In this document: positions 1-64,000 of the stretch, piece by piece
Layout: each line of letters opens with the position of its first letter
Numbering within the stretch: position 1 is the first letter of the stretch
DNA from: Thuidium tamariscinum
Taxonomy: Eukaryota > Streptophyta > Bryopsida > Hypnales > Thuidiaceae
Length of the DNA stretch: 64,000 bases
Reading direction: 5' to 3'
Assembly: GCA_947034885.2 (NCBI GenBank)
Contig: OX344749.2
Coordinates: 5,719,501 to 5,783,500, forward strand
Position numbers and translations under genes: made by a program
Notes under the pieces: generated by a model
The model's input: the letters and a program-made list of their open reading frames with translations, nothing else
Told to the model about the DNA's origin: nothing
Databases searched by the model: none

Positions 1-1173
1 TTCAAATCATAATCAACTTCAAACATCTTATATCCTTCATTCTATATCTCAAATGTTTAAGTTGATTGAAAATTTAACTCCAATAGGATGAATCAAAGAA
101 GAAAAGTAGGATAAGGTGTACTCTATTGATTATTAACCTTATAATAATGCGGCAACCTAAACGTGTCTAATGGATGACTTTTTAAGTCAATGTGAAAATG
201 AATAATGCACTATCTATTGGTCTAAAAATCAAATCATTTTTAAGTGACTTCCTTAATCATAAATTGGTGTCTTTTCTAGATTAATTAACCTTGTGAGGAT
301 GTTTTATATTTAAAAGGTTTGATGGATGGCTTCAATGTTAAATGTAGAAACAAGTAATCTTGCTACTAGTCCAATAATCAAAATATTTTGGTGGCTACCT
401 TTGTCATAAAGGGCCACATCTTTCTAGGATTAAACTTACTTATTGGAGGTCAAATGAAAATCATACAATGAATGTTTTGAGTTAGATTTCAAGGATATTT
501 CTAGTGTTCAATTGATAAAATACTTTGCACAAAACTCATTCATTGAGTGGTTCATTGATATTTCTAATATATTAGTTTCATCATAAATACTAAAGACTAT
601 TGCATTAGAGAGCCTCTGAAATATGCATAATTCTAAAATTACAAAACTAATACTCTTGGTTATTGATTCAGTAGAAACCTTTTACATTGTACAATTTAGT
701 AAGTAACAAGATTGATTTGCACTATAGTCATGTGGAATTAAAAGTTGATACATATGAACACATAGTACATGATTGACAAAAGATGAAAGTCACTACAATT
801 TGCAAACCTAGTTTGGTAACTTTCCACATTTCCACAATCTAGAATGTCAAAAAAAATTGAAGAAGAGAAGAGCTTTATAAGGTCTATTATGAATTACCAA
901 GCTACACATGAGTTCCTTTAGGGCCTTGAATATTAAGCACCTACAAAGGAACCCCTAATACCACATATTGTACTATCCTTATGAGGCACATCCATCTTTG
1001 CCCCCTAAAAATTGAAGTACTAGCCACCACCTACTCCTTAACGTATACAAGGACCTAGCATTATGTATAGCATTTCTATTCTCCTATAAAATATAGCCTA
1101 AAATGTACCTTATAAGTTTTCAACTTGTTCAATTGTATGATGATATCGCTAGCATTGATATTGCAATTTGCAA
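1..1173. other. Intergenic DNA, no gene seen
   Basis: AT-rich sequence with no open frame of useful length and no recognisable motif. It lies downstream of the minus-strand resistance-gene relic and may hold its 3' untranslated region. Confidence 0.6.
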
Positions 1174-2610
1174 TTAAGAAAAAATGCCAAGTGGAGGTGA
1201 TCCAAGCTCCTTCTCTTCCCATTCACCCTTCTTCCAAGCAAGCCAAGAGTTTGGAACCAAATAAGAAGGTCCTTGGTGCTTTAGAACCTTTTGCCTAACA
1301 AAGTCCAACCTAATTGCCCCTGTCTTAAGGTTTGAAAAGCATACAGGGTGCAACAAAGGCAATTTGGCCAACATTTGAATATCTTCCTCATAAAGTTTTA
1401 GTTTAAAACACTCATCAAGTTTGAGTTCCTCAAGGCTCCTCAACTTATTCAAGTTTGGTAATTGTTCTAGACACCAACAATAACGTAGGTCAAGGGATCG
1501 CAACACAGGTAAATCACCAATTCTAAATTGAGTCAATTGCCTACTCCGTGATAAGTCCAAAACTTGTAAGTTCTCAAATCCATTCAAAAATGGTGCCTCA
1601 ATAGAGTCAATAGGTCCCTTGAGTGAATAATGAAGCTCTTGAATCTGGTGAGGAATGCAAAGTTCTGGTAGCCTTCCGTCCCCATCTAATTTCAAGGATT
1701 GCAATTTGGTCAATTTCAACAAACTTGGCAATCCTTCTAAAGGACAACCATCTAGGTGTAAATGCTCTAAGCCAATAGCTTGACTTAACCCTTGAATAGC
1801 AACCGAAATATCAATAACTAAACAATTCCATGTAATATAAAGGGACTTAAGTTTAGATGCCTCATTTGCAAAAAATTTCAATATAGTTCGCTCCATCCAA
1901 GGAAAATTAAGATTCAAACTATCTAGGGACAAACAACTACTCAAATCTAATAGTTCTCCTACGTACACACCACATAGTGATAGTTTACACAAGAGGTTGC
2001 ACCTTGCAAGTACATTTTGCTCTACATATTGCTCCAATACTAGACTTTTGCTTGATATGTTTAGAAACTTCAAGGATGCAGGAAAATGTCCTTTGAAATA
2101 TGTCTTTTTTGTTTCATCCGTAGATAATAAATCCATAGTCCATTCAAAAATCATCAAGTTTGCCAATTCAGAAAGGCCCTCAAGACTCTCAAGGAGTTCT
2201 AAATTGTGAAGTCTCAAGCTTCGTAAGCGCTTCATGTCTTTTAAATTCAATTTTCCATGTACACTTCTTAAATTATCAAGATGCAACATCAAAACATTTG
2301 AGAAGTAGTGCCATTCAATTCCCTCCAAGCTTGTAATTGGATTGATAGGGCAATGCACGTATTTATATTGTTGTATAGAAAGTCGTGACAATTTCTCCCA
2401 ATGGCCTCCAGTAGGTATAACTTCAAGCTCTGATAGATCCCCATCATCAACAATAACATGCACCCACCTTCGATTCCACATGTCTGTTGCTCTACCAAAT
2501 TTCCCTTCTGCTTCCAGTTTTGCAAATTCAACATATAAATCATGCATGCCAATCCTTCCGGATGAAAAATCCGAATCTTGCAACAAGCCTTTATTAATAA
2601 GATTATTCAA
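1174..2610 (-). CDS. LRR exon of the TIR-NBS-LRR relic
   Basis: This long open exon follows a good acceptor (TGGCAG) at 2611. It starts with LNNLINKGLLQDS and contains the post-NB signature GRIGMHDLYVEFA, the MHD-type motif. About 400 residues of leucine-rich repeats follow, such as LRSLRLHNLELLESLEGLSE, LEHLHLDGCPLEGLPSL and LQVLDLSRSRQL. It ends with the stop at 1174. The repeats are irregular, as in plant resistance proteins, and would form the recognition surface. The exon itself is undamaged, which suggests the gene decayed recently or that a shorter product is still made. Confidence 0.75.
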   Translation of the reverse strand: MNNLINKGLLQDSDFSSGRIGMHDLYVEFAKLEAEGKFGRATDMWNRRWVHVIVDDGDLSELEVIPTGGHWEKLSRLSIQQYKYVHCPINPITSLEGIEWHYFSNVLMLHLDNLRSVHGKLNLKDMKRLRSLRLHNLELLESLEGLSELANLMIFEWTMDLLSTDETKKTYFKGHFPASLKFLNISSKSLVLEQYVEQNVLARCNLLCKLSLCGVYVGELLDLSSCLSLDSLNLNFPWMERTILKFFANEASKLKSLYITWNCLVIDISVAIQGLSQAIGLEHLHLDGCPLEGLPSLLKLTKLQSLKLDGDGRLPELCIPHQIQELHYSLKGPIDSIEAPFLNGFENLQVLDLSRSRQLTQFRIGDLPVLRSLDLRYCWCLEQLPNLNKLRSLEELKLDECFKLKLYEEDIQMLAKLPLLHPVCFSNLKTGAIRLDFVRQKVLKHQGPSYLVPNSWLAWKKGEWEEKELGSPPLGIFS

Positions 2611-4908
2611 CTGCCATAATAACACAATCATACAATAACATATCAAGCACAATTTATCACACACCATTGCAATTATTAGGTTTTGGGATGCCCAAAACAT
2701 ACACCACCCTCTCTTCTAAGGTACTTACTATATTTCTAAATTAAAAAATATTTAATCAAAAAACATGTAGAATAGATACTTCTTCTATGCAACCACATCC
2801 TAAATACTTGTTTAAGTACACACAAATTTTATCATTTCTAATACAAAATCTAGATGTATGGAGGAGATTAACATACTTGATTTTGAATGTCTTGATCATT
2901 TTTCTTGTGTAGAATAGATAGATGCTCCCTCCAACCAAACAAGGATTTATTCAATGAAGTACCCTGTTGTTGAGCCCAAAAACTAGGAGAAGCAAAAAAA
3001 AGCAACATCCATAAATAAAGCTTGTTGTTGTGGTTTTAATAGATTGAAACCAATCCCTAGCACATCATAGACAATAGTCTCTCTTGAACCTTCTCCCAAT
3101 GTTTGCTCCCATTCAGAGGGCATTTCTCCAAGACAACCAAGTTGTCTACCCAAAACCTCCAATGCCAATGGATGGTAATGAAAACCTCTACCATCACCTT
3201 TGCAAAAGGAACACTTTGCAATACACAAATTGATATAATGCTCATCTTCAAATGTTGCAATATGTTTTCCATTTGTAGCATAGAACAAGAATAATTTTTT
3301 AGCCTCTGCTTGACTAAGATCAGGCATTTCAAAACAAGCAGTTTTGTTTATACCCAAACGCTCAAGAGTACTATGAGACCGAGCCATCACAACTACAAAA
3401 CTCTCTTTATGAAAATCCATGTTCAAAAACATTAGTGCTTGCTTCAATGACATATCATTGTCCCATACATTATCCAAACCCAAAAAAGTTGGTTGATTGA
3501 AAAGATTTTTCTTCAAAATATCCTTACACTACAGACACATGAAAAACATAATATTAATACATAATGATAACATGACAATAGAAATATTTCAAGGGACAAA
3601 AACACCAAAAATACAACACCCCAATATTCCATAAAGGTGACAAATCCCTCTAATTACATCATGTAATTGAAGAATAAATTGTACTAGACTCTTCATTGAA
3701 TGCTGAAAATGAAATCTAACAATTTTATACTATATATTGATACATACAAACAAAAATCATTGCAATTGCATTTTCAATAACCACAAAGTGTAATTTATCA
3801 CCAAGCACTTACTTCTCCTTCAGTCAGCTGTTGAATAACCTCAATTCTTTTCCTTGTCAACTCTACACATACTTTTTGCAATAATTCTTTAGAATTTGAA
3901 CATGTAATGTCAAATTCAGCATGGCACACCCTCCCCTCATACTTTCTTGATAGATTGTTGCACAATTTCTTGCAAGTTGTTGTCTTACCAATACCACCAA
4001 CTCCATAGATGCCAAGTACTTTCACTTTGTTCCTTTGAGAAAATCCAATTTGCTTCATCATTCCCAAAATGGCCTATTTGTCCAATAATAACCAATTCAA
4101 AATTTTAATTTTCTTAGACACATATGAGAGATTCTAAAACCACATTGGCATGCTCCAATAAAATGCAACTTCAATCTCAACTATGAAATGCACATTTAGA
4201 AAAGAGATATTTTAACGTAACCATTCCTACCACTTAATCAAATTTCATTTGAAAACATTCAACAATATGATTAAAAGATGAAATATGATAAATATACCTC
4301 ATGAGCATTTCCTTGAACATGTGAATCATCCCACTTGATGTCAGGTAGAACTAATGTACAAATGTGTGAGACAATTTCATTCTCATAAGCTATAGAACTT
4401 GGCTTCAATTCTTGATCATATGGCAAGCCATTGAACTTTGTCAATTCATCAAGTGCAATTTTCCAATCCTCCACCTTGATTCGTCCATCATCCTTTGCAA
4501 ATGTCTCCCATTTATCAAACCATCTATGTTGCCTTTCTTTATCTTTTAAGTCACTTATAGAAAGTTTATAAAAGAGGGAGAATGCCAACATTTATATTGG
4601 ACTTTAACACTTTGGTTGCTTGTACAAAGGCATTCAATTCAATCATTGGCCACTTGGAATGCATGAAGTACTCCTCTGATAGCACTACAACAAGCAATTG
4701 ACATTGTTGAGCAGCCTTCACAATCAAACCCGAAAATTCTTTACCTTTAGGCAAACTGTCAGGACACCTATCAAAAAAGGGATAGTAACAACGGTCTTCC
4801 AAAGCTTTACACAAATGTTCCACGAAATCCTTTTGAACTCCACTATGGCTCAAAAAAATTTTGTGCTTGGATTCCAAAATTGGATCATTACTCATACCTT
4901 TACTTGAC
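1174..4908 (-). pseudogene. TIR-NBS-LRR disease-resistance gene, fragmented
   Basis: The family comprises intracellular immune receptors that sense pathogen effectors. The TIR exon runs from a splice acceptor near 4908 to a GT donor at 4298; the first ATG is at 4895 and the domain opens with KHKIFLSHSG. The NB-ARC begins in exon 4073-3813 with the P-loop GVGGIGKTT, and continues in an exon starting near 3528 with kinase-2 FLGLDNVWD, a GLPL-like HYHPLALEVLG and LFMDVAFF. The LRR exon is 2610-1174. Two lesions are visible. In the TIR exon the frame changes around 4566-4580 (a run of T looks one base short), so LPLL-stop should read on into FYKLSISD. After LFMDVAFFCFS a stop falls near 2983, and the linker to the LRR exon is not open. 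The domain order is that of a TNL, so this is most likely a pseudogene; a sequencing error at the T run cannot be excluded. Confidence 0.8.
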
Positions 4909-4922
4909 CTGCAACACAACAA

Positions 4923-7900
4923 AAATCTTTCAAAACTTAATGCAATTCATTGATCTAAGATTATATGACCACAAATAGTGTACAATTGGCAAATCCAAAT
5001 AGAATTTTGTATAAGTGTACAAAATTGACATATTGAGAGTGACAAAAAAACTTCTTAAGTATCCTTGTGAATGATGTTACAAGAGTTGTCACACATCACC
5101 TATACTCAATAGCATTGTGTGAACATTCCCCAACATCAAATTTTTCTTCCTTCATTGTATACCTGCAAGAACATTACTCATCATATACACATTTTAGTAT
5201 TCTCATACACTTGAGTTTCATTGTAAAAGATCAAATCTCCTTACAACCACATATTATACTAACTATATTATATACTATGTGGTAAAGCCATTCTTGCAAC
5301 AAAAGACATAATGCACCAAATGGAAACATAATATTTGTATTGTTTGTCATCTAAGCTACCTAGTCAAAAGGGACTTCAAATGCAATTACATTGAGTAGTT
5401 AACAATATTTATCATAATCATCAAAACCAAGCATTTGATGAGATGTACAAAGAGTAATCATCCCATGATTTCAAATGATTATTTTAAGCATGTTCTAAAA
5501 GTGAGACTAAAAAATGATTTTATTAATAGAAGTGTCTTCTTATTCATATTAGAATGCATATTTTTTTAGTTTGATCATGTACATACATGCTTTAAATAAG
5601 ATTAATTATAGAATTCAAAGTATATCAAATAGAAATTGAACAAACTCAGTGCTTTGAACCATACCAAATTCCAACATGTACTTTTTGATCACCAACACTT
5701 ATTAAACAACATTTTGTGCTCACTAAGTAGATCATGAAATATCCAAATAAATTAGTTAGAGAATAACATCCAAACATGTGCAAATAGCAAGGTATCAAGA
5801 CAATTCCACATAACTAATGTAATAACAATTATCTTATATAGTCATATTAAATCAAGCAGGTAATTCCTATAAATTAAAACTTGGTATTGTACAACAATTG
5901 AAAAATTAAAAACCACCACATTCTATCTATTTTTTTTAAGACACAAGCTATAAATTTAAAAATAATATTTGTGAATATTACAAAATCAATTTCATGATTC
6001 AAATTACTCCTTCTTAGTAGAATTTTGCTACTATTTTATACTTCAATTTATACAACTTCTAAGTCAAAAACGCAACCACCATACTCTAAAGGCAATTTTG
6101 AAATTTGATCTAAAGAATTCTACTAGAAGATGATCGAAATTTCAAAATACACAATAGGGAACAATGAAAGTTGTATTTCAATCTTTGACAAAGAAGTAAG
6201 TCACTCTTCATTATTGTACTAGAAATGCTTAATAACTTCAATACAATCTTTACTTTCATCCATCTATGGAATCCAACTCCAATATGCCTTTATTATTTGG
6301 AACTCTAATCTATGAACATCTATTTTCTACCATTACTTTATACAAATTTGTACCAAATATCATTGAGATTGTTTCATTGTCATATATTATTACTAAAGGC
6401 AAATCTATTTGTATACATTCAAATGCCATCTTTCAAAAATTGAAGCATAAACACATAGCAATTGTCTAGTTTATAACCATAAACCATGTTAATGAAAATA
6501 TCATATCATAAAAGTTGATTTAGATATTTTTCAAAGGCTAAACTATTAGTATTTCAAACCAAAGCTTAAACTTGTAGACATGTGTAGGATAAAATTAATA
6601 TCAATATAAGAAAGCAATACAACTTTCAACAAAATAAATAATAGTCTCTTTCTTCAAATTAATAAAATGTTAAATGACTTTCTATTTCTAAATGACAAAT
6701 GCCTCAAGATGTGAACTTTTGCATGAATTTAAACACTATGTACAAACAAAATCATTTAGTAACTATAAAAAAGATAGAACAAAGTTAGATGAATACACAT
6801 ATACCACTTGCTATACTATTGGAGCTATAGATTCATTTGATGCATCGAGCCAATTATTTAATTAAACATGAAAAAATTTCACTCATAGATACTAGGGATA
6901 AATACATTATTGCACTATTATCTCACTCCATTTGTAAAATGTATAGAAAGTGATACTCTAAAATGATTGAAAACATAATAATATGACTTTTTAATTTCTA
7001 CATATCACAATAAAGGTTGATGACTTCTTAAAGGCAATTTTGGACAATGTATAGTGGTCGGAAATAAGCCCCTATAATTTTTGTTGAATTAACCTGGAAA
7101 AAGTGTATAGATTAATTTTCAACATTGTACTACATGATTCAAAATTTATGAATAGCTAAGATCAATCAATATGAACATCAAAAAAGAATTCCGATTGAAA
7201 CATTTAGATAAATTTTGCAATTGGTTGTATTATTCTTTGTTATCTTCAATATATACCACTCACAATCAATAATCTCACAAACATACTATCAATGAAATAC
7301 CATATTTCAATTTAAGATGCAATGCCATATATTTAGAAAAAATTGAAAAGTATAATGATTGACAAAGAGTTTTTGAGGACATATCTTACCTTATAAGTAA
7401 TAAGACTTTCAATCTCAAGCCATGTCAAAGATCACTTAGCAAATAGCTCCTTCTTCAAAATTGATATATACTTACAAATGCTTCTTCTTTTGCCCAAAGA
7501 CTTTCATGTGAACAATAATATATTGAAAATAGATACATAGAACTTCAAGGGTGTATTTTGCTATAGGCACCCTTTTTGTATTGGATGAAATCATTGAATT
7601 CCAAAAAAATCTCTTACAATATCAATCTTTTGAATGAATGAATACTTATAGATGAAAAACCTACTTCAATTTGTATTTCATCCATGTCCATGGTGGTCAC
7701 TTGTTGCACATAAGAGACCCAAAATCAATGAAATATGAAGTCTTGTTATCACCACCATTCTTCCTAGGCATTCATAGCCAAATATGTCAAGAGCTACCAA
7801 TGTGCACACTTCTCACCAACAATTCTAGTGAGGTGTAATCAAGTGTGTACATCCCTGCAACATTACAACCATTCATTTGTTGAGCCCAATTCTTTCTCCA

Positions 7901-8190
7901 ATACGCAACTAATCATTGCATCATTCCAAACTCCATTTGAGGACATACTTAATTTAAACATTCACCTGTAGTAGAACAAACACCAACCTCCTAGATAAAA
8001 GTTTATGTGGAAGGACAATTCAAAAGTAAATAAGTGCAACTCAAGTATCACCCCTAGAAATTGTTACACAAGTGCAAGCAAAGCCTGCTATAAGCTACTA
8101 AACCTATTACATGCTAACACAACAGCCAAATACAAGAGCCTATCGTCACTAGGAACAACTATAATGTTTTGCACTCCAAAATGTAAAAGT
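4923..8190. other. AT-rich gene-free stretch
   Basis: No reading frame with recognisable protein character and no clear terminal repeats. The part next to 4.9 kb may hold the promoter and an upstream exon of the resistance-gene relic, since the TIR exon is preceded by a splice acceptor. Confidence 0.5.
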
Positions 8191-9000
8191 CACACACTTG
8201 GTAACCCAAAACAACACCCTAAGACTTGCTGAAATGCTTGTTCAAGTGCTACCCAAATCTAAGGCAGTCGAATGCAAGGAACTACGCTCAGACTCACACT
8301 TGAATGAATTTGAAGTGCACAAACCTGACTGCTGTGAGGATCGAAGAGCAATTGCGGTCGTCTCCCTTGCTTGTAATTAAGACACTCCAGCGACGAAAGA
8401 AAGCAGCGCAGAAGGATTCCACAGGCAAGACCGCAAGACCAGCGTCACATGTATGATCGAGAGCAGTGCCTCATCTTCTCCTCCTTGTGTGCATAAGCTC
8501 ATAGGGCGTAGCTTCAGAGACGCCTCAGCTCAAGAAATGCTAGCAAACAGATGCAAAACGGATGCAAAACAGACGCAAAACAGATGCAATGGGAGAAGAG
8601 TAGGAAAGTTGTAGAAGCTGGGGTTTGGAGGAGACGATTTGGGCATCGCCAGAGAACGGCCTTAAGTTACCAGGAGCCTGCGAAGATGTCAGGGTAGTTG
8701 CGGCAACAAAGGTCTCGAATTAGTGGGCACCATTAAATGGAACTTTCTACTGTTTTTTCGAAGAAATGAAACGGTAGTTCATCGCCATAAGAAAAGGACT
8801 GCCTGTTGCGTACTGCGTGGGAGGCTGGGAGCGCCATAGCCAGTGTGAAGGAGCTTCTGTAGGGAAAGGAGGGTGCTACTGTAGCTTTGGCAGCAATAAT
8901 AGAGTCTGTCTGTACCAGTGTTTTTTAAAGGGAATTTAATGCCCAATTGCCTCAAGCCCATAAGAAAAAAACACATGCTATGGTAAATCACATGTTGATG
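8191..9000. other. GC-richer island of unknown role
   Basis: Base composition is clearly less AT-rich than the flanks, as in exons or promoters here, but no protein is recognisable on either strand. It contains the 11-bp tandem array listed separately. Confidence 0.35.
8548..8589. repeat. 11-bp tandem repeat, about 4 copies
   Basis: Nearly four copies of CAGATGCAAAA with single-base changes (CGGATGCAAAA, CAGACGCAAAA). Confidence 0.8.
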
Positions 9001-9390
9001 TTTCTCTTCCCAAGTGCATTGTCATGATTCCTCTGAGGTTACTTCCTCAATGGAACCTGACTATTTGCCCCTTTTATGTGTGTTTTTTAATGCATTGACC
9101 ACTGTCTATTTGAAGAAAAGGAGAAAAAAGTAAATAAAGGATTAAAAAAAAGTGCAATATCATGATGTTAAATAATATTTAGAATGTGGTTGAGGGTGAT
9201 TAATGTAAATTTCAATGTTACAATCTTGCAGTCTAAATATTGTAGATGACATAAATCATATTTAGAGTCGTTTGGCTAAGATTGTAAGATTATAATGAAT
9301 TAGTATTGAAAAAAGATGTTGAAATTTTTCTAACAATAAATTTAATTTGAAGGTAAAATTTGGTTTCAATATGTACTCCAATGAAAAACT

Positions 9391-10127
9391 TTAACCTTGA
9401 AATGCTGGGCCTATGACCACGGGTTTCAAGCATCACTGTTTGTGACTCATTTTGTTGCCAATTAGTAACTAAATATGTATGAAAATTTTTATTTTTATTT
9501 TTCAGAGATGAAGCTACATGTCTTCTATTCTTCGCAAAAAAACTATATTTTTTTGAGTAAAATTTTTTTTATAAACTTTTTTTAAGAAAACTTGAAGAAA
9601 AAATCATATCAAATAGAGAATTTCCTCAAAAAATTTGAAAATTTCACAATGTATGAACATTATAGTGACAAACAGCATGGTAGAAACTAAATTTCCGTGT
9701 ACTTCTAAAATCAGAATGCAATGGACATAAAAAAAATGTAGCCAAAGTTCAAAGTGCAATAAAATATTCAATTTTCCAAATTTTTCCAAAATTCGAATTG
9801 GAAAAGAAACTATACTAGAAGACCTCCATTTCATTAGTTGGGCACAAATTCAAAAAATGTCGTTTTCAAGGAGAAATTTTAGATTTACTCAATTTCTCAA
9901 AATACACTAAAATGGCAAATTTTGCCATCCGTTTTTTTATGATTTCTTCTCAACTACATGAAAACAAACATTAATTAGACTACAAAATCAATTGGATACT
10001 CTTCCTAACTCAATGTGAAAGGTCATTAAAATCAAAATGGATGAAAAAAACATTGTTGAGACCTTCTGCTCTCCTTCTGAAATCATCCAAAAGCCATGAA
10101 ATGGCTCCTCCGGCGGTTAGGGGTTAA
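9391..10127. mobile_element. Possible TTAA-flanked non-autonomous element
   Basis: The left end reads TTAACCTTGAAATGCTGG. The reverse complement of the right end reads TTAACCCCTAACCGCCGG, and the two align at about two thirds of positions. The right end resembles the better piggyBac-like element at 42992-43923. No transposase frame lies inside. The ends are degenerate, so this is tentative. Confidence 0.35.
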
Positions 10128-11380
10128 CCTATAAAATGCTTCAAAATTAGCATGCAAACACATTGATGGAAGAAAATACCATACAAATAACTCATTTTGT
10201 TTTGCAAAAATGGCTTTGAAATGTCAATTTTTTTGTTGTAGAAAACACATTTACAACTAAATTTCCCTCTATTAAACTAGTTCCTAGTGACTCATAACTT
10301 CTTGGAATGGTATGAAATTTTAGCGGCATACAAACTAAACTAGTATGTGCAACTTTTCCAACATTAATTATTCAAAATGGACAATCTATGAAGATGAAAC
10401 AAGTCGCCAAAGTTCACCATAATCCAAAGATTTCAAAGGAAGCAAAATCTGGCCAACAACATTTTTTGGAAATAAACAATAGATGAAGGAGATACAAGCC
10501 CCCTTAGTTGCAACCATCAAAAGTAGTTTGGTAAACTCAAGTTGAACTTGTGAACTTCAAATGATTTAAAAAAATTAGTACATCTTGGATTGATTTGAAA
10601 ATTTTACCACTCAAACTAGGAGAGAAAAAGAGAGAAAAATTTCCAATGAATTTGATTAAATTTGGACATTAGATGCAAAAGTTATAATACTTTGAATTGT
10701 ACTTTTAGACCACATGAAGATACTTATGGTTCCCTAGGGTCCTTAAGGCTAACCTTGAAATGTCATGGCCTCCCGTGACCAAGGTAATCACCAAAATACT
10801 TCAATTATTGGATCAAAAACAAAGGTGCATTCTATTTTCTTAATAATTAATAGTAAAATTGTCTATTGAACTACTTTGGTCCTTTGCATCCTTCCAAAGT
10901 CAGTAACCCCTAAAGGATGTCAAGAGTTCATCAGTTATTATTAATCCATAATTTAATTTAAACAATTTACTATAATAAGAAAAACTTGGCAAATTCTAAG
11001 CTCAAGCTTGGATGAAACTGTCGAGAAGTTGCTTCCAACAACCTCAAACTTCTTTAGGCATGTCCTAACCCTGAATTAGGTCGATTTCTGGCGACCAATC
11101 GCCAAAACATTTACGTTGTCAAGGACAATCCGATCTAGTTTGCGTTGTGTGCTTTGGTCTGCTAGCACTTTGAGGACGATCTGCTTCACAGCTCGTCAAA
11201 TCTCATGGTCATGTTTGTTAGATTGGGATGTTTTAGAGCATTGACATTGTGATGTACCAGTTCACACAGCTTTGAAAACTAGCGAGGACTGCTGAGTTCC
11301 ATTACAAGGAGATTATTTTACTTTCCCATATTATCAACATAGTAAAATCACGGAAAACACCACAAATCAAAATAGCAGTA
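10128..11380. other. Intergenic DNA with scattered TTAA-element-like ends
   Basis: No gene is seen. Two motifs resemble ends of the TTAA elements: AACCTTGAAATG near 10750 and TAACCCCTAAAGGATG near 10895. They may be remnants of nested small transposons. Confidence 0.4.
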
Positions 11381-11394
11381 TGTGGAAGTTTGGA
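11381..11394. repeat. Left target-site duplication
   Basis: TGTGGAAGTTTGGA, identical to 26804-26817 and in the same orientation. It directly precedes the left terminal repeat. Confidence 0.7.
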
Positions 11395-11450
11395 GGAATG
11401 CTGGTATGTGAGCAGGGAGCGGCGAGCGGAGAGCAGGGAGCAGGAAAAAG
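11395..11450 (+). repeat. Left terminal inverted repeat with GAGC array
   Basis: It contains GCTGGTATGTGAGC followed by GGAGC, CGAGC, AGAGC and GGAGC at about 7-bp spacing. The reverse complement of the right end has GCTAGTACGTGAGC and a similar GAGC series. The spaced GAGC units are candidate transposase-binding sites (inference). Confidence 0.65.
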
Positions 11451-11492
11451 TGAGCATGGAGCAGGGATTTTAGGAAAAAAGACCTACCTAAT

Positions 11493-11807
11493 CCTATTAC
11501 CGTGGAAAAGGGTACCTAAAACCGTGTAATTAGTTTGTTCCAAAAATATTAAATTTGAATTTTTTTCAATCCAATTCTAATCTAAAGCCATGGAATTTTG
11601 GAAGCTTAGATCTATAGCTATATGATATAAGCATTATGATCATGTAATTTCAAACATTTAAAGTTCTCTACAAGAGCAAAGAATAGAGATAAGAGAACCA
11701 AAAATGATTTATTAAAGTTTAATTTATGAAATTTAAGAGACCCTATTACCGTATAATTTTCATAAAAATTTAATTTGTATTAAAACGGGCATGTAAAGCC
11801 GTGGATT
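11493..11807 (+). repeat. Left subterminal ACCGTGGA-type repeats
   Basis: CCTATTACCGTGGA occurs at 11493-11506, with weaker relatives at 11741 (CCCTATTACCGTAT) and 11795 (AAAGCCGTGGATT). They match, in inverse orientation, TCCACGGTAATGGG at 26432-26445 and TCCACGGTCATAGG at 26523-26536. Confidence 0.55.
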
Positions 11808-12016
11808 GTTAAGGAAATTTGGATACCTAATAAAATGATGGTTTCTAGTTTTAATAAAAATAGAAGGAAATCTATGACCATGGATTTTTGTCATTTAAGA
11901 CATTAGATGTTTTTTGGGGCATTTAGAAGGCTAACATTGTTGAGAGATTATCATGCTAGATTTTACTATATTTTTAATTAATTATTAATTTAAAAAAATC
12001 AATTTTTTGTTTCTTA

Positions 12017-12075
12017 ACTTTCTGATTTTTTTTTTTTTTTTTTTTTTTTTTCCTTCAAAAAATTCAGACCAGCAG
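12017..12075. repeat. Poly-T tract
   Basis: A run of about 25 T followed by a small hairpin-capable ACCAGC/GCTGGT sequence. It lies between the left end of the element and the stop of the ParB-methyltransferase gene. Confidence 0.6.
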
Positions 12076-13439
12076 TCGCTGGTTCATTGCACAGTGAACA
12101 GTTTTAGGGAAGAACCCTGAAATAGTCTCCTACGGAGCAAAAAAACATCTAATACTTATAATGGAAAGACCAAGTAGCTTAAAGAAATTGAATGAAAAAC
12201 TATAATACTACAATACCACTCAAAAAAAGACATATATAGTTATGGCATAATATTGCAACCATTAAAGTTATAAGCAATTGTGAATCATTTAGAAACAAAT
12301 CTTTTGTTGTTTAAATTCACACAATGAGAAATTGAATACTCACCAAGATAAGAAGATACAATAAGTTTAAATATGTGGGTCACTTGGATATAGCATTCAA
12401 CATTTAGAACACACAATCAAATGCCTGTATAATATATATATGATAAAGCAAATGCCATAAAACTGGAGGGCAATTTAGAGCCACAATAGTGAAATACACT
12501 GAAAAATGAAAACCACTCAAAGACCACCACTAGAGCTACAGTCACTAGAGGTTGAACCTTCAATCTCAAATTCCTCTCTTTGATCTGCCTCTATATCCAA
12601 GAACTCCTTTACCTTTGGATCATATCGAAGCTTTTGTCGATTCACTATTGGAGATGGAGCATCAACATATGCTTGAGCAATCCTCTCTGCATAAACCGGG
12701 AGAATGAAATTGAAAGGCGGACTCTGCTCATTTGCATCTTGTACTTGCTCTACTACGGTGTCTCTGCAAGACAAGAAAAAAAGGTTAGTAAAATAAAATG
12801 TAATTCAAATATTCTTATAAAATGAAAAATGGTGACTTAACAAATGAATCACAACTTACGCACAAGAGATGAATCGATTCCTCTTTGGCTTCTTTGTAGG
12901 TGGCTGATCAAGCGGTGGGGTAGTGACTCTATCCTTGGTTGTAGAAATAGAGGCTGCAACAGGGGCAAACGGGGCAATCATAGCCTTGAAAATGAGAGGA
13001 TCATCTTCTAATGTTAAGATGTGCCGTCCAGTCTCCAAACAAGCCTTGATGGATGAACCTGTTGGAAAACAAAAAATATATGAATAAATTATGAAAAATC
13101 AGCTCCAAAGAATGATGAATAGAACTTAAAATTGTAGAAGAAAAAAAATACCTGTTGCAGCTTTGCAATCAAGGACAATATCTCCAGGCTTGCAAAATTG
13201 TAGGATGAGATCTCACATAAAGGGTAAGTTCTTCTCACGTGGACCTCTCCATGGAATTTTCTCATTCATAGAAAGGCTTTCAATATCCGTAAGATTGAAG
13301 AGAGCATCATTTTTCTCTAAAGGCTCACCATCATAAGAAGAATCACGGTTTTCTTGGAATGAAAACCGTGAAGGAATCTCCCGCCGAATAAACAATTGAA
13401 TCCAAAATCGAACAGACTGCAAACATTGAAAAGTTGAAT

Positions 13440-14290
13440 ATTAGAAAGAACTGTATCTCAGAAATTACAATATCAAGAGAGCTACAGAAATTTCAGAAAT
13501 CACAATGTCAAGGGAACTACAAAAATTTCAGAAATCACAATGTCAAATAAATCATTAAAACAAAGGACTTTATAAGTCTATTTTAGGATAGACTTTCTAT
13601 AACTTTCTACAAACTACTCACAAACTAAAACTTACAATGTCAAAAAAAATTTCAGAAATTACAATGTCAAGGAAATCACAGATATTACAATGTTAAGAAA
13701 ATTACAAAAATTTCAGAAATCACAATGTCAAATAAATCACCAAAACGAAGGACTTCAAAGTTTATTTTAGGAAAGACTTTCTACAACTTCCTACAAACTA
13801 CTCACAAACTAAAATTTACAATGTCAAGGAAATCGCAGATATTACAATGTTAAGGAAATTACAAAAATTTCAGAAATCACAATGTCAAATAAATCACCAA
13901 AACGAAGGACTTCAAAGTTTATTTTAGGATATACTTTCTACAACTTCCTACAAACTACTCACAAACTAAAACTTACAATGTCAAAAGAAAATTTCAGAAA
14001 TTACAATGTCAAAGAAATTGCAGATATTACAATGTTAAGGAAATTACAAAAATTTCAGAAATCACAATGTCAAATAAATCACAAAAATGAAGGACTTCAA
14101 AGTTAAGGGTAGAGTAGACTTTCTATAAATTCCTACAAACTAAAATGTACAATGTCAAAGGAAATTTTAGAAATTACAATGTCAAAGAAATAATAGAAAT
14201 TACAATGTCAAGGGAATTACAAAAATTTCAGAAATCACATAAATTTCATTGTCAAGGGAATTATAGAAAATTTCAGAAATCACAATGTTA
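13440..14290. repeat. Intronic tandem repeat, about 170-180 bp units
   Basis: About four imperfect copies of a unit built from short modules such as TTTCAGAAATCACAATGTCA and ACTTCAAAGTTTATTTTAGG. It fills the intron between methyltransferase exons 14666-14319 and 13416-13152. The same modules recur in the intron around 16.5-17.6 kb. Confidence 0.85.
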
Positions 14291-16499
14291 AAGAAGTCAC
14301 ATAAACTTTTTCATTTACCGTTAATGATGGATCCCGTGCAGATGCAAGATGTAGCTCATTGATTCCCCACCAATCTTTGGCCAACTTCATGTCATACTGG
14401 TCGGCCAACTCATCAACTTCTTTTAGCAATCTTCGGTCATCACAATGTATGAGTAGGAGGGCACCATCATCATGCAAATACATATCAGCCATCTCAAAGA
14501 GAGTCTCAACATAATTCTCTTTGCGCGCGTTCCACTCTGGAATTGAAGTTGAAAGACCTGGAACAGGTAGATTCTCTGGAATGTCTGCAATGATCAAATC
14601 AAGTCCTGTATGCTTGTATTCTTTGCAAAAGTCGGATGTGACAGTACGATTGCGAGTAGCACTAATCTGCACATTTCATACATGTAAAGTTAGAATTAAA
14701 ACCTTCAAAGCAATGCCATAAAAGATGAAATGTTGAAATTAAGTTGAGAATACAATACCTTAGCTATAGTGTCATGCAACCTTATCCATCGAGGATCAGG
14801 GCCAGTGGACTCTTGTAAACTATTCAAGAGAGTGATGAGAGAAGTGCACTCTACAAAGACATGAAGAGAGTCTTTAGGCTCTATCATTGAAGAGCTGGCT
14901 GAAGGGAACATGAATCGTTTCTTCTTTCGAATTCGATTACCAGTGGCATGAACAACATTCGATAAAGAAGAATCTGGAGCAGCAGGTGCAAGGCCATCAT
15001 CATGGCCTTGGTCTGACATGGGGGTAGTCTCATGACTCTGTGAAGGCGCGGCTACAAGCTCATTTGCTTGAGACTTCTGTCTTTCGGCTTCTTCTTTCTC
15101 TGCCTTCTCTTTCTCCGCCTTCTCTTTGGCCACCCTCTCCATCTCTTCCTTCTCCTTCTTTGTGAGCCGCTTCTTCTTTGGTGCCTTCTCTTGTGGTTGA
15201 TTGACTTCTTCTGCATCGTCAGGGTCAAGAATAGCAAGTTGTTCACCATCAAAAGCTGTCCTCTCTGCAACCTCTGAGTCAGGGGTGTAATTCCGATGAC
15301 AATCAAGGTACCACCCTCCCGCTTCTAAATGTGTAGCTTTGAACTTCTTCAATTGCTCAAATGTAAACATACAAAGATCAGAGTCTTTTTGCAACCAAGA
15401 AAGAAAAAAGGGTGGTACAGCTTCTGCTGAAATTGCATTTTTGGGAAGTAGAACCCGCATGAAGTACCTGAAGTCAAGGAGACAAATGTCATGATTGGCA
15501 AGTAATTCATGAATGAAAACAATAAGAACAAACAAAGCATTTTTATCAACTTTTAGAAGTAAAGGTAACAAATAGGAACCAAAAATAAGAAACAATAGAA
15601 ACTACATAATAAAATATTAAAGCAAGTAGATAAGTGCAATAGCATGATAGTACCTGTATACAATACGTCTCACTGCACTCTCAGCTCCAAGGAACTCTTT
15701 AAATACAGACTTCTTTGTATAGAGTTTCTGATCTTTGTTTCCAAAGAACGAGATAAATGCTTTGTCCCAAAGCAAAATGCGCCAACTCTCCATATAATCA
15801 GAGGGCTTTCGAACACCTTGTATGGTCCAATCTACGACAATGTTTTCATCTTTGCAAATGTTTGTAACCATCCTAACAACCGCCTCCTCCATCTATTAAA
15901 ATGAAATGAAGAATGTTAAAAATACAATAAAATGAAATCATAATAAGTGCAAGAAAGAAATGATTTGCAGTCACAATACAATACCTCAGCCCCAAAAGAT
16001 GCTTTATTGATCCAAGAATCCCAAAAGAGGTCTTTATCCTTGGACCCTGGAAAGCGATAAGATTGTCGAATTGTCAAGGATGCATTCCACCACCTTAACC
16101 ACCGTGCCTTGTGTTTTGCTTCAATGTTAGCGGTGGCAATTTTTTGAAGCTTTTCAATCGTCATTTCAGGATTTGGATATTCACTGAAGTGTCTATCAAT
16201 CTAAGCACATAAAAACATTTATATTAGATTGAAATGATGCAATGTATAGATAAATTCAAAGATTACAAGTTTAAATGGAATACAAATGAACTCATACCTC
16301 TTTGAGAAAATCATTTCCGTTCTTTGGATTTGCCACCGCTAGGTATTTGTCAAAGTCTTTGGCATGAACAGCCTTGACAAACTTGTCTGAGGCATTTTTC
16401 ATTGCTTCCCAAATGCCTGGAGCAGTCCTCTCTTGGAGTGGTGTCCGCATCGTGTACTCTCGAGCTGCTTCATCGGCGGCCAATGCAATCTCCCGCTAC

Positions 16500-17580
16500 A
16501 ATTGAAAATTACAAAAATTACTATGTCAAAGGAAATTTCAGGAATTACAATGTGAAAGAAATCATAGAATTGACAATGTTCATAGAATAACAAAAATTTC
16601 AGAAATTACAATGTCAAAGACACTACAGAAATTACAATGTCACAAGAATTACAAAAGATTTCAGAAATCACAATGTCAAAGAAATCATATAAATAGAGGA
16701 CTTCAAAATTTATTATAGAATAGACTTTCTATAAACTAAAACTTACAATGCCAAAGGAACTACAAAAATTTCAAAAATCACATTGTCTACAGAACTACAA
16801 AAATTTCAGAAATCACACTATCAAGGGAACTACAACAATTTCAGAAATCACATTGTCAAGAAAACTACAAAAATCTTAGGAATCACATTGTCAAGGGAAC
16901 TACAAAAATTTCAAAAATCACACTATCAATGGAACTACAAAAATTTCAGAAACCACACTATCAAGGGAACTACAAAAATTTCAGAAATCACACTATCAAA
17001 GGAACTACAGAAATTTCAGAAATCACACTATCAAAGGAACTACAGAAATCTTAGGAATCACACTATCAAAGGAACTACAAAAATTTCAGAAATCACACTA
17101 TCAAGGGAACTACAAAAATCTTAAGAATCACATTGTCAAGGGAACTACAAAAATTTCAAAAATCACACTATCAAGGGAACTACAAAAATTTCAGAAACCA
17201 CACTATCAAGGGAATTACAAAATTTCAGAAATCACACTATCAAAGGAACTACAGAAATTTCAAAAATCACACTATCAAAGGAACTACAGAAATTTCAGAA
17301 ATCACACTATCAAAGGAACTACAAAAATTTCAGAAATCACACTATCAAGGGAACTACAGAAATTTCAGAAATCACACTATCAAAGGAACTACAGATATTT
17401 CAAAAATCACACTATCAAAGGAACTACAGATATTTCAGAAACCACAAACTGAAACTTATAATGTTAAAAGAAATTTCAGAAATTACAATGTCAAAAAAAT
17501 CACAGAAATTACAATGCTAAAGGATTGTCAAAGATATTACAATATCAAAAGAATGTCAAAGAAATTACAGAAATGACATA
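16500..17580. repeat. Intronic 35-bp minisatellite
   Basis: From about 16783 to 17445 some 19 copies of a 35-bp unit occur, containing AACTACAAAAATTTCAGAAA and ATCACACTATCAAGG. Looser copies lie on both sides. It fills the intron between ParB-methyltransferase exons 17816-17687 and 16495-16298. Three units make 105 bp, so frames stay open by chance and give repeated peptides; this is not evidence of coding. Confidence 0.9.
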
Positions 17581-19105
17581 TAAATGTTGTAAGAAAAACA
17601 AATTGAAAATGTGATTGCACTTTATACAAAAAGGAGATGAAGACATTGACTGTCAAAGAAAACCAACTCGGTCTCATTGCCTTCACCTTCTCACAGTATT
17701 GGTACTCTTCAGGAGATATAAGGTCCTTGAAATCAGCAAGAGGTAAAACTCCAAAATTTCGAATTCGCCGCAATCGAGCTGGAATTGTACTCTTCACATG
17801 ATCATGCTCAGTAGACCTACACATTATACAATGCATTTGCATGAGAATGAAATCAAATTTCATGGCAATGAATTCATATTTAGATTCTTCACAAATAAAT
17901 TTAAATAGAATAAGAAACGTACCAGTTAATATCACTCATTGCATTTAGCAAGTTTGCCACTTGACCTCTTGGATCCAATATAATGCAATGAACTCGCCAA
18001 TGCCAATCAAGTTCTGTAGGATGATAGTTGGTGATGTGTCGCATCCATGCCGAGACACGATGATTTCCATCCCACACATAAAACATCTTGCCTCTCAATT
18101 GGGCAAGGTCATCATCAGCCATCAACTCTTTCTCAAACTCCTCATTCACATGTTGCCAATGAGGACTCCACCTTGCAATTTCTTCTTCAGTCACGTTCAT
18201 AGTTTTTTCGAAATTGTTGTATGGTGATATATATAGAACCCGATCACCATCTCGATAGCTAGTCATAAACTCACTCTCCAATCTCTGAACATCCATTTCA
18301 CCAACCGGTCGAACCTCGTCCATAACAATCATTCGACAAAGAGGTATCTCAAGGCGTGATCTAGAAACTGGTTGGATACGCAATGTGTTGATGAGTCCTG
18401 TAGTGTCCACTTTAAGCTGTTTGCGGTGGAGTTGCTCACTCTCCAATACACTTGTTACATCAGCTGGACATTCACATCTTGGTTCATCATCTTCAAGATC
18501 ACTAGATGCAACCTTCAAAAAAATGATAGAAAAAATGGCATTAGAGAAGAGAGTGATTTACATTTAAAACTTGTTGTTTTGAATAATTGTACATACACAA
18601 AGTAATGGAAAAGACATGAAGTTGAGAACATGTAGAAATTTCATTTACCTCAACAATTGGAGGTGCAACTCTTCCCGTTTCTCCTGTAACAACTCTCTCA
18701 CCATCATTGTTGTTCTCACCTTCTTCCTCCTCGACATATGTGATTTCAGTTTCTTCTTCTTCATTCATCTGATTAGTTGAAATCATTGAAGAAAACTTGA
18801 CATAAGTCCTCCATTATTTATAAATGAAGATGAAAGGAAAATGAACTCATTCTTGATTCTTGTTTACAGCATTGTAGTATACAAATAAGACAACACAAAT
18901 ACAACAACATTGACAACTGAATTCCTAAATAATCTCAAAGCTCTAAAAAATTTCCACAATGCATATCCAATTTCGTTTGAATTGAAGTAAACGCCTAAAA
19001 TCAGCTAAAAACTCATTCTATTAGAAAACTAGAGAAGCTACAAAGAAATCATGAAATGGCATCTCTTCTCAAAATTCAGCCTAAAGTAGTACAAGTTATG
19101 GACAG

Positions 19106-19667
19106 CCTCGTCAACGAGGACTATATGAGTTGAGTATAGTTCAAACCAAAACATTGGCATTGATCCAAAGAATGTGCAAATATTGTCCTTCAAATTTTTT
19201 TTGTTAAGAACAGCCCAACAATCTTAGCATTTTTCAATTAGATTCGAAGTTGTTTTGAGTGTCCTCGTCAACGAGGACTCCTCGAAATAGTCGTGTGTAA
19301 TTCAACCTAACGATCTAAACAAAGAATGTATAATTTTAGGTTTTTTTGTCAGCGAAGATTTCCCGAAAGGGTTGTAAACAAACCAATGTTGATTAGGATA
19401 GCCGCCGTTTTGGGTATCCTCGTCAACGAGGACTCCTCAAAACTGCACGTCCCGCAATTGCTGCCCCCCCCCCCAAAAAATGTACAAAACTTCGAACTAG
19501 AAATGACAGAGAAAAAATTAGAGGAGAAAACAAACCTCAATGTCTGGCTGAGTGTCTTCTTGCGGTCCACGCGAAGCCACCGCCGACCGCTCTGCAAATT
19601 CTCCCTCTTCCATCTGCAGCAACAATCGCCACAAATCGTAAGCAAAGAAGATGCCTCGTCAACGAGC
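19106..19667. promoter_or_regulatory. Cluster of four 14-bp near-palindromes
   Basis: CCTCGTCAACGAGG occurs at 19106-19119, 19263-19276 and 19418-19431, and with one change (last base C) at 19654-19667. The arms CCTCGT and ACGAGG flank a CA centre. The first three lie in the intron after the first exon (19613-19536) and the fourth lies upstream of its ATG. The surrounding 155-157-bp units are diverged tandem copies, yet this core is unchanged. The sequence suggests a protein-binding site; a site for the element's own ParB-like protein is inference. Confidence 0.6.
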
Positions 19668-19732
19668 GATCTTCCTCTGCGCTAAACCCTCAGCAACTTC
19701 GACGCACGATTGGACTGGTTTGCAATGCTGGC

Positions 19733-19743
19733 CTCGGGGGGGG

Positions 19744-19775
<32 letters not shown>
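19733..19775. repeat. G-run and poly-A tract
   Basis: A run of nine or ten G is followed by about 32 A. On the minus strand it lies just upstream of the first exon of the ParB-methyltransferase gene, in its presumed promoter. Confidence 0.7.
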
Positions 19776-19778
<3 letters not shown>

Positions 19779-20335
19779 TCAAAATTGGTAGATTTAGGTC
19801 AGCGCTTTATTTCGAATAGCAAATGTAATTTTGAGTAATTTGGTTTGAAATTTTTTTCATACGTAGATTATAACCTTATAGTTAACTCCAAATTTTTTTA
19901 GAATTTTTAGACTCACTACTGATTTTACAAAAATCGTCAAAGTTCACAAAAAAGTCCGCGGGCAAGATTTGCCTAAAAATCTTCCGATTCTGAAGATTTC
20001 AGACCAGGTTCCAATCTGCTGAAATCGTTTTTAGGCCATAAAACATTCAATAACCATCCAATTTTTATGTGCCATATACCGTTGGAATCGTCTTCTTAAA
20101 ATACACGAGAAGGTCTTCCCTATCAAATGCAGCTCTACCAAAAAAAAATTCATACTAATTCAACAAACAACCTAATCATTTTGGTATCTATTCTTCTATA
20201 CTTTCAAGCATCTTCTGGCTTTGTTATGTAATGAACTAGTAAATAAGTACTTAACAAGTGTTCTTCTAAACAAATTCTCACTACATCTTATTTAAAACAT
20301 CAACTTCAAATGATCAAATAATATGATATACTTAC

Positions 20336-20740
20336 CAAATCTTGTCTACTTTGGGCAGGTTCTTCGCTATCTTCGTCACTCTCGTCCTCGCTCTCGTCCT
20401 TACTCTGATCGTCTTCTTCGCCATGTATGTTGTCCTCATCTCTTTCAACCATAGATACTGGTTCTTCAATAATCTTATCAAGACATGAAATATCGTCACC
20501 AACTATGTCGACCACTTCTTGGTCACCAAAATCAAGTGCTTTAGACGTCTCACCATAGCTATGCTTTCCTCTACTTAAAATTTTGGCCCCTCTCATCTTA
20601 GCTCTTGATCTGGCCTTCGGAGTTGTGTAATATAGTTTGCGTCTTTTTCTCTTCTTTTTTATCAACCTACTTGCAACCTGAGACTTAAGGATCTTGATTT
20701 CTTCAAGCATCTGATCTACCACACATACATTCCGAAACAA
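20336..20740 (-). CDS. Basic/acidic exon, possible alternative 5' exon of the ParB-methyltransferase gene
   Basis: An open stretch of about 135 codons ends exactly at a strong donor (TTTG, then GTAAGT). It starts with a short amphipathic helix (MLEEIKILKSQV), then a basic nuclear-localisation-like cluster (KKKRKRRKL), and ends in an acidic tail (DESEDESDEDSEE). The donor is phase 0, and so is the acceptor at 18768, so it could splice to the acidic exon there as an alternative to exon 19613-19536. It could instead be part of a separate small gene. The protein itself is not recognised. Confidence 0.45.
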
Positions 20741-21794
20741 GCATCACAATAATACCGTCTCTATCACCTCCAAATTATCTATCATTCAACCCTACTAGCT
20801 GTAGACATAGTTCTAATAAACATTGAGTCTAATTTAAATAATGTTTTTAGCTATTCAAAGCCTTCAAAAATTGACAAAGGTGCATCATTCTCATCTCTCA
20901 CAAATCTACAATCTTCTTTCACAACAAGAGTAAAAATCACCCACTGGATGCATAGCTACTGTAACACAAACTCAAAACGCTTTCAAGACCAAAGAAGTAT
21001 TACAATGATGTCCTACAACTTTAATAAAGATGGTAAGCAAGATGTACTACCAAGAAAAACTTAAACTCTCTGGCAATGGTAAATGACAATTGTACAAGTC
21101 TGAAGTTTATTCAAATTTTGAAATCTGACGGATCTGTTATTCTAAATGTTATTTCTTGTATAAATACTCTATCAATCTTCTACTATAACGTAAACCTGCA
21201 GGTGGATTTGGCGCTCCCACTACTTAAATGTTTGTATTTCCTTTGATTCTTTGTTCCTGTTTCATACAAATGACGGCTACTTCTAATGTGGGCCACTTCT
21301 AATGTAGGCCACTTCAAACTAAAATCTTCATATATACTATATTTCATTTATTTTTTAATTCATAATTCATAATCATTATTAAATTAATTAACATGAGACA
21401 TGTTTATTTTCATAATTAGATTTTTATTAATCTAATTAATTTATTCAAGTTTATACTATTATTAATAAATTTGGTACTATGCTTTATTGTCTACTATGTC
21501 AGTATGTCAGTATGTCACCATTAGGTGTTTTTAGTTTGCTTCTCTTTTCTAATGAGGTTCTTTTAAGGGATCAAGATTAATGTCACTTCTTGAACTCTTG
21601 TCAGAATTCATCATTGAGAAATTTTCAAACGATTTCCTAACTATTGCTAAAGCCGTTGTAAACTACTTCATCATCATATTTGTTAACTACATATTTGTTT
21701 CCAGCACAATCTCTTTCTTTTCAATTCATTTCTTCTGAGTGCAGTATGGACGTAAATTAGAATGGTATCTTCATGAGACTTCAATCTTTAAGCA
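20741..21794. promoter_or_regulatory. Divergent intergenic region
   Basis: It separates the minus-strand genes from the plus-strand transposase and probably holds promoters for both directions. No specific element can be pinned down beyond AT-rich stretches near 21330-21480. Confidence 0.35.
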
Positions 21795-24700
21795 ATGGTA
21801 GACTTTACAGAGATGGCTATTGTAAGGGCGAATGGTGAAGGGGTTCCAATAACGTTTCTAGTAGGCAAAGATGGATTTGCTGTGGTTTCTGCGTTTCGAT
21901 TAAGTCTTAGGTTTCAGTTGAACAAGGATTCACTTTATATTGATGAAGAGGTGTTCGATGATCATAGTGGAGACCTTACTCACACAATTGGTCAAGTCCT
22001 TGTTTCAGATGGTGTTGGTAGATTGTGGCATTTGAAGCCTGGTCAATTTAGGGTGTATGGATTGCATGAATCCATTATGGTAACTTCTACGAGTGTTTTT
22101 ACACCTCGTCAGTCCTCTACGTCCTCTCGTGAAACACCTTTAACAACACGAATTAAATTAGAGCCTGGTTTGAATGATGTCACCATTCTAAGTGATGATT
22201 CTGATGACAATTCTCCCAAGCAACTGCAAAGCTCTAAGATTCGATGTCATGAGTCAACTTTATCAAGTTCTAGTACTTTGCCCAGTTCTAGTACATTGCC
22301 AAGCTCTAGTATTTTGCCCAATTCTAGTACTTTGCCCAACTCCAGTACTTTACCCAGCTCAAGTACTTTACCCAGCTCAAGTACTTTACCCAGCTCAAGT
22401 ACTTTGCCCAACTCTAGTGCTTTGCCCAACTCTAGTACTTTGCCGAGTTCTTATGAGCCATTATTTGCCAATCCCTCTAGTAGCAACGAATCTATTACAT
22501 CTGTCATTGATTGTTTAAGAGAATTGCGTACACTGAAGGGATGTAGAAATGTCTTGAAAAAAATTGATTATGACACTATTACTATTCATAGAGTGAGCGT
22601 ATTACCTCCAACTTTCAATGGAGATGTCATTTTTGAGTTTCTACCACTTACTACCTCCACTGTTCTATCTCAAGCTAAGCAAATGAGTGGGATGGATAAG
22701 CGGTATGATGGGCATGTCTGGTCTAAAACTATTACAACAAATATAACAAATACCATGGGATTATCATTCCGTACATCTTCATGTGTAGGACATCTTCAGT
22801 GCATCAATCCGGGCTGTGAGTTTCTTAGTCGTATTCATCGAACCAAGCCTGTCAATGAACTAGAATGGGAAGGGTTCACACCATCACTATTTGAAGTAGG
22901 AAGTGCACATCCTCAAGGATCAACACTTGTTTGTAAAATATGCAAGCAACCTCCATTCTGTATTGCTCGATGTTCTGCAAAGGTATATTATGTGTTTGGA
23001 AAACAAAACTTCTCTCGTGCATTTGTACATCTTGACATTCATCAACATCCTATCAAAGATGGTGAACTCAGAGACATCAAGGAGCGAACCCGTATTCTTA
23101 TTGGTGAACAAATGGAGAGAACACCAGTTGCGACAAACTCTTCAATTGTGTTGGAGGCTACAAAAGAACTTGTGGGAGAATTATTGCTACGTCCAGATGG
23201 AGTTCCAGTGAAGACCCTCAACATTGATGAACTTCTTCCAGTTCTTGACAAGTGCAAATATTTCAGCTCTCCAAATATTCGAAATGAGGTAACTTCATTC
23301 AAATACTTAAGGAGGTTTGGAGTTATGGATAGCATTACAAAATTGAGGGGTACAAGCTCTTGGGCATTTGTTCAAGAGAATAAATTTCCAGGTCAAGGAT
23401 CGGATATGGATAAAGTTTTTGTCTTCAAAATGTCGGAAGTTGGACCCGGTAGTGGAGTAGACTTGGTCAAGCGAATGCAATCCGACGGTGACCTTCAGGA
23501 TGCTTGGTTAATGTTTGATTATGTTAAACGTATTAAAGGTTGGACTACCATGGCATGTCATGTCTACGACTCCATGTATTGTCGTGTTATGACTATTGCC
23601 GTCTGTGATATGCAATCTGAAGACTGTGCTACTCAAATTGTATTTTGGAAAAACTTGAATTCGGTTCTTGCAAGACATGGTGTATCTCACCTTAAATTCA
23701 AGGGATTTATGGCTGATAGTGCCCAAGCAAATTGGAATGCTGTGAGGACAATTTATGGATCAGGTGACATTTATGTTCCAATGGAAAACCAAGAAAGGAG
23801 TTGTCTTTTCCATTGGACTCAATCAATGGAAAAGCATACAAAAGCTGATATTCGATCAGACTTACAAGATCAACATCGTTTGCTATGCAAACAATACAAG
23901 AATGCTATTTCCTCTGAAGAATCAGAAACTCGATATCTTGCCATCAAAGCTTGGTGGTTATCATCTAGTGCAACAACAGAAGAAGGACTTCATCGATTGG
24001 AACTTTGGCTATCCTTCTGGCATTTCCGTTACCACCAATGGGGAGGATTTGAACAACTTGTAAGTATCTATTCTTCATCTATTCTATTTCAAATATCTAT
24101 TTGTTTAAATCTATTTATAGCAAAAAATTCAAAATTTAATTTTATAACCATTACTAATCATTCGGACAATGTCAATTTGAAAATGTATGTATAGTATACA
24201 TGATTTTACTACAATTCTTATAATTACTATAAATAGATCATCAAAGACAGTATGGATTATTATTTATTGCATTATTAATCAAAAAAATTATATTAAATTA
24301 GAGACCAATAATCCTTGTCAACAAAGATCATGAGATTTGAATCTTCAATCATTTTATTTTTGTAACACTAAAAGTAGACATAATTTAGCATGCCTTGCCA
24401 CTTCATCAACGACAATGACACATCTTAACCTCCTTTTCTAGTTTTTTGATAAAAAAATGACATGAACTAAAAAAGAGGTCTGTTTTCTTTGTCCTTGATG
24501 ATAAAAAGTTTATTGTCTTTTCTTGATTCATATTATAATTTCCTTCTTACTTTGATTACTAGTTATACTATCAATATTAATAGTAATAATGTTATTCTTA
24601 CAATACATTTATATTTTTTTCTAACAAAATTTTCATTTTTGATTTCATTGTCATTTCAGAATCTGAGTGAATCTGAGCTCGCGGAAATGCCTTCTTGCAA

Positions 24701-26129
24701 TTTAGCCGAAACTGTTCATAACAAGTGGCTTCAACAATCTGGAAATCGAGGAAACGATTTATACATTGCCACTGTTGACGACTATGTAAGAGCCTTTATG
24801 CAAATGGTCAAGTGTTATCAATATCTTAAAGGCGATCAAGCTGGAACAGGACCTGGAAAGGAAGAATTGTTACTCCGAGTTGCCCAACGATCAGCGCAAC
24901 GATCGGGGAATCCAAAGGTGCTCACTGAAGCTATGTCCAACATTCCAGAAGTGAAAGAATTTCTCAATAGGGAGCCTCGTCTTGAAGGTGAAGAAGTGTT
25001 TGGATCACAAAAACGCAAGCCAGATATGCCATTGGGCTGTGAATATGATTCACACCGCCCGGACAAAGTGAATTTTTCTCATCCACGCATTCAAATGAGG
25101 TCGAAGAGAGCCTCCACAGGCATTCAAAATTTGAATCCTATTATTGAAGATGTTATTCCAACTGCAGATACTGAGATGGAGGATCCGATGACAACTGAGG
25201 GCAATTTAAGAGAAGGTTTTACTTACAGAGTTCCTCATGTGTCAGCAATTCAAGAGAGCAACTGTGATGAGTTTCAGTGGCACATTGCAAGGCTTCCTAA
25301 ATCCTCAGCAAAGGCTTGCTTTGCCCTCCAAGCTATTTCGAAGAAGAAGTGTACAGCAAGGATTGTCTAAAACAATATTGCTACAGCAGCACCAACGTAT
25401 ACAGGAATGATGACCAATTATAAGAAAAATCGAAATGAGCAAATGCAATTTTTCTTTTGCAATGACGACATTGAACGTTGTGTGAAGGGTATAAGTCGGA
25501 AGTGGGTGTTGTCAAGACCTAATGTCCCTGCCATATGGCCTGTCAAAATGGGTACCAATTTGTCAAAGCAAGAGATTTTGGCATTTGAAACTGCTGGCTT
25601 TCAGCTTCCACAACGTCAAGTTATTTCACCCCGAAGACTGTTTGGTGGAGAAGCAGGTTTAGATTTGGTCTCTGCTTATCCTGTTCCATGTATACCAGAT
25701 GAGCATCCAAAAATTCGGTCAGGGAAAACCATTCGTCGGAATCCAAAGGCGCCAACAGTAAAACACGCGAACAATTGTGCATCTGCAATTACACTGAAGG
25801 CATGCATTCGTCGGGTAACAATGTTTCCTCACCCTGGATTTGGTTGCATTGTTTGCCTTGACTCTGGATTGGAGCCAAAAATTGAACAATATATGCTTAC
25901 TATTTCATCATTTCCAGAGTGTTCATGTCCATACTTCAAAGAAATGGCTACAAAGTCATTAGGCAAGCGAGGACAATGGACAAATTGTAAGCATCTCTAT
26001 TTTGTTTTTACAATCATTTGCAACCTTGAGTCAGCAATAGATGCCTTCATTCATGCCCCAAGTTTCAGTTTCAATGAAGTCAAGAAGATCCTTCTTAGTG
26101 GGATATTAAATCATTTAGCTCTAAGTTAG
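21795..26129 (+). pseudogene. MULE-like transposase with SWIM zinc finger, one internal stop
   Basis: Two exons, 21795-24059 and 24660-26129, joined in phase 0 across a 600-bp AT-rich intron with a GTAAGT donor and TTTCAG acceptor; about 1244 residues. The N-terminal third is unfamiliar and holds a Ser/Thr/Leu/Pro repeat. The catalytic core shows Asp575 (AWLMFDYVKR), Asp641 (FMADSAQANWNAV) and a CxxH motif C670-LF-H673 (RSCLFHWTQ), as in MULE transposases; the acidic third residue is probably in the helical part around TEEGLHRLELWLSF. A SWIM finger (ECSCPYF...NCKH) lies near the C-terminus, also typical of the family. A TAA at 25368-25370 (codon 992) interrupts the frame between core and SWIM, with clean coding character on both sides. 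The protein would cut and join the element ends; this copy should give a truncated product unless the stop is read through. Confidence 0.75.
22255..22445 (+). repeat. 18-bp coding minisatellite (SSSTLP repeat)
   Basis: About 11 in-frame copies of an 18-bp unit around AGTTCTAGTACTTTGCCC encode SSSTLP/NSSTLP hexapeptides in the N-terminal part of the transposase. It is a flexible linker-like tract, and copy number is probably variable between copies of the element. Confidence 0.9.
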
Positions 26130-26431
26130 ATTTTTTATTGCAAAACAGTATCAACTTTTGTACCTTCTGTACTCATCAATGTATATGTAGTGAGACTAAA
26201 AGGGCCACTACTTCCATTTCACTTTCAGCATTGAGATTACTGTATAATTTTTGTTGTTTTCCTTATACCTATATTTTGCATTATGGTTTATTATATTCCA
26301 TCATTGATATCATGTATTTGTACCTTCATTCTCTTCTAACCATTGTGTTTTGATTTTAATTTTTTAGTTTATAATTCAAATTCTCTCATTTCTTTTTGAA
26401 ACAAAATACACAATCATCAATTCTAAAAATG
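26130..26431. other. 3' flank of transposase gene
   Basis: AT-rich non-coding sequence, presumably the 3' untranslated region and polyadenylation region of the transposase transcript. Confidence 0.4.
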
Positions 26432-26536
26432 TCCACGGTAATGGGTCTATTTGAGATTTATTATATGACACAAAAGCAATTCAATTCAACTCTCAACTTC
26501 TTTGGTTTTAAGACAATTTACTTCCACGGTCATAGG
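26432..26536 (-). repeat. Right subterminal ACCGTGGA-type repeats
   Basis: TCCACGGTAATGGG (26432) and TCCACGGTCATAGG (26523) are inverted relatives of the left-end motif CCTATTACCGTGGA. Confidence 0.55.
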
Positions 26537-26624
26537 CACTGTAGTAGTGAAGTTACAATTTTGAATGGTATATATTTTGATTTTTACCTTTTTCATCTGT
26601 TATTTTCGTCCATTGTCTTCCATT

Positions 26625-26725
26625 TTTTCCATCTACTTTCATCTTTTTTTCATCTACTTTCATCTACTTTCATCTACTTTCATCCATTTTTTCCATCCAC
26701 TTTCATCCATTTTCATGCAACTTTA
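26625..26725. repeat. TTTCATCYA tandem repeat
   Basis: Successive copies of CATCTACTTT and CATCCATTTT, period about 10 bp, lie just inside the right end of the element. Confidence 0.8.
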
Positions 26726-26747
26726 TTTTTTTTCATCCCAAATCAAT

Positions 26748-26803
26748 GCTCCCCGCTCACAACTTGCTGCTCACCGCTCACCGCTCACGTACTAGCGACG
26801 TTG
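26748..26803 (-). repeat. Right terminal inverted repeat with GCTC array
   Basis: It contains CCGCTCACAACTTGCTGCTC and CCGCTCACCGCTCACGTAC. Its reverse complement resembles the left end (GCTAGTACGTGAGC against GCTGGTATGTGAGC). Confidence 0.65.
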
Positions 26804-26817
26804 TGTGGAAGTTTGGA
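26804..26817. repeat. Right target-site duplication
   Basis: TGTGGAAGTTTGGA, the exact partner of 11381-11394. Confidence 0.7.
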
Positions 26818-28958
26818 AGTGTTGTGAGAAACTTAAATCGATTTTCTATATAACCAAGCAAACAACACATTTTCATTACATTTTTACACAGACTAGATTG
26901 TAATGAGACATTTTTTATTATTATTACCATATCAACAATAAAGAAATCATGGAAATCACTACTACATAGAATGTTATCAAAAGGTGTTGTCCACAACATC
27001 TAAAGATAGTTATAGTCTCTAGATATGGCCACACACTGCCTCGTCAGTAACAAGGGTTTTGATCTCTAGGCTATGATTCAATTGACAAGCCATGGCCCAT
27101 CAAATTCTCATGGTTCAAGTCCAAGAAATGAGGCGTACCAAAATTGCACAAATAAAATCAACCAGGAGCATTGACCTGCCCATTTATATGTACTAAAGAC
27201 AGCAGACTTCATATGAGAGCTTCAAACTCCACCAAACAAGAAACCCTATTGAATCAAAAGAGGAATTGCAACAGGACATAAAGCGTAGAAAATGCAAACT
27301 GGTTTCCACGTCACTGCAAGAGTTCATAATGTGCTTACCATCACTGAGAATTAGCAGAACTTTAGAGCTGACGATTGGAGTAGCAGTTCATCAGCTGTTG
27401 CCAAATGCAAAATCGCTTCTCCACTGCACTCCAAAACTACAGAGATCAAAACAAGATGCAAAATAATCGCTAAGTACTGACAACAAATTTACACCTCTTC
27501 AGAATCGAAAACACAAATCTCACATCATACAACCCGCACATTCACGACTTGAAGAAAAGGATGGAAAGAACATGCAAGTTCACAGAGTGATCACAGAAGT
27601 TGCCTAGTAGGGCTTAAACCCTAATCTCTGTAGAATACCGTGATCGTCTCTTAGCGCGACCCTGATCAACGGTGACTGTGTTTTTGAAGAATTAAGATCG
27701 ACAGCATTAAATGGGGATGGGTGGGCGGTCAATTTTTTGAAATTGAGGGGTTTCTATTGGGGGGGAGGGACCTAGCCTCTTTCTGTGGATATGGGGATAG
27801 TCTGAGCATGGTGATTCAACTAAAACCTCAAATGGCAACATTGAATCGACAGAGTTTGAGAGTCAGTTCTGAAGTTAAATTTTATCAACCAGCTCACAAG
27901 TTCAAGATACCCAGATTCTCACACATGGTGCAATATTTCGGATAATTGGTTAATATTGTATTCCTCAGGAATCACTCTGAGCTTCATCGTAAGCTCAGTC
28001 TTGCATGAGTCTCAGCATTAAGTATAGAACTAGAGTGCACTTGATAATTCAAGAGTTTTCAAAGATAGAAATTTCTCTCCTTAAAATCTTGTATGCCCTT
28101 GGCACTAAAGAAATTAAGCTGTGAGTGCCATACCACTCGTTTCTCCTTTGTGTGACATGAAACTTGGGTGAGCTAAACGGCACCCACTAAACTCTGCATC
28201 ATTTGAGTGGTAGTCCCTAGAGTTCCGATTGTGGCGTTCAGTGCAGAGGTTTCGTGGACTTTGTCTCGCTTCACATTTGACGGACCTGTATGCGAAATTA
28301 TGCTCAAATCGGTTTGAGCAAGTCGAGTCCAGATGCAAGTATTGTGTCCTACATTAATAAAGTGAAAAACTCTATCAACACTCTCAAACTAGGAGCTTAA
28401 ATATGCAATTCCTTGGTTACATATCATGCAATCAGATCTTTGTGGGTCTAGTTGTAAGACGATTACATTTCAAATAGACTTTTCATTACATACCACATGG
28501 CCTTTCAATTACATACCAAAATGTCCTTTAAATAAGGAGAGTTATAGAGTCGTGTTCAAGGAGTTTATGTGACACTCAGCTCCACGTGGCTGTTCCTCGA
28601 CCTTCCCAAACTATTCCTGTATACCAATCTTACTAGTTTGAAAGAGTGCCTTCTACAATACAAAGCCAAACAAAATTTCAAACTAAATAGAGACTGAAAG
28701 CAGTTAGATGCCTAGAAAAGACTTCTCCAAAATTTGACATCACAGTACTTCCACACGCTGGAGAGCACAAGTTGCACAAGCAGTTCGTGGCTGCCAGAGC
28801 CCTCATAGCGATCGATCGATGTCTACTTGATCGAAACAGCCTTGATCATGTGACAATCAAGCAGTAAGCGAGCAGAAAACTCGGCTGTAAATTTCTCCGG
28901 GGCAACTGAAGGTTCCTTGCTTATAGCTCCAGGCCAGTCGAGTATTAGCGTAGTCAGT
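26818..28958. other. Intergenic DNA
   Basis: No gene recognised. Composition is less AT-rich from about 27.2 kb. The part adjoining 28958 is the presumed 3' end of the ubiquitin-like RING gene. Confidence 0.5.
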
Positions 28959-30035
28959 TCAACCTTGGCTGAAGGGCAGTCTGCACATTGGGCAAGTGTC
29001 ATAACCTGCAAGCAAATAGTGTCTCACACACTCCGGATGCACAGCATGGCTGCATGTTGTGTCAGTCGTTGATGGTGCATCGATAGACCCAAAACAAAGA
29101 GCACAAGTGATCTCATCCTCATGCTCTACTCCTTCCTGCCCAGTGCCACCAAGCCTCACTGCAGTAATGATGAGGCTGCTCCAATCTGCGGTGTTCTGTC
29201 CTGCAGCGTCGTCGAACGTATGGTACTCCTTTGCGGTAGTCACGTTCCACTTGCTCATCATGTCAACTCCAGAGTCTCTCTTGCGACCCTCAAACATCCA
29301 CTCGCATCCATAGAACCGACATGTCGCAGCAGTGAAACTTTTCTTACAGCTTGGACAATTCACAGGTTCAGCAATGTTGAACACAGTGAAGCCCAAACGG
29401 CACCAGACGTCACAACCATGTGCTGCACACTCAATATTCTGGCACTTCCCTCCGATATTCAGGCCTCGAGAATAGTTTCTCCAAGGCTTGGAAGGATTTG
29501 GGGCATGTCTTCGGTTCGCCCTTATGCGTGTCTTCAAAGAAGACATATTCTGCATGTCTACGAAAGTTTGCGACTTCGTACAATTTGCATCTCCGCCACG
29601 CAACCTCCCAACAACATGCACAGTCGACCCAGACACCGGCAGCGAGAAATTGTCTGGTGACAGACGCTTTCCACCACAAACCATCTGGAAGTCCTGCTTC
29701 GGGGAATAACCCTCGTGATCTCGAATGGCATCCTCCACATCGGCTATGGAGCTTTCAGGTGGCAGGTGAACCACGAATGATACACCCTGGAGGCTTCTCA
29801 CAACCAAGGATACAGAGTCACTGACCTTGGATGAAGTGCCCAGCCTTGTACGCACTGAGAAGCGACACGAGTTTCCGACTTTCATCATGGTGGGCAACAG
29901 ATGTGCGAGTTGACGCTCGTTGCCCAAGCGCATCCCTCGATACAAGAGCTCCTGGACTGACAGGTTGTGACTAGTGGCGATTGCCTTCTTCAATTGACGC
30001 ACTGTACGAATGTTATTGATGCTGACTGAGAACAT
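28959..30035 (-). CDS. Tandem ubiquitin-like / RING-H2 protein, copy 1
   Basis: Probable E3 ubiquitin ligase of 358 residues in one coding exon. Ubiquitin-like domain 1 starts at MFSVSINNIRTVRQLKK. Domain 2 begins about SLVVRSLQG and ends with a ubiquitin-type GRLRGG. A Cys-rich domain follows (GLNIGGKCQNIECAAHGC, NCPSCKKSFTAATC, FYGCEWMFEGRK), and a C-terminal RING-H2 (CALC, CSHAVHPEC, CPMC). The acceptor TGTGCAG near 30116 is shared with copy 2, so at least one 5' exon exists upstream. Relative to copy 2 this gene lacks two bases just upstream of the first ubiquitin-like domain (TTCTCAGTC against TTCTCTCAGTC), so the frame from the shared exon start is lost and the ATG at 30035 becomes the best start. 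The GG end suggests possible processing, which is inference. Confidence 0.8.
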   Translation of the reverse strand: MFSVSINNIRTVRQLKKAIATSHNLSVQELLYRGMRLGNERQLAHLLPTMMKVGNSCRFSVRTRLGTSSKVSDSVSLVVRSLQGVSFVVHLPPESSIADVEDAIRDHEGYSPKQDFQMVCGGKRLSPDNFSLPVSGSTVHVVGRLRGGDANCTKSQTFVDMQNMSSLKTRIRANRRHAPNPSKPWRNYSRGLNIGGKCQNIECAAHGCDVWCRLGFTVFNIAEPVNCPSCKKSFTAATCRFYGCEWMFEGRKRDSGVDMMSKWNVTTAKEYHTFDDAAGQNTADWSSLIITAVRLGGTGQEGVEHEDEITCALCFGSIDAPSTTDTTCSHAVHPECVRHYLLAGYDTCPMCRLPFSQG

Positions 30036-31300
30036 TTCGCAATCGCCGGCCTTGAATGTTGGTGATATCAAGCATCCGCTCCAAGTTTGCCTTGCCAGTG
30101 GTGCTCCTGCACATGAAGAAAATCAGTTATAACAAGTGCTGGCTGGGTCATGCCCTTCTCGATCTGCCTGATTTCAAGATCATCAATCCGAAACACTCCT
30201 TGATTCTATAGCAGTTACATTAAATTTGCAACCCTAGTATACTTCAAAAATCTTGAAATAATGCACATCATATAAATTGGAAAGATAGACGTACCTAGCC
30301 CTTAGGGAACCTGGGTTAGTCTCTCCTTTAGATTTCGTCATGTTCACTGTTTCAAAGCAAGGTTTGACTGCAATTAGAAGCTGCCGAATAGTGTCTTAGA
30401 TCTGAATCTGGAAGTAGCTTCAACGAAGACGAATCAAAGGAACCGAGAGGATTTCTACGAACTCACGGACGGTTTTGCTTCATCACGACCTCAGCCCAAG
30501 AAAAACTGTCAACCATAACATATACATGGACCTAATATTGGAAAGTAACGCTTGCAATCTTCGAAGCAATATTTACTCTCTTGCAATACATTGAGCAGTC
30601 TACCAAGCCTAGCCGTTTGCAGGATGTAGCAAAACAATTCCTCTCCAGATGTTTCCCACGAAAAATAGAGCAAGGAGGAACAATATTGTCACTAACCTAG
30701 TTCACGGAGATGGATATTTCAGCAACTTGATAACGAAGTCCCACAGGCTTAAGAAATCCGAATTCGAAACAGCATCAGCACAGGACGTTGAGTCTTGACA
30801 ATCCACAACAACTGCAACTTGAAGGACCGCATGCCTTGTCCATTTATACACATAAGGCCTCAGGGCTCAGGAGCCTCAGATGAATGTTCATTCAAACTAG
30901 CTAGTCATGAATGGAACTCTTGTGATTGGAGATCATGAACTAAGAAGCTATGAAGTTATGATTTTGAGCAGATGGGCTCTGCAATTGCACAGTCAGATCT
31001 GTCTCTCTCAGAATGATTAGTTTATATGTGATTGATCAGTTTTGAGGACTGCAAGGGGGCATTGCGACTTGAGAGCTAGGGAAGTTATCATGATATAGTA
31101 GAACATCAAATAACTATGAAAAGTAAAGTAACTAGTCCAAGAAGCAACCCTTTACCAAGTGAATCAAAATTGGAGTCAGTTGATGTTGTGGATGAATTTT
31201 TAATGAAAGAAGAATGAAATTTGTAGTGAATACAAGAGGAGGCAAATTTTTTGAAATGTTTGACATTTATTTATAATTTTTAAAAGTGAAAGTCAGTAGG
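30036..31300. other. Upstream region of ubiquitin-like RING copy 1
   Basis: It contains the remainder of the last exon up to the acceptor near 30116 and presumably a 5' untranslated exon around 30.7 kb (minus strand, donor-like GTTAGTGAC). No other gene is seen. Confidence 0.4.
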
Positions 31301-31321
31301 CAGCTATTTTAGTTCATAGAT

Positions 31322-31631
31322 GGCAAATTTAATCAAAATGGTAGTATTCCACATGCCATTTTTTAAATCACATAGTATAAACTAAAAATTGACATTAAGA
31401 ATAGGTATAGATTTTAGACATGTAGGACAATGTAGATTGATTTCAAAAGTCTATGATAGTTTTGGATTTCAACCTGTGCAATTTGAAACATCTAGGATTA
31501 GAATAGATTTTAGAAATTTAGGATAGGTATACATTTCAAATACCTATGACAAATTTAGATTTTAGACTATGCGGTTTGATTAGTAAAAAGTGTCAAAGTA
31601 ATGGAATTTTGTCATTTTGATGAAATTGGCC
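31322..31631. mobile_element. MITE, copy A of a family with 29-bp inverted repeats
   Basis: It starts GGCAAATTTAATCAAAATGG and its reverse-complemented right end starts GGCCAATTTCATCAAAATGA. The interior has repeated TAGATTTTAGA-type modules and is similar along its length to 41130-41436. About 310 bp, with no coding capacity. Confidence 0.75.
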
Positions 31632-34600
31632 AAATAGGAGGTGTAGTAATTACAAGGCATAGTTTTGTGAACGGGCCACAATGTATCATAAAAGTGATCC
31701 TCTTGTATTTAAATGGTACACAATATAGGTTCTAAAAGTGTCCCTTAGTTATTGAATATAAAAAACTGAAAATAGAACAATCATTACCATATTTCTACCA
31801 TAAGTAACAATGAAACATTCATGGTTTCTCATTTGATATGTAATTTTTCTTGTGTATTCTATTGCCTATTTTCTTTTGAACCTAATTTAGAGTGAAATGC
31901 ACATTATTTAGTAATGGTGATTTGCAAAGAATAGCTAGCTATATATTTTGTCTTTGAACTAGCTTTTGAAGTGGTTCATTTTCTTTGCCAAATGTCTAAT
32001 CAATTTTTTGTACCTAGTCAAAGTGCTTTTCAAAGTCCTTCTAATGACAAAAACCTTAGGTTCTAATTACAAAGTAGTCAAAGTTTGAGTTATATTTGGT
32101 AGAGCAAATTTTGGAGTCTATTTTTTTTATTGACTACATGTACAATTATAGCAAAAAGTGAAAATAAAAAATAAAAAATATATTATTGAAAATCTTCAAA
32201 ATTATAAATGATGACATTGCCTTAGGAGACCAATCAGAATTTGATTTAGAAAACAAATTGGAAATTTTCTTTCTATTTTTTTCCTTATATTTGCACTTCC
32301 AAATGACAAGCCTCATCATTCTATAGAGTCTAGATCTTCTCTTATGCATTTTCACATTTGGGTGTGATTGCACTTGAGAAACACTCATCCTATTTAATTT
32401 GCCCTATTCACTACATAGTGATTTCTTTTTTGACCATAACTCTTGCATTTTCACTTCAAATGACTTAAAATTTATAGGTAGGAAATTCATGATTATTATA
32501 TACCTTGCCTAATTTTTTTGCAATTCTCAAAAATGTTACAATGGGTGATTGCCAAAAACACTTGCCTTGTTTTCCATCGCATGTTCATTGCCAAAGATGT
32601 TTCGCGGCATAAGCCATTGCAAAATTGATTAAATGCATATAATATTCAAAAGTAAGATTCTTATAGCAACAAATATTGTACTTGAATTATTTCAATTTTT
32701 CCAAAATTAATTCAACAAGAGAAAGTGAACTTTGACTATATGTTGCATACATGATTTTCATTGGTGGTTTTTAGCACTATTGAGTACCTTTTATATAGTA
32801 TTATATTGTCAAATTTGGTATGCTAGCTCTTTTATTATAAATACACCTTTTTAAAATAGGAATTTCTAAAAATATGTTTGAAGTGTGTTTTGCATTGGCA
32901 TGAAGTGTGTTAGATCAGAGTTGAATTCATGTTGAGTTAAAAATGGTTTTTAATTCTAGCTTTGATCTCACTCTTTTGCTCTTAATTATCAACAATGACC
33001 ACTTTCAATATAAAATTTTCAAATGCATTTTCTAATTATTAAGAATAGGAATTTAGAATTCTCATATTGTAGCATAAATTGTAGCCTATGGCTCAAAATA
33101 TTACTTCAAGGTGCACAAAAAGATTCAATAGTATTGCGTGCCTCCAATTTAACAATGCAAATTATATTTTATGGTAAATTAAGTTATGTTGTTCATCCTA
33201 ACCTTCCAATGATGAACATAACAAATTGTCAAAACAATAGATCTAAAATCCAATCGACCATCTAGATTTCATGTTCAACCAACCTAAAACTACACAGTGA
33301 AGGATACATGATGCATAAGAAACCATAAAATGAACTATCCAAAAGGCTTAAGTAAGAAATCTAAATTTAAAACACCATGAATGCAATTTGTCTTGCAATT
33401 GAGATCAGATGCTAACATTTACAAGTGAACCAACTGAAGGAGTTCATTGTAGTAGAGAACCAACCCAAATGTAAGTTAGTGCATAATTGTGATTAGAAGT
33501 CTAAATGAATTCATGTGATTTAAGACTAGAATATGGCATTATTATTTCTTGACTGAGATCTTGAACTCTCAATGTGATCATCGCATTGAATTGATTGCAT
33601 ACCTTAGTATAATTTAAAGACAACAATCGAAACTTGAAGAGAGAGAAGAGTCATGATTGTTAGTGTAGAGTGTTACATCACATTGTCATGTAAATGTAGG
33701 TATTTTTTTAAGAAGCTAGAGCTACACTAAACAAGCCAGTTATGGCATAGATTCAAAAACTCCACAACAAACTCTTCCAATTACCAAACATTCATCCCAC
33801 AATTCAACCACTAATACAACTATGATGGAAAACAAATTTTATATTATTGCCCAATGCCCACACAATGTGTAGTGAAGGGATGCAAAGAATTTCTTGACTA
33901 AATTTGAGCTTCATCACTTTTAAATTGCAATAAAATTTTTGGGAAGAAATCTCTTAACATTTTGTTTTTTGAAGGTGAATCTCAACATGACATTTAATAA
34001 TCATACCAAATTTCAAAACATGCAAGTCTCTATATTTATGTGGAGAAGGATTTGAATTTTGTCTATATGGTGATTGGCATGTTTACTCTTAGTAATGATT
34101 ACAATCTACATTAACTACAAAATATAATTGGGTATAGAAACAATTCAAATTTTTTTTTGAAAAACATTGTTGCTAAGAGAAATAGATTTAAGTTAGATTT
34201 GGATGTTTGAACCTTGTACTATCACTAATTTTGTACTTTTGAGTGAGATGGTACAATTTTTTTACCAAACTTTATTTAAAACATAAAGATATTTATTACA
34301 AATTCTAGTTCATATTATGCACTTCATAGATCATATTTTTGCTCTTTAATGGGGTATTTTTTTAACATGAAAGATGAGCATTAGTATGTCTCCTATATAC
34401 ATATGCAATCAAATTAAAAAGTTCATCTTTAAATTGTTTTCAATAAATTAGTACATCGAACCGTGAGAATTGACTTTAAAAATCTACCAAAAATGAAATT
34501 TTAGTTTTTTGAAGCTGAAATTTGGTATCCTACATTGGGATTGTGTTAAAATTGAATGCTAGTTAAGTGAGACATAAAATGACAAATTCATTTCACTTCA

Positions 34601-34714
34601 TACAAAGTTTTTCGAAATGATTCAATGGTAGTTCTAATTATTGTTTTACCCTACTTTATAGAAGAGCTCCATCCATGCTAATGAAGTATAAAAATTAGTG
34701 GATTTAGTGGGGTA
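31632..34714. other. AT-rich gene-free stretch
   Basis: No frame, repeat pair or motif here supports a gene, apart from a direct-repeat copy that starts near 34541. Confidence 0.55.
34541..34700 (+). repeat. Dispersed direct repeat, copy 1
   Basis: About 160 bp similar to 36702-36862, sharing segments such as GTGAGACATAAAATGA and AAATGATTCAATGGTAGTTC. Copy 1 directly adjoins the MITE at 34715. Confidence 0.75.
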
Positions 34715-34937
34715 TAAGGTAGGAGCATCTAATAGCGTCAGTGTACCTAATGCCGCCATTCTCTACGTATGACAGTTATTTCAGAACTAAAATGAATGTA
34801 GACAGTAGATAACTTACTGACGTTGACCAAAATAATAAGCTCTCTACACTGTGCCGACATTTCAACTCTGAAATCATTGTCTTGCCTACATAGTGACAAC
34901 ATTAGGTACACTAATGCCATTGGGTGCTTCTACCTTA
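34715..34937. mobile_element. MITE with about 40-bp inverted repeats
   Basis: The left end reads TAAGGTAGGAGCATCTAAT. The reverse complement of the right end reads TAAGGTAGAAGCACCCAAT, and both continue through AGTGTACCTAATG. Non-coding, 223 bp; a TA duplication is possible. Confidence 0.75.
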
Positions 34938-35445
34938 GTTCATTTACTAATTCACAAATTTTTCAGTGAATTTTCACCAAATAGAAAGTTCAGCAACCTT
35001 AGAAAACTTTAGAAAGCTTTTGTAGAGTTGTAGGGTAAAAAATGAATTGATTTTAAAATTGCAAATTGCAATTCCATTGCAATGAAGTGCACTTCAACTT
35101 TATAACAAATGAAAAATGAATAATTGAAAATCTTACAATAATTTGGATTTCTTTTATAAACTATCTACCATTCCTTAGAGAATCTTTAGAAGATACTAAA
35201 TTTTTTTTGCGATGGCAAGTGAAGAACAAGCAAGAAATCAAGTAGTATGGAATGATGAGTGTCCGAAAAATAACTTCAAACATTCATTTTGAGCATACTC
35301 AATGGAATTATGTGAGTAGTAATTTTGGCAAAAGGTGGTACCACTAGATTGTCAATAGTGTACAAAAGACATCCAAAATGTTACATGACTTGAATTTCAC
35401 ATATACATTTTTATTATGATGACAGAGTACTCTTCTCTACATGTA

Positions 35446-35551
35446 GTTGTATCCAATTTATAGCCCAATATCAAGTCTCAATAGTCTTGGCAATTTCTTA
35501 ACGATGGATATTTATGAGAGGTTTGATATTGAGCTATAAGTTGGATACAAC
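35446..35551. repeat. 34-bp-arm hairpin
   Basis: Arm 35446-35479 (starting GTTGTATCCAATTTATAG) pairs with 35518-35551 with about four mismatches around a 38-base loop. It could be a small foldback transposon or a small-RNA precursor; nothing distinguishes these here. Confidence 0.7.
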
Positions 35552-36701
35552 AACATGGAAAATTTGCCAACGTCCAAAACTAAACTACATAGACTAAGAG
35601 CAAATCTAGTTATAACTCTAAGAATCACTAGAAATAAATGAAAACTATGACTTAGAAAAACAATTTGCCTTGCAATAGAACAATACAATGATTTCTTCAT
35701 CTTAATTAGTAAGGATCAATACAAGATTTTTTTTGAAAACAAAATAAGAGCATGGTTTGCATTTTCTCCCTTACAAAGACCATTACACAAACAAGGTTGG
35801 TTTGATCAAGTGAATCCATAAACTACATGATTTCTATTCTAAGTGGAAGAATTAATATGGTTTGAATTATCAAGGGAGTTGGCCCTTTTCGACCCATCCA
35901 CTACTCCCAATCCTCCAAAAACTCATCCCCAACACCTTGCAATCTTTTGAAATTAGAAGACAAATCATCTTCAAAATCTTCAAATTGATTTTTTGTCTTC
36001 TTCAAAAGTGATTGTAGAAAACACCATGTACAAGATCAACAACTGATAATTTTTAAAAAAAGCCTAAAAATGTTGCAACCTGTTTAAGATATGAAATTTA
36101 AGAAATTAATTAAAAAAATTACACGTATAATTAATATTGATTGTAATTTAATCAATATTAAGATATCTAATGTCAAAGAAGCAATTTGATGATTTTTTTC
36201 TTTAACTTTCTATAACATTGCCTACTTACAAAATCCAAACAAATGTTGTTCTATAAGTAAAGAAGAACAAACAAAAATTGAACAAGTATAATAATGATGA
36301 TTATCCTTTAAAATAAATTTGATAAACATCTATTTTTGAAGAAGTGATTATAAAACCTTTCATAATGAAACTTAGGCCCTTCAATCATTACTTTAGCATA
36401 TTGCATCAAAGTAATGGATGCTTTGGTGTATTTGTGAGATTAAAGAAAAAAATCGTGAACTTCACTAAAATAGTGGTGTTCATGTGGAATTTTTGACATA
36501 TTTCATGCCACTTTAACAATGATACAAGGGGCTTGCCTTGAAATAGACTTTGGAAAATATAAATTACTTTGCAAGAAAATCATATTTTCTTCTATATGTT
36601 CACAAAGCTTTTTTTATACACTCGCAAATAAATAAATAAATGATCATGAAAGTAATGGATAATCTTCTAGCTTTGGATTGTTTTTACAATACTTCACTAG
36701 G

Positions 36702-36862
36702 ATTATCTTAAATTGAATTCTAATTATGTGAGACATAAAATGATAAATTCATTTCTTTCATACAAAGCTTTTTGAAATGATTCAATGGTAGTTCAAATTA
36801 TTGTTGTACAAAAGAACTCCTTCCATGCTTATGATGTATAAAAATTGGTGAATGGGTTCAGT
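36702..36862 (+). repeat. Dispersed direct repeat, copy 2
   Basis: Partner of 34541-34700, about 2.16 kb apart. Copy 2 lacks the adjoining MITE, so the MITE probably inserted at the edge of copy 1 or the repeat ends there. Confidence 0.75.
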
Positions 36863-37960
36863 TGCTCTATTTTAGGAATTCATTTGAATAGTGCAAAGAA
36901 CATGGCCACGACAATGCAAAATATGACACAAATTGGATAAGTGTTCAAGCCCAGCCATTTTAATTGCCACATAGCATAGAGGGTGAAGCCAAATAAAAGG
37001 CCATCAACAAAGGGAGAGTCAATCTGGCATACCTTTTGTCTAGCATTTTTTTTAAGTTCCGAGGCACTTGGGATTAGAAAAAGATATTTCCTTGTCAAAA
37101 TCTACTAGGTGGCATCTTAAATTCCAAAATAGTTTACTTCCCCACCTCATTGGCCATGTTAAGGTGGGGCAAATTTTTTTGGCTGGGCTCGGGCTTCCAT
37201 GGCTGGGCGGCTGTTCGACTGTGTGAGCCGTGGCCATGCTCTAATTCCCTCAGTCCTTGTGAAGTGCTCAGATAGTTCATGGATTTTGTTTTGGTTCAAA
37301 TACTGCGCAAATGCATGAACATGATTCTACGCAAGTAAATGGAATAGATGCAAATTCTTTACAATTTCCTAAATTCTCTACACTTGACAACTTTGGAGCT
37401 TGGACTTCTTGTTCCTCATCCAAAAACCAGTCAATTTCGCATCATGCGAGCAGGGAACTCCGCATCGTTTTACTCCAATTCCATATCAAAGAACTGACGG
37501 CAATTGGGTTTTTTCAGATAAAAGCTTATGAGATACCCAGCTCGACTTGGCTGTTGTACTGTACAATTCGTCTTTCCCAAAGAAATTTTGCCACATGCAA
37601 TTCGAGTTCGAAAAAGATCCCTGTTCCCATTCGTTCAACGAAGAAGGAAAAATTTAAAGTCTTTGGATCTCCAATCAGTTCTCCAAAATTGGACACTTCT
37701 TCCAGCAATCTTCCGGCAATCTTGTGTGTTGGAGAGGGCACAAGTTGAGCAGTAGCTAAATCACAAAAAGAGCTGCCCTCAAAGACACAAAACTCACTTT
37801 CAGCGGTGCTTTGTTAAACAATATTGTTGTAGCCCAGCACTACAGTAGTTGAATTTGCTGTTGACCATGCTAACTTAACCAAGTGAAGAGCAAACCGGAT
37901 AGAAATCACCTTAAGGGCTGGGAACTTCGATTCTTGGTCCTGGTCGAGCTGTTCCATGGT
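36863..37960. other. Intergenic DNA, no gene recognised
   Basis: From about 37.1 kb the sequence is less AT-rich. Short open frames exist on both strands, but none has recognisable content. Confidence 0.4.
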
Positions 37961-37964
37961 TCGA

Positions 37965-38207
37965 TGGCCTAAGTTCCATCTGCATGTAGGGCAAGTTTTC
38001 TACCCCGCACGCAGAAATTCTCTTGCACACTCCAGATGCACAGCATGGCCGCATGTTACGTCGGGTGTATTCCTTGGCAGCGGAGAGGATTCGTCTGTTG
38101 GTGCAAAATACAAACACAGATCTCGCGGACATCCTCCTCACTCTCCAGCCTCGAGTCATTCAGCCTCTCGGCCGTGATGATGAGGCTACTCCAAATTGCG
38201 GTGTTTA
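37965..38207 (-). pseudogene. RING fragment of a third ubiquitin-like RING gene
   Basis: The minus strand reads NTAIWSSLIITAERL, matching NTADWSSLIITAVRL of copy 1 and NTTEWSSLVITVKRL of copy 2. It continues with a RING remnant: TCGHAVHLECAREFLRAG, a TAG stop, then KTCPTCR. The first Cys pair is spoiled (CVC.. in one frame, CLYF in another), which needs a frameshift, and the stop replaces the Tyr of GY(N/D)(N/T)CP. Neither the ubiquitin-like nor the Cys-rich domain is found next to it. It is a truncated relic of the same family. Confidence 0.8.
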
Positions 38208-39480
38208 GGGTTGAACCAACCGAATCCAGAAACAATGTTTCTTCCGCTACTCAAACAAATATGATCGCGGTGCTTTACAATGCTTTCAGCTGAATCCTGG
38301 CAATGATGATGTTTTTGACCTTTGTCACTTATAAGTGAGGTTGCCCTATGCACGTTCCTTGCTACAGTGGCAGTGAAGTTGGAATGAAATGGGCTTTTGT
38401 GGGAAGCAGGTCATTCGCAATGTAAGAGAAGATCGAAATCTGAGGCGGTGAAGAATGACAGTGAAAAACTGCCTCCACTAGAGCCCAATTCGGATATACC
38501 TTCAGTTTTTTTCAACCTAAAAAATCGACATTGCAGAATTACTTGTAGAGCTGATGGCTTAATTTGTTGTTTTTCTTACACTTTCCAATGTCAAAGAGAA
38601 CATTAAACCTGGCACCTTTATTTAGCCTGCATCTCCACAGTACGTCTTCTTGTATTCATGTGTTCAACAGGATTGGCTGAGTGAATACAGCACACTAATT
38701 CAGCAACTTGCATGAAAATTTTCCGAATTGGAGATTTGAATTTGCAGATGGTATACTTCATATGTGTCTCACTCATCAATTATTAGAAGTCTCAGATCAT
38801 ACATGACATGAAAACAACAGGCCACCGTCGAAGTTGACAAATGCATGCTCCCAAGAATTTCATAGGTGAAGCCATGGCGGCATGCATGCACTCAACTTGG
38901 GACTTCAAGGGAGGAACGGGCAGTTCTTACTCATAGTTGCTGTTGCATCGACCAATACAAGCCAGAGCTTTCATCCTAGAATCTTATCCAGACTTCAGGT
39001 TTTAGATATAACTCTTTCTGGAACTGTCACTGTAGAAGTGAGAAAACTGGCAGTTAATTAAGTGACAGTTCTTGACGGCAAGACCAAAGCCCAGTCTCTG
39101 GCGCAGTGCACGATCTCTTTCCCGAGGTGATGAAATTGAAGTTCTCAAGTCCTGTGTTGTTACTTTGCTCGATATTCAGAAGAATAGCTGAACCCGCTAG
39201 AGTTCCCAGATTTCACTTGGCATATAGACTTGATCAAACACTTTTCAGTACGTAAATGACAATGTTTCAGCAATCTATATTTTACACCACAATTGCAGAG
39301 TCATAAGGCTAAACGCGGGTTGTATAGAGGGATCCCAAGGGCCTTTCAAGGGTTAAGTAAATCTGTTCGAGAGGGTATTTGGATAGTGATAATCATGGAA
39401 TCCGCAGGGCAATGACCTAACAAATGCTCCAATATTCCTTCCTGTGCAGGAGCACCACTGGCAAGGCAAACTTGGAGCTG
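38208..39480. other. Upstream region of ubiquitin-like RING copy 2
   Basis: Moderately GC-rich. It contains the splice acceptor CTGTGCAG at about 39443-39450 that precedes the coding exon, as in copy 1. An upstream exon is expected but not located. Confidence 0.4.
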
Positions 39481-40614
39481 ATGCTTGATATCACCAACAT
39501 TCAGGGCAGGCGATTGCGCAATGTTCTCTCAGTCAGCATCAACAACATTCGTACAGTGCGTCAGTTGAAGAAAGCCATCACCACTCATCACAACTTATCA
39601 GTGCAGGAGCTGATGTACCGAGGTGTGTGCTTGCGCGATGATCGGCAACTGGCACATCTCTTGCCCACCATGATGAAGATTGGAAACTCGCCTCGCTTCT
39701 CAGTGCGAACACGGCTGTGCACCTCACCCAGTCCCGGCGATGTATCTCTGTTCGTGAAAAGCCTCCACGGATCATCATTCCAGGTGCACCTGCCATCTCA
39801 AAGCTCCGTAGCCGACCTGAAGAATGCTATCCGACATTCCGAGGGTTACCACTCCATGCAGGACATCCGTCTCCTTTGCAATGGGAAGTTTCTGTCGCAA
39901 GAAAATTCGTCGCTGCCAAGGTGTGGTTCCAATGTTCACGTCATTGGGCAGTTGCATGGCGGATGCGCATCTCCCGGACCGTCCCAAACTTTCGTTGACA
40001 TGGAGAATACTTCTTCTCTCAAAACTTGCAAATTGGCGGGTCACCCAGATACTTCCAGACCTTGGAGGAATGTTTCTCGAGGCCTGAACATCCGAGGGAA
40101 GTGTCGAAATCTCAATTGTAAGGCATATAGGTGTGACGTCTACTGCCAGAAGGGCTTCGTGGTGTTCAACATTGCGGAGCCTGTGACATGTCCGAGCTGT
40201 GAGGAGCAGTTCACTGCTGTCACATGTGGGTTCTGGGGTTGTGAGTGGATGTTCGAGGGTCGAAAGATCATGCCCGGCATCGACATCATGAGCAAGTGGA
40301 ACGTGACGGGAGACGACGAGTTTCAGTGGTTCGATGACAGTGGAGGTCGCAACACCACAGAATGGAGCAGTCTTGTGATCACCGTCAAGAGGTTGCCTGG
40401 CTCTGCGACGGAGCTTGGGACTCGGGAGAGCTGTGTTTTGTGTTTTGGACCCACCGAACCGTCAGGGATCAGAAGGCGTGGCGTTTGCCGTCATGCTGTG
40501 CATGCAGAGTGTGCGAGAGAGTATGAGCGTGTGGGATACAACAATTGCCCGACGTGCAGACTGCCCTTGAGCCTTGGCCATGCTCGACCCTTCGCAACAC
40601 CGAAAGCGCTCTGA
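39481..40614 (+). CDS. Tandem ubiquitin-like / RING-H2 protein, copy 2
   Basis: Probable E3 ubiquitin ligase. From the first ATG after the shared acceptor (MLDITNIQGRRLRNVLSVS) it has 377 residues. Ubiquitin-like domain 1 is about 20-90 (SVSINNIRTVRQLKK). Domain 2 is about 95-170 and ends in GQLHGG, so the classic GG survives but the preceding Arg-Leu-Arg does not. The Cys-rich domain reads GLNIRGKCRNLNCKAYRC, TCPSCEEQFTAVTC, FWGCEWMFEGRK. RING-H2: CVLC, CRHAVHAEC, CPTC, then a short tail to ALGHARPFATPKAL-like residues. It points away from copy 1, and the frame is intact throughout. An upstream exon may add residues, since the frame is open back to the acceptor. Confidence 0.85.
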   Translation: MLDITNIQGRRLRNVLSVSINNIRTVRQLKKAITTHHNLSVQELMYRGVCLRDDRQLAHLLPTMMKIGNSPRFSVRTRLCTSPSPGDVSLFVKSLHGSSFQVHLPSQSSVADLKNAIRHSEGYHSMQDIRLLCNGKFLSQENSSLPRCGSNVHVIGQLHGGCASPGPSQTFVDMENTSSLKTCKLAGHPDTSRPWRNVSRGLNIRGKCRNLNCKAYRCDVYCQKGFVVFNIAEPVTCPSCEEQFTAVTCGFWGCEWMFEGRKIMPGIDIMSKWNVTGDDEFQWFDDSGGRNTTEWSSLVITVKRLPGSATELGTRESCVLCFGPTEPSGIRRRGVCRHAVHAECAREYERVGYNNCPTCRLPLSLGHARPFATPKAL

Positions 40615-41129
40615 CTGGAGGAAATTGCGGTACAATCTAAACAGGAAGTTTTGTGATTCATGGCATGACAAGGTGCTGTGTGATCTTGTGGGTTGGACCT
40701 TCATTGAGGTTCCTTCAATTCCTGTGTCCAATAAACTCATCAATTTCGTGACAATGGCGGAAGTTCATAACTTCGGCACTTTACGAGGCTCAGGCACGGG
40801 TTGAACATCATATCTTTTGCCAGTCAAGTTTGAAGAGTTTTTCCTAGAGTGCTCCCAGAATGTCACAGTTCTTGGCACTCAAAATTGTGTGAACTAAGTG
40901 GAACATCATTGTGTAAAATTAGACAATCTTTTGAATGTTGGCTATGAAGCACTTTTTAGTTTAAAGTTTTTTCATTTGAGTAAATTTAGAAATCAAGTTT
41001 CATCTCCAAATGTGTTTTTAGGAAAATTTCAACGTCTTTTTTCAACACTGAAGCATTCATAATCTTGGAATCTATGTAGCCAAATGACTCCAACTTTGAT
41101 CCTTTGTCATCTACAACATGCACACTAAT
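40615..41129. other. 3' flank of ubiquitin-like RING copy 2
   Basis: Presumed 3' untranslated region followed by intergenic DNA; no other feature seen. Confidence 0.4.
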
Positions 41130-41436
41130 GGCAAATTTCGTTAAAATGGCGGTATTCCTTATGCCATTTTTCAGACCGCGCAATCTGAACTGAAAACTGA
41201 CATTTAGGAATGGTATAGATTTTAAACATCTAGGACATATGTAGATTTTCAAAATCTATGACAAGTTTAGATTTCAGGCTCTGTGGTCTAAAACATCTTG
41301 GATAGGTGTAGATTTCATACATCTACAACCCATGTAGATTTCAAAAATCTATGACCATTTTAGATTTCAAACCGTGCGGTCTGAACTCTTAAAAATGTTA
41401 AACTAATGGAATACCGCCATTTTAATGAAATTCGCC
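41130..41436. mobile_element. MITE, copy B of the 29-bp inverted-repeat family
   Basis: The terminal repeats 41130-41158 and 41408-41436 match at 27 of 29 positions; the left starts GGCAAATTTCGTTAAAATGG. The interior contains three or four TAGATTTCA/TAGATTTTA modules. It is related to 31322-31631 but its ends match each other better, so it is probably younger. Confidence 0.85.
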
Positions 41437-42991
41437 ATACTACAAGACCTTACACAATAAGAGGTTAACTTCCAAAAGTTGGCACCAATTGGTTGGATCT
41501 CTAATAGGCTAAACTTCAATAGCTAGGCTTCTAAAGTTACAAACTTACAATAGCTAAGAATTGAATAGCTTCCCACTAATAGATTGGATCTCTAATAGAT
41601 TGAGCCTAAGTAGATTATTTAGCACATTCTTAAAACCTCCTATGAATAAAAAAGAATATTTCACACCAAACAGTGTCTTAATCTAAAATATAAGGTAAGA
41701 AAAAGAAAGAAGAATTTCATTAAGTAAAAATTTGAATTGTTTTCATTCAAAGAACCATACTGGCATACTATGGACATCAATGGACAAAGTCCAAGCAAAA
41801 ATATATGTAGGAAAGTTGTAGTTAATAACAAATTCCATATAACCATTGGAAGTTTGAAGGAAAACTTATTTGTGATTTGAATGAAAATTAATTTCAAAAT
41901 TAGTCATGTCTAGAATTTGGTTTTATCCACCATAATTTGGAATTACTTTTTTTTTGTAAATTTTTTTTGAACTCCAATAATTACACTAACCTACAAATTA
42001 TTTGTTGAATGTTGCAAATTATTTGTTGAAATATTTTTTAAATGTAACAATGTATTCAAAATATATTTAAGAACCATGTGTACATTTTTATGTGTAATTT
42101 TTTTTGTCCAATACTAAATTTTATGATGCACATTCATGATTCATCCAAAGCATCCAACAATTTTAATTTACCTTTTTAGTTTCATTAAAAAAATGTGAAT
42201 GGACAAAAATTACACTAACCTTCCTAAAATTTGCAATTTTCTTTGGTGAAATTGATAGTGAGAATTTAATTTTTGTGGATTTTTTGGATGAATTATGTAT
42301 AAGATGAACCCTAGTCTTTGGACAAGAAAATTGCACCTAAAGATGCATTACACAATGGTTGTAAAATATAAATTGAACACATTGTCCATTTGTCCCACTT
42401 AACAATTATTTTAAAAGGAGGGGAATGAAGATGTAACAAAGATCCATATTTCAACCTTAACTCTCAATGCAATGGCTAATAAGATCCCATGCTTTCAGTT
42501 CCCAAAAGAAATTGAATTATTGTGAGAACCAACATCATTTGCATGTGTCATCAAATTGTTAATATTTTTAATTCTATAAATGTCAATTTCCTTCAATTTT
42601 TGAATATATCAATCTCAAATGATGTACACCAATATATCAAGGCACAACATTTTTCTTTTAGTTTTAGACAAAAAATGATGAAAGATGAAGTAATTCTAAA
42701 TCAAGGTCAACAAAACCAAATTCTAGACATGTATTATAACTTATGTATATATATACTTTTGGACTTTGTCCATTGATGCTCAAAGTAAAATCTCTTGAAT
42801 GAAAATAGATAAGATTTTTACTCTAGAAACTTCTTCAATAGGATTTATCCGTAGTTGGATTTGTCCCATAGTAACACACTATCACCTAATAAAAACCACC
42901 AAGCAGTATTATATTGACAAATCCATCCATATTTAGCTTCATCACTACTTGTAGCAAACCACTATGTTTTCCCACACCAAATCAAATGTAG
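41437..42991. other. AT-rich gene-free stretch
   Basis: Contains a short repeated CTAATAGRTTGGATC motif (41490-41610) and otherwise nothing recognisable. Confidence 0.5.
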
Positions 42992-43923
42992 TTAACCCCT
43001 AAAGGACCAACATGCCTTTTTTGGCAACATAGCGATTTTGGGTAGGTACGTGTGACTAGAGATTTTCATGTTTTGGGACCAAATTTATTAGAAGGTGGGG
43101 ACGAGGAGTATTTTTAAAGCCCAACAATTTTTGTGACTTTTGACTTCATGGTTGAAAAGTTATTGCACAATATATTGTTTCTTTCTCAACGCGGGCAGTT
43201 CGGGCAGATAAAAAAAAATCACTTTTTTTCAAATCCAAAATTTGAAATTGGTTTTATAGATTTATATATACATGGAAAGCTTTGAATCATTCCATTTGGA
43301 TTAACGAGTCAAAAGTTATGAAGGATTTTAGTTTCTTGGTAGTTATGGATTCTCTACTCTAAAATAAATTTTGAAGTCCTTTATTTTACTCAATTTTCAA
43401 TATTTTTGAAAAAAAATAAAAACATTGGGTGTAGATTGTTTATTACAACACTTGAACCATTGGGATTGGCATTTTTCAATTCAATAAATAAATTGTTACC
43501 ATTTTTGTATTTTGAATCATTCTCTACTTCTTTCTACTTACTATTTTCTTTTGTAAATGTTGTACAATTCAAAATGATATGAAAATTTTCAAGCATGTAG
43601 CCAACTTGAATTGGAGGATGAACCCAAAGAGTTGCAACCATTTTCGACATTTTTCATACAAATGTGGCCTTTTGAAGTCCATCTGCCTGGATTTTTGCAA
43701 TGGTAAAAAAAGGATTTTTGTAACTTCAAATACTAGTACCTTGCAATTTACATGGCGGAAATTCTTGAAATTTTTTCTACATCTTTTCAAAATAGTGCAC
43801 TAAAAGATCCTACGGTTACATGTGTTTAAAAATGTTTTTTTTGTGAAATTTGGTAGTTGTCCTAAAAATGACAGTTTTGGAGCAATTTTGCTAGAAATAT
43901 AGTTGCGGTCCTTTAGGGGTTAA
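42992..43923. mobile_element. piggyBac-type TTAA element, non-autonomous
   Basis: TTAA at both ends (42992-42995 and 43920-43923) encloses 924 bp whose 13-bp termini are exact inverted repeats, CCCCTAAAGGACC (42996-43008) and its complement (43907-43919). TTAA duplication plus ends beginning CCC are the hallmark of piggyBac transposons. No transposase frame is present, so it depended on an enzyme encoded elsewhere. Confidence 0.8.
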
Positions 43924-44044
43924 TAAGCTTGCTACAACAATTAGTATCAAGATTATATATCTACAATAACGTGTACAAGCTTTAGATACTCATGAGGTGC
44001 AAAATCACAACAATTTGGATACAAGCAAAGTGAATATGAAATAA

Positions 44045-45230
44045 CTAACTAGAGACAATTTCTACGCATTCTCTTATGGCTTCCTCACATTGGTCTTTAT
44101 AATCCTTAGAGTAGATGACAGTGGTAACTTCATTTCCATAACTTCTTGTTGTAATTTCTCCTCTATTATTCAATTCTAAAACAAAAAACAACATAAAGTA
44201 GTGTAAAAATAATTTTAATCCACATTATATTACAAAGTAAAAATTCAAAGCTCAAATTTTTTTTTTAAATAATAAATTTTATTAAAAATATAACAAAAAG
44301 AGAAATACTTATGGTTGCCAATGTATTGAACTAGGTCTTCAATTCTTAAAGAAGCTCCTTTTGTCACATTTCTTTTTGTAGAGCATGACATGCCAATAAC
44401 ATCATAGCAAATAGCAATCTTGGTGCAATGAAGAATAGTGCTTGTAGAAAATGCTAAGATCAAGTCATCTTTGGGCATAATAAAAGGTTCATATTCAGAT
44501 AAATTAAATTCCCCTCAACTTTTGACATGTCTAGTTCCTGCTAATCTACCAAAAAACATACATTTCTCATTTAGCACTCATATATATAAATCTTATTGAT
44601 GAATTCAAAACTTACAAAGAATAATAAAAATAAATAGTAAAAAAGATTAAATATTGTACCTTTCACAAACCAAGTAAGGAAAGGAAAATCCAAATCTTGT
44701 AAATCAAGATGTGGTTGGATAAAGTAAATTGAAGTAATTCCAAGGTTATTAAGTTTTGACTTCCAATTGTCCTTTAAAACATGGAAGATGAATTTTGAGT
44801 TAACAACATTCTCAAATCTTTCATAAATGAAGGAAAAAGATGCTCGAAATGTAATGCCAATAAATCACCACTTAAATAATCCCTTGCATCTTTAATATGT
44901 TACCCTCTTATACTTGCTTTCTTTGACTCTCTTCTAATGTTGTGTGAATACCTTCCATAAAGAAAAAGAAATTTTAAATCAATATCATTTGAGGATTTGA
45001 AAGTCTTAAAAAATATTATACAAAGGAACATGAGAAAAAACTAACCTTTTAAATGCATCAATATCATCTTTTTGTTTTTCCATATCATTTCTCCAACCAC
45101 ATATTACCATTTTGTTTGACCCTTTAGTACTGCCATGCTTTATTAATCCACCAGTAGCAAAAATTCTTTTACTAATTTCTTCAATGTGTGCACATTCAAT
45201 GAAAGAAATTTCATTGAAAACAAACATTCC
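44045..45230 (-). pseudogene. Decayed multi-exon gene of unknown function
   Basis: Several spliced pieces join in phase: about 45230-45046 (FNEISFIECAHIEEISKR, KMVICGWRNDMEKQKDDI), then one from about 44958 (RYSHNIRRESKKASIRG, stop, HIKDARDYLSGDLLALHFE), a frame change into RASFSFIYERFENVVNSKF near 44850, on to PHLDLQDLDFPFLTWFVKG, then exon 44513-44299 (EFNLSEYEPFIMPKDDLI, CYDVIGMSCSTKRN) and last exon 44162-44045 (GEITTRSYGNEVTT, stop). Consistent phases and protein-like composition show it was a gene; one stop and one frameshift show decay. I do not recognise the family. The upstream part is not located. Confidence 0.5.
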
Positions 45231-45745
45231 TACAATTTTATTGCATTCCTACAATTTTATTGTTGTCTATGAAGACTAGTGAGTGATGAATCTTGCTCAA
45301 ATCTTATATAGCTTTGTCCTTATTATGGTTCAATTGGTCTTTTTTATTCAATACATATGTTTTTGAGACCTTTGGAACTTTTTCCACATTGTATGGAATT
45401 GAAATTCCTAAAGCTTGAAAAGAAGTCATAATCTCAAATAGGAATGTGAAAAGTTACTTTTTCTTGAGCTCATTCTTAACCGAATAAAGTTAGCAATAAA
45501 GTGTTGTAATTAGATTTAAATGAAGATTCACTATTGAATTTGTAAAATTTTCTAAAGCATTTGTAGTCTAGATGTAAAGAATAAAAGAGTCAACCAATAG
45601 GAATTCCAGCCAATAAGGTGAAGTCATGTGTTTTTCTACCTCTTCTTAATTTGTATTTAGGATCAACCACTAGAATATTCATCTTGCATTTGGCTTTTAA
45701 GCTTTTTCTTGAAATATTTTTACTCTTGTGTGTATGTTTTTTTCC

Positions 45746-45909
45746 CACTAGAAGAAATCTGTGTTTGCCTCAACAAAATCTACTTGATGCGTTTGTTGAG
45801 GCAAATGCAAAAACTACGTTGAAAAACGCAGAAAAACACAGTTTTTGCGTTTGCCTCAACAAACACATCAAGTAGATTTTGTTGAGGCAAATGCAAAATT
45901 CTTCTAGTG
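45746..45909. mobile_element. CACTA-ended foldback element
   Basis: 164 bp beginning CACTAGAAGAA and ending TTCTTCTAGTG, a near-perfect hairpin over most of its length (arms contain TTTGCCTCAACAAAATCTAC, repeated as TTTGTTGAGGCAAA). The CACTA ends suggest a CACTA-type MITE. The matching arms also make it a plausible source of small RNAs. No clear 3-bp target duplication is seen. Confidence 0.75.
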
Positions 45910-46476
45910 TTCTTTCACTCTACCATATTTGATCTTAAATTTTGGCCAAAATTTTTTAACAGATTTTTTGTTTATTTCATTTTTTTGGAAATTTAACAAT
46001 GAAGTAGTTTCTATAATTGCAAGACCATTTTCACACTCATTTTTTGGTTCCAAGAACACCAAACTTGTTTCCAAGCATGTGGAACTTAGTTACCTTGAGA
46101 ATGAGTTTACGATACCAATTTTCTAAAGTATTATGTATCCAAAAGAACCAATCAAAGGGTGATTACAAGGAGCACTTGTACTACTTGTTGCAGGTTTTTT
46201 AACAATACTTACAATTTTTCTAGAGTACTTAAAAATTAGAAAAATTATTTTCTTAGAGTTCAAAAAATATGGGAAATGTATACATCTTCAAAAAATGAAG
46301 ATATCCACTAAAAAAAACCATAGGAAAATTCTCTGAGAAGGAGAATTAGAAAAGTGCCAAATCTCAAGAAAATAAATACTTTGATGTTTAAATTTATTAA
46401 AAATAGGAAAAGTTATTCAATAAATAAAACAAAAAAATTCCATTTGTAAAAATTGTATGCACTAGTAGAAAAACAT

Positions 46477-46582
46477 GTCCTATACAAATAACCTTTGTGA
46501 CTACAGAGTATCCAAAAATGACTACAAATGAGTCATTGTGGACAATTTGTAGTTACAAAGGCTCTTGTAGTCTTGTATAGGA
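46477..46582. repeat. Imperfect foldback
   Basis: GTCCTATACAAATAACCTTTGTGACTACA pairing is seen as GTCCTATACAA and CCTTTGTGACTACA against the complement of TGTAGTTACAAAGG and TTGTATAGGAT. A CACTAGTAGAAAAA motif lies just outside the left arm at 46460, as in some plant MITEs. Confidence 0.55.
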
Positions 46583-47170
46583 TGAATGCTAGTTGAATGA
46601 CACTCATTTTGTGGAATTCCTAATCACATAAAATTAACTATTTTTGAAATTCCTTTAAAAATAGTTGCAAGTGTACTAGAAGACCATCTCTTCCAAATTT
46701 CAACCCTAAATTTGTTTCTTTGGATACTACTTTGCTCAAGAAAAAAAAATTGAATACTATACCATTTAAAAATTAAAATTGGAGATTATTTTTTGAGAGT
46801 AAATTCTTTTTTTAATTTAAAAAAATTATACAAGGTATATAGTAGTTGTGAGTATCTGTTTATAGATTTTGACTCATTTGGAGGAAGAATGCAAAAGCTA
46901 TGACCAAAAAACAAGGGAAACCTATGTTGTGTGACATAAAATAGTACAAATTTTTCTCGCAATCACCCCAAAGTGCAATTTTAGAAATAGTGTCACTTGT
47001 TATAGATGCAAGACAAGAAAACAAGAACTATGCTCAAACACCCCCTTCTTTAGGGGTTAACTTCAAGACTTTGCACTTTTGCATTGAAGTGGTGATCATA
47101 TCTAAGGAGCTTGCCTTCAAATTAGTCTGCATTTCTTCGTAGCCTAGCCGTAAATCCTTCATTCCATTCC
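46583..47170. other. AT-rich gene-free stretch
   Basis: Contains one solo end-like motif, TTTAGGGGTTAA, at about 47049-47060, resembling the right end of the piggyBac-type element. No partner was found. Confidence 0.4.
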
Positions 47171-47832
47171 CTACACTAAAAAGGATATTTAGTCTTAGCA
47201 ACACTATTTATAACACTAAATATCATTAACCCTACTAAAGTAAGTAACATTAAATCTAATTTCTAACAATAAAAATATGCTACGGTAAATTTGAAATATG
47301 AAGAAGTTTACATTAGTGTTAGAACAGAAGGAGATGACAAAAGGCGGAAGAAAAGCCAGAGGTGGTGCATTGAAGCATAAGAGGATTTCTGGCCAGTTTA
47401 GAAGATTGCAAGTTTTGAAATGTTGGGAACGTTGTGGAAATGTTGGGAACGGAATGTTGATGTGGTCGAGCAATTGCCACATCAGAAAATACTAATTAAT
47501 TAATTATTAAATATTTTAAAAATATTTTTTTGAAAAAAATAATTATTTTTTAAAATCATTTTCTTGCTTTTCAATACACTTTGAAGTTTTTTGAAAAAAA
47601 ATTTTAATTTTTTTTTTCGAAATTCAAAATTTGAGACCAATAGAGGACTGGTCTACAACAATGGGAATAGTTTCAAGGAACAACCTTGAAACGGTCTTCA
47701 AGAGGCCATAAAGTCCTCTGACTTATGTTTAACACTACATTAATTCTTCCAAAGTTGAGATTTAGTGTTGTTTGGAGTAGGGTAGTAATTACACTAAATG
47801 TAACCCAACACTAAATATCCATTTTAGTGTAG
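47171..47832. mobile_element. 662-bp element with CTACACTAAAA inverted ends
   Basis: The left end reads CTACACTAAAAAGGATATTT and the reverse complement of the right end reads CTACACTAAAATGGATATTT. Similarity continues as ACACTAAAT-type modules for about 70 bp on each side. Non-coding interior; a target duplication is not evident. Confidence 0.7.
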
Positions 47833-48607
47833 CTAAACTAGAGTTTTGACACAAGATTCGAAGGTCATGTTCCATAACTCCCAAAGAGATGCTTGGATAG
47901 AGCCTACTTCTCTACTTCCATATGTTCTCTTCTCCAATTGAGGGTCTTGTCACAAGACAAGTTGTAATCTATACCTTAAGACATGTAGTTTGTTTTGTTT
48001 TGTTTTATTTGTCACCTTGAGATCTCTTGGCCCGTGCATCTCCTAACCACGTGCTTAGTATTGTCACAAAGCTCTCAACAAGGAGGGGTGCAAGGGCTTG
48101 GTTTTGTGGCATTTGGGCTCATGGTGAAAAAATTATTGAATTTCAAAGTTTTAATGGATTAAAAAAATTAAAAAATATATTTTTTACTTTGGATTTGACT
48201 CTAGGAATGGCACAAGGCATACTAGTAATTAATTGAAAACTTCATTGATCCGCACCCTGATTGAATCCTACTACAGGGGCTAAGGGACTTCTAGCTGCAC
48301 ATTCTGTTACTCTAACAATTCTACACTCGCTATCTCAATAAAGAAAAACAAGTAAGGGCAAAACACCCGTTCCCACATCTATTCCTTGCATTGGATTGTA
48401 GATTCATCCAAATGCATCAGTAGACTTCTCTTAATGTGTTCGCCACATGTATGATTGTAATTTGCTAATACAACTAAAGGACACATAGGAAAATTTGGTT
48501 GGCTGAGTGTTGATTTTTGTAGGGTTCAATTTTGGGGGCACATACAAGATGGTTCCACAAGTCTAGGGAGCCAACACTTTGAAAATTTGTAGAAATTACA
48601 TACTGTA
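47833..48607. other. Intergenic DNA, no feature
   Basis: No coding or repeat structure seen. Confidence 0.45.
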
Positions 48608-48767
48608 TCCGAAAATCTATTTTTTTTTGGAATATTCATGATTTTCACTCGCTAATACTATAAAATATCATTTTTAGAAAACGTTGCGTCCAAAAATCTA
48701 TTTTTTTTGGAATATTCATGATTTTCGCTTGCTAATACTATAAAATATCATTTTTAGAAAATGTTGC
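48608..48767 (+). repeat. 80-bp tandem duplication
   Basis: Two copies, about 48608-48687 and 48688-48767, that differ at only a few bases (for example TTTTCACTCGC against TTTTCGCTTGC). Both contain GGAATATTCATGATTTTC. Confidence 0.85.
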
Positions 48768-49038
48768 ATCCAACTACGCTGAATTTCTTATTTGGACGGT
48801 TTTGGATGTTTCCATTATAATCAAGATGAACTTCCTGCTATGGCTAATATATAAATGTAGCATAAGAGAAAATTTCATTCCAAATGTGGGCATAATGAAT
48901 GTACAAGAATGTGCAATTATAACAAAAATCAGCCCAAACTGGTAGGCAGAGAATCTATAAAGTGGTCAATCAACTCATGTCTCCCATCAGATTTTCGACT
49001 GAATAAATTTTATTTTAAAAAAGGATTTAACTTTTCAA

Positions 49039-49039
<1 letters not shown>

Positions 49040-49093
<54 letters not shown>
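49040..49093. repeat. (ATT)n microsatellite
   Basis: About 18 uninterrupted ATT units. Confidence 0.95.
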
Positions 49094-49096
<3 letters not shown>

Positions 49097-49995
49097 TTCC
49101 CTGTAATTGCACTTTCATTGAAACTGAAACGGCCCCCCACATGAAAAGGCCCTCCACAGGGTCCAGATTTTCTGTAAATACCTACCCAAGCCACGTAGTA
49201 CCAGTCTACCATACCGATACGACTAGAGGTCTATAGTGCTCAAGAATAGACTGAGCGAAGCACGAAGGCAGATTCAGCGTGTCATCCAGGTGCTCTGCTA
49301 TTGGAATGGAATGGGGGCCATGAACTTATCGGTAGGAGCTTGGCGGAGTCCCCCAAGTCCCAGCTGCGCAACGGTGGGCACCAGAGCCGCTGGAGAATCA
49401 ACAGGATCAACGCCCACAACCGGCCGCCGTCAGTAGATGGAGCAGTTCTTGGGCTGTTTCTTGCGTACAGTACAGTACAGTATTGGGCTCGCTGGCACTC
49501 TCCTCCTTCTAATCAAGCTTATGAATTAAAAAATAGTCTCAGTAGCTCCGCCACTCTTTCGCACAAGGAGTTACCAGTACAAATTAGTTTACAACAATCC
49601 AAGATCTGTCGAACTGACTCTTAGCGATTACATCATCAATCAAAATCAGATGTTGCTGATTAGCGATTCCATTACATGAAAGCACGATGCTTTTCTTGCA
49701 CGTTTGTTGTTCTGCAAAACCATATGAATTCAACCTCTTGAAAGTGGTTTTCGAGACAAGAATCTGAAAGAATTTTGAAACCACCCAACAACCACGGTAA
49801 GTTCTCTCCACCAAGTAAACGCTTAGGAGGAATCGTTGGCAATTTCTAACTTTACAAAGGGCACAACTCTTTGCCTTTCTATGCACAATCCAAACCTTCA
49901 ACATCAAATGGGTTGAAAGGGCAACTACAGATATGTGACCATGAGGCGATAAGGGATGGAAAATAAGGATTGGAATGTATATCATAGCGGCGACT

Positions 49996-52900
49996 TTATT
50001 TTGAGCCATTCCGACGCCCACCCCTAAACAGGGTTGATCTCAAACGCTGGCTAAATGTGTCAAGTCTGCTGCTGTTCGCTGATGGGGCAGTCTCATTCAG
50101 TACAACTACATTCTTATTCTTCTGCTCAGCTTCCTTTTTGTCCACATCATGAAGAGAAGCCGCAATAGCCTCCATAAACATCTGTCACCAAAACAACAAA
50201 TATCCACATCCTCTTTAAAATTCTCGGAACTGATAATCATCATGCCATTTTCACCTCAAAAAGGGGCAAGAAGCTGATCAACTGATAAGAGGTACTTCAA
50301 AAACTTTGTCGAACTTATCCAGTTGGTCATACCCGCTCTTCGTCGTCAGAATTTGTAGGTTCGTTTTCAAAGAAGGGCTCGTAATTGGGCGAAGAATGTC
50401 CAGCAGATCCGTAATCGTCTCCAATATTGGAAACGGGCTCCCAGCATTTATCTCGCCCATTTGAAGAGGTTACCTTGGACTGGTTGGTATGGACCCCATT
50501 CTCAGACGCCTGCGCGATCATACCACGTGATTAGAACAGAGTATCGTACTTCGGAACAGTCTGCAACTACAGACCAGAACTTCACATATGGCTTAAATTT
50601 AAGAGTGTGGAACAGATAGGCTCCTGAAGTTCATATACCTCAGCACAAGACGATGTGCCTTCGAATCCATCCCGATCACAACCCCTGAGGTCAGAAAAGT
50701 CTCCTTGTTGGTCCGCGAGGTCCACAGGTACCTGCACAAATGTCCCAATAGATCAATTAGCACACTAACGTAAACACAGAATTGGGGTGCCATTATCTCA
50801 GTCCCAAAAATTAATCACAAACGTATCGTACTCCCCAACTTCAGGGAAACAACTAGTCGAAATATGGATGATCGATAAACAATCGAGAGAGAGCAATAAC
50901 AAATACGTCTATAGAAGAAGAGATTGAGCAGCAGCATCCGAGAAAAATAGCTGCTTAGGAAACATAAGATTAAGAAAGACTCGTACAACTGTTCGACTCA
51001 TCTGCCACCGAGAACGTGTCTGCGACAGTGCATCCTCTGTCGACTCTGAACTTGGGCCTATTTCAATCACCAGAAGATCCAAGTATTAGTCATCCCATCT
51101 GACAAATGTGTCTGGATGGAAACTGAAATACATGCTGAAACGAAGATATGAATTCAGCTACAGATTTCTTAAAAAAACGTCTATCGCGACCAGAAACTTC
51201 AAAGTGAATAAGTACCTTCGGAACTGGTACCAGCAGCAGGAGACGACTCAGTATTGGTGTCGGAAGGTGGTCGCACTGCCCCCAACATCTCATAGAGCGT
51301 ATCCTGAAATAAGCAAGGAAATCTCAAAGAAGACTTAAAAGGCAATTAAAAAACCCTTCAAAACTAATGTACGAGCCAGTCAGCTGCAAAATGTTAACAT
51401 TTCGGAATATGTTCAAAAGCAAGAAGAAGAAAAAGGAGATGCACCTCATCTAAATCATCAATATCCAGCGCATCATCAAAGAAGATTGGTTCAGGCACTT
51501 CCGGAACAACCGGTGCATCAGGAGGTCGCAAAACATTGTAAAAGAATATCGTGATGGAATCGTAGTAAAACTGGGGTCGCGGAGAATTGTGGTCTCCATC
51601 AAACTTGATTATATTTTTGTCACCCTGTAACATAGAACCGGAGACGATATAAATCCAGTTCTGCTTGAAGAGGCCTGAACTCTCCGAAAAAACTCATCTA
51701 ATCAAGCTTCAAAAAGTGTTTCTATAATTTTGAGTGTACATGTCAGTACAAGGGCAGTGAATTCATGTCCTTGCCATACATGATAATGCCAACAGATTTA
51801 ACTTGTGGTTCAACGTAGTACAGTTCTCACGTTCAGCTTGTTGCGGCGTTGCTGTTTCTCAGTAACTTACAAATTATAAATCATGATGACGCCTGTCAAT
51901 AAGCTGAAAATGTGCACAAGACAAGAGACATTTGCGGTGATACTTACTGTATAAGCCTTAAAGATGAGATCAGAATGATGAGGTTGTATAAATACGTCAT
52001 CCGTTGCATGTCCAAAGAGAGCTGGAATGTGCGATTTCCTGGCCACCTGAAGAATAATGACGCAAATGAGTCTTGCAAGGCTATTTTAAGAACCGTTCGT
52101 CAATTCTCAAAAGAAGTCCCAAGAGTTACTTCAATATGATAAGTTTGGGATTAACCTGGACAGTGTCAAGGTCCATGATATCAAAGTGGGCCTTCTTTTG
52201 TATGGCCTTCCGCATGTACTGCACAGCCACCTTTACCTGCATCCAAGCACCATGCAGCAGGAATATCAGTAGCCTGCACGTATGCCCCCCGACCAGAAGA
52301 GGAACCAGTATATTTTAGAGCAACTAAAACAAAAAGTGGAAGTCATTACTAGCTATTTACATTTCTTTATCTCGTAACTGACCCTATCCTTCTGATCCAT
52401 ACAAGGGATTCATCGTGCAAACGGCAAAATCAGGGATCATGGTAAAACAACCATTACCGTGAACTTTGGAAGCCGAATCTTGTATACATCCACAAGTTCC
52501 ATCATGAGATTGTTAAGATTGGCAAAAGGGCTGTCCAGGACCATGCCAGCAATAAGAGGGTCTTGAGCTCCGTACATTAGGCTGTAATGATCGACAACAT
52601 GAGTACAGAGCACCAACAAAATGATTACTGTGCGCCAACAAGACGATTAGAGTGAACTCTACAAGTTATTGATATAAATGGGACTTGCAATTTATAACAT
52701 GCAGACGGAACGCGAGGCCTCAGATCTATGAGACGTATTAACAGTGACCAAAGAGATCATTTAATTTATAAGAAGTAAACACATGCAAAACTGTCTTGCA
52801 TCCATAATCGTTAAAAATTTAAAGGGTGACAAAGGCTTTTACTCGACATTTCCTGGACGTGCAATCTCTACTACAGTGTCTTGAAGGCGAAAGGGTGAGA

Positions 52901-54659
52901 TGAATGTAATACCAGGTAACAGCTCCCATGGAGCGCCCCCATAAACCAATGCAGGAAACTTGCTCATCAGTTCGCAAATGATTCACGACTGCTTTCAAAT
53001 CATCTGTCTGTACACAGTGTAGACGGTAATATACGTCAGCCCTGTAATCCAATATAAAAGTGTGCCATATAAATGGATTTTCATGGGCTCCTGTGCACGC
53101 TACCAGCATTATTACTCCTACTCTACCGGTACCCAGACATCGTCAGAAGATCCCTATCAAAGTATGAGTGTAGGCAAGCAAGAGCCACACACACACATTT
53201 TCTCAGGAAGCAAATATTCAGTCACACAATGAAAATAATTTTAAACCCATGACGGGCATTATGTCATAAAAAGAAAGATGGTCAAACAGCAGAAACCCAT
53301 CACAAAGAAGCAGATCACAGAAATCAGATACCTCATTCCAGCCCAAGCTGACGTAATTGCCATCAGACAAACCCGAGCCTGAGAAGTCTAATGTAAAGAC
53401 AGTTATATTACACGGTAGAAGTATAATGGCTGCTTCATTTGCATCGGCTCGGCACCCACTGTATATTGACATGAAACCCATTCATCTCATTATTAAACAA
53501 TAAATGACACAAGTCCGAACACAAGATTTCAAGCGTAACGAAAATTGCCAACTATTCTAATCCTTGCTAGTAAGGTACTTCACACACTATCAGCTCCACC
53601 AAATAACTAGAAGCCTGCAGCATTAAATTCAAACTAATAATACCTCAAAGTCAAGGATAAATCTGGAAGAACAATAAAGCAGATAATAGCAATACCAGCA
53701 TATAAACATGATTATGAAGCATCCAACGATTCATTAGAATCGTTGTTACTTACCTGTTGCCATGACAGTACACAACGCAAGGAAGGGGTTCATCCTTGGG
53801 AGGAGATTGGGGCATGTAGTGACTACATTGCATTACATGACCTCTGCTATTTATAACCTGCAAAATACCACGTAAATACCAGATCAGATTATTGCTAAGC
53901 CAACCTGATATCAGTCTTTGAGCAAGTTGCTCTCAAGGAGGTGCTCATTTATGCTGCAGGAAAGCACAAGAAAACAAAAAACAAGATATAAAACATCCCT
54001 ATATGGACAACACCAAAATCCTTGCAGCATTAGCTAAAGAGGTACCCATTTCAAAACTGTCTAGATTCATACACACAAAATCTGATCTCACAATACCGTA
54101 TACACGCACAATTCTAAACTTCACTCGCACACTTCATACATGATCGAAAAATTAATCACCCTGAGTAATGACCAACCTGGAGATCTTTTCGCAAGTACTT
54201 CCGGTTTTTCAGCATAAATTCATGCTCAAGCAAATCGAGAGATGCGCTGTAATTCGCTCTGCAACAAGAATGCGTGCCGTTCACAAAACATTGTTAGCAC
54301 TTGCAAAATCCAATGAGTAGAAAGATGTCTATCACCTTCAGAAAGCGAAAACACCTAACATTTATCAATCTTGCTTCGATCCCCTTTGAAGAATTTCATG
54401 TTACGCCGTGCTTGAGATAAAGTTCAACAACGACTTTCCAACAACAATATTTCTACTCCATTGCCGAGATGGCACAAGTAGAAACCAAATTATTGCCATT
54501 CTTAACTTCGGCACTGCAGCGAAAAGTCACTGCAAACCGAATGAAAGCCAGCATTCTGTTAGGCTGTCATTATAAAGACAAATTACAGAAAATTAGAAAT
54601 ATAGACCAAGAAGATTACCGTGGAGGCCGAATCACAAAGTTTACTAATTGCTCCATCAT
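49996..54659 (-). CDS. Alpha/beta hydrolase (serine aminopeptidase/esterase-like), 14 exons
   Basis: Model: 54659-54619, 54258-54177, 53857-53754, 53458-53332, 53007-52913, 52581-52458, 52236-52156, 52046-51948, 51624-51445, 51303-51216, 51057-50987, 50731-50639, 50509-50333, 50181-49996. Every junction is GT-AG and in phase, giving 515 residues with no stop. It starts MMEQLVNFVIRPPRANYSAS, the usual start of a conserved plant family. The fold shows VVYCHGNS (oxyanion strand), the nucleophile elbow GLWGRSMGA with Ser144, an acid in HATDDVF (Asp234 or Asp235) and His263 in FDGDHNS, so the triad is complete. The C-terminal 200 residues are acidic to Ser-rich and low in complexity, and end in basic RGGRRNGSK. 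The substrate is unknown; a cytosolic or membrane-associated hydrolase is likely. The gene looks functional. Confidence 0.9.
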
Positions 54660-56760
54660 CCTAGCCAGGGAAATAATACAGATCTCCCACACAGCTCTTC
54701 CGGAGATCCCGCTGATTGTTGATTACTATCAACCGCAGGCCAATTTTAGTCGCGCCATGAACCTAAGTTTTCCCTTTTCCATCCTCAGAAGCTCCTTCTT
54801 GCTGAACTCCAACAAAAAAAAAATCATTCCTACTCTGACCTAACTTATGACCTTCACTTCCCACCGGCGCCCATGGATATACGCTCTTTCAAAATCATCT
54901 GGTTTTGCACTGTCACCTAACCTCGGAGGACCTCGAGAGGCAGGTTTATAGAGGATGCCTAATGTCTGCTTACAGTGCCACCGCCCCGAAATCACCAGTC
55001 CTTCAAACTTCAATCCTATAACTAACATGCTAGAATCCCGCCCTTGCTGGAGTAATGTGCGAACAAACCTCTAACGTCCAACAGATTGCAGTCTTCTTTG
55101 GTAGCAACTTTTCCAAAACCACATGAAGCACTTCAGAGACTTAGCACTTCAGAAATATCTCAACCTGACCACCTTCCAGCTTCTGAGTAAGCTCTGCAAA
55201 AAATTACTCAAGTATCTCCTCTTAACTGACTCAGGCGAACTAGAAACGCAGCACAATGCTCACTTCGCTGTACCCGGGCCTTGACAGCAATTTCTTCTGG
55301 TATTCGTCTTATTCCCTTCCGTTCCAGAGAAGAAACAAAACGATTTATGCACTCAATCTTGGATCAAGTTCTCCCCAGCGATACTGCGATTACTGTCTTC
55401 CTAGAGGAAAACCTGATTAAAAAATCATCCAAGACACTACCCTATTAGTAAACATGACTATCAAATCAGTGAAAGAAAGCTAGTAATCATATGATAAAAA
55501 TGGCGGCTCACAAGACCACTCAACAAACTGCTAAACAAAAGCTACAGGTTGAAGAAGATAGAGGTTTCTGCGCGAAAACGTAACCAACAGAACCAAATCG
55601 ACCAAGACTATAGACGCATAAACTTTTCTCACTGCTTTAACCCTCGACGAAGTAAAAGAATTCGAAGTAGTTTGAAATTTGAACATCCGGTTCCGAAAAT
55701 CCAATCACCGACGAAACACACAGCACAACGACTGCAGGAAGTTATGAACAAAGAAATAAAAATCCTTCACGATGCGTCACTCAAAAACACCTAGTCCTGG
55801 TTGCGGGTAAGACATACACGATAATCTGCCGCACAGCAAGAAAACCTAAAAGAATCAACTCCCCGTGACTTTAAACTATCAAAATCCCTCTCAACCGGCT
55901 CCAAGAATTTATGCAATTCGCAAGAATATCAACCCTAAGTGAAAACCATCCGCGCACACTACAACTAGAAGCCTTCTTTAACTGTACACTCAAAGCAGCG
56001 CGTCCCCGAACGCACTCAAACTATCTCCTGGTCAAATTTCCCGAACAGTCCTCACTCCCGACACCTCTTCAAAAACTTCGAATCACATCCATCCACACCG
56101 TACACCAAGCCGTACCCTCTCACAACACCAGAAAACGCACCGAAACACGCTCCCGCCACCGAACACGCCACCACCCACAGATCTGTTTCCACACCTCCGT
56201 ATTCGCCATGATTACATACTCTCGGAGGTTCCTTCCATAACAAAAGGCAGATCGACTCTGCATGCGACTCGGCGCATGGACAGCCAGGCATCTTACAGAT
56301 GAAAAAAGAAAAGCAACAAATCGAACAGAGAGAACACACGAACTTACTGAACTGGACTTCCCGTGCAAACCCTGACGTCCTGGAACCGACGACTCGGCAC
56401 GGCTGTCGAAAAAGAAAAACACTCGCGGGAGTCGCGGGAGCGGAGATTCCCAGCGCAGCAATGTCTGACAGTTGCCGTTTCTGTAGCGCCTGTTAACGAG
56501 CGACGCGCGCGTTGCGGGAATCCGATGGCGCAGGAGGCGGATTGAATGACTGCCTTGCCGTCGATTGCAAGTTTGTAACGATAGCTTCGAAGACGAAGCT
56601 TGGGCTGAATGCAGGAAGACGATGCAGGCGAACTGGCGACGCCAGCACAGACACTAGGGGTTGAGAACCGGAGGGGTTCGCCCCTGGTCATAGCCGGATC
56701 TCGACCGCCTGTCCCGGTCACATTCCCCCGATTGATTGAGTGGCAAATCCAAACAGGTAG
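54660..56760. promoter_or_regulatory. Upstream region of the hydrolase gene
   Basis: It is less AT-rich than most of the window, with a GC-rich core at about 56.3-56.7 kb and no protein recognised on either strand. It is probably the promoter and 5' untranslated region of the minus-strand hydrolase, possibly with a long leader intron. Confidence 0.4.
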
Positions 56761-59700
56761 GCTAGCTTACTAGTGAGCCCTATTGTCGGCACGATTGGGA
56801 TGAAAACTGGGAGCACTGTGACGTAACTGAGTCATTCGTTCGGGGAATGGCGAGCGTATAGTACGGAGTACAAGTTTACATTGTGTTGGGTCCAGGGCTT
56901 TTTTTTCTTCTTTCAAATGCCAGATTGCACCAAAATAAAATTTGGCTACAAAATGGCAAAAAAAAATATGAAGTTTTTCACAAGAAAACTTTGTATTAAT
57001 AAAAAAAATTGGATGAAATCACCAAATTATGGATGAAAATAGAAGTATGTTCATGTAATATATGTTAGTGTGATATTTTCTATCCAATATGTGGATGACT
57101 GTTGAAATTTAAAGCACCACTATAACATTTTATATTGGCATTTGGGTACATCATAAAATATTCTTAAAAAGTTTTAGTTGGGCCTTCTTTTATATAAATA
57201 AGTACATAGAGCTTTCAAATTGATAGGAAAAGTGGGATGCACCTACTTGCTTAAATATTTTGATCTAATAGGTTATGTTGTTTAAATCAACTAGAAGACC
57301 ATCTTTTAAGGATGAAATTTAGTCTAGACTCAAATAAAACCATAAACACAATGAAGAGCTTACTACAAAGAAAGGTGGAACAATCGAATGATCATTGGTG
57401 ACTATAGAAATCATCCATTTTGATGCCATGAAAATCAATAATATAAAAAATCCAAAAATACTCATTAGAAAGTATTGTAGAAGACCTCTCCTTTCCACCT
57501 TTAATTTTGAAGCTGAATAGTAGTGCACTTCTATCCTATACAAGAGAATTCCTTCATTTTCTTTATCACTCATTGGATGCCAAACGTCCACTTCAACATT
57601 TATGGCTTGAAGTAGAATGAAGAATAACTTGTAGAGGCCCAATACTATATGTAGATGCAAAAAATTGTACTACAATATGATAGCTTACAACCCATTAAAG
57701 AATGTTATTGCTATATTTCTATAATATATTTTATCTAGATGCAATTATTTTATACAAATTTTTTGTTACAATATCTTCATTATACTTTGTGAAGTTACCA
57801 CAAGCCTCTTTTAGATAAGCTACATTATTGTAGACATCAATCTAGCATGGTCAATCTTGGATAATCCCATCATAGCCATCCAACAAACTTACTGAATAAT
57901 TTTTTATACGAGTAAAGCAAAGAGTAATACTACTAGAATTTGGCACTCTTAGAATGTTCAAAATGTGATTTACAAATGATTTGGTGGCTATAATAGAGGC
58001 ATGTAGTTTTTGAGTGCAAATTCACCAATGAACACTACATTGAAGTAGATATTTTGTATGAATGGATTTAGAGTTAGCTAGCATAAAAATTAACATATTT
58101 AATCTAACATGCATACTACAAATGCTCCAAATTCTACAACTACAAGCAATGTTGAATAGTATATTCTTGTAATAAATGACTTAGACTATACTAAATAATC
58201 ATTTTATTTTATTATTTTCTAAACCCAATTTGAATGAGTAAGATGACCATTGTAAATTCTCTTTTTGTTCAATTTTGGAAAATACCTAGTGCTCCTTAAC
58301 CCTTAAGCACCGAGATTCATCTCCAAAATCATTATGAAGAGCTATTTTAAAGCATATTTTGGAATTGACATGCGAATAAAAGCTATAGAATTTGAGTTCT
58401 AGATTCTATCAATATGGTTAGATTTGTCAATGCTATCACCAATATTTTTATAATTTTTGAAAGGAAAAATTCTAAAATCATTCTAAATTTAATTACAAGC
58501 AAAGCATTGACATTTTTTGAGTAAATTTTGTTGGAAAAGACTTGAAATTAAGTTTTTTTGACATGGTCATTTTTGGAAATTTTTATGTTATTAGATTCTA
58601 TGACCTCACTTTTGCAATTCTAAATTTGAACTAGAATCAATCCAAGTCAATCACTTGGCATACTTTCACATTTGTAATTTTAGAGAAATAGGTGCTCTAC
58701 TAACACCAAATCCAATCATTGGATAGGACGACAACTTCATAAAGTATTTATAAAAATTAAGATGATTTTCATCTAAATTGTAATGATAAAGAAATCTAGA
58801 TTTTAGTCTATACATCATCCAAAAATTGGATGCCAGAGCACTCCAAGGATAATAGATCTAAGGCATACCAACTTTGAAACCCATAACAATTATCAATGGA
58901 ATGTGATTCTCTTTCGTAATATTTTCTACACTTTTTTTCCAATTGAGGAAATAAACAAATAACTATCTTCCTTACCACTCCTCCAAGGGATCAAATTGGA
59001 GACTATGGCCACATTAGGCTTGTTTCCAAGGAGATCAAGTAACGTAGTCTACTCTTACAATGATCTTTTAAGAATTGGTTGCATTTCAAGGGGGGAAACT
59101 AAACTCTTTGAAACAATTTTGTGGAATTAGTTATGAATTTTTGAAGTTGAAATGTAATGGTCACCAAAAGTGTCCATCTCTTGAAATGCAAAATGTACCT
59201 ATTTATTAAAGGCTTAGAGCAAGGTTGCTTTAAGAGCACCCTACCTTAGAATGTTAGAGGCCACTTTTAGAGCAGCCACCTCCTAAAATTTACGTTATCA
59301 ATACATTGAAAAAAGAAAAATGTACCTCTATGTTAATGGTTGCTTTCAGAGCACCCTAACTTAAAGTGTTAGAGGTTGCTTACAGAGCAAGGTCACTTTC
59401 AGAGCAGCCTACCTTACAGTGCCTGACTGGCTACTCCTCACTAACTGTCCACCTGGACTTCATGTTCGTCATGTTTCCAGTTTGTGGAGTAAAGTCTGCC
59501 TTATCTCAAGTTCAATGGTAGAATTGTTTTTATTGTTTTTGTTTTACTTTTAAGTCAGGCAGTTTCGAGTCATAACTTAGTATAAAATGGAGAAACTCTT
59601 GATACTTAGATTGAGAATTCCTCTGTTGTATTATTAGTACAGTACAGTACGGTACGGTACTCTTTCTCTAATTGGAAGTCCAAATCATTTAAGGAGTGTC

Positions 59701-60444
59701 TGAAGTACTGTATAGCACTTCTGTCCTTTAAAAGTTTCCCAGAGGGACTTTATGTGAAGCTTCTATTTTTCTTTTTTCTACTTTTCCTCTGAAAGTTTAC
59801 ATGATGAGATATCTACTCAAGTGATCCTCATGTTTTTGGTTGCATTCGTCCAATAATTTCATGTTCCAGGTAGTAGAAGCTTTTGGACTGCGACATCAGT
59901 TGTCAGAGTGCGGCATTGGTTCTTCTGATTCCATTTTAACATCGAACAGGAAACGGCATCCAAATTTGATAAACAAAGGAGTTCACAAAGCTTACACTGA
60001 TTTATACAAGCAGTGTGCGTGACAATAATTTACCAAAGCCACGCTATTTCAATTAATGCAGGGCTAAAATATTGTTGTAGTATTATTGTGGTACTAATTT
60101 CCACCCCAATAACCACTTTGAGCCCTCACAGATGGGAAAAATTAGTGTAGTTGCAAGGGCCCTCAGAGCTTCTATTCAACTACGCTCCGTCCATTCATAG
60201 TTCTTTGCACATGACGATCCCGTGCTTTGTATATGGGTTCTAGAAAGCTATTAAGTACTTCAGCTTTGGCCAGTCCAAAAAGTCAAATGAAACTAAGTAG
60301 ACAACGAATCAATCTCGCCCACACTCTCAAGCACGTCAAACATAAAAGAAGAATCCATCAATCTTTCAACACCAGATTAAAAAATTATTATTGCAAATTT
60401 GCCATCTTCTCAGACATCGTTAGCTGTGTGACTCCTGCACAATC
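56761..60444. other. Gene-free stretch
   Basis: AT-rich to about 59.2 kb with no gene seen. From 59.2 kb it contains the degenerate repeat listed separately. A GTACAGTACAGTACGGTACG run lies near 59638; a similar GTACAGTACAGTACAGTA lies near 49468. Confidence 0.5.
59215..59425 (+). repeat. Degenerate short tandem repeat
   Basis: Recurring modules TTGCTTTMAGAGCACCCTA and CTTARAATGTTAGAGG, period roughly 60-70 bp, about three copies. Confidence 0.6.
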
Positions 60445-63400
60445 CTACTCCGGAAGAGTGACTACCTGGCTTAAGATCAGGTCCGACAAGGATTTGCCGT
60501 GGCGGTCCAGCCTTCGAGAGCAAGTCACCCCACCATCGAGTACCTCTTTCACCACAATGTTCAGAGCCGCTACACCTGGTACGGCATAGACCTCTGCCAA
60601 AGACCCCATCCCCTGCAAAGAGCTTGAAGAAACATCATCACGGCTAAGGCGGAGAAGGTGCTTCAGGACTCCAATCACCCAGGTTGGGGTGATAATGAGC
60701 TGCAGCCGAGCCAGATCTGTCCGGCAGTGCGGAATGACACTCACGTTGAGTTGGTTGCCTTTGTCACCTGTTCTTCCGTGGGCCACTTTGTAGAGCGGCA
60801 GCTCCACACCTGATGGGGCTGGCAATGCTGGAAGTTGGGAGGAGATTCTAGTTCGCATTGCAGTGATCATACCTGTTTCGTAGCCTCCAAATAGGTCAAT
60901 ATATTGGCCTATCGTCAGAACGATTATGGCAATTATGTAGGGATTTAACTCCATAGTGCACAAATGGCCAGAATTGTCCGCTTGTATATCCACAGGAGTC
61001 GCAAGAAATCATTAACATATTCAAGGAAAGGTAACAGTAGAATAAGAAATCATATCCTACATTTTCAAACGATATTCTAAGCATGTTCAGAAGCTTCCTA
61101 TGATTGACTATTAGCTTCCAAAGAGGATTTTCTACTTCTAGTTCAGAAACTTGGCGAATAGTGACAGGAAGCAGTAATGGACACTGTTACCTGCTTCGTT
61201 GAGTGTTTTTGAAGACGGGATTAAACGAGTGCTTCCAGGACTACGCCTCCAGGATGTCTTCCACTGAACTTGCTCACGAGGGACCTGCACCGATTAATGA
61301 CACTGATGAGACACAATGTTTGTATGAGGCCTGGGTTTCTTAATCTAAGTTAAGACTCCCAAGTAGGTAAATAAAAACCATGTTATGAGGTTAAGAAGAG
61401 AAAGGATGTACGGAGTACATTGTAAAAATGAAAGAACTGTTGATGAGAGAAGAGTCCATACCAGGGATTTATGTAGAAGTATCTCGTGGTTAAGCCCTGT
61501 TCTGTCCATTGAGGGCAACAAGTTGAGTTAGGAATTCGGTGTCAATGACAAACATACGGCATTAGACATGCTCAATCAAGCATATGGTCTCACCATTTCA
61601 AAGGTTATAGGAACACCCGTCAGAACAGAGTGATTCGCAAGATCTGCAGCACTACTTTCAGACACTGCTCTATAATGTCCTGAATCTCACTTGCCTCACC
61701 TAATTCCACCGCCACCGGCAGGACCATTGGTGTAGAGAGCTTCGAACTCCTGAATGAATTTTGAAGCATGCGTCTGCATCTCAAAGAGTCCGTCCATACG
61801 CAACCGCACCTCATTTGTTACGGAATTGGCCAGGGTTGCTTCATCCAAAGAGAATATCTGAAGACTATCCTGACCAACATGGCATGAAAGGATGCAGGAA
61901 GAAACTCCAGGATGAGTCTCCTCCAACCATGCTCGCACCTGTTACTCGTCTCAATCATTATTTGGGTTCCAGTGTACCAGTTATCCACATTCACAACACT
62001 GTACAAAATTCTCTCGAAAATCAACAATTTGTTTCAAAACCCAACCATGCCATCTTAGGATCGCCTGACATTGGAAAAAGGTAACGCATTTGACGTCGTT
62101 GTATACGGTACTTATGTTCCTTCAGTGCACTACCGATTTTGGCATATATCGTCAAGAATAGCTGCTAATTAAAATCTCGACACTATAAGGTTGAAAAGAC
62201 TTACCAGATAATCAGCAGCAGCAGCTCGTTCAAGGCATGAGCTGCCCCCGTAGGAAATCTCTCCCCATCCCTTCCACCCACAATGCTGTGATCGCCCAAT
62301 CACACACAAAACTCAGCCCACGTCCTAAGTAAGATGCTGTTACTTGAATTCAGCTTCTGGCATTGAAGTACAAGACTACAGTAGCAACTCTGCTCAACCC
62401 CACCTTACCTTGGGAACTAATCGCAGGAGCTCTACAGGTGCAGACAGGGTTGCAGGCTGTGCACCCTTGGCCACGACTCGGTCAGTAGAAAAGGGCTCGA
62501 AGCACACATTGGTGAAGTTCACTATCTGGCAAGGAGAAGAGTAAATTCCGTGATCCATCCATAATCTCAAACATTCCATGCACAAGATTCTAAAGCTCCA
62601 TGAATCATCAAAGATCAGAACAACAACGAAGTTGCAACATTGATACTTCCCGAAGCTCAGCAGAGACTGACAATTCTTATGCTTGGGACGCATACCACAT
62701 CAGGCGTAATGTATCTTGCAGGATCCCCAATCTCATAAAGAAGTTGTTGCGTGCATGTGGCAACACTCAGCTCCCCTCCACTATTCTTTATCTTTCCCAG
62801 TATAACTCCACCATCCCATGTCACATCGGCATAGGGCAGTGATGCGGCGAGGAGCTGTCCAAAGGACGAAGACCGCAGAGGGTCAGCTGTCAAGAATAGC
62901 AACAAAACAGCAATAAGTCACACTGAGACTTCATTACTGAATACTTCAATCAACTTCCCCATTGCCAATAGACATAAGCACTATGGACACGGGTAAATGT
63001 GTACTGTAGATACACAGTACCACCGCACGGACGTGATATGAGATCCACCGAAGATGCGAATTTGAGAATTTGGCTGCTTGACGAAGTGAACTAGCACGAC
63101 AGAATAATTACCAGGGTGCATGAAGTATCCACCAGTCAACTGACACCCACATTCAAGAAGATGGCCTGCAAGTGTCCCTTGAGCAAGATACTGCCAATCT
63201 TGCCACTTCCAACCAAGCTCATAAATCTGCAAAGGATTAACAACCCAAAACAAACTCACATCTCATGCTCTTTCCGATCATTTCCTCAAAGAAAGCGTCA
63301 CGTGGATCATAAAGCAGCATAAGAAATTCAATGTCAACCAGATCTTATGAACGATTGGCCTTTAGCGACTGCTTCATGGGATTCCAAATTTCAGCCTTGA

Positions 63401-64000
63401 TAGCACCTAGGTCAGAGATTGAAAACGAGTGAGTCGTTTACCATAGGAGCAAGGAAAAGAGCTGCATCAGCTACGCGTGACGTGATAAGCACATCTGGTC
63501 TTGACGTCTCTAATGCATGCACTAATGGAGCTGCTCCAAGGTATGTGCTATATCCCTAATATTTCCACAAAGCCATTTACGTAAGCCTCAATATTTAGGA
63601 TATTTTGCATTCAAGTCCACGGCAATTTGCTCCGAAATCTAAAACAACAATTTAAACATAGATGCACATGTGAAACTCTGTGTACACGTGGTGAACACCT
63701 ATTGTGCGAATAAGACTTTAAGACACTCCAGAAGCTGTTCCAGAATACAAATCTGAAGCTGACAATGCCGGCAGCCCTTTAATAACTTACCCCAACCTCA
63801 TGCTTGGAATCAGGCTGCTGAGTGTGCACTGCAATACAGCAATAGTTGAAAACCACCAGATTACACTTAAGCTATAACACGAATCCACCACTATGATGCA
63901 TAATCAGAGAAATAAACTGGAGGCAAGCTGTAGAGATTTCTGCGAAAAACCTGTGTCAACGTCAAGAAACTCATATGCCACGGCCACAGTAATTGAAAGA
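60445..64000 (-). CDS. AtuA-like (DUF1446) protein, N-terminus outside window
   Basis: This family is named for acyclic terpene utilisation in Pseudomonas; its role in plants is not established. Exons seen: 63555-63442 (GYSTYLGAAPLVHAL, PDVLITSRVADAALF), 63226-63112 (IYELGWKWQDW, LAGHLLECGCQLTGGYF), 62886-62696 (LPYADVTWDGGVIL, QLLYEIGDPARYITPDVV), 62525-62409 (IVNFTNVCFEP), 62285-62205 (GWGEISYGGSSCLERA), 61938-61700 (VRAWLEETHPG, ending NGPAGGGGI), a short one near 61290-61205 (VPREQVQWK) and the last, about 60885-60445. The last carries the conserved C-terminus: VAHGRTGDKGNQLNVSVIPH, LDGGVTCSRRLDRHGKSLSD. The GPAGGGG loop and AHGRTGDKGN signature are the family hallmarks. Coding pieces near 63.75 and 63.96 kb (SKHEVG, YEFLDVDTGFSQ) may be further exons. 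One junction, after GGGGI, is not in phase in my model, so an exon is missing or the boundary is wrong. Confidence 0.8.

Follow-up and report, generated by a model that had tools for sequence, protein, structure and literature searches.

The window, a stretch of 64,000 nucleotides from contig OX344749.2 of Thuidium tamariscinum (positions 5,719,501 to 5,783,500), contains a DNA transposon with two genes, a transposase gene on the forward strand and, divergent from it, a ParB-methyltransferase-like gene on the reverse strand, hereafter the second gene (Table 1). A sequence-only reading of the window had reported a transposon with a ParB-methyltransferase fusion beside its transposase, and this observation was confirmed. 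The 13-exon model of the second gene was obtained by sequence-based splicing by hand, and its exon order is kept in relatives. The window copy of each gene has one in-frame stop codon, TGA at 13213-13215 in the second gene and TAA at 25368-25370 in the transposase gene. The second protein also contains a long middle region and a low-complexity region. The other genes of the window include one leucine-rich-repeat gene and two ubiquitin-like RING genes.

Table 1. Features of the transposon, in positions of the window.
Feature	Position	Strand	Remarks
Transposon	11393-26803	.	15,411 bp; limits from 20 sibling copies, ends repeated in genome
Target-site duplication, left copy	11381-11392	+	12 bp here, 10 bp in sibling copies
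Target-site duplication, right copy	26804-26815	+	12 bp here, 10 bp in sibling copies
Left terminal inverted repeat	11393-11422	+	imperfect, 20/30; continues into GAGC-rich 7-bp repeats, 11410-11467
Right terminal inverted repeat	26774-26803	-	GCTCACC repeats directly inside
Transposase gene, two exons	21795-26129	+	21795-24059, 24660-26129; 1,244 codons; relatives and fold
ParB-methyltransferase-like gene	12517-20710	-	13 exons, about 1,237 codons; GT-AG, phase-consistent joins read by hand
Exon E0	20336-20710	-
Exon E1	19536-19613	-
Exon E2	18649-18768	-
Exon E3	17923-18512	-	ParB/sulfiredoxin-fold domain (predicted), GNHR motif
Exon E4	17687-17816	-
Exon E5	16298-16495	-
Exon E6	15985-16200	-
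Exon E7	15654-15892	-
Exon E8	14759-15467	-
Exon E9	14319-14666	-	methyltransferase motif IV region; DIPE instead of DPPY
Exon E10	13152-13416	-	with E11, methyltransferase motif X and motif I region (DCKAATG)
Exon E11	12860-13058	-	with E10, methyltransferase motif X and motif I region (DCKAATG)
Exon E12	12517-12763	-
Tandem-repeat arrays, E9-E10 intron	13458-14305	.	TCACAATGTCAA-type units
Tandem-repeat arrays, E4-E5 intron	16533-17569	.	35-bp unit, about 20 copies, plus relatives

On the forward strand of the window, the exact 14-bp direct repeat noted in the sequence-only reading occurs only at 11381-11394 and 26804-26817, but the duplication proper is 12 bp in this copy, the final two bases of the 14 being the element's own GA. 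The element begins with GAGGAATGCT (11393) and finishes with GCGACGTTG (26803). Both ends were fetched for 20 further copies of the window element, and all 20 start with GAGGAATGCT or a close variant and end with GACGTTG or a close variant. The 10-bp flanks of these sibling copies were identical in 17/20, differed at one position in 1/20 and at two positions in 2/20; as a control, flank pairs taken from different copies matched with at most three mismatches in 4/380. The flanks and ends of the siblings thus define the element as given in Table 1. Mutator-like elements (MULEs) have target-site duplications of about 8-11 bp, and the duplication length agrees with this range in the siblings (10 bp in 20/20) and is 12 bp in the window copy. 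The terminal inverted repeats are GAGC-rich, as had been noted, being built of 7-bp repeats, and are short and imperfect; 0/10,000 shuffles of one arm reached their 20/30 matching positions.

The search for further copies covered the organism's own genome (363 Mb, 19 contigs) and recovered many. Lengths of the 20 two-ended copies range from 12.0 to 19.9 kb, and 15/20 fall at 15.3-16.8 kb; ends closer to 21 kb, which the earlier reading had named as evidence against it, were rejected for the copies measured. Listed ParB, methyltransferase and transposase exons lie inside 18/20 two-ended copies. In the 19th copy the transposase was present when read directly, and the 20th, a deleted copy of 12.0 kb, keeps the methyltransferase exon and has no listed ParB or transposase exon. 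Both genes are thus carried by 19/20 copies, the exception being the deleted one, and among the 20 no transposase without the ParB-methyltransferase gene was found. Other scored left ends were at least 97% identical to that of the window in 27/39 cases (one over part of the query only), and two siblings share about 95-97% identity across long stretches, which suggests that the window family moved recently. Genome-wide, 592 ParB exons (150 scored, E<=3e-35), 914 transposase exons (83 scored) and 548 methyltransferase exons (150 scored) were obtained, all as candidates and not as confirmed copies. The candidate copies of the family number in the hundreds, and the second gene is a recurrent partner in it rather than cargo confined to a single element.

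MULE transposases have a CxxH after the second catalytic Asp, a C-terminal SWIM finger, and a WRKY/GCM/FLYWCH-type zinc domain N-terminal to the catalytic core. The best fold match of the transposase model, a GCM zinc domain aside, was the DDE transposase ISCth4, and by predicted fold the transposase is nearest to IS256/Mutator. In an alignment of 45 sequences, D641 was invariant and D575 and C670xxH673 were at least 90% conserved, the aspartates being candidate catalytic residues. A weak GCM/WRKY-like zinc-domain match was obtained, and the SWIM profile gave E 0.95, below cut-off. Of the DD, CxxH and SWIM signatures first read, the aspartates and CxxH are thus conserved, and SWIM was matched below cut-off. 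The curated MULE/Transposase_mut profiles did not match the window transposase, PF00872 matched 1/45 aligned sequences (E 0.034), Pfam searches on single members were uninformative, and a PDB search with the sequence profile gave nothing convincing. Relatives of the transposase occur in other public records, and no close ones were found in viral contigs. The proposed MULE-like DNA transposon is supported by the transposase fold and the duplication length.

For the second protein, a full-length search returned no relatives among the 7,989 candidates scored, those with the most shared words, probably being flooded by the low-complexity region, and an exon-only search matched 84/141 candidates; relatives of the second gene also occur in other public records. 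ParB and methyltransferase exons stood in the same order in 19/20 fetched loci; of the 20, one is a close sibling and the rest show about 40-45% identity in the ParB exon. Short or linker exons were unmatched in several of these loci, and L053 could be matched only up to exons 6-7. Selection was assessed in 12 pairs of loci, some loci carrying stops. The dN/dS values were 0.05, 0.13, 0.46, 0.36, 0.07, 0.07, 0.06, 0.11 and 0.20 for the ParB part (9 computable pairs, synonymous sites being saturated in two), 0.19, 0.22, 0.47, 0.20, 0.17, 0.11, 0.11, 0.12, 0.11 and 0.38 for the methyltransferase part (10 pairs), and 0.17, 0.19, 0.12, 0.25, 0.16, 0.34, 0.55, 0.52 and 0.32 for the middle part (9 pairs). 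Where the ParB or methyltransferase value is higher, the pair has few synonymous changes. The low ratios show purifying selection on the second gene, by which both domains are maintained.

The C-terminal part of the second protein matched PF01555 (N6_N4_Mtase) at E 9.8e-7, with 29.4 bits against a Pfam cut-off of 26.7, and 8/8 relatives matched it at E<=1; CcrM was matched at E 2.8e-8 across almost the whole profile. No NCBIfam match was obtained, and phages yielded distant methyltransferases only (14 records, best E 4e-4). When PF01555 was run exon by exon in the organism's own genome, 0/44 candidates matched (control positive in 11/14 genomes), so no single-exon canonical enzyme was seen there. 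The order of motifs, IV, then X, then I, is that of a beta-class amino-methyltransferase, and the fold agrees. The catalytic motif was read in 39 loci, which were found by similarity to the window exon and include near-identical relatives, with 20 short stretches from further families added. The (D/N/S)PP(Y/F/W) motif occurred in 0/39 readable loci. Motif IV of the family is D-V-P-E-G-L compared with DPPYNL in CcrM; D-x-P-E was found in 22/39, and the fourth residue was Glu or Asp in 37/39, Lys in 2/39 and aromatic in 0/39. In known methyltransferases, the aromatic residue of DPPY contacts the flipped base. Motif I, an FxGxG-type SAM-binding motif in this enzyme class, here mostly reads D-x-x-A-S-T-G in place of DPFxGxG, its glycines being partly replaced and its last Gly and the downstream E-x-D mostly kept. 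In a protein under selection, a motif that is conserved yet non-canonical hints at a function different from classical methylation.

If the second protein were an active DNA methyltransferase, depositing N6-methyladenine or N4-methylcytosine on the DNA of its own element, this would agree with the beta-class fold and motif order, with the motif-I-like loop kept in most relatives and with the purifying selection, and the available text of PMC12477816 proposes the same for algal proteins. The replacement of DPPY in 39/39 readable loci and the partial replacement of the motif-I glycines argue against such an enzyme, which we consider rather unlikely. The earlier suggestion that the fusion may mark, bind or protect the element's DNA is affected in one part: action on its own DNA stays plausible, but marking by methylation is weakened by the replaced motif.

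The E3 domain with its GNHR motif was predicted to adopt the alpha+beta fold of the ParB/sulfiredoxin superfamily, and GNHR and several adjoining residues were at least 90% conserved in 50 aligned sequences. By profile, the PHROG ParB match to the second protein was weak (E 0.09), Pfam ParBc matched none of the 50 aligned sequences and CB_ParB_C matched two, at E 0.089 or worse; Pfam on single ParB members was uninformative, and a PDB search with the ParB sequence profile gave nothing convincing. No close prokaryotic or viral relatives were found by ParB alignment in genome contigs or in viral contigs. The profile and structure searches that the earlier reading had proposed thus returned a methyltransferase match (Pfam, above cut-off, and CcrM) and a ParB-type fold for the divergent gene in which it had read a ParB-type GNHR motif and methyltransferase motifs, and the fusion of both domains in one gene is real.

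Nucleotide binding and DNase or CTP-clamp activity are properties of the ParB/sulfiredoxin superfamily. ParB-family proteins are described with DNase/nicking and NTPase activities in the available text of PMC5512222, where a Bacillus cereus ParB-methylase nicks DNA. The ParB-like domain could likewise be a nickase or nucleotidase that aids transposition or DNA processing, with the remaining protein positioning it; the DNases and NTPases among ParB/sulfiredoxin relatives and the conserved GNHR region are in its favor. The transposase, however, already has a DDE-type fold of its own, and we rate this role as slightly less probable than an active methyltransferase.

Among the matches listed, a ParB exon lies within 15 kb of 56/83 transposase exons, upstream and divergent in 55 of the 56 and otherwise in one, and the remaining 27/83 have no listed ParB exon within that distance. 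The unpaired exons may reflect the scope of the listed matches or nested insertions; three of the 27 were read, and the divergent gene was present in 3/3. Conversely, of 30 ParB exons at least 93% identical, 29 have a listed transposase, and direct reading showed one for the last as well. Gene-carrying Mutator-like elements are known from plants (Pack-MULEs, named in the available text of PMC12477816), and the second gene might likewise have been captured as a passenger that does nothing for the transposon, as the 27 exons without a listed partner would allow. Cargo capture is nevertheless unlikely, and a passenger without function very improbable, given that the same divergent partner recurs in families with ParB exons only about 40% identical, including the three apparent exceptions read, that exon order is kept and that dN/dS is low. 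A sequence artefact or misread gene model, which the hand splicing and the one stop per gene in the window copy might suggest, is scarcely credible against the same exons in copies on many contigs, a good part of them stop-free at exon level, and the relatives in other public records.

Much of two introns of the second gene is taken up by tandem arrays in the window copy. Counts of the array core motif are 19 in the element, one in the remainder of the window and 22 in a sibling stretch; its absence from all 11 other loci tested rules out one array motif common to all families. Arrays above the score threshold were found in 19/24 loci and 7/8 clusters, with one in the flanking 48.6 kb; five loci (L051, L052, L053, L069 and L070) had none at that threshold. 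By eye, the units appear to vary from cluster to cluster and, in places, inside a single cluster. According to the available text of PMC5735166, the motifs bound by Arabidopsis VANC proteins lie in tandem repeats, within introns and upstream regions of the elements that encode these proteins, and differ between families. VANDAL21/VANC and the present element are thus alike in having an accessory gene and intronic tandem arrays that vary among related families. This likeness is no more than suggestive: the anti-silencing protein VANC is characterised by sequence-specific binding to the arrays of its element, with loss of host methylation at them, whereas the arrays here are known from sequence. 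No sign of a shared family with VANC was seen in the Pfam matches of the second protein, on which this comparison is based, because only N6_N4_Mtase reached the cut-off.

In the available text of PMC12477816, the 21.5-kb Ectocarpus element Sola1-1_Ec32 carries a ParB-like plus methyltransferase gene opposite its transposase, and similar red and green algal proteins are cited (its sources Iyer 2011, Petroll 2025), so genes of this kind are known. Its protein of about 1,100 aa resembles the present one in combining ParB-like and N4C/N6A methyltransferase domains, and in both cases a large DNA transposon has the fusion gene and the transposase on opposite strands; the transposase is Sola1 there and of IS256/Mutator fold here, and the proteins are likened by description only. 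The statement that no plant MULE with such cargo had been described holds for the text available in the open-licence literature, where no ParB-methyltransferase gene in a Mutator-like element was found, but not for the combination itself, which is reported in those algal transposons. Compared with MULE/MuDR and bacterial IS256 elements, the element shares the ISCth4-nearest fold, CxxH, the weak GCM/WRKY-like zinc match and the 10-bp duplication, and differs in its short, imperfect ends and the lack of a Pfam MULE match. Bce_0392 also has a ParB domain fused to an amino-methyltransferase (PMC5512222, available text), and the likeness to CcrM extends over almost the whole profile; unlike these bacterial and phage ParB-methylases and CcrM, the present gene is intron-rich, with the catalytic tetrapeptide replaced and a long extra middle region. 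Fungal DNA transposons carrying TET/JBP (PMC12730594, available text) likewise bear a DNA-modification-type enzyme, a dioxygenase there and a methyltransferase fold here. What is new in the present case is the Mutator-type element, a linkage that recurs in diverged families, the changed motif, and the tandem arrays in or near the gene.

Collectively, we favor, with a probability of about 0.55, a recently active two-gene transposon of the Mutator/IS256 class whose second protein would be a helper dedicated to the DNA of its own element and acting without classical methylation. The ends, the 10-bp duplications, the copies, the divergent pairing and the purifying selection come from sequence comparison, and the helper role is what we infer. 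The ParB-like clamp domain would recruit the protein to the element, plausibly to the tandem arrays within or beside the second gene, and the methyltransferase-fold domain without DPPY would act in DNA/SAM binding or protein contact instead of as a classical N6-adenine or N4-cytosine methyltransferase. The element would probably gain protection from host silencing, or have its DNA assembled for transposition, a role that resembles that of the VANC proteins of VANDAL elements in its logic though not by descent. A helper in self-recognition, and perhaps in anti-silencing, is thus the most likely role of the second protein.

More speculatively, and in our view doubtfully, a large clade of Mutator-class elements may have turned a ParB-methyltransferase of bacterial type into a self-recognition clamp that does not methylate and that co-evolves, family by family, with family-specific arrays, a eukaryotic counterpart of parS, and keeps the element open to expression and transposition. 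If so, the clamp would be convergent with the VANC system, and pseudo-methyltransferases would form a class of transposon anti-silencing factor. Few ways by which transposons escape silencing are known, and recognition of an element by a protein that it encodes is among them. An abundant family that combines a putative ParB clamp with a rewritten methyltransferase fold makes it directly testable whether such a protein methylates, clamps or unmasks its element. The present element indicates that the ParB-methyltransferase accessory gene also occurs with a transposase class other than Sola1, and its occurrence with two classes suggests that the module was recruited repeatedly or exchanged.

Pairwise comparison of the ParB-methyltransferase-like gene between loci of related transposon families revealed a strong contrast in synonymous divergence within the gene. 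The ParB exon showed a value of ~0.7-0.8 for L049 vs L055, L049 vs L064, and L062 vs L063, whereas the methyltransferase exons of the same gene pairs showed ~0.12-0.16. Given this difference, it appears as if families had swapped the 3' half of the gene through recombination or gene conversion. In some families (L089, L090, G000:C11:6963993, and G000:C11:413878), the methyltransferase exon was found inside an open frame of >400 codons, which may mean that these families have lost introns or shifted their positions.

A 12-kb copy of the transposon (G000:C5:20221708-20233701) had both ends and an exact duplication; it retained the methyltransferase exon, and no ParB or transposase exon was among the matches listed inside it. 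This copy is probably a derivative with an internal deletion. Elsewhere, ParB and transposase exons were 39-78 kb apart (G000:C3:45445484 and C3:45523121; G000:C6:12023253 and C6:12062632). Each pair may belong to a single element, and the spacing perhaps reflects nested insertions. The transposase coding sequence in the window carries a repeat with an 18-bp unit (22269-22444), which encodes an array of the Ser-Ser-Thr-Leu-Pro type.

The two copies of a ubiquitin-like and RING-finger gene in the window have diverged to 73% DNA identity, and the four hairpin-like stretches are possibly small non-autonomous elements.

Other genes and hairpin-like stretches in the window
Feature	Position	Strand	Evidence
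Ubiquitin-like and RING-finger gene, copy 1	28959-30122	-	sequence comparison, domain match
Ubiquitin-like and RING-finger gene, copy 2	39421-40614	+	sequence comparison, domain match
ORF with AtuA ferredoxin-like domain	60445-61008	-	strong domain match, E 5e-38
Self-complementary, hairpin-like stretch	34715-34937		
Self-complementary, hairpin-like stretch	35440-35557		
Self-complementary, hairpin-like stretch	42047-42385		
Self-complementary, hairpin-like stretch	45746-45909
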